From NCBI GenBank assembly GCA_947561715.1, contig OX387199.1:21395001-21459000 (forward strand): DNA of 64,000 nt. Direction: 5' to 3'. The notes under the pieces were generated by a model. The model saw only the letters and a program-made list of their open reading frames with translations. It was not told the origin of the DNA and made no database searches. Position numbers and translations under genes: made by a program. Below are positions 1 to 64,000 of this stretch, piece after piece; position 1 is the stretch's first letter; every line of letters starts with the position of its first letter. The DNA is from Ascidia mentula. Lineage: Eukaryota > Chordata > Ascidiacea > Phlebobranchia > Ascidiidae.

Positions 1-2310
1 CGAAGAAACCATTTGAAACAATTAAAACTGAAAGCACAATTAGACAATATTTGTAACTGTACAAAATTTTTGGAACCACAATGTCATGTAAATCATAATT
101 ATTTTGCTCATGCTACTGCATGTAGTTGATGCAACGTTACATATTTGTCTGAATGTTATCTTCGGCAAACACTTTAACTGGGACTTGGGTAAACACTTAT
201 TTGCATACTAGCCCAGTCCAAAGGTTCGTTTAATCAAATTAAATGTCATGCAACTTTACCGAGAGCTTTGTTGCGCAAAACAATGTTTGCTGCTCGTTAT
301 GTCTGGTCACAAAAAAAATAACATTTGCAATGCATTACCACAAAATAACGTTTGCAATGCATTGCAAATGCATGAATTATATCTAACTGATCTTTTAAAA
401 CTATATTTACCGCCAGTAAACGGGGAAACGCAATGCAATTTAAGCCACATGGTCATTTTAATTGATATTTCAGTAATTTCAGATTTAAATTAAACCTTTC
501 TTGTCGCTTACCTTCTGGCGTTTTCGTTACGTCTTTGGCATCTCGTATATTTGCGCTGTTCTCTAAGTGATTACAGACAATATTAAATTTTAATAAAAAT
601 TCAGTGGGGTAGCGGTAATGGGCGGGAAGGTTGCTTTGACCACTAAACATATTTCTGATAGTATTTAATCGAATTCCCATGTGGGGCGTGCAATCGCTAA
701 GTTAAAGATTCCTATTCAATATTGGATTGTATTTTGCACCAAAAAAACAATTATACCAAACTTTAACTGCAACCAAAAAACTTCTTAAACTGTAGAGTGT
801 GAGAAAAATATATTTATATACGAATAGGGAAACAAACAAATTTAAGTCCCAGTTATTTGCATGCTTTGATAAGGTTTTCGGAAATCCACCTTAACCAAGC
901 GTTCAAAGTTAACAAACATAAACCACAGGGTATACTTAGAGAATGAATGTTGTTTATATGACTGTCAAAGACAACGAAACGGGTTTCTGCAAAAGGAAAC
1001 TCAACATCGTACCTTCCGTTACTTCGTCATCGACAGTGACGTAGACGTTTCTAGAAAACAAAATGAAAGAATTAATGTTTGGAGAAAATATGAGGAATAA
1101 TAATTCATAAATGTTCGTTTATTTTTCTCCTCTTTGTGCTTAGATGAGTTTCGCAATGAGAGGGAAAGTTATCTACACTTACGTTTGATTTGTTGTCGGG
1201 TCAGCGTCGGACTCGATTGCATCTGAAATAGCGAAGAAAATATGAATATGGTCAAAAACATTGCACAACTCATTGGTTTTTGTTTGGTACTTATAATTTA
1301 TCACAGTATTTGTGCAATCGGGGTTCGCTTTTTCCCTAGCTTTCAATTTTGTATAGCTGATGAGATGAGAGTTGTGTTTGCGAAGAAATCATTTGAAACA
1401 AAACTAAAAGCACAATTAGACAATATTTGAAAACTATACAAAGTTTTTGGAACCACAAAGCCATGTAAATCATAATTATTTTGCTCATGCTGCTGCATGT
1501 AGTTGATGCAACGTTACATATTTGTCTGAATGTTATCTTTAGCAAACACTCCAACTGGGACTTGGGTAAACACGTGCCTGTTAGCCCAGTCCAAAGGTTC
1601 GTTTAATCAATGGAAATGTCATGCGACTTTATCGATAGGGACTTGCAGCTTTGCTGCGCAAAACATTGTTTGCTGCTCATTATGTCTCATTTCAATTCGT
1701 ATTCCAGAAAATATCACAGTAATTTCAGATTTACAATAAAGATCTTCTTTGTCACTTACCTGCCGGCGTTTTTGTTACGTCTGTGGCCTCTCGTACATCT
1801 GGGCAGTTCTCTACGCAATTACAGACAAGATAAAAATACCAATTATAATTAAGTGGGGTAGTGGTAATGGGCAGGGCGGTTGATCTGACCTCTAAACATA
1901 TTTCCGATAGTATTTAATCGAATTCCCATGTGAGGCGTGCAATCGCTAAGTTAAAGATTTCTACTCAATATTGGATTGTATTTTGCACCAAAAAACAATT
2001 TTACCAATCTTTAACTGCAACCAAAAACTTCTTAAACTGTAGAGTGTGAGAAAAATATATTTATATACGAGTGGGTCAAGAAGTAAATTTTAAGTCCCAG
2101 TTTTTCCATACCTTGATAAGGTTTTCTAAAATCCACTTCGTTGGAATCTTCAGGTGTGTCGTATGTATGTTCATCTTTAGAAGATTAAAAAAATTAACTA
2201 CAGGATTTTATCAATTTGGCTTGACGTTTATTGGTCACAGCCTAGCGTTAAAAGTTAACCAACATAAACCACAGGGTATACTTAGAGAATGAATATTGTT
2301 TTCATAACTG
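1..2310. repeat. Tandem duplication of ~1.38 kb carrying a pseudokinase tail exon
   Basis: Positions 1-960 and 1380-2310 are direct repeats of each other, diverged by substitutions and small indels. Each copy holds one 51-nt minus-strand exon (512-562 and 1760-1810). Both exons encode the pattern N-x-(3-4)-R-(D/E)-A-x-D-V-T-K-T-P. The unique spacer 960-1380 holds exons 1013-1050 and 1183-1222. The repeat is older than the near-identical arrays further right. Confidence 0.8.
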
Positions 2311-4406
2311 TTAAAGTGCATATGACACGGTCATGACTACTTTGCGTAAAACTAAAGGTACATCTACAACAAACATACATCCAAAATTTTTCGGTTCTAC
2401 GTCAACTAAAAAATGTAGAAAACTGCACGAAAACTAGCGGCGACCAAAACCTTTTGCTGTGAGTGGACAAAACCACAATGCTAAATTGACTGTTTGTCTC
2501 TGTCGTGTTTTCAAAAGTTCATGTATCGCGTTAGCGATCATAATTGCTTTCAGTTTAAGTGGAATTTGTCACATTTTTTGTTCAACGAAGGTCACTTTTT
2601 CCCTACCTTTCGATATTCCAACGTTTTATGATAAAAACGTGCAACTATCAAATTTATGTCAGTGCAAAATTTGTGGGAGCTCCAAGCTAGCTCGTACCAA
2701 GCCTTTTCGTCAGTACCAACTTTAGCAAACACTTCAACTGGGGCTTTAGTGAAACTTATGTGCTTGTTAGCTCACGCCACAAGTTCGTTTTCATCTAAAT
2801 AAAGTCTAAAATTTACTGACAGCAAGGATTTTCGGAATCCACCAGCTTTGAATCCTTTGGCTTGTCGTGTGTATAATCCTTCCCTGAAGGTTCTTGAAAA
2901 TAATTTAGGCAAAAACATTCGTTAAAAGCGTACAGGAAAACAAAGGATTGCAAGATTACCAGACTGAACAACCTCTATCAGTCAAAAGACATTTTGTTCT
3001 TGAAGATGTTAGTCTTGATGTGTGCTATTGATGCTAATCACTACGATTATTCTTGTTGTTGTTTTTAGAATACTGAGGATGCCGCATAGGCGAAATATAT
3101 ATATTCAAAAATAACATCTTGATTGGCTGATTAAGTTGAAATCTAGGCCAGTCCTAGTTATCACTTTTTGTTCTTGAAATATTCGTTCACCAGCAGTTGG
3201 AAAATGGCAAACATTGTTTTTCGGACTTTCCAACATCATTTTAGTAATAAGACAAAAACGCATACCCATTGAAACCACTGGTTGTTCATCTAATGGAGGC
3301 CAACTTGCATCAGGTTTAATTGGCAAATCCGGTGTTGAGAGGCCTTCATGAACTTTGCAGACCGCCTTGCCTTTGTTAATCAAGCTCTGCTGTTTTAACA
3401 AATTAAACAACGTCTGTTGTAAAATTTGTATCGATGGTCGTTGCTTTGGGATGTGTGATGAACATTGCAACACCATTTTCTTCAGCTCGTTCTTGATGGG
3501 ACTTGCCTGTATGCATTTCATGTTAGGGTGCTCCATGCCGTAACTATCCATAAGTTTTCGGATGTCCAAGTCGTTTTCGAATGGCATCTGTCGGCTTGTC
3601 GTTGTAAACAGGACCATGCCAAAAGCGTAAATATCCTCGCTTACAGTTGATGGCAATTTGACGTTCGCCATCCTCTCTGGAGACGTGAATACGGTTTGTG
3701 TACGCACGTTATTACCGTCGGCGTAGACGTAACCGATTTTGCATCGTAACTCCAGTGAAACAAAAATATTTGCAGGTGTTAAGTCACTCTTTGTTAGTTG
3801 CCTGTAACCACTTGTGTTGTGGAGGTATGATAGACCGTCGCAGACATCGCTGGTCATTCTTAGCAGGAGTGGATCATCTATTTTCACTGCATGGTTTAAA
3901 AGCAGATTTTCGAGGGTTCCGAATGGCATGTATTCAGTGAAAACCCCAAAACCCCATTTCCATTGCGTGTAACCGTAAACTCTTACAATACGGTCGTAGT
4001 TAGCCTGATGCAAAACATCGAACAAACGAAGGACTCTAAAAATATAGTTGACAAATGAAATACTGATATTTTTGGTCCGGTACGTAATGGATTTTAGGTT
4101 TTAGGCCTACCTGTTTTTACGGCTTTGGCTTTCCTCTTTTTCTTCAATGGAAATGCTGTTAACTGCAACATACTGATACAACTCGTGATGGCACAAATTT
4201 ACAACACCTTCTGATCCAGGATATAAACTTCCTGACTCCGAAATCTCTCTTCGGACACTTTTTACATTAAAACATTTCATCTCAATGCTAGTAATGTTGT
4301 TACCGCCTAATTGCTTTACATAATGGGCTTTAATTGAAGGCCACCTGTGTTCCGCCCACAATTCAAATATGTCCAACCGGACAAACACAAAAAAATCAAA
4401 CAACAC
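512..4406 (-). CDS. TKL-like pseudokinase with small duplicated tail exons (5' and 3' ends unresolved)
   Basis: Minus-strand spliced gene. Upstream exon 4111-~4406 joins exon 3266-4035 in phase; together they encode a protein-kinase fold. A glycine-loop-like GSEGVV is followed by VAVN, so the usual VAxK lysine is Asn (codon 4158-4160). The catalytic loop reads LTKSDLTPANIF in place of HRDLKPxN, and the DFG position reads IGYV. The activation-segment end SPERM, the DIYAFG motif and the terminal RPSIQILQQTL are kept. It therefore looks like a pseudokinase of TKL/RIPK type, probably a scaffold or ligand-binding protein rather than an enzyme. The kinase exon ends in phase 1 at a GTATGCG donor and can join small exons 1760-1810 (51 nt), 1183-1222 (40), 1013-1050 (38) and 512-562 (51), all with AG/GT borders and compatible phases. 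They encode a short acidic, Thr-rich tail. The true start exon and the 3' end, beyond the left edge, are not seen. The kinase fold is firm; the tail exon chain is inference. Confidence 0.6.
2315..2490 (+). mobile_element. MITE-like fragment, TTAA-flanked left end
   Basis: Immediately after TTAA (2311-2314) the sequence AGTGCATATGACACGG begins a segment that matches the left part of the element at 39762-40532 for about 140 bp. No right-hand inverted repeat was found nearby, so this is an internally deleted or truncated copy. It lies directly to the right of the second tandem copy. Confidence 0.5.
2720..2890. repeat. Degraded third copy of the 1.38-kb tandem unit
   Basis: The stretch around 2725-2795 (GCAAACACTTCAACTGGG and following) matches positions ~165-240 and ~1543-1605. 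The stretch 2828-2880 resembles 2105-2160. The middle of the unit is deleted or too diverged to recognise. The rest of 2890-3265, which would be intron of the pseudokinase gene, shows nothing recognisable. Confidence 0.45.
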
Positions 4407-4439
4407 GAAGACCGAGGCAAGATATCTTTTGCGCTATTA

Positions 4440-4605
4440 AGTAATAGTGTTATAGCGATACAAGGTGGATGAAAGCCATTGGTCCACAAGTCGTATCAAG
4501 ATTTAAAACGCTCCCGGTGAGGTTTGAACTGACGACCCCAATCCAAATCCGGGCCTGGCAAGTTGCACTTGCGCACCAGTGTCGTTTGGCCACCTCATAA
4601 CCCCT
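4440..4605 (-). mobile_element. tRNA-derived SINE, minus strand
   Basis: Read on the minus strand there is a box-A-like segment near 4571-4593 and a box B GTTCAAACCTC at about 4511-4523, followed by CACCGGGAGC. The same junction follows box B in the SINE at 36.5 kb, so the two belong to one family. The 3' tail runs to about 4440. Confidence 0.5.
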
Positions 4606-4606
4606 C

Positions 4607-4700
4607 TAACAGCAGGTGGAGCAGTTAGCCTCATATGCCTCGGAACGTAAGTTCAAACCTCTCCTGGACTCACAGCAACAATTTAGATAGACCTATTAGA
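4607..4700 (+). mobile_element. tRNA-like SINE head, plus strand
   Basis: A box-A-like GGAGCAGTTAGCCTC and a box-B-like AAGTTCAAACCTC lie about 40 bp apart, in the order of a Pol III internal promoter. It sits head-to-head with the minus-strand SINE. No cloverleaf with paired acceptor arms forms, so this is not a working tRNA gene. Positions 4700-4900 show nothing recognisable. Confidence 0.4.
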
Positions 4701-4904
4701 AATTGCCCACAACACAGCGGTCAGCTTGGCACCTGTGACATAACAACTATTGACCTTTTATCTAATGGTGGTATTTCTGAACTTATTACTTTACCAGGGT
4801 TTGTAGTCTTGTAGCAAATTTAGCCCCCTTTTTAATTTTGTATGTAGTATACATGTAAACATGGTATTCTCCTATGATACCATGATACCATAGTGTCATA
4901 TATA

Positions 4905-5360
4905 CTAAAGGAGGCGATCTGGCTAATGAACGGCGATGAGAGAATCCGGTGATGCAACGGATTGAAAGGGAGTTAAGAATATCTCTCTTCTGTTTGTGTC
5001 TGTTGTTCTCCTATTGCTTGCATGTGATTATTTGATGGGGCAAGTTAGCTGACAACTTTCGCCAAAAAAACTACTAATCCCAGTTGTAAATTGTCTGGTC
5101 CAACCACCACAAAACGTCTGGTTTCGAGGTGGAAAGAGTCATCTGGCGCGCGTTTGAAACAGCACGACGACAGCGCCGCTAGTGATATCACAAATAAAAA
5201 CATGATGGCACCAGCGGCGCTGGAGATCAACTTGTGCACTTTTGCTCATTGTCAAACTTACTGTGTTTGTTCCGAACTTGAAAACTTTACAGTTCAAATG
5301 TCTCTTTGATTCTTTAATTTTCACCGTAATGTTGGACGCCATAGCATCATTTTTATGGTG
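4905..5360 (+). pseudogene. Decayed 3' end of a third sulfotransferase-like copy
   Basis: This stretch matches the last exon and 3' flank of the sulfotransferase-like genes (37741-38180 and 62560-62965). The segment around AGGGAGTTAAGAATATCTCT, which encodes the start of the C-terminal hydrophobic tail, is nearly unchanged, while the coding part before it has small indels. The catalytic exons are absent. It lies just left of module 1, as expected if it is the right end of a further, lost module. From 5360 to 6640 no gene was recognised; homology to module 2 begins near 5766. Confidence 0.7.
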
Positions 5361-6640
5361 GAAAAAAAGACCAAACTGCACGATATCAACAGCGAACTGT
5401 TTTAGATTGCAGAGTTTAAATTCAATCTAAACGATCCCTGATAAGAACTGCGTTAAAATGACTTTGGGAGTGACAAAAACTTCACAGTGCCAAGAAATTG
5501 TAAACGAGAAGTTCGACAACCGGCAAAGTTTCTGATAACGACTTTTTGTTCCTGCCCACCTGCTGACGTTAATGCATACAACGTCATTGTCTGTTAAGCA
5601 AAGTGGAGCCAATAATACGAATTGTGTAAATTGCACACAGATGGCCAATGTCTTCACCTATAAGGTTTCATCAGTGCAGCTGGTGTGACTATCAGACGAC
5701 TTTGCCGACCAAACGGCCAAGCAGGAGACTTCCACTTTGTGATAACTATACAATTACCGTCATTCGTTGGTGCAACTTTGCGGAGAAAACAAGGTGGAAA
5801 CACTATAGGCTAGCAATTTTCAACCAATAGTGCCGTCAGGCCCCGTGTCACAATAATCATATGATAAGCAAATTGGAACCAATAATATGGAGTCTTTGCT
5901 TGTTTAAATTCGATGTCCAATGCAATTTTTTGTTGTGCTGCACTAACTTGCATGGAATATTTTCAACAGGGTTGGAGATTAGCGAATTGCATCCACAGTG
6001 CACCGCTGTATTGTTACATAACGGATTGTCACAATCTTCGCTAACACCTTTTTTGGGAGTTTCTGGAAATTACAGACTCTTCATGTACATCCACATCGGT
6101 GGCTTTCGAGAATTGTCGTTCGCAAGTTTGTATTTCGTGTAAAATTTGTCAAAGCAAGACATACATTTCATTGGTAAACTGCATTCAGCATATGTGTTTT
6201 CTTCTTCCCCTCAAAAAAACAGTTATGCTGTGGCCATAGCGCCCTCATGTAGTGAGGGGTCTGATTGTGGCGTAATTTGGGGTTTCCCCATATTTTCAGA
6301 ACAAACCAAACAATGGAATGGTGCGCAAAAGCAAACCTTTCTTGATTTGATATAAAAGATTGTTTTTCAGTAGAACATTTACAGAAGTCTGACAAAGCGC
6401 TATTAAGTTTTATGAAATCTTGAAGACCTAACACATAGGCCAGCTATTTGCGGGTTATTAACCAATCCGATTCGCACTTGTGGCTAAATTCCATTTGATT
6501 AATAAACAATTAAGTGCTTGTACTTCGCATGTCACTCACTGAACGCGAATTATTTCTGCAGGTCCATTTGTATATGGATGTAGTTACAGTTTTGTATATT
6601 ATATAACGTTGACCATGTGATTGTTCATCTGACGATCGAA

Positions 6641-9600
6641 ATGGCTTCTGTTGGATGTGGTAGGGTAATTTCTGATTTTTGATTAAACTGTTCTATGTAT
6701 AAATGTTGTGCTGGTTGAACAATCGTATTTTTACCAGAGCCGAATTCCCATAAAGCTGTACAAATTATCCGACCAGTTCCTCGACAACATACCATCAATG
6801 CCACTTATGAAATCGATGAATTTGAATTTAAAAGAATATTTGGACATCCAGATGTGGCCAACACACCGGTTGCGATCTATTCAATTGCTGGAGCTTACAG
6901 AACAGGAAAATCCTTTATGTTGAATTTATTTCTGCAATACCTGCAGGCCAAGAAGCACGATAAGGTAAGTCAATCCCAAATTTTATTGTCTCGTTTTAAT
7001 ATTGTTCCCAACAGTCAGATTCGTGGCTTGATTCTACAGAAGATAAACTTGTTGAAGGTTTTACATGGCAAAGAGGTTGTGATAGACACACAGGAGGAAT
7101 TTGGATTTGGGATGAACCTTTTTTTATTGATACACCAAACACAAAAGTAATACAAAGTTAACGTTGCAACAGTGTACCTACATAATCTTTTGCAGCCCAA
7201 ACACATGCAGTGTTTTTAGGTGGCTCTATTTCTTATGGACACCGAAGGGTTGAATATCGATGATTGCAGTCAAAACTGTTGCTTTATATTTGCTCTTAGC
7301 ACTCTGTTAAGCTCAATTCAAATATACAATGTCCAGAACTATTTAAACATTAGCAGTTTACAATTTATTCAGGTGAGTGTGGGACCTATGAGATTTTCCT
7401 CTGTTAGTCGCAAAGCTTCAGTTATTGCCTCATATGTCGAGTTTATCCTGTCTTAAACTGGAGCCGGCCCCTCCACTACCACTTTAAAATATAGGTATAT
7501 ATGTAACACATGTTTAGTTAACGTATAGACTTACTGCTTTCAACAGCAAATTAATACCAGGTCATGTTCCGTATGTGAATAACTTTAAGTGCACAGTTTT
7601 CAATAAAACTAGTTTCAAACTGTTTGGACAACTGAATATATAGTTGAAATTTTAGAATTTACGCTTGTTTCTGTTTAAGATTCATTACATGCCTTTGGAT
7701 AATTTTATCAGAAAACACTGCATTGTACATTTTAATCCTAAAAATGCTTTGCACAACCATTTATGCACTGTAGATGTTTTTTTGAAATAAATTTTGTTTT
7801 GTTTTTTGATAAATTTATTCACATAAATTTATTTATTCGATTTGAAACTATGAGCCTCATGCAATGCTCACTCTGTAACGTATACTGGTTCGATTCACAA
7901 GGCTTAAAAGAATAAACATATTTTGATTGGAACGGTTGACTGAAAATATTATATCACTGGAGAAAGTACAAAGAATCCAGGTCTGTTGACCTGAGGCATA
8001 TTTACCTAAAAACACAATAAACTAAAGTAAAGCTCACCTAGGAACTCTATGCTTAACCTAAACGATAAGCGGTACCTACTGTGGCATACGTTGCCATAGC
8101 ATGATTAAATAAATTCACTGATAATATTATGTAATAATTGAATCACATTTAACAGCTTTTCACAGAATATTCTAAAAATGGTAATTTACAGAATGTTTTA
8201 AAAGTGGAAAATGCCGATGCCCTGTCTTTACATAAGATCTTGAAAATGAACAACACTGCCAGTCCAAAGCCCATCTTTCAGGTTTGGGATTTTATTTTAT
8301 GTCACATAAAACTGTGCAAATCTGTCTCTCTTCAACGAAATTCTCTCTTTATGTCACTCTTTTTTCTAGAGTAAACCTAAGTTTAATTATATTTCAAGCA
8401 CTTGATGGTTCTTCTTCGTGATTGGAGCAATATGGATTATGAATTTGGTTTCGATGATGGTGAGAAATATCTTCAGGAAATCTTGCACCGCACTGAAGAA
8501 AAATCAAAAGCAGATTCAGTTTGGAAGGGGTTGCGTGGTAATTTTGAAAACATCTCTTGTTGTTTGATGCCACATCCAGGAAAATGTGTGGTTTGGAGAA
8601 AAAGAAACTCAGGTAAACTTCAAATGAAAGGTTGTATTGTAAAATAACTTGTCACATGAAATAAAATACAATTAACTCATGTTATTACTTATGCAACCAA
8701 TGTTTTCTTAATCTGTCACAGATTTAGATGAGGAATTTCTTGACACAATCAATTCGATTGTGAAAAAACTATTTTCAAAAGAACTAAATGTGATAAAAAA
8801 AGTCAACGGCAATGCAGTTACAGGAACTGATTTCATCAACTTAAGCTTGTCTTACTTTAAAGCACTGAACAATGGGAAAATGCCTGATGTTAAAGCAATA
8901 GCTCAGGTAAAGACTTTGATTGCACAAACCAACATAATAATTGAAATATACAACAAATAATGTAATTTGAAGTTTAATACTTAACAAAAAACCATGTTTG
9001 TTGTTTGTTCAGTAATTGTTTTTTTTTGACAAATTAGATATTTTGTAACATGCTTGTTTAAATACAAAACTTAAGTCTTGTTTACTTTGTTTTGGTGATA
9101 ACTTTTTTGTAAAAAGCATGTTAGAAGAATAAATTAATTTTTTTTTTTTGTAATTTATCTTGTGTGTTTAGGTACAAGCAGAATACATTTTTGAACAAGT
9201 CGTTCAAGAATGCATTAATGCCTATAAACAACAAATGAAAAAAGTAACTTCAAAATGACTTTCGTTTATTCATTTTCTAAAACAATGTATAACACATATA
9301 TATGCTTTTCTTGCAGTTTTGTGAAGACCAATGTCACAGCCAAACTCTCTTTGAACAAGAACACAAACATTTGAAAGCAGAAGTTCTAAAAAAGTTTGAT
9401 AGCGAATTAGATTTTGGCTATACTGAGTTTGTTGCCAAAGACCGCAAACATTTGGATGAAAACATGGACTTAGAGTTTGTCTCGTTGAAACAAATCAATG
9501 AAGCGAAACTGGTGTGAGAAACTTATGTAACCATTTGTTGTGACATTGGCAATAATGTACTAATTTTAAGTTCTTACGTATAGTAATCCAGTAAGTAAGC

Positions 9601-12600
9601 TACTTTAATTCTGTGTATTTTTGATAGATCAGGTAGACTGCTGAAAATTTAACATACAAACTTAGTGTAAAGCAGCATTGGTAACAATGGTTGCCAACTT
9701 TCAGTTAAACACATGTTGCTTACAGTATATTGCACCAGAAATGTCCTATTTAAATCTGAAAATTTTAGGGCATGAAATGTACCAACACGAGTTTAGAAAT
9801 TAATCACCTATATTAATATTGTCCCTAGTAAATCTTTAAAAAATCTAAAGCCGGTCACATCTAACCTGAATGACTAAAATTACCAATCTAGATGCAAGCT
9901 TTAAAAGCCACAGAAGAATGTGCAAAAAATTACAAGAAACGTATGGAAGAGGTAAGTCATAAATAGTTGTTTCAATCATTGAGCAGCATCTGATACCAAA
10001 CTTAATGCAGTTTTGCAAGGAACAATGCCACAGCCAACCCTCCTTTAAGGGGGAACATTACACTTTGAAAGCAGAAGCTCGGCAAAACTTCAAAAGCAAA
10101 CTAAATTTTGGCAATAGTGACTTGGTTGCAAAGTACTTGAAACACTTGAATGAAAACCTGGACAAGGAGTTTCTTGTGTATGAACAGAAGAATGAAGAAT
10201 ATTTGGTGAGTAAACCTTTGTTTCATTTAAAATAATTTGCTAATGGAATTGGGACATGAAGTAGTGCGATATAGCAAAATATGTGTCTAAGTTTATTCTT
10301 TCAAAAATTGAGATTTTTTTGCAAGAATTTAAAAGTGAAACTTACTTTAAGCAACATTGGAGAAACATTTTGTGTGAAGCTGAAGGAGATACCAAAAAAC
10401 ACTACAACCAGGAAATGCATAAAGTAAGGTTTTTTTCCCATCAGAAACTATTTATTGTCATGAATGATTTTTTTCAGGCACTCAATGAACAATATTTGGA
10501 TGAAACTCAGTTTGAATTGGTTGAAAGGCAGTGCCAAGAAAGGGCCTTTCAATTTTACAATGAAATGACAAAAAAATTCCCAACTGGATTCGATCTTAAA
10601 CCTGACAGTAAAATTAGGGATTTGTTGACTGAGCTTGGTCTTCAGTTTTTGAAAGAAAACACAAGAAGTCTTGTAAGTAATTGCCCACTTGAGATTTGTT
10701 AAAGTTGTTAATTAACAGTGAAAAGTTGTCAAAACGCTAGCAGGTAGTCATGAATGTTGGTATTCTGACAACATTATGAAAGCACAGTATAGATTTTTGT
10801 ATGTTCGGGAACTTAATAAAAACTCAACCCAAACCAAGGAGGTGTGAAATTTCCATCACTAATTAAAGTCCATTAATAGCTACATAAGGTTTTATAAATT
10901 TATATATTATGTATTTATTGTATTATACCTAATGTTAAATCTTGATTTTAAGAAAAAAATTATATGACTTGCATTTTAGAAAATGACTTTTGAAAGTAAA
11001 AAAAAATTCACGAAACAGTTAATTTTTCAGAAACAAAGAGAATATAAAGTAATGAGGACAAAGTCATCAGTGGTTGGTGTGGAAGGTGGTAAACTTGAAG
11101 TGATGGGTTGCATTGTTGATATTCATCCTAAAGCACTTAATACAGAGGAAAAAATTTGTCTACGTAGCTACTATGAAAATACGAAGCACAGTGTATGTGG
11201 TTGCACATTTTCATTAAAAACAAACATTGAAGAATGCTCTTGTCATTATCTTATTTGTTTTCATTGGATATTATTTTATTTAACAAACTCCTATCAGTTT
11301 TTTTCTCTTTCATAAACAATCAATACTTGTTTGTTTCAAAAATTCATTAAATCAATTGAACAATATAAATAGTTGACTATAATTGACAAGTAGATATGAA
11401 TGATCATTATTTACTTCATTCCACAGAAAGAAATTACTCCAGTGTTGTATTGTGGACCAAGTGGTTTAAAGTTCACCAAAGATGTCTCCATCACTTTACC
11501 AACATGCTTTTTGTGTGAAGATCCTCCCCAACCAGTTGTGGTAAGTGGGAGCAATTTCTTTTACTTTGTGTGGTAAAAACCAGTGTGTAGATTCAGATTT
11601 AAATAGTTACTAACCTAGTAAATTTTAAACTGTTTTTGCATAACATATGCTGTAAATAATGTTGCCATTATACTCCATGTAAAGGTTGAAACAAGCCATG
11701 ATGGAAAAACATGGAAAGATTACAAAAGTTTATCCTATAGTGATGAGGGAGAGTTTAAATTTGAAGTTACTCATTTCACTTGGTGAGTGTAACATCACAT
11801 AAAGTTAAAGGCATTCTTTTAATTTGTGTCTTACTTTAGGTTTCGTGTGGTCAGCAAGAAACTATCAAATTTGTCAAAGGAGAAAATGGTATTGGTTGGA
11901 TTTTCAGAAAAGGAAAATTATGACCATGTTAAAAGATCATGGGGATTTCTCATTTGTGACAGACTGAAATTTAACCTCATTTCAAATCCCACTTTAAAAT
12001 TGTTGTTTGGTTTTCCATTGAGGTAATAAATCACATCATGGTTTTTAATTTTATCGTTTTGCAAAGCTTTAAGGTCTTGATCTCCTCTTGTATGTCCGGT
12101 GTTCTTTAAAAAAAGGCATATTATATTTGAAGCTTTAAAGTAGTGTCAACAAAGTTAACAAATCTTCTGTAATTATTTGAAACTTTTAATTAAAAGGCAC
12201 CTTAGTTACTAAAAGATTAAATATCCCAAATCTGATACAATATTCACAGCAACTTAATCTAATACAATTTTAAGCAATATTTTTAAAACATTTCCCTTTT
12301 CAGTAAATAGTCTAAGTTTGACATAGCTATTGTAAAATTTCATTAAATTCCCGTACATGCTTGTGTTAATTTGATCACTAGATCGAATCAAAATGAAGCA
12401 ATACTGACACTTGAAAGTGAAAGTGGTCGAGTTACCTTTAATCAGAATGACATCAAGTTGAAAAACATTTTCCTGAACAATTTGGAAAAACTCAATATTG
12501 TTTTCAATTTTGCTCCACATAATGGTGATGAAATAGTTGACCTTAAACTGGATTTGAATGGAAAGTTTCACAAAACAAACTTTAAAGTAAAAGTTGAAAT

Positions 12601-12766
12601 ACCACACAAACAACAAGAAGTAAGTGGGAAATATTCTCTGTAGCACTCTATAGAAACATGCAAGTTTCTACATCTGTACATTTGTATCCAGGAAGAGAAA
12701 AAACAGCAATCTGATTCAAAAAATGACAGGTTACATCAAGCAAGTATGATAAAGTATATATTTTAG
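6641..12766 (+). CDS. Atlastin/GBP-like GTPase with triplicated helical bundle and C-terminal ZU5-UPA
   Basis: Exons: 6641-6659, 6738-6964, 7015-7146, 7220-7372, 8156-8281, 8399-8612, 8722-8906, 9172-9243, 9317-9511, 9892-9951, 10011-10205, 10313-10423, 10478-10672, 10980-11192, 11427-11540, 11685-11782, 11840-12022, 12382-12619, and 12692 to a stop at 12764-12766 or a donor near 12743. All joins keep one frame (910 codons to 12619). Residues 1-350 form a dynamin-superfamily GTPase of atlastin/GBP type: G1 GAYRTGKS (58-65), G3 DTEG (133-136), G4 RDW (226-228), plus IFALSTLLSSIQIYN. Residues 353-628 are three linker-plus-bundle repeats like the atlastin three-helix bundle. Residues ~656-770 are ZU5 (VEGGKLEVMG, CGPSGLKF), followed by a UPA-like domain to ~910. 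HFTW at 767-770 sits where PIDD and FIIND proteins have HF|S. There is no atlastin-type membrane hairpin. The reading frame appears intact. It probably hydrolyses GTP; an immune or scaffold role is inference. Confidence 0.85.
7373..8155 (+). other. Longest ordinary intron of the GTPase gene
   Basis: AT-rich intron between exons 4 and 5, with no gene or repeat recognised. Its equivalent at 50468-51324 contains about 80 bp of extra sequence near 50915-50995. Confidence 0.6.
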
Positions 12767-14655
12767 GACGCATATTGGTATTTCTATGAAAATTAGTTTT
12801 GGTGCTGGGAAATGCCCACCGTGTAGACCTGTGTCACAATGCAAAGTCATGCATCACCAAGCAAAGCAGTGACGCAATTAAGTTAAATTTACGGTTGAAT
12901 GAGCGCACATGTGCGTGCTGTTGTCATGGCGAATTTTAAGGTGTTTGGGGCAGTTTTAGTGTGGTTTTGAGCTATTCCAATTAGGTAGTAACTTGCTGGT
13001 GGGTGCTGCTGAAATTTATGTTGAAAATGGAGCAAAAAAATCAGGCTGTGTTTGTGGCAAAATGAATCGTTTAAGTGTCCAATCATTTGTGATTTTATGA
13101 AAGATCCATTTCATATCTACAAATTTTGATCAAAATTAGTCTCCGAAAAAATGGTTTAGCCACCCCCCTAGGGCCATTTGCCCCCCTGGTTACTCAATAT
13201 TTTGGTTAAAAGAGCAACCAAAAATGGAACTGGATTTTGCAGAAAAATGAATCGTTCAACTACCCACTCATTTGCATTTTTTTGTAAGTTCCAACTCTTC
13301 TCTATGCGATGGCATCAAATTTAGTTGTTGAAAAAGTGTCAATGCCCTCCCCCAAGGGCTGGGTATACCCCCCTGTTGGTCATATGATCTTCCAGGAGGC
13401 CCAAAAAGTCCTTGCTCTGTACAGTCTCATCCAGGAGGAATTTTTTTTTTTTCAACTTTGTAGAATTCCAGGTCCCTATGTAAGTCACAAGACCCATCAA
13501 CGGTCATTGGGAAACAAGCGGAACAGTCGCTAGATGCATTACAGCCGAGGGCCTTGAACACAGGATTTCTCCTATCTAATACCCATATAGGTCCTTAAGG
13601 CGAAATGTCAAATTTTTTAAATGGTGAAATAGACATTAAATTTACACTGAAATATGTTTATTTATGTAAGTTAAACATCATAGGAGGATTTTAAACCAGC
13701 TCCAGTCATCAGTCGCCACCTAGTGACAAAAATGAATTTTTTCAATGCCCTAATGTACATAAAGTATGGGGTCTGTTGCATGACTTTCAGCTTTCAAACA
13801 ACTTGAAATATAGCTTAAAATGCATGCATTTCCTCTATTGTCATTCCGCAACACATTTTGAGTCATTTATAACACATAGTTTTTGCAATGTATTGTTCAT
13901 TCGTCATGGCATTTGTTGCATGTGCTGTCTTTCACAGCATCCATTCTTTTGTTGACCTATTTTGCAAAATCTTGAATTAAAGGCTTTTTCATCTTGTTTA
14001 GTCATAATACATGAAATATAATTATTTTGTGGCCTAAGTACTGTATTTATTGCCACAGAAAGAAGTGGTCCAATGCCGGTGGGTGATACTTCAGACGAAA
14101 GGATTCCAATAAACCCACTGCTGAAACTGCCGCAACCAACAATGTATTTCCTGTATGTACTGCACTTGTTGACATGTACAGTAGTTCCTAATTGTGTTTG
14201 GGCCATTAAATTTCAATACAAAACACTTTGCAAGGTCTTGTGGGCCACTTAACAGCACTTTTTTCATGTCATTTTCATGCTTTGGAGATAGCCATGATTT
14301 CTTGCCATTATGCATGTGACTAATTAGCCTCGAATATTGATTAATTGAAACTTTTGTTGTGCCATTGAGCATGTGTGCATACAAATGGGTGTTGCCATGA
14401 CTGGTGCATGATGTTTCGGTGTAATTTATGTGAACCGCTTAAGGTCGGTGGCATCATTTTCTGCCTATTAGCTGTACTGCTTGTAGCCCTGCTGATAAGG
14501 CCATTTTGTGTTGTTTAGGGGGTGTTGGCAAAAACAGCCATAACTCTGGGATCGATGATCAACCAGGTGTGAAACTTCACATTGTGATAGGTGAATGTCC
14601 CATATACTTTGCGGCTTAGGCCAATTGGGAATCTGGTCCATTGACCTTCTATTGA

Positions 14656-17600
14656 AGGACGCATATTGGTATTTCTATGAAAATTAGTTTTGGTGCTGGG
14701 AAATGCCCACCGTGTAGACCTGTGTCACAATGCAAAGTCATGCATCACCAAGCAAAGCAGTGACGCAATTAAGTTAAATTTACGGTTGAATGAGCGCACA
14801 TGTGCGTGCTGTTGTCATGGCGAATTTTAAGGTGTTTGGGGCAGTTTTAGTGTGGTTTTGAGCTATTCCAATTAGGTAGTAACTTGCTGGTGGGTGCTGC
14901 TGAAATTTATGTTGAAAATGGAGCAAAAAAATCAGGCTGTGTTTGTGGCAAAATGAATCGTTTAAGTGTCCAATCATTTGTGATTTTATGAAAGATCCAT
15001 TTCATATCTACAAATTTTGATCAAAATTAGTCTCCGAAAAAATGGTTTAGCCACCCCCCTAGGGCCATTTGCCCCCCTGGTTACTCAATATTTTGGTTAA
15101 AAGAGCAACCAAAAATGGAACTGGATTTTGCAGAAAAATGAATCGTTCAACTACCCACTCATTTGCATTTTTTTGTAAGTTCCAACTCTTCTCTATGCGA
15201 TGGCATCAAATTTAGTTGTTGAAAAAGTGTCAATGCCCTCCCCCAAGGGCTGGGTATACCCCCCTGTTGGTCATATGATCTTCCAGGAGGCCCAAAAAGT
15301 CCTTGCTCTGTACAGTCTCATCCAGGAGGAATTTTTTTTTTTTCAACTTTGTAGAATTCCAGGTCCCTATGTAAGTCACAAGACCCATCAACGGTCATTG
15401 GGAAACAAGCGGAACAGTCGCTAGATGCATTACAGCCGAGGGCCTTGAACACAGGATTTCTCCTATCTAATACCCATATAGGTCCTTAAGGCGAAATGTC
15501 AAATTTTTTAAATGGTGAAATAGACATTAAATTTACACTGAAATATGTTTATTTATGTAAGTTAAACATCATAGGAGGATTTTAAACCAGCTCCAGTCAT
15601 CAGTCGCCACCTAGTGACAAAAATGAATTTTTTCAATGCCCTAATGTACATAAAGTATGGGGTCTGTTGCATGACTTTCAGCTTTCAAACAACTTGAAAT
15701 ATAGCTTAAAATGCATGCATTTCCTCTATTGTCATTCCGCAACACATTTTGAGTCATTTATAACACATAGTTTTTGCAATGTATTGTTCATTCGTCATGG
15801 CATTTGTTGCATGTGCTGTCTTTCACAGCATCCATTCTTTTGTTGACCTATTTTGCAAAATCTTGAATTAAAGGCTTTTTCATCTTGTTTAGTCATAATA
15901 CATGAAATATAATTATTTTGTGGCCTAAGTACTGTATTTATTGCCACAGAAAGAAGTGGTCCAATGCCGGTGGGTGATACTTCAGACGAAAGGATTCCAA
16001 TAAACCCACTGCTGAAACTGCCGCAACCAACAATGTATTTCCTGTATGTACTGCACTTGTTGACATGTACAGTAGTTCCTAATTGTGTTTGGGCCATTAA
16101 ATTTCAATACAAAACACTTTGCAAGGTCTTGTGGGCCACTTAACAGCACTTTTTTCATGTCATTTTCATGCTTTGGAGATAGCCATGATTTCTTGCCATT
16201 ATGCATGTGACTAATTAGCCTCGAATATTGATTAATTGAAACTTTTGTTGTGCCATTGAGCATGTGTGCATACAAATGGGTGTTGCCATGACTGGTGCAT
16301 GATGTTTCGGTGTAATTTATGTGAACCGCTTAAGGTCGGTGGCATCATTTTCTGCCTATTAGCTGTACTGCTTGTAGCCCTGCTGATAAGGCCATTTTGT
16401 GTTGTTTAGGGGGTGTTGGCAAAAACAGCCATAACTCTGGGATCGATGATCAACCAGGTGTGAAACTTCACATTGTGATAGGTGAATGTCCCATATACTT
16501 TGCGGCTTAGGCCAATTGGGAATCTGGTCCATTGACCTTCTATTGAAAGGCGAAATGTCAAATTTTTTAAATGGTGAAATAGACATTAAATTTACACTGA
16601 AATATGTTTATTTATGTAAGTTAAACATCATAGGAGGATTTTAAACCAGCTCCAGTCATCAGTCGCCACCTAGTGACAAAAATGAATTTTTTCAATGCCC
16701 TAATGTACATAAAGTATGGGGTCTGTTGCATGACTTTCAGCTTTCAAACAACTTGAAATATAGCTTAAAATGCATGCATTTCCTCTATTGTCATTCCGCA
16801 ACACATTTTGAGTCATTTATAACACATAGTTTTTGCAATGTATTGTTCATTCGTCATGGCATTTGTTGCATGTGCTGTCTTTCACAGCATCCATTCTTTT
16901 GTTGACCTATTTTGCAAAATCTTGAATTAAAGGCTTTTTCATCTTGTTTAGTCATAATACATGAAATATAATTATTTTGTGGCCTAAGTACTGTATTTAT
17001 TGCCACAGAAAGAAGTGGTCCAATGCCGGTGGGTGATACTTCAGACGAAAGGATTCCAATAAACCCACTGCTGAAACTGCCGCAACCAACAATGTATTTC
17101 CTGTATGTACTGCACTTGTTGACATGTACAGTAGTTCCTAATTGTGTTTGGGCCATTAAATTTCAATACAAAACACTTTGCAAGGTCTTGTGGGCCACTT
17201 AACAGCACTTTTTTCATGTCATTTTCATGCTTTGGAGATAGCCATGATTTCTTGCCATTATGCATGTGACTAATTAGCCTCGAATATTGATTAATTGAAA
17301 CTTTTGTTGTGCCATTGAGCATGTGTGCATACAAATGGGTGTTGCCATGACTGGTGCATGATGTTTCGGTGTAATTTATGTGAACCGCTTAAGGTCGGTG
17401 GCATCATTTTCTGCCTATTAGCTGTACTGCTTGTAGCCCTGCTGATAAGGCCATTTTGTGTTGTTTAGGGGGTGTTGGCAAAAACAGCCATAACTCTGGG
17501 ATCGATGATCAACCAGGTGTGAAACTTCACATTGTGATAGGTGAATGTCCCATATACTTTGCGGCTTAGGCCAATTGGGAATCTGGTCCATTGACCTTCT

Positions 17601-18663
17601 ATTTAAGGCGAAATGTCAAATTTTTTAAATGGTGAAATAGACATTAAATTTACACTGAAATATGTTTATTTATGTAAGTTAAACATCATAGGAGGATTTT
17701 AAACCAGCTCCAGTCATCAGTCGCCACCTAGTGACAAAAATGAATTTTTTCAATGCCCTAATGTACATAAAGTATGGGGTCTGTTGCATGACTTTCAGCT
17801 TTCAAACAACTTGAAATATAGCTTAAAATGCATGCATTTCCTCTATTGTCATTCCGCAACACATTTTGAGTCATTTATAACACATAGTTTTTGCAATGTA
17901 TTGTTCATTCGTCATGGCATTTGTTGCATGTGCTGTCTTTCACAGCATCCATTCTTTTGTTGACCTATTTTGCAAAATCTTGAATTAAAGGCTTTTTCAT
18001 CTTGTTTAGTCATAATACATGAAATATAATTATTTTGTGGCCTAAGTACTGTATTTATTGCCACAGAAAGAAGTGGTCCAATGCCGGTGGGTGATACTTC
18101 AGACGAAAGGATTCCAATAAACCCACTGCTGAAACTGCCGCAACCAACAATGTATTTCCTGTATGTACTGCACTTGTTGACATGTACAGTAGTTCCTAAT
18201 TGTGTTTGGGCCATTAAATTTCAATACAAAACACTTTGCAAGGTCTTGTGGGCCACTTAACAGCACTTTTTTCATGTCATTTTCATGCTTTGGAGATAGC
18301 CATGATTTCTTGCCATTATGCATGTGACTAATTAGCCTCGAATATTGATTAATTGAAACTTTTGTTGTGCCATTGAGCATGTGTGCATACAAATGGGTGT
18401 TGCCATGACTGGTGCATGATGTTTCGGTGTAATTTATGTGAACCGCTTAAGGTCGGTGGCATCATTTTCTGCCTATTAGCTGTACTGCTTGTAGCCCTGC
18501 TGATAAGGCCATTTTGTGTTGTTTAGGGGGTGTTGGCAAAAACAGCCATAACTCTGGGATCGATGATCAACCAGGTGTGAAACTTCACATTGTGATAGGT
18601 GAATGTCCCATATACTTTGCGGCTTAGGCCAATTGGGAATCTGGTCCATTGACCTTCTATTGA
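14656..18663. repeat. Higher-order repeat A-B-B-B, copy 1 (4008 bp)
   Basis: A2-B2-B3-B4. The B2/B3 junction reads ATTGAAAGGCG and the B3/B4 junction ATTTAAGGCG. The same pair of junctions in the same order recurs exactly 4008 bp later, which marks this four-unit block as the thing that was duplicated. Confidence 0.8.
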
Positions 18664-21600
18664 AGGACGCATATTGGTATTTCTATGAAAATTAGTTTTG
18701 GTGCTGGGAAATGCCCACCGTGTAGACCTGTGTCACAATGCAAAGTCATGCATCACCAAGCAAAGCAGTGACGCAATTAAGTTAAATTTACGGTTGAATG
18801 AGCGCACATGTGCGTGCTGTTGTCATGGCGAATTTTAAGGTGTTTGGGGCAGTTTTAGTGTGGTTTTGAGCTATTCCAATTAGGTAGTAACTTGCTGGTG
18901 GGTGCTGCTGAAATTTATGTTGAAAATGGAGCAAAAAAATCAGGCTGTGTTTGTGGCAAAATGAATCGTTTAAGTGTCCAATCATTTGTGATTTTATGAA
19001 AGATCCATTTCATATCTACAAATTTTGATCAAAATTAGTCTCCGAAAAAATGGTTTAGCCACCCCCCTAGGGCCATTTGCCCCCCTGGTTACTCAATATT
19101 TTGGTTAAAAGAGCAACCAAAAATGGAACTGGATTTTGCAGAAAAATGAATCGTTCAACTACCCACTCATTTGCATTTTTTTGTAAGTTCCAACTCTTCT
19201 CTATGCGATGGCATCAAATTTAGTTGTTGAAAAAGTGTCAATGCCCTCCCCCAAGGGCTGGGTATACCCCCCTGTTGGTCATATGATCTTCCAGGAGGCC
19301 CAAAAAGTCCTTGCTCTGTACAGTCTCATCCAGGAGGAATTTTTTTTTTTTCAACTTTGTAGAATTCCAGGTCCCTATGTAAGTCACAAGACCCATCAAC
19401 GGTCATTGGGAAACAAGCGGAACAGTCGCTAGATGCATTACAGCCGAGGGCCTTGAACACAGGATTTCTCCTATCTAATACCCATATAGGTCCTTAAGGC
19501 GAAATGTCAAATTTTTTAAATGGTGAAATAGACATTAAATTTACACTGAAATATGTTTATTTATGTAAGTTAAACATCATAGGAGGATTTTAAACCAGCT
19601 CCAGTCATCAGTCGCCACCTAGTGACAAAAATGAATTTTTTCAATGCCCTAATGTACATAAAGTATGGGGTCTGTTGCATGACTTTCAGCTTTCAAACAA
19701 CTTGAAATATAGCTTAAAATGCATGCATTTCCTCTATTGTCATTCCGCAACACATTTTGAGTCATTTATAACACATAGTTTTTGCAATGTATTGTTCATT
19801 CGTCATGGCATTTGTTGCATGTGCTGTCTTTCACAGCATCCATTCTTTTGTTGACCTATTTTGCAAAATCTTGAATTAAAGGCTTTTTCATCTTGTTTAG
19901 TCATAATACATGAAATATAATTATTTTGTGGCCTAAGTACTGTATTTATTGCCACAGAAAGAAGTGGTCCAATGCCGGTGGGTGATACTTCAGACGAAAG
20001 GATTCCAATAAACCCACTGCTGAAACTGCCGCAACCAACAATGTATTTCCTGTATGTACTGCACTTGTTGACATGTACAGTAGTTCCTAATTGTGTTTGG
20101 GCCATTAAATTTCAATACAAAACACTTTGCAAGGTCTTGTGGGCCACTTAACAGCACTTTTTTCATGTCATTTTCATGCTTTGGAGATAGCCATGATTTC
20201 TTGCCATTATGCATGTGACTAATTAGCCTCGAATATTGATTAATTGAAACTTTTGTTGTGCCATTGAGCATGTGTGCATACAAATGGGTGTTGCCATGAC
20301 TGGTGCATGATGTTTCGGTGTAATTTATGTGAACCGCTTAAGGTCGGTGGCATCATTTTCTGCCTATTAGCTGTACTGCTTGTAGCCCTGCTGATAAGGC
20401 CATTTTGTGTTGTTTAGGGGGTGTTGGCAAAAACAGCCATAACTCTGGGATCGATGATCAACCAGGTGTGAAACTTCACATTGTGATAGGTGAATGTCCC
20501 ATATACTTTGCGGCTTAGGCCAATTGGGAATCTGGTCCATTGACCTTCTATTGAAAGGCGAAATGTCAAATTTTTTAAATGGTGAAATAGACATTAAATT
20601 TACACTGAAATATGTTTATTTATGTAAGTTAAACATCATAGGAGGATTTTAAACCAGCTCCAGTCATCAGTCGCCACCTAGTGACAAAAATGAATTTTTT
20701 CAATGCCCTAATGTACATAAAGTATGGGGTCTGTTGCATGACTTTCAGCTTTCAAACAACTTGAAATATAGCTTAAAATGCATGCATTTCCTCTATTGTC
20801 ATTCCGCAACACATTTTGAGTCATTTATAACACATAGTTTTTGCAATGTATTGTTCATTCGTCATGGCATTTGTTGCATGTGCTGTCTTTCACAGCATCC
20901 ATTCTTTTGTTGACCTATTTTGCAAAATCTTGAATTAAAGGCTTTTTCATCTTGTTTAGTCATAATACATGAAATATAATTATTTTGTGGCCTAAGTACT
21001 GTATTTATTGCCACAGAAAGAAGTGGTCCAATGCCGGTGGGTGATACTTCAGACGAAAGGATTCCAATAAACCCACTGCTGAAACTGCCGCAACCAACAA
21101 TGTATTTCCTGTATGTACTGCACTTGTTGACATGTACAGTAGTTCCTAATTGTGTTTGGGCCATTAAATTTCAATACAAAACACTTTGCAAGGTCTTGTG
21201 GGCCACTTAACAGCACTTTTTTCATGTCATTTTCATGCTTTGGAGATAGCCATGATTTCTTGCCATTATGCATGTGACTAATTAGCCTCGAATATTGATT
21301 AATTGAAACTTTTGTTGTGCCATTGAGCATGTGTGCATACAAATGGGTGTTGCCATGACTGGTGCATGATGTTTCGGTGTAATTTATGTGAACCGCTTAA
21401 GGTCGGTGGCATCATTTTCTGCCTATTAGCTGTACTGCTTGTAGCCCTGCTGATAAGGCCATTTTGTGTTGTTTAGGGGGTGTTGGCAAAAACAGCCATA
21501 ACTCTGGGATCGATGATCAACCAGGTGTGAAACTTCACATTGTGATAGGTGAATGTCCCATATACTTTGCGGCTTAGGCCAATTGGGAATCTGGTCCATT

Positions 21601-22671
21601 GACCTTCTATTTAAGGCGAAATGTCAAATTTTTTAAATGGTGAAATAGACATTAAATTTACACTGAAATATGTTTATTTATGTAAGTTAAACATCATAGG
21701 AGGATTTTAAACCAGCTCCAGTCATCAGTCGCCACCTAGTGACAAAAATGAATTTTTTCAATGCCCTAATGTACATAAAGTATGGGGTCTGTTGCATGAC
21801 TTTCAGCTTTCAAACAACTTGAAATATAGCTTAAAATGCATGCATTTCCTCTATTGTCATTCCGCAACACATTTTGAGTCATTTATAACACATAGTTTTT
21901 GCAATGTATTGTTCATTCGTCATGGCATTTGTTGCATGTGCTGTCTTTCACAGCATCCATTCTTTTGTTGACCTATTTTGCAAAATCTTGAATTAAAGGC
22001 TTTTTCATCTTGTTTAGTCATAATACATGAAATATAATTATTTTGTGGCCTAAGTACTGTATTTATTGCCACAGAAAGAAGTGGTCCAATGCCGGTGGGT
22101 GATACTTCAGACGAAAGGATTCCAATAAACCCACTGCTGAAACTGCCGCAACCAACAATGTATTTCCTGTATGTACTGCACTTGTTGACATGTACAGTAG
22201 TTCCTAATTGTGTTTGGGCCATTAAATTTCAATACAAAACACTTTGCAAGGTCTTGTGGGCCACTTAACAGCACTTTTTTCATGTCATTTTCATGCTTTG
22301 GAGATAGCCATGATTTCTTGCCATTATGCATGTGACTAATTAGCCTCGAATATTGATTAATTGAAACTTTTGTTGTGCCATTGAGCATGTGTGCATACAA
22401 ATGGGTGTTGCCATGACTGGTGCATGATGTTTCGGTGTAATTTATGTGAACCGCTTAAGGTCGGTGGCATCATTTTCTGCCTATTAGCTGTACTGCTTGT
22501 AGCCCTGCTGATAAGGCCATTTTGTGTTGTTTAGGGGGTGTTGGCAAAAACAGCCATAACTCTGGGATCGATGATCAACCAGGTGTGAAACTTCACATTG
22601 TGATAGGTGAATGTCCCATATACTTTGCGGCTTAGGCCAATTGGGAATCTGGTCCATTGACCTTCTATTGA
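18664..22671. repeat. Higher-order repeat A-B-B-B, copy 2 (4008 bp)
   Basis: A3-B5-B6-B7 repeats the junction pattern of 14656-18663. It is followed by one further B (B8, junction ATTGAAAGGCG), then A4-B9-A5. Confidence 0.8.
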
Positions 22672-25600
22672 AAGGCGAAATGTCAAATTTTTTAAATGGT
22701 GAAATAGACATTAAATTTACACTGAAATATGTTTATTTATGTAAGTTAAACATCATAGGAGGATTTTAAACCAGCTCCAGTCATCAGTCGCCACCTAGTG
22801 ACAAAAATGAATTTTTTCAATGCCCTAATGTACATAAAGTATGGGGTCTGTTGCATGACTTTCAGCTTTCAAACAACTTGAAATATAGCTTAAAATGCAT
22901 GCATTTCCTCTATTGTCATTCCGCAACACATTTTGAGTCATTTATAACACATAGTTTTTGCAATGTATTGTTCATTCGTCATGGCATTTGTTGCATGTGC
23001 TGTCTTTCACAGCATCCATTCTTTTGTTGACCTATTTTGCAAAATCTTGAATTAAAGGCTTTTTCATCTTGTTTAGTCATAATACATGAAATATAATTAT
23101 TTTGTGGCCTAAGTACTGTATTTATTGCCACAGAAAGAAGTGGTCCAATGCCGGTGGGTGATACTTCAGACGAAAGGATTCCAATAAACCCACTGCTGAA
23201 ACTGCCGCAACCAACAATGTATTTCCTGTATGTACTGCACTTGTTGACATGTACAGTAGTTCCTAATTGTGTTTGGGCCATTAAATTTCAATACAAAACA
23301 CTTTGCAAGGTCTTGTGGGCCACTTAACAGCACTTTTTTCATGTCATTTTCATGCTTTGGAGATAGCCATGATTTCTTGCCATTATGCATGTGACTAATT
23401 AGCCTCGAATATTGATTAATTGAAACTTTTGTTGTGCCATTGAGCATGTGTGCATACAAATGGGTGTTGCCATGACTGGTGCATGATGTTTCGGTGTAAT
23501 TTATGTGAACCGCTTAAGGTCGGTGGCATCATTTTCTGCCTATTAGCTGTACTGCTTGTAGCCCTGCTGATAAGGCCATTTTGTGTTGTTTAGGGGGTGT
23601 TGGCAAAAACAGCCATAACTCTGGGATCGATGATCAACCAGGTGTGAAACTTCACATTGTGATAGGTGAATGTCCCATATACTTTGCGGCTTAGGCCAAT
23701 TGGGAATCTGGTCCATTGACCTTCTATTGAAGGACGCATATTGGTATTTCTATGAAAATTAGTTTTGGTGCTGGGAAATGCCCACCGTGTAGACCTGTGT
23801 CACAATGCAAAGTCATGCATCACCAAGCAAAGCAGTGACGCAATTAAGTTAAATTTACGGTTGAATGAGCGCACATGTGCGTGCTGTTGTCATGGCGAAT
23901 TTTAAGGTGTTTGGGGCAGTTTTAGTGTGGTTTTGAGCTATTCCAATTAGGTAGTAACTTGCTGGTGGGTGCTGCTGAAATTTATGTTGAAAATGGAGCA
24001 AAAAAATCAGGCTGTGTTTGTGGCAAAATGAATCGTTTAAGTGTCCAATCATTTGTGATTTTATGAAAGATCCATTTCATATCTACAAATTTTGATCAAA
24101 ATTAGTCTCCGAAAAAATGGTTTAGCCACCCCCCTAGGGCCATTTGCCCCCCTGGTTACTCAATATTTTGGTTAAAAGAGCAACCAAAAATGGAACTGGA
24201 TTTTGCAGAAAAATGAATCGTTCAACTACCCACTCATTTGCATTTTTTTGTAAGTTCCAACTCTTCTCTATGCGATGGCATCAAATTTAGTTGTTGAAAA
24301 AGTGTCAATGCCCTCCCCCAAGGGCTGGGTATACCCCCCTGTTGGTCATATGATCTTCCAGGAGGCCCAAAAAGTCCTTGCTCTGTACAGTCTCATCCAG
24401 GAGGAATTTTTTTTTTTTCAACTTTGTAGAATTCCAGGTCCCTATGTAAGTCACAAGACCCATCAACGGTCATTGGGAAACAAGCGGAACAGTCGCTAGA
24501 TGCATTACAGCCGAGGGCCTTGAACACAGGATTTCTCCTATCTAATACCCATATAGGTCCTTAAGGCGAAATGTCAAATTTTTTAAATGGTGAAATAGAC
24601 ATTAAATTTACACTGAAATATGTTTATTTATGTAAGTTAAACATCATAGGAGGATTTTAAACCAGCTCCAGTCATCAGTCGCCACCTAGTGACAAAAATG
24701 AATTTTTTCAATGCCCTAATGTACATAAAGTATGGGGTCTGTTGCATGACTTTCAGCTTTCAAACAACTTGAAATATAGCTTAAAATGCATGCATTTCCT
24801 CTATTGTCATTCCGCAACACATTTTGAGTCATTTATAACACATAGTTTTTGCAATGTATTGTTCATTCGTCATGGCATTTGTTGCATGTGCTGTCTTTCA
24901 CAGCATCCATTCTTTTGTTGACCTATTTTGCAAAATCTTGAATTAAAGGCTTTTTCATCTTGTTTAGTCATAATACATGAAATATAATTATTTTGTGGCC
25001 TAAGTACTGTATTTATTGCCACAGAAAGAAGTGGTCCAATGCCGGTGGGTGATACTTCAGACGAAAGGATTCCAATAAACCCACTGCTGAAACTGCCGCA
25101 ACCAACAATGTATTTCCTGTATGTACTGCACTTGTTGACATGTACAGTAGTTCCTAATTGTGTTTGGGCCATTAAATTTCAATACAAAACACTTTGCAAG
25201 GTCTTGTGGGCCACTTAACAGCACTTTTTTCATGTCATTTTCATGCTTTGGAGATAGCCATGATTTCTTGCCATTATGCATGTGACTAATTAGCCTCGAA
25301 TATTGATTAATTGAAACTTTTGTTGTGCCATTGAGCATGTGTGCATACAAATGGGTGTTGCCATGACTGGTGCATGATGTTTCGGTGTAATTTATGTGAA
25401 CCGCTTAAGGTCGGTGGCATCATTTTCTGCCTATTAGCTGTACTGCTTGTAGCCCTGCTGATAAGGCCATTTTGTGTTGTTTAGGGGGTGTTGGCAAAAA
25501 CAGCCATAACTCTGGGATCGATGATCAACCAGGTGTGAAACTTCACATTGTGATAGGTGAATGTCCCATATACTTTGCGGCTTAGGCCAATTGGGAATCT

Positions 25601-26925
25601 GGTCCATTGACCTTCTATTGAAGGACGCATATTGGTATTTCTATGAAAATTAGTTTTGGTGCTGGGAAATGCCCACCGTGTAGACCTGTGTCACAATGCA
25701 AAGTCATGCATCACCAAGCAAAGCAGTGACGCAATTAAGTTAAATTTACGGTTGAATGAGCGCACATGTGCGTGCTGTTGTCATGGCGAATTTTAAGGTG
25801 TTTGGGGCAGTTTTAGTGTGGTTTTGAGCTATTCCAATTAGGTAGTAACTTGCTGGTGGGTGCTGCTGAAATTTATGTTGAAAATGGAGCAAAAAAATCA
25901 GGCTGTGTTTGTGGCAAAATGAATCGTTTAAGTGTCCAATCATTTGTGATTTTATGAAAGATCCATTTCATATCTACAAATTTTGATCAAAATTAGTCTC
26001 CGAAAAAATGGTTTAGCCACCCCCCTAGGGCCATTTGCCCCCCTGGTTACTCAATATTTTGGTTAAAAGAGCAACCAAAAATGGAACTGGATTTTGCAGA
26101 AAAATGAATCGTTCAACTACCCACTCATTTGCATTTTTTTGTAAGTTCCAACTCTTCTCTATGCGATGGCATCAAATTTAGTTGTTGAAAAAGTGTCAAT
26201 GCCCTCCCCCAAGGGCTGGGTATACCCCCCTGTTGGTCATATGATCTTCCAGGAGGCCCAAAAAGTCCTTGCTCTGTACAGTCTCATCCAGGAGGAATTT
26301 TTTTTTTTTCAACTTTGTAGAATTCCAGGTCCCTATGTAAGTCACAAGACCCATCAACGGTCATTGGGAAACAAGCGGAACAGTCGCTAGATGCATTACA
26401 GCCGAGGGCCTTGAACACAGGATTTCTCCTATCTAATACCCATATAGGTCCTTTAGTTTATGGGTGTATTTCATTCTTGTAAAATGTGATATTCAGATAC
26501 TCTGTTCTCTGCCAACACATTTTACAACCCAAACATTCATATAGCAGGAGGCTCAATTAACAAAACGAATAATTAACAACTGACGTCTACTAGGCTTTAA
26601 TAAGGTTTGTAAGGCTGAAATACACTTGTATGAAACATAATTCTACAAAAACAATTTAATTTTACTTAACACAATATAAATTGAGGCTGCATGAACAATA
26701 AAAAATCTTATAGGCATTGAGTTGAATAATTTCCATAATATTGTTTTGTTCTAGCCTAGCTTGTCTCTAAAAATATGTAATTTGCAAGTAACAACAAGAA
26801 ATTGGGATTTTTGTGAAAAAAAATAGCACCAGATGATTATCCTGGTTAAATGTGCATAATAAATAAAAACTGGCACATACAGATATTTTGAAGATTGTCA
26901 TGTAATAAATCTTATTGTTTTTCAG

Positions 26926-27027
26926 AACAAATGTAGGCAACAATTGAGGGCAATGGCAAAGAAAGGTAAATTCGAACCAAAACCGTCTTTCTGCCCAAAA
27001 CGAACCATCAGTAATGAAAAAATATAA
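26926..27027 (+). other. Candidate terminal exon of the GTPase gene beyond the array
   Basis: A strong acceptor (TTGTTTTTCAG) precedes AACAAATGTAGGCAAC, and the same site is kept in module 2 at about 56652. In one frame it is open for 33 codons in module 1 (stop at 27025-27027) and stops after 11 codons in module 2. No donor of exon 12692-12743 gives that frame; the available donors read only a few residues. It is either a 3'UTR-type exon or not used. 26454-26925 and 27028-27565 show nothing else recognisable. Confidence 0.3.
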
Positions 27028-27565
27028 AACACTTCAAATCAATATGTACAAAAATACAAAGCACTTCAGTGTCTTGATAATCTATTCTGCATGTCATTCC
27101 CCATTCTATTGCAATCACTGTGGCTTGTCCCACCTCTTATACTTTATTTCATAAGAATGGAAACGTTGATTTTTAGTCAAAATATTTCTGGCATCTTTCC
27201 TATGTAAGACAAATATACTCTAAAGCAATCACTGTCTAAGAAACACTGAAAAGTTTAGACATAGAAAAACTTGGTGTTGGTGTTTTGCCCAACGATTCCA
27301 TTCTTGTAATAATTTTTTTTACGAATGTACATATTCTCTGTTTCATATCTTTGCACTTTTTTTATACGTTTTCAAACATACCTTGTTTTTGGAACTTTGT
27401 TGTCCTCCTGTTGGTGCTCAGCAGTTTACCTGTGCAATATATACAAACGTTGTTTGTTTATTATCCAGTTTGTTTTATTGAAATTGCCTTTGTGATCTTT
27501 TTGTGCCCTTCGTGACTTTCATGTATTTTAATCGTGTTTATTGATTTGATTTTTTGTGAAAAAAC

Positions 27566-28075
27566 GCATATTGGTATTTCTGTGAAAATAAGTTTCGGTG
27601 GTGGGAAATGCCCAACGTGTGGACCTTTGTCACAACGGAAGGGCACGTAACAGAGCAAACCAGTGATGCATGGGGGTCTATTGTGCATTCGAAAAAGCGC
27701 ACATGCGTTGTCATGGCGAATTTTTAGGGTGTTCGTTGCAGTTTAGTGGGGTTTTGGGCTATTTCAATTAGGTAGTTACTTGCTGGTGGGTGCTGATGAA
27801 AGTTATGGTGAAAATGTAGCTCAAAATTTAGGCTATATTTGTGGGAAAATGTATTGTTTACGGTGGCCGATCATTCGTGATTTTATGAAAGATCAATCCC
27901 AGTTCTACAAATGTTGATCAAAATTATAGTCTCTGGACAAATTGTTTAGCCACCCCCCTGGTTAGTCAATATTTTGCTAAAAAAACAACAATTAATGGTA
28001 CTGGATTTTGCAAAAATATTAATTATTTAACTGACCTGTCATTTGCATTTTTGTGGTAGTTTTAAGGTAAGTCTT
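27566..28075. repeat. Diverged single copy of the A-unit 5' half (module 1)
   Basis: About 510 bp resemble the first ~530 bp of unit A: ACGCATATTGGTATTTCTGTG at the left and CATTTGCATTTTTGTGG at the right, with many substitutions. The same relic stands at 57353-57860 in module 2, so it predates the module duplication. The 300 bp of A after this point are not found here. 28076-28543 holds no recognised feature apart from the presumed 3'UTR of the minus-strand gene. Confidence 0.75.
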
Positions 28076-28543
28076 TGCATAACCTCACCGTGTGCTTTGT
28101 TAAGGCAGCTGCAATCAATTTTTCTCAGTTAAGCAATAGTAGCCCCCAAATAGATTTTTTAACCTCAGAGTCTACTATTTGTGCATCGTAGTCTTTTTCT
28201 TTGGTAATAAGCACCCCTGCTATAAAGCTATCATCAGGACCAAAAGACGTGTATTGGGCAGCGCATTCAATACAAATTAACTGGAAACCAAGTAATAAAT
28301 GAACTGCTGATACGAAACATACAAAGCCTTAACGAAATCGTACAATGATAAGAAGTATTCGTTTGGTGAGCAGTGGCAAATCGTTATTATACACGTGAAA
28401 TGACGATATTCATATAAAATGCAACAAAGAAAATCATAAACACTACAGTTTTATCTCATGTAATACTCTGTACAGTTTGTACGTTCTGCAAGACAAAGCT
28501 GCTCCTGTGTTTGTTTCGTACAAACGAGATTGTTAAAGGATTG

Positions 28544-29806
28544 TTAGCAAACACATTGAAACTGATCAATCTCAACGTACAGGTTGTAGTCCATCTGTGA
28601 GCGTTGTTCACTTAACTCCCTTAGTTTATCTTTGCAAGCTTTCTCCAATTGAAATTTTTCGATTGATGATCGATCGACGCATCTTTCATACAATTCTATT
28701 GCTCTGTTCAAACTTTGCTCAGCTTTCTCATAGAAATCATAACAATTGTAATCAGGTTCTCCGAGTTTCCGATCTTTGACTTTAGGCCTACCTGATCTTA
28801 CTGAAGTTTGGATCATTTTAGTGTAAACATCTCCTTGTAATTCATGACTCCGAGCGAGTATGGAAAGATCTTCAACCCTGCGTGTGGCGTTGGTCGCAAT
28901 TGTCGCCAGCGTCGCTTCTGCTTTGATGAGGTCACCCAACATAAACTCAACGCGGCTAACACAATATAAACACTCGGTTTCAACAAGTGCTTTAACATCT
29001 TCGTTCAATGAACCGATCGTTCGCAATTTACTGGTGGATCTTATCATAAATGGAAGGATTATGGTTCTCACCATGTCCTTCGTGGTCTGGTTTTTGGTCA
29101 ACAGCTCTACCAACACTACCAAGTCATTTAAACACCCCTGAATCCCGCCTACAGCATTCTTTCGATCATCTAACTTGTCGAAACTTTGAAGTGCTACCAT
29201 ACAAAAAATGGCCGCATCTGCATATTTTTCGTTTGCTCGTTCCTGCATTGAAAACTCCAACAAATGCTGACAGATTTGTTCTGTCACCTGAAACTCCTCC
29301 TTCGGTTTTTCGTACTTGTCGTGTTCTTCTTTGGACTTACATATTTCTCTCGCCATGTAAGAGGTGTATTTTTCCGTTTCCATTTTGTTTCCTCTGTTGA
29401 AGCTGTCTTTCGCTAGACCCCGAACCTTCAGAAGTTGCGAAAGCGTGTTGTGCAAGTTTAAATCTGAAATAACTGATGTGTTTATCTAATTGTGTAATTA
29501 ACTTAACGTAATAATTCCATCGAACCTCTTTTTTTAAAGAAGGATTCCAACCTTTTCTTGTAGTTGCAACTTTTGTAAGTAACATTTGCCTCAGCTGTTT
29601 ATAAAATAAACTTTAGCGAGTACTGAGTTGCGTAAGCCATAGTAAATAATATAAGACAAAAATGTCAAAGAGGATTCGTGTTTTGTATTGTAAAGATTTT
29701 TTGTACCTGTGAAGATTGCTTTGTCGTTCATTTTCTTCTGGGCTATGTATTCATAAACCGGTACGCTGACATTTGGGGTCTTACGTGTTGTTTTCTCTGC
29801 GCAAAA
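28544..29806 (-). CDS. TPR-like all-helical protein, copy 1
   Basis: Exons on the minus strand: 29707-29806 (ends in phase 1 at ACAG|GTAC) and 28544-29463 (acceptor TTATTTCAG), giving about 339 residues with the stop at 28544. The protein is rich in Leu, Ala, Glu and Lys, and helical throughout. The C-terminal half has TPR-like helix pairs (YCVSRVEFMLGDLIKAEATL; YEKAEQSLNRAIELYERC). There is no signal peptide or membrane segment. A possible upstream exon at 30563-30603 joins in phase 0 and would add an acidic peptide of about 14 residues. I do not recognise the family; the TPR assignment is pattern-based. Copy 2 at 58364-59626 is also open across its full length with few substitutions, which suggests function in both. 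It lies tail-to-tail with the GTPase gene and head-to-head with the sulfotransferase-like gene. Confidence 0.7.
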
Positions 29807-30562
29807 CTGGCTTTTATAACAAAATTCCAGTAACAAAACGATTTAAAATGGTTGTAGCAGTCAATCAAAACTATGACGTAATAGTATACTCACAATGTCA
29901 AAGAGTTAATATCCTTAGTTTGTATATATATAGATTTTATATCAAGGAGAAATGTCAGTATATGGACGTTTAAACCTGATACAGTGTAACTGGTTGGGTA
30001 CAAAGTCAAAAATTATCATGGTAAGAGCAAACGTTTCGCAACTTGGCGTGCAAACCGCTTTGTTTACTTCACTGAAATTTCCCTACTTGGTGGAACAAAC
30101 TATTGACACACAGCTTGTGTTAGGTGATAGCTTGGTTTGTCAGGGAACAAAACTATGTGTTTAGCTACACAACTATGTGCTGCAACACTATCTGCCAAAT
30201 ATTAAATTAAAATATCTTCATTTAAGAAAAATACAAATCTCCCATGAATAAAAAAAAACGTGTGAATGTCCAGAAAAAGTTTTGAGCAGAAATTTTGTAC
30301 CAAGGTGTTCGTAGGTGTCGTCCATATTGCTGTTTTACTCCTGGTAAAAAAAGAAATGTATATTTATTAGTTTCAATATGTTTTGAAATACTGGTAGTTG
30401 CACACCGTAAAGTTACGCTTGTCGTTTTATCTGAAAGTTAAAAATAGTGAAACAAGTTGGATTTAGTTGAAACCGCACGGTTACGAAGAATTACCGATAT
30501 ACTAAATTGTTTACAGTTGGAAAAAATTTTACGCAGAAGTCAAGATTTTTTTTTTTTTTTAC

Positions 30563-30603
30563 CTGCTGGGGTTCTTCGCAAATGTTGTCGTCTCCTATTT
30601 CAT
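30563..30603 (-). other. Possible 5' coding exon of the TPR-like gene, copy 1
   Basis: On the minus strand TTCTGGACAG| precedes 41 nt that read DEIGDDNICEEPQQ (first codon split), followed by a GTAAAA donor. Phase 0 at the donor matches the phase-0 acceptor of exon 29707-29806. In module 2 the acceptor reads GACGG and one C is missing from the exon, so it is damaged there. 30604-31490 holds no other recognised feature. Confidence 0.35.
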
Positions 30604-31703
30604 CTGTCCAGAAAGCTACTTTTGTTCAGAAGGTTTAAAAAATAACTTCTAAATTGCACAAATCCTGAACTGCATTGACATGGAAGCACACACACACCTG
30701 CTAATTGTATGAAAGAACTATACTGATTTAATATTTGAAGTAGGCTAACAGACGTGTTGCAAAGATCAATTGCATATCTGGTAAAAGGCACGTGCACTGA
30801 ACAAAGAGCAACTAACTTGGTTGCGGCAACCAACTGTTAGTCAATACCAATGTGAAAGCAAACATTCCGCAATGAACTGCGTGATCACAAATCGACTCGT
30901 TGACTTTGCTTTGAGTTCAGTAAACGCATACAGACAAATTCACAAATTCAATTCAGTCTGTTTAATTTTCGGTCACCATTGCATACATTTTGCACGTAAG
31001 AATTTGTATACAAAAGAGAAAATCGATACAATTTATAAAGGCGTTAATAAGATTTAACGTAAAAACGAAGATAACGTTTCTGCACCAGTGCTTAACGTAG
31101 AGGGCGCTATGGTGCTAAACTTTTAGGGGGGTTCCCTAAATGGTGACAAAACATAAGAGAACGTTGTTTGTTTGTTTTTGTTTGTCACTGGAAATATGCC
31201 ACACGAAACACGTGCAAAAATGTATTGGACAAAATTTTGAAAAAATGTGCAATTCTGTTAGTCATGTATTCTTTTTATGCCCGCAACTAGTTTTTTATTA
31301 GCCTCAAGCATTTATGAGGCTTTATATAAAGAAGTGTTATTAATCAGGCTAATCATAAAATAGTTGATTGTGCAGCATTTACATACATTCAGAACAAGTA
31401 AAGATTTTTTACCAACCAGAGTTTCGTAACCTATCAAATTGCCAACTACATCCCTGGATATAAGTGTTACAAAGGCACAGTAGCCTAATTCTATTTGAAT
31501 AAGGTTCACAGACTTAGACAAATAGAGCGTACATACTGCTGAACAAATACTGCTGTTTTTTTTTCTGTTCAACGACATTGAAGGAATTTCTACAAAAGTT
31601 AAGTACATTGATATTACTAACCTTTATTATTATTATTGTTGTTATTTTACATCTATTTACACTTTGTTACTGCTAACATATTTCCTGTAAGAATAGACTA
31701 ACT

Positions 31704-32483
31704 GTGCATAAGATGTCACAGCGTTCAAAGAAAGACAAGGAGCAATCTGCTGTCCTTGACCGCATCGACTCTCTGAGAGATGAAGTACGGGAGAGCAAGA
31801 ACTCCACTGACAACACCCTGAAGGAGCTGGTGCTGGAGATGAAAGAGATGCGGAAGAGTCAGGCCTTTCTCCAAGAGAAGTTCGAGGAGATGAAGAAGAA
31901 GCTCTCCACAAACGAAGTGGTGATTCACTCCCTCCAATCTGAGAACAGGGAGTTAAAGAAGGCCGTAAAGGAACTCCAGGCAAGCTCTGCTTCAAATGAG
32001 CAATCCATTAATGATTTGGAGCAGTATGGCCGTCGGCCATGCCTGGAGTTTAAAGGCCTTCCCTACTCAGATGAGGAGAGCACCGACGACCTGGTCATCT
32101 CTGTCGCGAGGAAGCTGGATGTCACTGTTACAAAACATGACATCAGCATATCCCATCGACTGCGAAGACCGTCAAAAGATCACCCAAGGCCAGTAATCAT
32201 TGCTAAATTTATAAATAGGAAACTGCGGGATGCCATTTACTTCAACAGGCATAAACTAAAGGCGGTCAACCGAGGTGTGGCTCCAGAGAAGCAGATTTTT
32301 GTCAATGAGAGCTTGACAAAGAGGAACCGGGACAGATTTAACACCTGTCTCCGGTACAAACGGGAGCACCACTTCCACCACATCTGGACTCGGAATGGAA
32401 CAACTTATTTAAAGAAGGATGAAGAGAGCAATGTCATTGTCATTCGCAATGACAATGATTTGGTACGTCACAAAATTCTATAA
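31704..32483 (+). CDS. LINE ORF1, coiled-coil RNA-binding protein
   Basis: 259 codons; a second ATG at 31713 is an equally likely start. Residues ~10-110 are a charged heptad-type coiled coil (Lys/Glu/Leu rich). LEQYGRRPCLEF then opens an L1-ORF1p/FP-like domain, with SISHRLRRP and FVNESLTKRNRDRF as family-typical blocks. ORF1 proteins of this kind form trimers on the element's RNA. It is more GC-rich than the host sequence around it. ORF2 starts 71 bp downstream. Confidence 0.8.
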   Translation: MHKMSQRSKKDKEQSAVLDRIDSLRDEVRESKNSTDNTLKELVLEMKEMRKSQAFLQEKFEEMKKKLSTNEVVIHSLQSENRELKKAVKELQASSASNEQSINDLEQYGRRPCLEFKGLPYSDEESTDDLVISVARKLDVTVTKHDISISHRLRRPSKDHPRPVIIAKFINRKLRDAIYFNRHKLKAVNRGVAPEKQIFVNESLTKRNRDRFNTCLRYKREHHFHHIWTRNGTTYLKKDEESNVIVIRNDNDLVRHKIL

Positions 32484-32554
32484 TATTTACTTATGTAGTT
32501 GTATGTTTGTTATATATTTTGTGTCAATGATTTCATTATTAGTAATACCTCCTC

Positions 32555-35530
32555 ATGATGGCCCAGTTTAAAACTAAGTCCCCAGACCTATGTTTTTTGG
32601 CTAGTAATGAACACACTCACTCACAGTACTATGATCATGCATCACTGGATATGACACTGAGAAATATGTTGGAGAATGATCTATATATTATCCACATTAA
32701 CATTTGCAGTTTAAAAAAACACAAAGATGATTTAGAGAATTGGATATCAAATATGTCTAAAATTCCTGATATAATAATGATAACCGAAACGAGAATGAAG
32801 CATAGTGTTATTTACACCACAGATATTGAAGGGTATGAATTTTGCCACATTGACACAGTTTTTAATGCGGGTGGTGTAGGAATGTACATTAAACAGTCAC
32901 TTTCTTTTCACATAAGGCATGACATCACACTCCTTTGTCAAGATAGTGAAAACTTATGGGTTGAATTATCACTTAAGAAACAACAAATTGTCCTTGGTGT
33001 AATATACAGACATCCCACATACTCTCATGACTCATTCCAAGATGCACTTTCCCAAACCTTACATGATCTTAATAAACATAATATTCCAGTTTATATTGGT
33101 GGTGATTTTAACATTGATTTGATGAAACATAACAGTTCTGACTCAGTGCGCAATTTCATAGATACCCTTGCCTCGTACAGTTATACACCTCTGATATGCC
33201 AACCTACCAGGATAACTCCCCACAGTGCAACTCTAATTGATAATTTTTTCTCTACTAATTCCAATGTAAAGTTTAAATCTGGCATTATTACAACAGACAT
33301 ATCTGACCATCTTGGAATATTTATCATACTCCACACAGTAGCCCTCAGTAAACCACTAGAGAAAATACTTGTTAGAGATATGCAACATTTTTCTGCCCCA
33401 AACCTAATGCAAGACATAAACTTTCTGATCGAAAGCTTAACTCATTCCAACCAAAACCCTATTGATCAATTTACTCATTTTGTCCAAAACTTTATTTCCA
33501 TTTTACAACATCATGCACCACTATCCCACCTGTCCAGAAGAAGAAGGAAACTAGCACAGAAACCATGGATAAGCAAAGCTATATACACTTCCATTAAGAA
33601 AAAAAATAGACTTTTTCACATGTTATGCAAATCACATTTTTCCAGTATTAGCAAATACAACCAATATAAGGCATACAGAAACCGTTTGAACCATGTAATG
33701 AAACAAGCGAAAATCATTTTTTACAAGAAAAAACTAAAAGGTAGTGAAAAAGACATTGCTGGAATATGGAAAATAATCAACAGTATATTGCAGCGTAAAC
33801 AGTCCAAACCCCATAAACCCACTGTTGTAAGAACAAACCATGGAAATATGTCACATGACCCTTTAATTATATCGAACACTTTTAATTCCTTCTTTGCCAG
33901 CATAGGAAATAGCATTGCACTCTCCATACCGTCTCCAGATAAACCCCTCCCAGCTGTTGCTTTAAGTGGCAATGTGTCTTCATCCTTCTTCTTCTATGAA
34001 ACAACACCAGACGAGATAGAAATGTATATATCCCTTTTAGATGCAACAAAATCGGTACCATCTCATGATATCCCCATTAGGTTCATTAAGCTAGTTAAAT
34101 ACATAATTTCACCCTTTCTGTCGGAGGTGTATAACTGGTGTATTCGTAATGGACAATATCCCGTAGTTCTTAAGTCGGCAGAAGTGATTCCCATACACAA
34201 AAATGGTTCTGTGAGTGAGTGCACTAATTACAGGCCAATATCATTATTGTCCCCTTTTGCAAAAATTTTTGAAAAAATTATTCACAGCCGCCTATATAAC
34301 TACCTTGAAAAAAGTAAGTTAATTTCACAGCATCAATACGGATTTAGAAGCAAACATTCCACGTCACTCGCCATTTACGATATTTACGAGAAGCTGTTAG
34401 AATCTTTTGACAATGAACAGTTCACATGCGCCATTTTTCTAGACCTGTCTAAGGCATTTGACACCGTAAATCACGAGAAGTTGTTGGAAAAGTTAGAGCG
34501 CCGGTATGGAATTAGGGGAAATACCCTACACTTAATCCGCAGTTACCTTGTAGGTAGAAGTCAATGCACTAGAATAGGAAATTCTGTGTCGGATATTAAA
34601 CCCATAACATGCGGCTGCCCACAGGGTTCGCCATTAGCTCCTTTACTTTTTTTATTGTACATCAATGACCTTCCGCAAGTATCCTCTTTTACAACCAAAT
34701 TGTTTGCTGACGACACGGTTCTTTCAATGACCTCCCCATCACTTATTGACTTACAATCCCGTGTTAACGAACAACTCACAAATGTTGACAACTGGTTAAG
34801 GCACAATCGACTTTCTCTCAACATTCGGAAAACAAAGTTCCTATTGTTTTCCCCTTCCACCTCAAGCACTGGCAATTTCACCGTCACCATCGGTCATGAA
34901 AAACTTTTGCGATCAGATAATATTAAGTACCTCGGTGTATACATTGATGACAAACTAACCTGGAAAACTCACATTCATCATTTAGAAAAGAAATTGTCAC
35001 AAGCATGCGGCACTTTTTTTCAGTTGCGAAATTATCTTGACGTTAAAACTTTGAGAAACGTTTACTATTCATTTGTATATTCCCATATTCAGTACGCTAT
35101 CGGTGCTTGGGGTGGAGGATCGGCACTCTCACTGAAAAAACTCAACACTATTCATAATAATATACTCCGCTCCATAACCTTTAGTTCCTTTCAAAGCCAC
35201 GTCACGCCATTATATAAGAAATTAGATCTCACAAAAATTAGAGACATTTACAAACTCGAACTGGCCAAAGTAATGCACGATTTCCATACCGGCAATCTAC
35301 CGGCCTCCTACAACTCCTTATTTTCGTTAGTAGGCACAGTGCACGATCATTTCACAAGAAATGCATCGCAAAAGAACTTATTTCACCCAAGAGTTAACAC
35401 CACCTTCGGCTTACGTATGCTAAAACATAGGGGCCCACAGATATGGGAGGAAATAAACCCTTCCATTAGATCGCTCTCCCGTCCATCATTTAAAAAAAAA
35501 ATCCGCCAATGTTTCACATCTCAGTATTAA
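32555..35530 (+). CDS. LINE ORF2, endonuclease-reverse transcriptase
   Basis: 991 residues without interruption. An apurinic-type endonuclease occupies ~44-260: HINICSL (Asn49), ITETR (Glu78), GDFNIDL (~183-189), TLIDNFF and SDHLG (~250-254). Reverse transcriptase spans ~480-850: NYRPISLLSPFAKIFEKI (~557), FLDLSKAFDTVNHEKLL (~627), QGSPLAPLLFLLYINDLP (~689), the catalytic FADDT (~716) and YLGVYID (~790). This layout (EN then RT, no RNase H) is that of CR1/L2/jockey-clade LINEs. All catalytic motifs are present. Clade assignment is by motif style only. Confidence 0.9.
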   Translation: MMAQFKTKSPDLCFLASNEHTHSQYYDHASLDMTLRNMLENDLYIIHINICSLKKHKDDLENWISNMSKIPDIIMITETRMKHSVIYTTDIEGYEFCHIDTVFNAGGVGMYIKQSLSFHIRHDITLLCQDSENLWVELSLKKQQIVLGVIYRHPTYSHDSFQDALSQTLHDLNKHNIPVYIGGDFNIDLMKHNSSDSVRNFIDTLASYSYTPLICQPTRITPHSATLIDNFFSTNSNVKFKSGIITTDISDHLGIFIILHTVALSKPLEKILVRDMQHFSAPNLMQDINFLIESLTHSNQNPIDQFTHFVQNFISILQHHAPLSHLSRRRRKLAQKPWISKAIYTSIKKKNRLFHMLCKSHFSSISKYNQYKAYRNRLNHVMKQAKIIFYKKKLKGSEKDIAGIWKIINSILQRKQSKPHKPTVVRTNHGNMSHDPLIISNTFNSFFASIGNSIALSIPSPDKPLPAVALSGNVSSSFFFYETTPDEIEMYISLLDATKSVPSHDIPIRFIKLVKYIISPFLSEVYNWCIRNGQYPVVLKSAEVIPIHKNGSVSECTNYRPISLLSPFAKIFEKIIHSRLYNYLEKSKLISQHQYGFRSKHSTSLAIYDIYEKLLESFDNEQFTCAIFLDLSKAFDTVNHEKLLEKLERRYGIRGNTLHLIRSYLVGRSQCTRIGNSVSDIKPITCGCPQGSPLAPLLFLLYINDLPQVSSFTTKLFADDTVLSMTSPSLIDLQSRVNEQLTNVDNWLRHNRLSLNIRKTKFLLFSPSTSSTGNFTVTIGHEKLLRSDNIKYLGVYIDDKLTWKTHIHHLEKKLSQACGTFFQLRNYLDVKTLRNVYYSFVYSHIQYAIGAWGGGSALSLKKLNTIHNNILRSITFSSFQSHVTPLYKKLDLTKIRDIYKLELAKVMHDFHTGNLPASYNSLFSLVGTVHDHFTRNASQKNLFHPRVNTTFGLRMLKHRGPQIWEEINPSIRSLSRPSFKKKIRQCFTSQY

Positions 35531-36203
35531 CTTCCTTTTTCATCCACCCTGTTAGCAGTCAGTTTTCCCCTTTTTTCTTGTAGTCCTCCTGTCGTTTATT
35601 GCGTTTCTTCTGTCTTTTTTTTATGGTGTTTTTATTTGTGTTTTTATGCATATTCCACTGTACACTCTACGCCTAAATGAACAATTTACTGCCGTAGGAT
35701 CCGTTGTTGTTTCAGACCTAGGAGCGCTGCACACCAACATCATAACGTGCGATTGATCATCAGCAAGACCTACGATGATTCAACAAGCGCAACCTCCATA
35801 CGATCCTGACCATCTCCAACCAAAACCACCACGTTTGGACTGTCCTCGGGACGTTAAGGTCTGTCGATGTGGATCAAAGGAAACGTTCTGAGAACCGAGT
35901 TGGCGTTTGCGTTTCGATGGGTTTTGCTTTGGCCAGCACGGCCGGGTGGCCACCTTTTCGTCACATGCAGCTTGTCGCAACCCATCACCTCCCAGTGCGA
36001 CTGGCTGCGATCCTACGGCAGACGGTGATTCTCCGTGAGGAAATCACCTTTACATGGGCGCCTGACTCGATAACCTTTATGGTTTTATCGGTGCCCATGC
36101 CATTTCATTTCCTTGTTTTTTGTTCGTCGCGTAGTTGCTTTTCTCGCAAAATAAACATGATTTGATTTAATGCTGTAACTGCCAACAAGTAATTATCGGC
36201 AAA

Positions 36204-37883
36204 ATGAAAGTGTTGGTGGCTGGTTTGACCAAAACCGGAACCAAGACAATGGCAACAGCTTTGAGAGTTCTGGGGTATGAGGTGTATGATTTTTTGGAAA
36301 ACTTTTATTACCTCGGTGAGGATTGGAAGAGGCAAGTCATACATGGGTTTAATATGGAGGACATGAGGAGAATGTATGAGAATGTTGATGCTGCAGTGGA
36401 CACTCCATGTGATGCTTACTGGGAGGAAATATTTGATGCATTTCCAGATGTAAAGGTGAACAATTAAGATTTTACACAGAGGTGTAATAAAAGGTTCATG
36501 CAATATGTTTGTGAAGAAGGTTCACAGGCTTCGCAGCCAAGGCATTGCAGCCAAGCTACAGGAGCTCAGTTGGTAGAGCGTTTGGGCCTGGTTAGCCCAG
36601 GGTCATGAGTTCAAACCTCACCGGGAGCTTGATTTTTCAGATCTCGCTCCAACTTGTCGGGAAAAGTGGCTGATCCAGCTTGGCTGCAATGCCTTGGCTG
36701 CAATGCCTTGGCTGCAATGCCTTGGCTGCGAAGCCTGTAAACCTTATGATCAGAAAATTAGAGCTGTGATCACCAAATATAAAGGGCCTGCGCAGTGGGG
36801 CGATCCCGCCTTGCTATGCGTAAGCATGACATTACTTCTGCGATGTTTGTGAAGATTGTCATTTTTTATATATTATGATTTCTATAATCTCAGCAACGAA
36901 AATCATTACACCTATACTTTACATATTGTCAGTCATTTAGGGTTGGGAATAAATTGCAAATATTTAAACTGTATGAAGCAATGCATGTCTTGGTCATAGT
37001 TTCCTCTTAAAATAGCTTTTTTACTGTTTCAGGTTATTTTGACGACTCGCGAAGAAAAGAAATGGGTCAAAAGCTTAAAAATCAAATGGATCAGCTGAGC
37101 AACGACTTGATGTTTCGACTTGCATGCACTTTAACCTACACTGGCGCGAAGGGACAAAATTATGGGGCAATTTGCAGTAATTATTTTTGGTTTTTGTGGT
37201 TGGACAACACTTTCACATCAAATATAAAAAGTATTTAATGTACATGTTTATGCTGTATTTTGCCATTTTCGAAAGTCAATTTTTGAAATTAAAGAAAGAC
37301 ATTTTTAAAAATTTGTTAGATTAAAATACCATACATCCTCCACTCACATTAATGTATCAATTTATCACAAACAAAAAATATTTTTATGTAGCCAATCCTC
37401 TGGTGAGGTACCAAAGTTGGCCCTTCTCTGGTCGGACTTACCTCCATGATAAAGCTTTAATACGTGCAAAAAGAAGGCATGAACGCAATGTGAAACAGGT
37501 GGGTATTCAATTATACCTTTGTTTATTAGCTGCCAGAACACACAACTTGACAGTTTTATTAGTCTACAATATCAAAACCAACTTAGCTGATCAATTACAA
37601 TTATTCTATGTCAGCCCTACAACCTTATATTCAGGTAGTATCTGAAAAGCAATTGCTGGTTTATGAAGTAACGCAAGGGTGGGAACCTCTGTGTGAATTT
37701 CTTGGCGTCACTGTGCCAAAAGTCCCTTTTCCTCATAAGAATATAGGAGGTGATTTGGCAAATGAATGGAGAAGGGAGAATCTGGTGATGCAGCGGATCG
37801 AAAGGGAGTTAAGAATATCTCTCTTCTGTTTGTGTATGTTGTTCTCCTATTGCTTGTATGCAGTATTTTATTGGACAAGTTGA
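36204..37883 (+). pseudogene. Sulfotransferase-like gene (PF17784 type), copy 1, frameshift in exon 2
   Basis: Exons 36204-36455, 37033-37176, 37392-37498 and 37635-37883. Family members carry a PAPS-binding loop near the N-terminus, seen here as GLTKTGTKTM, and a late segment ending EGWEPLCxFLGVPVPxxPFP, seen as QGWEPLCEFLGVTVPKVPFP. A hydrophobic C-terminus (ISLFCLCMLFSYCLYAVFYW) suggests a tail anchor. The usual length of about 250 aa would fit. Exon 2 is 144 nt where module 2 has 145: one C is missing after AAGCTT (~37076), and the frame reaches a stop at ATCAGCTGA. The other exons, splice sites and stop are sound. The LINE ends about 36 bp before the ATG, so the original promoter is displaced. 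Either a recent pseudogene or a sequencing error in a run near AAAAA. 37884-38633 is conserved between modules but holds no recognised gene. Confidence 0.7.
36517..36842 (+). mobile_element. tRNA-derived SINE bounded by long inverted arms, 12-bp target repeat
   Basis: ATGTTTGTGAAG at 36505-36516 and 36843-36854 flanks the insert, which module 2 lacks. Inside, arm 36517-36557 is the reverse complement of 36677-36745, except that the right arm has two extra copies of the 14-mer GGCTGCAATGCCTT. Between the arms lies a tRNA-like body (36555-36630) with box A AGCTCAGTTGGTAGAGCG and box B GAGTTCAAACCTC. A 5-bp anticodon-type stem TGGGC/GCCCA encloses a GGT triplet. Acceptor pairing is poor (about 5 of 7), so it is not a working tRNA gene. 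Confidence 0.75.
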
Positions 37884-38633
37884 CCGACAATTCTCGCCAA
37901 CAAAACTACTAACCCCTGTTATATCTTGTCTGGTCAAATCCACACACGAACGTCTGGTTTCGAGGTCACAAAAGTCGCAAGGCGCGCGTTTGAAACAGCG
38001 CTCCTAGCGGCAATACAAATAGAAAAGTGATGACACCAGCGGCGATAGAGATTAACTTGTGGATTTTTTGATCAGTGTCCAACATACTGCGTTTGTTTCG
38101 AACTTGAAAACTTCACAGTTCAAATGTCTTTTTGATTCGCACATTTTCACACTAATTTTGGACGCCATAGCAACATTTACACGGTGGATACGTTGTGGCT
38201 AATACACACCTCTGTGTAACTGCAATAAAAGAAGCCTCATTTAATGAGAGCGATATTGTGTGCGTTCCCACAACAATAACTAGGCCTTGATTGGATTGGC
38301 AGGCATAACAGATAAGATATGTCGCCGGTTTAATTACTTCATGAATAATCGATGCCTAGGGGTTGGGACACCAACAACTGCTGCCTGTTTTGTATATTGG
38401 AGGCTTTAATAATTTTCACTAAACTTTTTTCTGTACCAATTTGCTTCATTTTATCATAGTTTTGTATATTCAGAGATCATATATTTCATACATTTTACCA
38501 AGAAACGAGTGTCTCGTTTTGTTTTTTTACTGACATCGAACGGAAAAAAACAAACAAATACAAGTTTGGTTTTAAGATTACCACCTCTGCTTGAAGAATC
38601 AATATATTTACCTAAAAAAGCGAACTATCTCAG

Positions 38634-39275
38634 ACTTTTGCGTGGAATCAACCAAATGCGCTGGTGTCAAAGCAAAACTCAATAAATCACAGTTTGATTG
38701 CAAGAAACAACGGCATCTGGAATTTATATACTGAAGAGCAAAGTTAATTTGTGCTCAAAAAAAAGTTCATTAAATACGGTTTGCACGTTTTTTATAGGGG
38801 TTGATTTTGAACAGTTTGATTAATACTTTACCTTTCCGAGAAATATATCTTCATGAGTTTGAAATAAACGCGTGTGCAAAAGCAGTCGTTCTAATTGCAA
38901 AGACGCCCGCGGGTGCGAACGTCCCGAATGACGCGAAACGTCCTTGTTTTGAAGTAGATGCCGAATCTTGCATGGCCTCTACCCACAATACCTTTCATAA
39001 CAAACGACATGCAGACAGGCTTCTGCACACACAAGACACCTGAAAACATGTTGATTGCATAAACTTCTTCCATATTTGGCGAAGAACAAGAACTGTCCAC
39101 ACCGCAAGAGCAAGTGTTTGTAGAAGCTCTTATGGATTATGCATTGTGGACAGTTGAGAAGCAACCCCAGCATTGCCAGACTTCGCAAGTAGCCGTTATT
39201 AAATTTCCTGTCGGCTGCCTTGGCGTTCCCCTCATGTTTGCATGCAAAATTAACAATGACCCACGTGACCCCTAG
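38634..39275 (+). other. Possible unrecognised gene or gene remnant, copy 1
   Basis: Three coding-like stretches on the plus strand. After acceptor CTATCTCAG, 38634 onwards reads about 33 residues. After TTTTATAG, 38798 onwards reads about 80 residues rich in Ala, His and Asn. A different frame from ~39072 to a stop at 39273-39275 reads 67 residues, including QEQVFVEALMDYALWTVEK. The last two overlap in different frames, so an indel or an unseen intron separates them. All parts recur at 63422-64000. Family not recognised. Confidence 0.3.
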
Positions 39276-39761
39276 TAAAATATCATTCATTTCGTAAGAT
39301 GAGCTGTAAACAGCCACAAAAATATTGATTTCGAAGCAAACTACATAGGACTCTTCGAATACGGTTTTTGTTGTTTTTGTGTTCCACCCAAACAAAACAG
39401 TTAATCAACACTGCTCAAATATATAATATTGGCCATAATTTAACATTATTTTACTGGCATAAAACACAACATATCTAACCGAAGTCATCTTTTTAGCGAG
39501 AAAGAATGCAAAGTAAATTAGTGGCTCATATCTATGCAGGATTACTCAAACACACCGGGGATGCTAGATCTGCTTTTAGGGTTGCGGGAAGGTAAATATA
39601 TGGGGTTGGTTGTACCAAAATATACTGCATTACATCTATATCAGAAGGGGTGCTGGTGGGTGATTTTAAAGGGGTGTCAACAAGAAAAAGTGACGTAAAT
39701 GAACATTTAATAAGAGAAGTAAAATGATCGATAAAGTCGCACATTTCATACTATCGTTTAA

Positions 39762-40532
39762 ACATGCACATGCCACGGCCATGGCAATTTTGCGTAAAAC
39801 TAATGGTACATCTGCAACAAACATATATCCAAAGTTTTACGGTTCTACGTAAACTAAAAAATGTAGAAAACTGCACGGAAAGTAGCGGCGATCAAAAATC
39901 GTAAACATTTTGCGCTGAGGAGAAAAGCACATCACACAAGTCGCTCGCGTCGAAAAAAATGCATTGTTTAGGTAGGAGAAGGCGCCTTTTTTGCAGATAT
40001 CGAATAGTTTCAAACATGGGAGAATCCACAGATTACGTTACCTTAAAGGTCAGGACAGAGTTTTGCATCACACAAAAATATGTCACTGTGACGTCACAAA
40101 CCAAAGGCTTATTTGTCCCTAATTAATGAAAGATCATAGGGTATAGCTGAAATGACATTACTCTGTACTCCAATAAGACGGGAATGGTGCGTTTCTTTGC
40201 TGAGTGACATTACATGACGTCATTTTGGCTGTGATGTCATAACTTCAACCTCCCTTTGTGTTGACTTTAATTTGATGTTTCCAACATGTCTAGTTTTTAA
40301 GTATGTTGCAAGAAATACATTAGTGGTTGATTGTGGCGAATTAAACAAATCTTTTATGACGCGAACTCGTAGGCAACGCTATAATGTCGGGCAAAAAGTG
40401 GTACTATGACAGAATAACAGGTAATTTGGTCTGCCAAATTCAATTAACCTACTTCTATATCTTTTGCTGTGAGTGTTTAATTACTAACAGTTTAATTACC
40501 AACATAATTTATTTTTTCGTGTCACATGCACT
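39762..40532. mobile_element. MITE-like non-autonomous DNA element with TTAA flanks
   Basis: TTAA stands at 39758-39761 and 40533-40536. The left end (ACATGCACATGCCACG) and the reverse complement of the right end (AGTGCATGTGACACG) are imperfect inverted repeats, about 10 of 13 in the best core. The 771-bp interior has no transposase. A second copy of the left ~140 bp is at 2315. TTAA targets are typical of piggyBac-type elements; assignment to that superfamily is inference. 39276-39757 and 40537-40980 show no recognised gene. Confidence 0.6.
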
Positions 40533-40984
40533 TTAAATGCGTCGAATATTTAATTCGTCGCAGTATAGTATTCTGATTATCATTTACCGTAGGACATTTA
40601 AAATATCCCCATGGCAAACATGTTGAGCAGACCTGTACAAGCGTATATGGATACAGAACTTTTTTGCCACTTGCTGCGCAACTATGCTACTTTTTGAAGT
40701 GATTTAAATTCATGAATAGTCTACTTAACGTGACGTACACATATGGCAATATGAGGCTTGTATCGAAACACATGTTTGGCGCATTGAAATAACACCGCAA
40801 GCAATATGTGTGTTGAAGCGAATCTAGTGGTGTAACATAACAGGAAGCATGGTGGTGTGATTCTTCTGTTTTGTCGTGTTTGCAGCGTTAGCCACGATTT
40901 TTCTTTGTCGCTACATAAGTGATGTATTGTGGTAAATATGCGTTGTACATATTGGCGGTAATCACAGTGGTATCTGTCTTTGCA

Positions 40985-43900
40985 AAGCTTTAGTCGAAGC
41001 CTGTGTAAGAACTTACTTTATGTGCCTTCAATGCCAACCAGGCGGTTTCAGAGTTTTTGCAACGGCGCATGAAACCCACAATGCCTCCACCAATTACCTC
41101 CTCGCCTCAACTACAGCCTTGTATGCACTCCACGCTCAACGCCATTACAAAATTAGCTTTCCTTTTTGCCGACGTCGTTGATTATATTGACTTGTGTGGC
41201 AATGTTGTGCAATTCATGGGCTTGACGTTTCATATGCCTCAGTTTTATCGATTTAATAAGGAATAATTGGAATAATCGAATTTCCGTGGGGTCAGAAAAA
41301 CGAACCAAATAAAAAAATTTTTGTCCAAAAGGTAGAGTGGTTACATGTGTCCAATGTACCTTCTAAACGGGGTGTTGTGTACAACACTTTTCAACCGAAG
41401 CAAGGGTATTTACCCAATAAAGTGTATTGACCAAACCTTAACGCCTCAACGAAATTCCAGCATTATAGTTCCGTATGCATGCTCTGGGCTTTATGACGAA
41501 TCCAAAAGTTCAGAGTCACTCCAAACTAAATCATCAGTACACTTAATTGGGTAAATACCCTTGCTCCTGAACATTACTGAACAAAAATTTCCTGGTTCGT
41601 TTTAACAACTGCAGAAAATAATAGAGCTTTCATTTTCTTTAACAATTGTAATGAAAGTTTGAAATCAATTATATTGGTTGCTTTTACTGCTAATAAGCTA
41701 TAAACACATTTTTCAAAAATATAATTTAAATTCTGCAACACGCCGCATTGTCTTTGATTTCTAACTTATATTTCTGGTGCACAAGCCTTGTATCAATCGA
41801 CATGTTTAAGGCTTGTTTCAATCCACATGTTTAGGACAATAAATATCAACCGCAAATGCAAGCAAGCGTGACATAAAACTGGAAAGAAAATATGCATGGT
41901 ATTATCGAACGTCTCTCAAAAAATATGCAGGCACAGAGCGATTATTCCTATTTTGACAGATGTATTAAAGAAGTACTGTATCGTGCCACAAACCGAGGTT
42001 TGCTGTAGACTGGCCATAATTGGGTTGTTTATGACGGGATAACGCAAATTCATATTTTATAGACAGGCTACCAGGACTAAAATCTTACTAACTATTTTTA
42101 GACCATGTAATGTCAAAACGTAAGCCGTGCTAAAATAATTATATCGCAAGTTACTTTGTGTGCTTCAAACGCCAAGCAGGGGTTTTCAGAGCCGAGAGCA
42201 AATTAGATTTTGTTTTAACCATTTTCAACGTCTAATATAACCCTGAATGCCTCCACCAAATACCTTCACGCCTCAATTACAGCGTTCATGATCCACGCCA
42301 TCACAACATTATGGCGTGGATCGTTTGTCTTGTGTTACAATGTTGTGTAAATCAAAGGTTAGGCATCTCATATGCCTTAGTTTTGTCGAATTGATCTATT
42401 AATTGACTTTTGTAAACTGAAAATTAGGTTTTTCAAATGTAGCAAGTGTAGTTTTCCGTTCAGTATCTTGAGTTTGTTTATCGATGCCGAAACTGCAAAT
42501 TGATCCAAGAATATTTTCAAAATGTTTTGCAATAATTCCCAAACAAATGAGAACAAAAAATGGTCAGAACTACGTTGTACATTTGCAAAAGGGCGCACTG
42601 TCTACTTATTTAAGTTTACGTTTAATTGGCTCTCTCTCGTTTGTGTGTATTTTGGGGAAGGTACTTACATGCGTAACGTTGTATATAAATTGCACAAATG
42701 ACTTGGTAGCAATCACGTGATTTTGGTCTTGATGTTTTGGTTAGCTTTCAGATGTAGACAACCAGCATTGGAATGCAACATCTACCCAGATGTAACCGCA
42801 GAGTAAACAACGCCTCGAAATACGAATCTAAGGTTTTTAAATATACAATATTGCCTACTTTGTTGCTTCGTTATGGAGCGTCGATGACGATAGTGCATCA
42901 CTTGTAAGGTTTTATAAAGCACGAGAGTCTATTAACCCCTCTACGGCAAACATAACTAATGTAAACAATTCTGTTCCTTCGCGGTTACGAGCCCTACTAC
43001 GAAGCCCTACGGCAAAAAGGCGAGTTTCAGAAATGAAGTGTTGGTGGGTTTAAAGGACCAGGATATCTGTGTCGTGTATGTCGTTCAAGCCAGCGAATAT
43101 TCCTATGTTGACAGATGTATTAAAGATGTACTGTATCATGCCACAAATCGAGGTTTGCTGTAGACTTCTTTTTATTGGGTTGTTTATGTTGGGATAACGC
43201 AAACTCATATTTTATCGACACTTTACCAGGATGAAAAACTTACTAACTGTTTTTAGATCAAGTAATGTCAAAACGTGAGCCGTGCACAAATAATTATATC
43301 GCAAGTTACTTTGTGTGCTTGTAACGCCAAGCAGGGGTTTTCAGAGCCGAGAGCAAATTAGATTTTGTATCAACCATTTCCATCGGCCCATGTAACCCTC
43401 AATGCCTCCACCAACTACCTTCACGTCTCAATTATAGCGTTGTATTCATTCCACGACCAACGTCATCACAACATTAGTTCCCCTTTTCACCGACGGCATT
43501 TGTCATATTGAAAAGCTTTGGTCGAAGACTATGTGAGAACGTACATTATGTGCCTTCAATGCCAACCAGGCGGTTTCAGAGTTTTTGCAACGGCGCATGT
43601 AACCCACAATGCCTCCACCAATTACCTCCTCGCCTCAACTACAGCCTTGTATGCACTCCACGCTCAACGCCATTACAAAATTAGCTTTCCTTTTTGCCGA
43701 CGTCGTTGATTATATTGACTTGTGTGGCAATGTTGTGCAATTCATGGGTTTGACGTTTCATATGCCTCAGTTTTATCGATTTAATAAGGAATAATTGGAA
43801 TAATCGAATTTCCGTTCCAGCTGGACGAGCCTTCATGGGGTCAGAAAAACGAACCAAATAAAAAAACTTTTTTGTGCAAAAGGTAGAGTGGTTACATGTG

Positions 43901-46900
43901 TCCAATGTACCTTCAAACGGGGTGTTGTGTACAACACTTTTCAACCGAAGCAAGGGTGTTTACCCAATAAAGTGTCTTGACCAAACCTTAACGGCTCAAC
44001 GAAATTCCAGCATTATAGTTCCGTATGCATGCTCTGGGCTTTGTGACGAATCCAAAAGTTCACAGTCACTCCAAACTAAATCATCAGTAAAACTTCAAAC
44101 ATTACTGAACAAAAATTTCCTGGTTCGTTTTAACAACTGCAGAAAATAATAGAGCTTTCCTTTTCTTTGACAATTGTAATGAAAGTTTGAAATCAATTGT
44201 ATTGGTTGGTTTTATTGCTAATAAGCTATAAACACATTTTTCAAAAATATAATTTAAATTCTGCAACACGCCGCATTGTCTTTGATTTCTAACTTATATT
44301 TCTGGTGCACAAGGCTTGTATCAATCGACATGTTTAAGGCTTGTTTCAATCCACATGTTTAGGACAATAAATATCAACCGCAAATGCAAGCAAGCGTGAC
44401 ATAAAACTGGAAAGAAAATATGCATGGTATTATCGAACGTCTCTCAAAAAATATGCAGGCACAGAGCGATTATTCCTATTTTGACAGATGTATTAAAGAA
44501 GTACTGTATCGTGCCACAAACCGAGGTTTGCTGTAGACTGGCCATAATTGGGTTGTTTATGACGGGATAACGCAAATTCATATTTTATAGACAGGCTACC
44601 AGGACTAAAATCTTACTAACTATTTTTAGACCATGTAATGTCAAAACGTAAGCCGTGCTAAAATAATTATATCGCAAGTTACTTTGTGTGCTTCAAACGC
44701 CAAGCAGGGGTTTTCAGAGCCGAGAGCAAATTAGATTTTGTTTTAACCATTTTCAACGTCTAATATAACCCTGAATGCCTCCACCAAATACCTTCACGCC
44801 TCAATTACAGCGTTCATGATCCACGCCATCACAACATTATGGCGTGGATCGTTTGTCTTGTGTTACAATGTTGTGTAAATCAAAGGTTAGGCATCTCATA
44901 TGCCTTAGTTTTGTCGAATTGATCTAATAATTGACTTTTGTAAACTGAAAATTAGGTTTTTCAAATGTAGCAAGTGTAGTTTTCCGTTCAGTATCTTGAG
45001 TTTGTTTATCGATGCCGAAACTGCAAATTGATCCAAGAATATTTTCAAAATGTTTTGCAATAATTCCCAAACAAATGAGAACAAAAAATTGGTCAGAACT
45101 ACGTTGTACATTTGCAAAAGGGCGCAGTGTCTACTTATTTAAGTTCACGTTTAATTTGTGTGTATTTTGGGGAAGGTACTTACATGTGTAACGTTGTATA
45201 TAAATTGCACAAATGACTTGGTAGCAATCACGTTATTTTGGTCTTAATGTTTTGGTTAGCTTTCAGATGTAGACAACCAGCATTGGAATGCAAAATCTAC
45301 CCAGATGTAACCGCAGTATATACAACGCCTCGTGGTTACATGTGTCCAACGTACCTTCAAAACGGGGTGTTGTGTACAACACTTTTCAACCGAAGCAAGG
45401 GTATTTACCCAATAAAGTGTCTTGACCAAACCTTAACGCCTCAACGAAATTCCAGCATTATAGTTCCGTATGCATGCTCTGGGTTTTTGACGAATCCAAA
45501 TGTTCACAGTCACTCCAAACGAAATCATCAGTAAAGCTTCAAACATTACTGAACAAAAATTTCCTGGTTCGTTTTAACAACTTCAGAAAATAATAGAGCT
45601 TTCAATTTCTTTGACAATTGTAATGAAAGTTTGAAATCAATTATATTGGTTGGTTTTACTGCTAATAAGTTATAAACACAATTTTTAAAATATAATTTAA
45701 ATTCTGCAACACGTCGCATTGTCTTTGATTTCTAACTTATATTTCTGGTGCACAAGGCTTGTATCAATCGACATGTTTAGGGCTTATGTCAATCCATGTG
45801 TTAAGGGCAATAAATATCAACCGCAAATGCAAGCAAGCGTAACATAAAACTGGAAAAGAAAAAAATATGTATGGTATTATCGAACGTCTCTCAGGCACAG
45901 AGCGATTATTCCTATGTTGACAGATGTATTAAAGAAGTACTGTATCGTGCCACAAACCGAGGTTTGCTGTAGGCTTCTTTTTATTGGGTTGTTTATGTCG
46001 GGATAACACAAATTCATATTTTATAGACAGGCTACCAGGACTAAAATCTTGCTAACTATTTTTAGACCATGAAATGTCAAAACGTGAACCGTGCACATAT
46101 TATTATATCGCAAGTTACTTTGTGTGCTTGTAACGCCAAGCAGGGGTTTTCAGAGCCGAGAGCAAATTAGATTTGGTATTAACCATTTTCAACGGCTCAT
46201 ATATCCCTCAATGCCTCCACCAGTTACCTTCACGTCTCAATTACAACGTTGTCCACGACCAACGTCATCACCACATTATTTACACGACCAACGTCATCAC
46301 AACATTATTTCCCCTTTTCACCGACGGCATTTCTCATATTGACTTGTGTCGCAATGTTGTGGAATTGTACGATGGTGTGGAGCTGTACAAGCTTGCATGA
46401 GAGGCAAGCGTATATTAAAATTTTGTAAACTGAAGTTAGGCTTCTCAAATGTAGTAAGTGTAGTTTTCCGTCTAGGATCTTTACTTTGCTTTAAAAACTT
46501 AATGACAAGACTGCAAAAAGATCCAAGAATATTTTCAAAATGTTTTTGAAAAATTCCCAAACAATTCAGAACAAAAAATGGATAGAACTCGGTTTTACAA
46601 TTATGAACGAGCCCACTGTCTACTTATTTAAGTTTAGGTTTAATTGGTTCTCTCTCTCGTTTGTGTGTAGTTTGGGGAAGGTGCTTACATGCGTAACGCT
46701 GTATGTAAATTGTATAAATATTGCCAAGATTGTTGCTTCGTTATGGAGCGTCGATAACGTTTGTAAGGTTTCGTGAAGTAGGCTACGGGAGTCTATCTAC
46801 CCCTCTACGATAAGTGAGCGTAAGTAGTTCGTTTGCCACCGAGAAGGTCACGATTATATAATGTGTATTTTATTATTTCGCAACTTTTCGAATCACCGAC

Positions 46901-48760
46901 AAATATGTCCAATGCGATCAATTTTGATCCTTCGCGATTACGAGTATTTCAACTTGGTAAAAAGCGAGTTTCGGAAACGAATACTGGTGGGTTTAACAGA
47001 CTAGGTCATCTGAGTCGCGTATGTCGTTCTAGCCCGCGACTGTGCCTATGTTGACAGATGTATTAAAGACGTACTTTATCGGGCCACTAATCGAGGTTTG
47101 CTGTAGACTACCTATTATTGGTTGTTTATGTCGTGTAACCCAAAGTCATAGTTTATCGGCACTTTACCAGGATTAAAACTTACCAAATATTTTTAGATCA
47201 AGTAATGTCAAAACGTGAGCCGTACACAAAAAATTACATCGCAAGTTACTTTGTGTACTTCGAACGACAAGCAGGTTTCAGAGCCGAAAGCAAATGAGAT
47301 TTTGTTTTAAGAATTTTCAACGTCTAATATAACCCTGAATGCCTCCACCAAATACCTTCACGCCTCAATTACAGCGTTCATGATCCACGCCATCACAACA
47401 TTATGGCGTGGATCGTTTGTCTTGTGATACAATGTTTTGTAAATCAAAGGTTAGGCATCTCATATGCCTTAGTTTTGTCGAATTGAATTATTAATTGACT
47501 TTTGTAAACTGAAAATTAGGTTTTCAAATGTAGCAAGTGTAGTTTTCCGTTCAGTATCTTGAGTTTGTTTATCGATGCCGAAACTGCAAATTGATCCAAG
47601 AATATTTTCAAAATGTTTTGCAATAATTCCCAAACAAATGAGAACAAAAAATGGTCAGAACTACGTTGTACATTTGCAAAAGGGCGCACTGTCTACTTAT
47701 TTAAGTTTACGTTTAATTGGCTCTCTCTCGTTTGTGTGTATTTTGGGGAAGGTACTTACATGCGTAACGTTGTATATAAATTGCACAAATGACTTGGTAG
47801 CAATCACGTGATTTTGGTCTTGATGTTTTGGTTAGCTTTCAGATGTAGACAACCAGCATTGGAATGCAACATCTACCCAGATGTAACCGCAGAGTAAACA
47901 ACGCCTCGAAATACGAATCTAAGGTTTTTAAATATACAATATTGCCTACTTTGTTGCTTCGTTATGGAGCGTCGATGACGATAGTGCATCACTTGTAAGG
48001 TTTTATAAAGCACGAGAGTCTATTAACCCCTCTACGGCAAACATAACTAATGTAAACAATTCTGTTCCTTCGCGGTTACGAGCCCTACTACGAAGCCCTA
48101 CGGCAAAAAGGCGAGTTTCAGAAATGAAGTGTTGGTGGGTTTAAAGGACCAGGATATCTGTGTCGTGTATGTCGTTCAAGCCACCGAATATTCCTATGTT
48201 GACAGATGTATTAAAGATGTACTGTATCATGCCACAAATCGAGGTTTGCTGTAGACTTCTTTTTATTGGGTTGTTTATGTTGGGATAACGCAAACTCATA
48301 TTTTATCGACACTTTACCAGGATGAAAAACTTACTAACTGTTTTTAGATCAAGTAATGTCAAAACGTGAGCCGTGCACAAATAATTATATCGCAAGTTAC
48401 TTTGTGTGCTTGTAACGCCAAGCAGGGGTTTTTAGAGCCGAGAGCAAATTAGATTTTGTATCAACCATTTCCATCGGCCCATGTAACCCTCAATGCCTCC
48501 ACCAACTACCTTCACGTCTCAATTATAGCGTTGTATTCATTCCACGACCAACGTCATCACAACATTAGTTCCCCTTTACACCGACGGCATTTGTCATATT
48601 GAAAAGCTTTGGTCGAAGACTATGTGAGAACGTACATTATGTGCCTTCAATGCCAACCAGGCGGTTTCAGAGTTTTTGCAACGGCGCATGTAACCCACAA
48701 TGCCTCCACCAATTACCTCCTCGCCTCAACTACAGCCTTGTATGCACTCCACGCACGTCA
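40985..48760. repeat. 7.8-kb complex tandem repeat between modules
   Basis: Units of about 1.15-1.44 kb recur, marked by CAGATGTATTAAAGA at roughly 41956, 43110, 44482, 45920, 47055 and 48208 and by AATGCCTCCACCA at nine sites. Blocks of different age are nested: 41030-42700 matches 43555-45230 (offset ~2524) and 42225-43670 matches 47311-48760 almost exactly (offset 5091). The right end breaks directly into module 2 near 48760. Short Cys-containing frames inside recur but are interrupted differently in each copy, so no gene is called. Confidence 0.85.
42290..42322. other. Perfect 12-bp hairpin in the complex repeat
   Basis: GATCCACGCCAT and its exact reverse complement surround a 9-nt loop. 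The same 33-nt hairpin is at 44818-44850 and 47382-47414. Sister sub-units lacking it have a related but unpaired sequence at this place. Confidence 0.8.
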
Positions 48761-49226
48761 TCCGTTGGGCACCAAACTTGGTGCAACTTTGCGGAGAAAA
48801 CATGGTGGAAACACTATAGGCACGAAATTTCCAACCAATAGTGCCATCAGGCCCCACAATAGTCATATGATAAGCAAATTGGAATCAATAATATGAAATC
48901 TTTGCTTGTTTAAATTCGTTGTCTAATGCATTTTTTTGTTCTGCTGCACGAACTTGCTGTACTTGTCTTAGAATATTTAAAACAGGGTATAAAATTAGTG
49001 AATCGCATCCACAGTGCACCGCTGTATTATTAACCTACATAACGGATTGTCACAATCTTCGCTAACACCTTTTTGGGAGTTTAAGGAAAATACCGACTCT
49101 TCGTGCACATCCACATAGATGGATTTCAAGAATTGTTGTTCGCAAGTTTGTATTTCGTGTAAAATTTGTCAAAGCAAGACATACATTTCATTCGTAAACT
49201 GCATTCAGTGAATGTGTTTTCTTTTT

Positions 49227-49339
49227 TTTTTGACCACACCGGGATTTGAACCCGGAATATCCTGGGCACGAATCCCGATCAGGTTTTCTTCTTGATATAT
49301 GGGTCGGGCGCTTGAGCAATGCTGCCAATCGTCCGCCTG
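49227..49339 (-). mobile_element. Short tRNA-like retroposon with 15-bp target repeats
   Basis: ATGTGTTTTCTTTTT occurs at 49212-49226 and 49340-49354 around an insert of about 113 bp that module 1 lacks at 6200. On the minus strand it contains a perfect T-arm (CCGGG TTCAAAT CCCGG, 49239-49255), an A-box-like TGGCAGCATTGCTCAAGCG, and ends GGTC plus an A run. Further CCCGA/TCGGG pairing could be an anticodon stem with an intron-like loop, but the 5' acceptor strand does not pair. It is a tRNA-derived retroposon, not a working tRNA. Confidence 0.7.
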
Positions 49340-49751
49340 ATGTGTTTTCTTTTTCCTTTCATAAAAACAGTTTGCTATGACCATAGCGCCCCGCTGTAGT
49401 GAAAGCTCGGATTGTAGCTTAATTTGGGGTTTCCCCATTTTTTCAGAAGGAACCAAACAATGGAGTGGTGCGCGAAACCAAACCTTGATTTGATATAAAA
49501 GTTTGGTTTTCAGTGGAAAATTTATAGAAGTCTGACAAAGCGCTATTTAATTTTATGAAATCTTGAAGACCTAACACATAGGCCTGTTGTTTGTCGGTTA
49601 TTAAGCAATCCGATCTAGGCACTTCGCAACTTGACTTCACATGTCACTCAACGAACGCGAATTATTTCTGCAGGTCTCTGTGTGTCTGGATGCAGTTATT
49701 GTTTTATTTCGATATAACGTTGACCATGTGATTGTTCATCTGACGATCGAA

Positions 49752-52700
49752 ATGGCTTCTGTTGGATGTGGTAGGGTAATTTTTGATTAAGCTATTCTAT
49801 GTATAAATGTTGTGGTAGTTAAACATGTGTATTTTTACCAGAGCCGAATTCCCATAAAGTAGTACAAATTATCCGACCAGTTCCTCGACAAGACACCATT
49901 TATGAAATCGATGAATATGAATTTGAAAGAATATTTGGACATCCAGATGTAGCCAACACACCGGTTGCGATCTATTCAATTGCTGAAGCTTACAGGACAC
50001 GAAGATCCTTTATGTTGAATTTATTTCTGCAATACCTTTGGGCCAAGAAGCACGATAAGGTAAGTCAATCCCAAATTTTATTGTCTCGTTTTAATATTGT
50101 TCCCAACAGTCAGATTCGTGGCTTGATTCTACAGAAGATAAACTTGTTGAAGGTTTTACATGGCAAAGAGGTTGGGATAGACACACAGTAGGAATTTGGA
50201 TTTGGGATGAACCTTTTTTTATTGATACACCAAACACAAAAGTAATACAAAGTTAACGTTGCAACAGTGTACCTACATAATCTTTTGCAGCCCAAACACA
50301 TGCAGTGTTTTTAGGTGGCTCTGTTTCTTATGGTCACCGAAGGGTTGAATATCGATGTCCGCAGTCAAAACTGTTGCTTTATATTTGCTCTTAGCACTCT
50401 GTTAAGCTCAATTCAAATATACAATGTCCAGCACTATTTAAACATTAGCAGTTCACAATTTATTCAGGTGAGTGTGGGACCTATGAGATTTTCCTCTGTT
50501 AGTCGCAAAGCTTCAGTTATTGCCTCATATGTCGAGTTTATCCTGTCTTAAACTGGAGCCGGCCCCTCCACTACCACTTTAAAATATAGGTATATATGTA
50601 ACACATGTTTAGTTAACGTATAGACTTACTGCTTTCAACAGCAAATTAATACCAGGTCATGTTCCGTATGTGAATAACTTTAAGTGCACAGTTTTCAATA
50701 AAACTAGTTTCAAACTGTTTGGACAACTGAAGATATAGTTAAAATTTTAGAATTTACGCTTGTTTCTGTTTAAGATTCATTACATGCCTTTGGATAATTT
50801 TATCAGAAAACACTGCATTGTGCATTTTAATCCTAAAAATGCTTTGCACAACCATTTATGCACTGTAGATGTTTTTTTGAAATAAATTTTGTTTTGTTTT
50901 TTGATAAATTTATTCACTGCACCCAGAGTGACATAGTGCAATTACCTTTATAATCATCAACTAAATTATTTAGGAAATCCTGTTTGGCATGTGATAGCGT
51001 AAATTGTTTTGATTTGAAACTATGAGCCTCATGCAATGCTTACTCTGTAACGTATACTGGTTCGATTCACAAGGCTTAAAAGAATAAACATATTTTGATT
51101 GGAAGGGTTGACTGAAAATATTATATCACTGGAGAAAGTACAAGGAATCCAGGTCTGTTGACCTGAGGAATATTTACCTAAAAACTTACAATAAACTAAA
51201 GTGTACCTAGGAACTCTATGCTTAACCTAAACGGTAAGCGGTACCTACTGCAGCATACTTTGCGATAGCATGATTGATTAAATTCACTGATATTATCATG
51301 TAATAATTAAATCACATTTAACAGCCTTTCACAGAATATTCTAAAAATGGTAATTTACAGAATGTTTTAAAAGTGGAAAATGCAGATGCCTTGAGAATGA
51401 ACAACACTGCCAGTCCAAAGCCCATCTTTCAGGTTTGGGATTTTATTTTATGTCACATAAAACTGTGCAAATCTGTCTCTCTTTAACGAAATTCTCTCTT
51501 TACGTCACTCATTTTTCTAGAGTAAACCTAAGTTTAATTATATTTCAAGCACTTGATGTTTCTTATTCATGATCGGCAAGACCCAGATTATGAATTTGGT
51601 TTCGATGATGGTGAGAAATATCTTCAGGAAATCTTGCACCGCACTGAAAAAAAATCAAAAGCTGATTCAATTTGGAAGGGGTTGCATGATATTTTTGAAA
51701 ACATCTCTTGTTGTTTGATGCCACATCCAGGAAGACATGTGGCTGAAAGAAAAAGAAACTCAGATAAACTTCAAACGAAAGGTTAATTGTAAAATAACTT
51801 GTCACACGAAATAAAATACAATTTACTGATGTTATTACTTATGCAACCATTGTTTTCTCTATCTGTCACAGATTTAAATGAGGATTTTCTTGAAATAATC
51901 AATTCAACTGTGAAAAAACTTTTTTCAAGAGAACTAGTTGTGATAAAAAAAGTCAACGGTAATCCAGTTACAGGAACTGATTTCATCAACTTAAGCTTGT
52001 CTTACTCTAAAGCACTGAACAATGGCAAAATGCCCGATGTTGAAGCGATAGCTCAGGTAAAGACTTTGATTGCACAAACCAACATAATAATTGAAATATA
52101 CAACAAATAATGTAATTTGAAGTTTAATACTTAACAAATAAACCATGTTTGTTGTTTGTTCAGTAATTGTTTTTTTTGACAAATTAGATATTTTGTAACA
52201 TGCTTGTTTAAATACAAAACTTAAATCTTGTTTACTTTGTTTGGGTGATAACTTTTTTGAAAAAGGATGTTAGAAGAATAAATTATTTTTTTTTTGGTAA
52301 TTTATCTTGTGTGTTTAGGTACAAGCAGAATACATTGTTAAACAAGTCGTTCAAGAATGCATTAATGCCTATAAACAACAAATGAAAAAAGTAACTTCAA
52401 AATGACTTTTGTTTATTCATTTGCTAAAACAATGTATAACACATATGTTTTTCTTGCAGTTTTGTGAAGATGGATGTCACAGCCAAACTCACTTTGAACA
52501 AGAACACAAACGTTTAAAAGCAGAAGTTCTAAAAAACTTTGATAGCGAATCAGATTTTGGCGATGCTGAGTTTGTTGCCAAAGACCGCAAACATTTGGAT
52601 GAAAACATGGACTTAGAGTTTGTCTTGTTGAAACAAATCAATGAAGCGAAACTGGTTTGAGAAACTTATGTAACCATTTGTTGTGACATTGGCAATAATG

Positions 52701-55700
52701 TACCAATTATAAGTTCTTACGTATAGTAATCCAGTGAGTAAGCTACTTTAATTCTGTGTATTTTTTATAGATCAGGTAGACTGCTGAAAATTGAATATAC
52801 AAACTTAGTGTAAAGCAGCATTGGTAACAATGGTTGCCAACTTTCAGTATATTGCACCAGAAATGTCCTATTTAAGTCTGAAAATTTTAGGGCATGAAAT
52901 GTACCAACACGAGTTTAGAAATTAATCACCTATATTAATATTGTCCCTAGTCAATCTTTAAAAAATCTAAAGCCGGTCACATCTAACCTGAATGACTAAT
53001 CTAGATGCAAGCTTTAAAAGCCACAGAAGAATGTGTAAAAAATTACAAGGAACGTATGGAAGAGGTAAGTTCTAAATAGTTTTTTCAATCATTGAGCAGT
53101 ATCTGATTCCAAACTTAATGCAGTTTTGCAAGGAACAATGCCACAGCCAACCCTCCATCAAGGGGGAACATTACACTTTGAAAGCAGAAGCTCAGCGAAA
53201 CTTTGAGAGCAAACTAAATTTTGGCAATAGTGACTTGGTTGCAAAGTACTTGAAACACTTGGATGAAAACCTGGACAAGGAGTTTCTTGTGTATGAACAG
53301 AAGAATGAGGAATATTTGGTGAGTGAACTTCTGTTTCATTCAAAATAATTTACTAATGGAATGGGACATGAAGTAGTGCGACATAGAAGCAACATGCATT
53401 TAAGTTTATTCTTTGAAAAATTAAGATTTTTTTGCAAGAGTTTAAAAGTGAAACTTATTTTAAGCAACATTGGAGAAACATTTTGTGTGAAGCTGAAGAA
53501 GATACCAAAAAAACACTACAAACAGGAAATGCATAAAGTAATTTGTTTTTGCCATCAGAAACTATTTATTGTCATGCTTAATGAACAATATTTGGATGAA
53601 ACTCAGTTTGTATTAGTTGAAAGGCTGTGTCAAGAAAAGGCGTTGCAATATTACGATGAAATGACAAAAAACTTCCCGTCTGGATTCCGTTGCAAACCTG
53701 ACAGTAAAATTAGGGATTTGTTGACTGAGCTTGGTCAACAGTTTTTAAAAGAAAGCGCAAGTAGTCTTGTAAGTGATTGCCCACTTAACACTTGTTAAAT
53801 TTGTTAATTAACAGTGAAACGCTAGCAGGTAGTCATGAATGTTGTTATTCTGACAACATTATGAAAGCACAGTATAGATTTTTGTATGTTCGGGAACTTA
53901 CAAGAAAGTGTGAAATTTCCATCACTAAATAAAGTCCTAATTTACATTTTGTGGTACAAGAGCATTGGTCGGTGTTGTGGCCTGTGGCCCATTAATAGCT
54001 GCATAGTGTTTTATAAATTTATATATTATGTGTTAAACCTAAATGTTAAATCGTTAATTTAAGAAAAAAAATTCAATGACTGGCTTTTTAGAAAATGACG
54101 TTTGAAAGTTAGAAAATTCACAAAACAGTTAATTTCACAGAAACAAAGAGAATATAAAGTAATGAGGACAAAGTCATCAGTGGTTGGTGTGGAAGGTGGC
54201 AAAGTTGATGTGATGGGTTGCATTGTTGATATTCCTTCTAATGCATTGGATACAGAGGAAAAAATTTGTCTACATTGCTACTATGGAAATACGAAGCACA
54301 GTGTATGTGGTTGCATATTTTCATGAAAAACAAACATTGAAGAACGCTCTTGTCCATGTCTTATTTGTTTTCATTGGATATTATTGTATTTAACAAGCTC
54401 CTATCAGTTTTTTCTCCTGTATAAACAATCAATACTTCATTATAAACAGTTGACTATAATTGGCAGGTAGATATGAATGATCACGGTTTACTTTATTCCA
54501 CAGAAAGAAATCACTCCAGTGTTGTATTGTGGACCAAGTGGTTTAAAGTTCGCCGATGATGTCACCATCACTTTACCAACATGCTTTGTGTGTGAAGATC
54601 TTCCACAACTAGTTGTGGTAAGTTTTAGAAATCACTTTTGGAAAAACCAGGGCCATTACTGTGTAGCATACGTGTGTAGTTAATGACTTGCATAAACTGT
54701 TGAACTTAATAACATGTGTTTTAAGCTTTGTTGTGGTAACACTTATTTAATGTCAGATTGAATCTAGTGAAGATGGCAAAACATGGGAAGATTATGAAAC
54801 TTTATCCTACAATGGCGAGGGGATGTTTACATTTAAAGTAACACACTTTACCTTGTATGTCATATATGTGTTTTCTAAGCACAATTTATTAGTAAAGTGT
54901 GTCTTACTTGTAGGTTTCGCATAATCCGCAAAAAACTTTTTGGTTGGTCGAAAGAAAAAATAGTTTTGGGTGGATTCCCTGCAAATGAAAGTTCTGAATG
55001 TGTTGAAAGACTCTGGAAATTTCTTATTTGTGACAAAATGATATTTAATCACACTTCAAATCCCAATCTTCAAGTGTTGCTTGGCCTCACATTAAGGTAT
55101 TGAATGACTTAAAGGGTATACAATTTTCACAAAACAATAAATTTTAAATATTGAAGTAGTTTCTTGGTAGGTTGTTGTTCCAAAAAATGCATCAGATCTA
55201 GTAATTTATGTGCTATAATTAATAAACTGTAACATTGACAAAAGTGGCAAATGTGTACAGCAAAAATTTTACAACTTTCAAAAAAGCTATTTAAGTACAA
55301 AATAGACATTTTTCATTTTTCTTGTATTTTTTTACCATTATAGTTCTAATCTAAGTGATGAATTAGCTGTGGTGTTGTCCCTTGTTTCTGGACATCACAT
55401 TAAGTTTTTAATTTATTTTGAAACTGAAAGACAAAATTACGTTTTTGTGCATAAAGTTAATAACCACCCCTATATCTGCTGCAATAATCATTTCACTTTG
55501 TAAATTCTGCATCATTATTTAAAGTTACTCACTTTAGAAAAGAACCCCAATTTTTCTGGAAATAATGTTCCTAATGTGCTGTTTGTGAATTTGTTTACTA
55601 GATCCGATCAAAATGAAGCAAAACTAACTATTGTATGTGAAAGTGGTCGAGTTAAATTTTCAAAGAATAAAATTGACCTAGAGGAACTATTTTTAAACAT

Positions 55701-55839
55701 TTTGGAGCAACAAAATTTTGTTTTAACGTTCGCTCCACATGATGGTTATGAAATAGTTGACCTTACATTGGAAATAAAAGGAAAACTCTACAGAACAAAC
55801 TTTGGTGTAAAAGTTGAAATACCACGCAAACAACAAGAA
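49752..55839 (+). pseudogene. Atlastin/GBP-like GTPase-ZU5-UPA gene, copy 2, decayed
   Basis: Same exon plan as 6641-12619: 49752-49770, 49842-50059, 50110-50241, 50315-50467, 51325-51432, 51550-~51763, 51872-52056, 52319-52390, 52460-52654, 53005-53064, 53124-53318, 53426-53537, ~53577-53768, 54091-54302, 54504-54617, 54757-54854, 54914-55096, 55602-55839. Nucleotide-binding motifs are lost: G1 reads EAYRTRRS, G3 VTEG, G4 HDR. The donor of the sixth exon is AT instead of GT. Exon 53426-53537 has one extra A in an A-run and then stops. The acceptor of the next exon is removed by a short deletion. Exon 54091 meets a TAG after six codons. The ZU5 and UPA exons are otherwise recognisable, and the HFTW site reads HFTL. 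Decay is clear, although short products from the ZU5-UPA end cannot be excluded. Confidence 0.85.
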
Positions 55840-57352
55840 GTAAGTAAGAAAATAACCTTTATAGCACTCCACAGAATGATGTAAGTTTCTACACACTGAA
55901 TTTTGTATTTACTGCATGCATACAGGAAGAAAAAAAACTGCATTCTGATTCAAAAAATGTCAATGAAGCAAGTATGATAAAATATATATTTTGTGGTTGT
56001 AATTCCTTCTATTAAATTGTACTAATCAGATACTACATTCTCTGACAACACATTTGTCAACTCAAACTTCAATATAGCAGTAGGCTCAAATAACAAAACA
56101 AATAATCAACAACTGACGTCTACTTCATCTGCAGGTTGGTTTGTTGCACGCTAAACAATATTTACACCAAATGGTCTAGTTCCGTGCATCTCACCTTTTA
56201 ACACTATTTATCTTCACAAATATTATCTTTATTACCTAATCAGAGGCAGTTTTAGAAAATGTGTTTGATGTTCTGAGTTATGTTTGAGTAGGAGCTTTGT
56301 AGGACTGAAAATCACTTGTATGAAACATAATTATCCAAAAACAATTTTATTTAACACAATATAACCTGAAGCTGCACGAACACTAAAAAAATGATTGGCA
56401 TCAGTTGAATAACTTCCATAATATTGTTTTTTTTAGCCTAGCTTGTCTCTAAAAATATGTAATTTGCTAGTTTTGATGATGAAGAATAAACCATGTTTAA
56501 ATAGGAAAACTATTTGTGCAAGTCAAAAATAGGCATGTTTCTAAAAAAATAAGCACCGTATGGTTATTCTGGTTAAATGTGCATAATAAATAAAAACTGG
56601 CACATATAGATATTTTAAACATTGTTTTGTAATAAATCTTATTGTTTTTCAGAACAAATGTAGGCAACAATTGAGGGCATTGGCAAAGTAAATTCCAACC
56701 CAAAACGTCTTTCTGCCCAAAACGAACCATCAGTAATGGAAAAATATAAAACACTTTAAATCAATATGTACAAAAATACAAAGCACTTCAATGCCTTGTT
56801 AATCTATTCTGCATGTCATTCCCCATTCTATTGCAATCACTATGGCTTGTCCCACCTCTTATACTTTATATCATAAGAATGGAAACGTTCATTTTTAGTC
56901 AAAATATTTCTGGCATCTTTCGTATGTAAGACAAATACACTCTAAAGCAAGCACTGTCTAAGAAACAGTGAAAAGTTTAGACATAGAAAAAATTGGTGTT
57001 GGTGTTTTGCACAACGATTCCATTCTTGTAATAATTTTTTTGCAAATGTACATATTCTCTGTTTCATATCTTTGCACTTTTTTTATACGTTTTCAAACAT
57101 ACTTTGTTTTTGGAACTTTGTTGTCCTCCTGTTGGTGCTCAGCAGTTTACCTGTGCAATGTATACAAAAGTTGTTTGTTTATTATCCAGTTTGTTTTTTT
57201 GAAATTGCCTTTTTGATCTTGCCGTGCCCATCGTGACTTTCATGTATGTTAATCGTGTTTATTGATTTGATTTTGTGAAAGCCGTAGATTGTAGTTTCGC
57301 GAATATAGATTTATAAACGCCTACAACGATGGTCGCAGTTGGCAACGCTCGA
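55840..57352 (+). other. 3' flank of GTPase copy 2, no array
   Basis: Contains the remnant of the last exon (from ~55925, frame stopping near 56015) and the conserved acceptor near 56651. The empty equivalent of the array insertion point is at about 55988. Nothing else recognised; several AATAAA-like hexamers are present, as expected in AT-rich sequence. Confidence 0.6.
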
Positions 57353-57860
57353 GGACGCATATTGGTATTTCTGTGAAAATAAGTTTCGGTGGTGGGAAAT
57401 GCCCAACGTGTGGACCTTTGTCACAACGGAAGGGCACGCAACAGAGCAAACCAGTGATGCATGGGGGTGTATTGTGCATTCGAATAAGCGCACATGCGTT
57501 GTCATGGCGAATTTTTAGGGTGTTCGGTGCAGTTTAGTGGGGTTTGGGGCTATTTCAATTAGGTAGTTACTTGCTGGTGGGTGCTGATGAAAATTTGGTG
57601 AAAATGTAGCTCAAAATTTAGGCTATATTTGTGGGAAAATGTATTGTTTACGGTAGCCGATTATTCGTGATTTTATGAAAGATCAATCCCAGTTCTACTA
57701 ATGTTGATCAAAATTATAGTCTCTGGACAAATTGTTTAGCCACCCCCCTGGTTAGTCAATATTTTGCTAAAAAAACAATTAATGGTACTGAATTTTGCAA
57801 AAAAAATTAATTATTTAACTGACCTGTCATTTGCATTTTTGTGGTAGTTTTGAGGTAAGT
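57353..57860. repeat. Diverged single copy of the A-unit 5' half (module 2)
   Basis: Counterpart of 27566-28075. It starts with the full AGGACGCATATTGG, as unit A does, and is preceded by about 70 bp (to 57352) that module 1 lacks. 57861-58363 holds no recognised feature. Confidence 0.75.
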
Positions 57861-58363
57861 CTTTGCATAACCAAACCGTGTGCTTTGTTAATGCAGCTGC
57901 AATCAATTTTTCTCAGTTATTTCTCAGCAATAGTAGCCCCCAAATAGATTTTTTAACCTCAGAGTCTACTGTTTGTGCATCGTAGTCTTTTTCTTTAATT
58001 TTCTTTGGTAATAAGCACCCCTGCTATAAAGCTATCATCAGGACCAAAAGACGTGTATTGGGCAGCGCATTCAATACAAATTAACTGGAAACCAAGTAAT
58101 AAATGTACTGCTAATACGAAACATACAAAGCCAACATCACCAGGTGATTAACGAAATCGTACAATGATAAGAAGTATTCGTTTGGTGAGCAGTGGCAAAT
58201 CGCTATTATACACGTGAAATGACGATATTCATATCAAATGCAACATGGAAAATCATAAACACTACAGTTTTATCTCATGTAATACTCTGTACAGTTTTGT
58301 ACGTTCTGCAAGACAAAGCTGCTCCTGTGTTTGTTTCGTACAAACGAGATTGTTAAAGGATTG

Positions 58364-59626
58364 TTAGCAAACACATTGAAACTGATCAATTTCAACGTAC
58401 AGGTTGTAGTCCATCTGTGAGCGTTGTTCACTTAACTCCCTTAGTTTATCTTTGTAAGCTTTCTCCAATTGAAATTTTTCGATCGATGATCGATCGACAC
58501 ATCTTTCATACAATTCTATTGCTCTGTTCAAACTTTGCTCAGCTTTCTCATAGAAATCATAACAATTGTAATCAGGTTCTCCGAGTTTCCGATCTTTGAC
58601 TTTAGGCCTACCTGATCTTACTGAAGTTTGGATCATTTTAGTGTAAACATCTCCTTGTAATTCATGACTCCGAGCAAGTATGGAAAGATCTTCAACCCTG
58701 CGTGTGGCGTTGGTCGCAATTGTCGCCAGCGTCGCTTCTGCTTTGATGAGGTCACCCAACATAAACTCAACGTGGCCAACACAATATAAACACTCGGTTT
58801 CAACAAGTGCTTTAACATCTTCGTTCAATGAACCGATCGTTCGCAATTTACTGGTGGATCTTATCATAAATGGAAGGATTATGGTGCTGGCAATGTCCTT
58901 CGTGGTCTGGTTTTTGGTCAACAGCTCCACCAACACTACCAACTCATTTAAACACCACTGAATCCCGCCTACAGCATTCTTTCGATCATCTAACTTGTCG
59001 AAACTTTGAAGTGCCACGATACAAAATATGGCCGCATCTGCATATTTTTCGTTTGCTCGTTCCTGCATTGAAAACTCCAACAAATGCTGACAAGTTGTTT
59101 CTGTCACCTCAAATTCCACCTTCGGTTTTTCGTACTTGTCGTGTTCTTCTTTGGACTTACATATTTCTCTCGCCATGTAAGAGGTGTATTTTTCCGTTTC
59201 CATTTTGTTTCCTCTGTTGAAGCTGTCTTTTGCTAGACCCCGAACCTTCAGAAGTTGCGAAAGCGTGTTGTGCAAGTTTAAATCTGAAATAACTGCTGTG
59301 TTTATCTCATTGTGTAATTAACTTAACATAATAATTCTATCGAACCTCTTTTTTTAAAGAAGGATTCCAACCTTTTCTTGTAGTTACAACTTTTGTAAGC
59401 CACACTTGCCTCGGCTGTTTATAAAATAAACTTTAGCGACTACTAAGTTGCGTAAGCCTTAGTAAATAATATAAGACAAAAATGTCAAAGAGGATTCGTG
59501 TTTTGTATTGTAAAGATTTTTTGTACCTGTGAAGATTGCTTTGTCGTTCATTTTCTTCTGGGCTATGTATTCATAAACCGGTACACTGACATTTGGGGTC
59601 TTACGTGTTGTTTTCTCTGCGCAAAA
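58364..59626 (-). CDS. TPR-like all-helical protein, copy 2
   Basis: Exons 59527-59626 and 58364-59283 in the same phases as copy 1, with the stop at 58364. The reading frame is complete. Differences from copy 1 are about a dozen substitutions, grouped around EEFQVTEQICQ (here VEFEVTETTCQ) and MVRTI (here IASTI), with no indels. The predicted helix-pair pattern is kept. The proposed upstream exon is damaged in this copy (near 60425-60465), so its start may differ from copy 1. Function unknown. Confidence 0.7.
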
Positions 59627-61379
59627 CTGGCTTTTATAACAAAATTCCAGTAACAAAACGCTTTGAAACTGTGTAGGTTGTTGTAATTATATATAACGAT
59701 TTAAAATGGGTGTAGCAGTCAATCAAAACTATGACGTAATAGTATCGTCACAATGTCAAAGAGTTATCCTAAGTTTGTGTACATATTTTACATCAAGGGG
59801 AAATGTTAGTACAAGACGTTTAAACCTGATACAGTGTAACTGGTTGGGTCCATAAGTCAAAAATTATCATGGTAAGAGCAAACGTTTCGCAACTTTGCGT
59901 GCAAACCGCTTTGTTTACTTCACTGAAATTTCCCTACTTGTTGGAACAAACTATTGACACACAGCTTGTGTTAGGTGATAGCTGGGCTTGTCATGGAACA
60001 AAACTATGTGTTTAGCTACACAACTACGTGCTGCAACACTATGTGCCAAATATTAAATTAAAATATCTTCATTTAAGAAAAATACAAATCTCCCATGAAT
60101 ATAAACAACGTGTGAACGTCCAGAAAAGTTTTTGAGCAGAAATTTTGTACCAAGGTGTTCGTAGGTGTCGTCCATATTGCTGTTTTACTCCTGGTAAAAA
60201 AAGAAATGTATATTTATTAGTTTCAATATGTTTTGAAATACTGGTAGTTGCACACCGTAACGTACGTTTGTCGTTTTATCTGAAAGTTAAAAATACTGAA
60301 ACAAGTTATTGGATTTAGTTGAAACCGCACGGTTACGAAGAAATACCGAAAAACTAAATCGTTTACAGTTGGAAAAAATCCCCATATTTTATGCATAAGT
60401 CAAGATTTTTTTGAAGTTTGTTTTTTACCTGCTGGGTTCTTCGCAAATGTTGTTGTACCCTATTTCATCCGTCCAGAAAGCTATACTTTTGTTCAGAAGG
60501 TTTAAATAATAACTTCTAAATTGCAAAAATCCTAAACTGCATTCAGATGGAAGCACACACACACCTCTTAATTGTATGAAAGAACTACTGATTTAATATT
60601 TGAAGTAGGCTAACAGACGTGTTGCAAAGGTTAATTTCATATCTAGTAAAAGGCACGTGCACTGAACAAAGAGCAACTAACTTGGTTGCGGCAACCAACT
60701 GTTAGTCAATACCAATGTGAAAGCAAACATTCCGCAATGAACTGCGTGATCACAAATCGACTCGTTTACTTTGCTTTGAGTTCAGTAAACGCATACAGAC
60801 AAATTCACAAATTCAATTCAATCTGTTTATTTTTTGGTCACTATTGTATACATTTTGCAAGTAAGAATTTTTATACAAACAAGAAAATCGATACAATTGA
60901 TAAAGGCGTTGAAACGTAAAACGAAGGTTACGTTTCTGCACCAGTGCTAAACATAGAGGGCGCTATGGTGCTAAACTTTTAGGGGTATTCCCTAAATAGT
61001 AACAAAAACATAAGAGAACGTTGTTTGTTTGTTTTTGTTTGTCACTGGAAATATGCCACACGAAACACGTGCAAAAATGTATTGGATAAAATTTTGAAAA
61101 AATGTGCAATTCTGTTAGTCATGTATTCTTTGTATGCCCGCAACTAGTTTTTTGTTTGCATCAAGCATTTATGAGGCTTTATGTAAAGAAGTGTTATTAA
61201 TCAGGCTAATCATGAAATAGTTGATTGTGCAGCATTTACATACATTCAGGACAAGTAAAGATTTTTTACCAACCAGAGTTTCGTAACCTATCAAATTGCC
61301 AACTACATTCCTGGATATAACTGTTACAAAGGCACAGTAGCCTAATGCTTTTAACTGCCAACAAGTAATTATCGGCAAA
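59627..61379. other. Intergenic region between TPR-like and sulfotransferase-like genes, module 2
   Basis: Divergent-gene spacer matching 29807-31491 of module 1 but uninterrupted up to the sulfotransferase ATG. It shows the pre-insertion state of the LINE site at about 61347. A near-palindrome TTGGTTGCGGCAACCAA lies near 60680 (also near 30818). No promoter motif was called. Confidence 0.5.
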
Positions 61380-62688
61380 ATGAAAGTGTTGGTGGCTGGT
61401 TTGACCAAAACCGGAACCAAGACAATGGCTACAGCTTTGAGAGTTCTGGGGTATGAGGTGTATGATTTTTTGGAAAACTTTTATTACCTCGGTGAGGATT
61501 GGAAGAGGCAAGTCATACATGGGTTTAATATGGAGGACATGAGGAGAATGTATGAGAATGTTGATGCTGCAGTGGACACTCCATGTGATGCTTACTGGGA
61601 GGAAATATTTGATGCTTTTCCAGATGTAAAGGTGAACAATTAGGATTTTAATTTTATAATATATTTTGATTTCTATAAACTTAGCCACGAAAATCATTAC
61701 ACCTATATTTTACATATTGTCAGCCATTTAGGGATGGCGTGGTAAGATCTCTTGCAAGTATTTAAACTGTATGAAGCAATGCATGTCTTGGTCCTAGTTT
61801 CCTCTTGAAATAGCTTTTTAATGTTTAAGGTGATTTTGACGACTCGTGAGGAAGAGAAATAGGTCAAAAGCTTCAAAAATCAAATGGATCAGCTGAGCAA
61901 CGACTTGATGTTTCGACTTGCATGCACTTTAACCTACACTGGCGCGAAGGGACAAAATTATGGGGCAATTTGCAGTAATTATTTTTGCTTTTTGTGGTTG
62001 GACAACACTTTTACATCAAATATAAAAAGTGGTTTAATGTATATACATGTTTATGCTGTATTTTGCCATTTTTAAAAGTCAATTTTTAAAACTGAAGAAA
62101 GACATTTTTAAAAATTTGTTAGATTAAAATAGCATACATCATCTGCTTACATTAATGTAACAATTCATTGCAAACAAACAAAAACGTTATTATCATTTAG
62201 CCAATCCTCTTGTGAGGTACCAAAGTTGGCCATTCTCTGGACGGACTTACCTCCATGATAAAGCTTTAATACGTGCAAAAAGAAGGCATGAACGCAATGT
62301 GAAACAGGTGGGTCTTTGATTATACATTTGTTTATTAGCTGTCAGAACAGCCAACTTGACAGCTGTATCTGCAATATCAAAACCAACTTAGCTGATCAAT
62401 TACAGATATTGTATGTCAGTCCTACAACCTTATATGTAGGTTGTTCCCGAAAAGCAGTTGTTGGTTTATGAAGTAACGCAAGGGTGGGAACCTCTGTGTG
62501 AATTTCTTGGTGTCCCTGTGCCAAAAGTCCCTTTTCCTCATAAGAATAAAGGAGGTGATTTGGCAAATGAATGGAGAAGGGAGAATCTGGTGATGCAGCG
62601 GATCGAAAGGGAGTTAAGAATATCTCTCTTCTGTTTGTGTCTGTTGTTCTCCTATTGCTTGTATGCAGTATTTTATTGGACAAGTTGA
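61380..62688 (+). pseudogene. Sulfotransferase-like gene (PF17784 type), copy 2, nonsense codon in exon 2
   Basis: Exons 61380-61631, 61830-61974, 62201-62307 and 62440-62688. The lengths keep frame throughout (250 codons plus stop). Exon 1 encodes the same 84 residues as copy 1, including the GLTKTGTKTM loop. In exon 2 a TAG at 61860-61862 replaces the TGG of copy 1; in the family a Trp stands here after the EEK-type segment. The downstream part, with MDQLSNDLMFRLACTLTYTG and the hydrophobic C-terminus, stays open. Without the stop this would be a normal-length member. 62689-63421 matches module 1 but holds no recognised gene. Confidence 0.7.
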
Positions 62689-63421
62689 CCGACAATTCTC
62701 GCCAACAAAACTACTAACCCCTGTTATATCTTGTCTGGTCAAATCCACACACGAACGTCTAGTTTCGAGGTCACAAAAGTCACAAGGCGCGTGTTTGAAA
62801 CAGCGCTCCTAGCGGCAATACAAATAGAAAAGTTGGGACACCAGCGGCGATAGAGATTAACTTGTGGATTTTTTGATCAGTGTCCAACTTACTGCGTTTG
62901 TTTCGAACTTGAAAACTTCACAGTTCAAATGTCTTTTTGATTCGCACATTTTCACACCAATTTTGGACGCCATAGCAACATTTACACGGTGGATACGTTG
63001 TGGCTAATACACACCTCTGTGTAACTGCAATAAAAGACGCCTCATTTAATGAGAGCGATATTGTGTGCGTTCCCACAACAATAACTAGGCCTTGATTGGA
63101 TTGGCAGGCATAACAGATAAGATATGTCGCCGGTTTAATTACTTCATGAATAATCGATGCCTCGGGGTTGGGACACCTACAACTGCTGCCTGTTTTGTTT
63201 ATTGGAGGCTTAATTAATTTTCACTGAACATTTTTCTGTACCAATTTGCTTCATTTTATTATAGTGTTATATATTCAGAGATCATATATTTCATAGATTT
63301 TACCAAGAAGCGAGTGTCTCGTTTTGTTTTTTACTGACATCGAACAAACAATAAAGGTTTGGTTTTATGATTATACCACTTCTGCTTGAAGAATCAATAT
63401 ATTTACCTAAAAAAGCGAACT

Positions 63422-64000
63422 ATCTCAGACTTTTGCGTGGAATCTGCCAAATGCGCTGGTGTCAAAGCAAAACTCAATAAATCACAGTTTGATTGTAAGA
63501 AACAACGGCATCTGGAATGTATATACTGGAGAGCAAAGTTAATTTGTGCTCAAAAAAAAGTTCATTAAATATGGTTTGCACATTTTTTATAGGGATTGAT
63601 TTTGAACAGTTTCATTAATACTTTACCTTTCCGAGAAATATATCCACATGAGTTTGAAATAAACGCGTGTGCAAAAGCAGTCGTTCTAATTGCAAAGATG
63701 CCCGCGGGTGCGAACGTCCCGAATGACGCGAAACATTGTCCTTGTTTTGAAGTAGATGCCGAATCTTGCATGGCCTCTACCCACAATACCTTTCATAACA
63801 AACGACATGCAGACAGGCTTCTGCACACACAAGACACCTGGAAACATGTTGATTGCATAAACTTCTTCCATATTTGGCGAAGAACAAGAACTGTCCACAC
63901 CGCAAGAGCAAGTGTTTGTAGAAGCTCTTATGGATTATGCATTGTGGACAGTTGAGAAGCAACCCCAGCAGTGCCAGACTTCGCAAGTAGCCGTTATTAG
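63422..64000 (+). other. Possible unrecognised gene or gene remnant, copy 2 (cut by window edge)
   Basis: Counterpart of 38634-39275. The frame from 63596 stays open to 63955 because the TGA of copy 1 is TGG here, giving about 119 residues. The alternative frame containing QEQVFVEALMDYALWTVEK is also open to the window edge. Two long overlapping open frames in the same strand cannot both be old coding sequence; which one is real is undecided. Confidence 0.3.

Follow-up and report, generated by a model that had tools for sequence, protein, structure and literature searches.

An atlastin-type GTPase of Ascidia mentula with a C-terminal ZU5 module of the FIIND/PIDD type, a putative output tail of an immune sensor family

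In NLRP1 the domains run in the order NACHT-LRR-FIIND-CARD and in PIDD in the order LRR-ZU5-ZU5-UPA-death domain, while atlastins carry a membrane (transmembrane) hairpin after the middle domain. Excerpts of PMC3210808 describe self-cleavage of PIDD after ZU5 at HF/S, and of CARD8 and NLRP1 at SF/S; they state that the reaction in self-cleaving proteins is generally started by Ser, Thr or Cys, and that Leu677 of UNC5b occupies the position of the key Phe296 of CARD8. The UPA domain, in an excerpt of PMC7794386, promotes assembly of the C-terminal fragments of NLRP1 and CARD8. A large GTPase carrying a FIIND is likewise of a known kind, because zebrafish Gbp1, Gbp3 and Gbp4 have a FIIND and a CARD (excerpts of PMC6721725; PMC4932187, Fig. 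1 legend), and for the same reason the statement of an earlier sequence-only reading of this locus, that it knew of no described GBP or atlastin with such a tail, fails in that form. A fusion of atlastin with ZU5, or a tunicate gene of this kind, was not found in print in our searches of open papers, and what is new here is the atlastin base, the lack of a CARD, and a module held in common with LRR/NACHT (NLR-like) genes of the same genome.

The window, by which we mean the whole stretch of 64,000 nucleotides that was analyzed, covers positions 21395001-21459000 of contig C52 in an assembly of 195.8 Mb and 79 contigs. It contains the following features.

6641..12766, + strand: whole gene model, 19 exons, 914 aa as revised; exon 1 at 6641-6659; spliced translation without internal stop
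6738..8906, + strand: exons 2-7 (6738-6964, 7015-7146, 7220-7372, 8156-8281, 8399-8612, 8722-8906), atlastin-type GTPase
9172..10672, + strand: exons 8-13 (9172-9243, 9317-9511, 9892-9951, 10011-10209, 10326-10423, 10478-10672), three repeated units, probably helical
11031..11782, + strand: exons 14-16 (11031-11192, 11427-11540, 11685-11782), ZU5 domain by Pfam
11772..11780, + strand: codons for H-F-T that close ZU5, by motif reading, where PIDD has its HF/S self-cleavage site (the latter from an excerpt of PMC3210808)
11840..12619, + strand: exons 17-18 (11840-12022, 12382-12619), domain of about 140 aa in the UPA position, conserved in both gene families
12692..12766, + strand: last exon, ending QASMIKYIF and stop, without CARD or death domain
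49752..55995, + strand: second, decaying copy, with G1 EAYRTRRS, G3 VTEG and G4 HDR, the donor after exon 6 lost, and frameshifts; exons 15-18 open

The continuous spliced frame that had been proposed across 6641-12766 holds, with GT/AG at every junction and no internal stop, and its product contains the motifs that had been named, GAYRTGKS (G1, residue 58), DTEG (G3, residue 133), RDW (G4, residue 226) and CGPSGLKF (residue 688), together with VGVEGG at residue 640. One boundary had to be corrected. Exon 14 had been started at 10980, which adds 17 residues (KMTFES..LIFQ) that are frameshifted in four of five paralogues; the start is instead placed at 11031, directly after tttttcag, and the product shortens from 931 to 914 residues. 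The ZU5 exon of six genes on contig C70 whose DNA was read begins at the splice site equivalent to 11031, and with this start two of the C52 paralogues, p1153 and p1232, are open without stop or frameshift. The junction from exon 13 to exon 14 is in phase 0 and has good splice sites on either side of an intron of 358 bases. An additional 3' exon near 26.93 kb was rejected on account of an immediate stop on reading by eye, and the QASM ending that closes the window gene recurs in all three C70 loci looked at (L048, L056, L060), as QASMTK, or QASMTTH in L060.

The GTPase part gives a match to the Pfam GBP N-domain (PF02263) over residues 30-312 with E 2.8e-47, and had been described as being of atlastin/GBP type; the atlastin half of that description stands and the GBP half is rejected. 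Among structures in the PDB, atlastin 3x1d aligns with residues 24-442 at E 2e-55, compared with 3e-15 for the best GBP structure, GBP5, and in a tree of 21 GTPase rows a branch with support 100/100 sets four oomycete GBPs apart from the atlastin side, which includes the three copies with ZU5. Measured by path, a protein of the tunicate Clavelina is the closest named row to these copies, in a tree that does not resolve the tunicate rows. The GBP C-terminal domain (PF02841) reaches 20.1 bits (E 4.7e-4), below its cut-off of 24.3, and some matches named as atlastins carry it too. By the PDB comparison, the GTPase of this gene is atlastin-like and not GBP-like. As in atlastins and the atlastin-like proteins of Clavelina, Styela, Phallusia and Ciona, a long extension follows a GTPase of this class, though seven tunicate matches differ from the window gene in carrying only the GBP domain in the precomputed Pfam record. 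In contrast to the hairpin of atlastins, no transmembrane-like stretch follows the GTPase in the window protein, whose highest 19-residue hydropathy (1.58) is located inside the GTPase itself.

Between the GTPase and ZU5, the last exon of each of the three repeated units (exons 9, 11 and 13) is 195-199 nt long, and exon 9 against exon 11 of the second copy gives a 76% nucleotide match. The repetition that had been noticed in this region is thus borne out, and the helical bundle structure ascribed to it is probable, for the first unit from the alignment with atlastin 3x1d, which reaches residue 442, and for the others from the repetition.

The ZU5 domain that had been read in the tail is recovered by profile search, with Pfam ZU5 matching residues 670-710 at 22.6 bits (E 1.3e-4; cut-off 21), and all 10 aligned tails give ZU5 in Pfam at E up to 10, the best at 7.9e-7. 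For the domain of exons 17-18, which had been called UPA-like, place and length are right for UPA, but profile support is lacking, with no match of Pfam UPA or FIIND to the product or its relatives and no UPA match in the PDB in a profile search with this domain. The UPA and FIIND profiles also gave no match over the genome, though they gave none in any control genome either, so that this search is uninformative. When the tail profile is compared with the PDB, the best match is the ZU5 of ZO-1 (2.2e-3), and UNC5B (0.48) and ankyrin-2 (0.63) both rank under unrelated lectins (0.07-0.09). Protein searches yielded nothing at E<=1 among 6219 candidates with the tail region and nothing at E<=0.01 among 6899 candidates with an 8-row tail alignment; such searches pick up a relative only if it has a short exact word in common with the query, so the result is no evidence that the tail is missing elsewhere. 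Two relatives in the genome, L089 and L097, each have a single long frame with a hydrophobic stretch, a ZU5-like domain below cut-off and also H-F-S. A UPA-only profile gives a weak match to this pair (E 0.028, probability 1.8%), the whole tail aligns with L097 over 193 columns that extend into the domain after ZU5 (E 3.5e-9), and structure prediction for the two reached a pLDDT of 33.

At the end of ZU5, the motif H-F-[ST] is present in 21 of 22 genes read, comprising six atlastin copies on C52 and 16 C70 genes. The atlastin copies have H-F-T in five cases and H-F-S in one, and the C70 genes with DNA read have H-F-T in 15 and N-F-T in one, with Thr at the site in 16/16; Phe is kept in all 22 and His in 21. 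Pfam Peptidase S68, which we take to be the family of PIDD, and S59 (Nup98) each appear, below cut-off, in two of 10 tails (best E 0.02 and 0.012, respectively), and in the window tail both overlie the H-F-T motif (S68, E 0.17; S59, E 0.56). These observations suggest that ZU5 may cleave itself at this motif. The window gene resembles PIDD in having an HF/S-type motif that closes ZU5 (the PIDD site again from PMC3210808, in excerpt), and it differs from PIDD in its GTPase front, in the single ZU5 found, and in that no death domain was found. The likeness to FIIND and PIDD that had been proposed is strengthened by the motif and by the occurrence of the module behind LRR exons in the order of NLRP1, and is left without a UPA match.

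A search of the assembly with the tail returned at least 155 exon matches, including at least 33 ZU5-start exons on C70. For 31 of the 33 listed, the best 150 of 859 LRR candidates include a same-strand match no more than 3 kb upstream, with 140-718 bases to the nearest; the LRR query was two exons from the C70 locus L088, with LRR_6 at 28.1 bits over a cut-off of 23.4. One of the two tails with no LRR match, at 786.5 kb, has a NACHT domain 10.7 kb upstream, and a further C70 tail, at 893.8 kb, has one at 4.4 kb. On contig C1, the tail match at 24512168 has a NACHT match (at 24506701, 4.1e-18) 4.7 kb upstream, and between 24.98 and 25.16 Mb four of five ZU5-family matches, two of these four below the family cut-off, have NACHT 1.6-3.3 kb upstream. 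Within reach of the main C70 group (2.09-2.64 Mb) there is no NACHT among the matches listed, and we therefore name these LRR genes only. From the LRR counts (31/33) and the two NACHT domains about 5 kb upstream, it follows that the ZU5 module sits on two sensor scaffolds, and it looks like one signaling tail common to two kinds of sensor, the atlastin-like GTPase and NLR-like genes. The exon pattern of about 162, 114, 98 and 183 nt recurs in the atlastin and C70 families, and the exon that precedes ZU5 in the window gene has a phase-0 end, as it does at the predicted donor of both LRR genes checked. In a tree of 19 tails, made up of the six atlastin tails and 13 of the 16 readable C70 genes (L053 left out), the atlastin tails form one side of a branch with support 96/94, a topology that fits a single transfer with later local duplication and exchange. 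The likeness to NLRP1 consists in a ZU5 that follows a sensor scaffold and carries a motif of the self-cleavage type, and in relatives in the genome with LRR and, where found, NACHT, whereas in the window gene a GTPase replaces NACHT-LRR, there is no CARD, and the motif is HF[ST] rather than SF/S.

The six tail loci on C52, at 21.157, 21.200, 21.237, 21.375, 21.406 and 21.449 Mb, are each preceded on their own strand, at a distance of 3.7-4.8 kb, by a GBP-domain match, and because all six keep this order and strand and have exons 15-18 open, the pairing of GTPase and tail is more than chance. The fusion of GTPase and ZU5 in one predicted gene model, at six loci, is real. Among the matches listed, the C52 cluster also includes members with the repeated units and no tail. 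Half of the six copies are without stop or frameshift: the window copy, with its G1, G3 and RDW motifs, p1153, whose model extends to residue 897 of 914, and p1232, which has variant G3 (DSHG) and G4 (HDW) motifs. As for the remainder, a single stop interrupts exon 12 of p1370, exons 8-9 are not recognizable in p1197, and the second copy in the window is decaying. Tail exons 15-18 nevertheless run for 211 codons without stop or indel at all six loci, and their dN/dS is 0.27-0.56 in 14 of 15 pairs (0.84 in the other). In the GTPase, dN/dS is 0.80 between the window copy and the second copy (exons 3, 4, 6 and 7) and, for exon 3, 0.49-0.93 in nine of ten pairs, the tenth being undefined, so that the GTPase part looks less constrained than the tail. 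The second copy has a tail 96.7% identical to that of p1153, but its GTPase is only 70.7% identical to p1153 and 86.9% to the window copy; by this contrast in identity, tails are exchanged among the C52 copies.

We give a probability of about one half to the reading in which this gene encodes a soluble, CARD-less GTPase of the atlastin family that has additional repeated units and ends in a ZU5(-UPA) module of FIIND/PIDD type, which would be the putatively self-cleaving and portable output tail of an immune sensor family. Duplication, tail exchange and the sharing of the module with NLR-like genes lead us to infer such an innate-immune role, and the tail is probably an output module that can be carried from one scaffold to another. 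In the mechanism that we propose, the GTPase would assemble on its target, and ZU5 would cleave its own chain behind the Phe of HF|T, the two halves remaining together at rest with ZU5 holding the C-terminal part. Assembly driven by GTP, or loss of the N-terminal part, would then free or cluster the C-terminal part, which, because there is no CARD, might bind its partner directly. The gene model ends after the tail with no C-terminal CARD, and no CARD or death domain was listed beside the tails in exon-wise searches of the assembly, which split domains can escape and in which three CARD matches exceed the cut-off in the whole assembly. The arrangement of a large GTPase, a helical part and a FIIND (ZU5-UPA) tail is that of zebrafish Gbp1, Gbp3 and Gbp4 (PMC6721725 and PMC4932187, in excerpt), with UPA putative in the window gene; the zebrafish proteins are GBPs with a C-terminal CARD, unlike the atlastin-type GTPase, three repeated units and CARD-less end found here.

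An alternative that we regard as somewhat unlikely, and that would account for ZO-1 as the best structural match, for the presence of Thr instead of Ser in almost every copy, and for the missing profile or PDB match of UPA, is that the tail has a structural role without cleavage, like the modules of UNC5, ankyrin or ZO-1, and serves oligomerization or binds cytoskeletal or membrane partners, with H-F-T being only a conserved core motif. Yet UNC5b has Leu677 at the position of the key Phe (PMC3210808, in excerpt), whereas Phe is kept here in every gene read, next to a nearly invariant His, and the order LRR-ZU5 is that of PIDD and NLRP1. It is improbable that the family is largely pseudogenic and retains little function: the second copy has indeed lost G1, G3, G4, a donor site and its frames, p1370 and p1197 are damaged as described, and GTPase dN/dS is 0.6-0.9 in most comparisons, but three copies are without stop or frameshift and the tail is both open at every C52 locus and constrained in 14 of 15 pairs.

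Descent from one old chordate GTPase-FIIND gene shared with the teleost Gbp proteins, with CARD gained in fish or lost here, would explain why the order of parts is identical to that in zebrafish Gbp1/3/4 (FIIND-CARD; PMC6721725, in excerpt). The GTPase is, however, atlastin-type by PDB comparison and by the 100/100 split from oomycete GBPs, in a tree without fish sequences, and the C52 members listed with repeated units and no tail suggest that the tail was gained locally, so we consider common ancestry very improbable. Least credible of all to us is that an atlastin-like gene and an adjoining, separate ZU5 gene were read as one. The model is predicted from genomic DNA, its boundary intron is 358 bases long, and the tail exists elsewhere behind LRRs, but such a reading must contend with order and strand kept at six of six C52 loci, with the phase 0 joining of exons 13 and 14 at good splice sites, and with C70 tails that directly follow LRR exons and there, too, are part of a larger gene.

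A broader version of the preferred reading, in which a module is released from an atlastin-type sensor, is offered tentatively: a CARD-less, self-cleaving ZU5-UPA output module in an invertebrate chordate may have passed between two unrelated classes of sensor, LRR/NACHT genes and atlastin GTPases, by way of a phase-0 intron boundary, and may later have been exchanged among copies. If this is true, it would parallel the vertebrate pair of NLRP1 and teleost Gbp, in which the same tail is found on two sensors, here with the same pairing but a different GTPase and no CARD. The principle of releasing a C-terminal half would then predate CARD inflammasomes or have arisen apart from them. It becomes testable whether ZU5-UPA cut-and-release is ancestral, with CARD added later, and a single genome supplies some forty natural versions of the module in the 33 listed ZU5-start exons on C70 and the six C52 loci.

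The 3′ end of the GTPase-ZU5 gene meets a tandem array (window 12759–26453), with spacings of approximately 1059 and 1891 bases, whose start falls inside the final codons of the gene. The pairs listed from the array are 99.8 to 100% identical, and in the second copy of the gene, a decaying paralogue, the array is represented by only one 80%-identical piece (57352–57749). The array may be an assembly effect. Other features of the window are as follows:

3105–4100, minus strand: protein kinase frame (PF07714, 5e-19)
26817–31496 and 56543–61352, also 36854–39201 and 61644–63999: segmental duplication, 93–96% nucleotide identity
31677–35530, plus strand: retrotransposon-like element, whose open frames, both long, span 268 and 994 amino acids

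The kinase frame neighbours the GTPase-ZU5 gene. In addition to this GTPase gene, the segmental duplication contains a sulfotransferase-like exon and a frame of 313 to 317 amino acids for which a Pfam search returned no match. The retrotransposon-like element has its endonuclease and reverse transcriptase domains both on the second, 994-amino acid frame.

Elsewhere in the assembly, very large NACHT gene clusters are found, among the matches listed, on contigs C71 (14.2–15.4 Mb), C70 (0.2–1.97 Mb), C2 (16.1–16.8 Mb), and C52 (1.1–2.8 Mb), the contig that also holds the window; one search scored 95 of its 317 candidates and the other 144 of 211. Contig C71 also includes two single-frame genes:

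L089 and L097, C71 at 2.13 and 4.35 Mb: one long frame with a hydrophobic stretch, a ZU5-like domain, and an H-F-S motif

The ZU5-like domain scores below the family cut-off in both, and they are possibly relatives anchored in the membrane. On contig C67, at 22.21–22.25 Mb, the matches listed include exon arrays, spaced approximately 0.6 to 0.8 kb apart, that match one of the three repeated units of the gene (exons 8–13), with GBP-domain matches nearby; these arrays would be atlastin-like genes with many repeated units.
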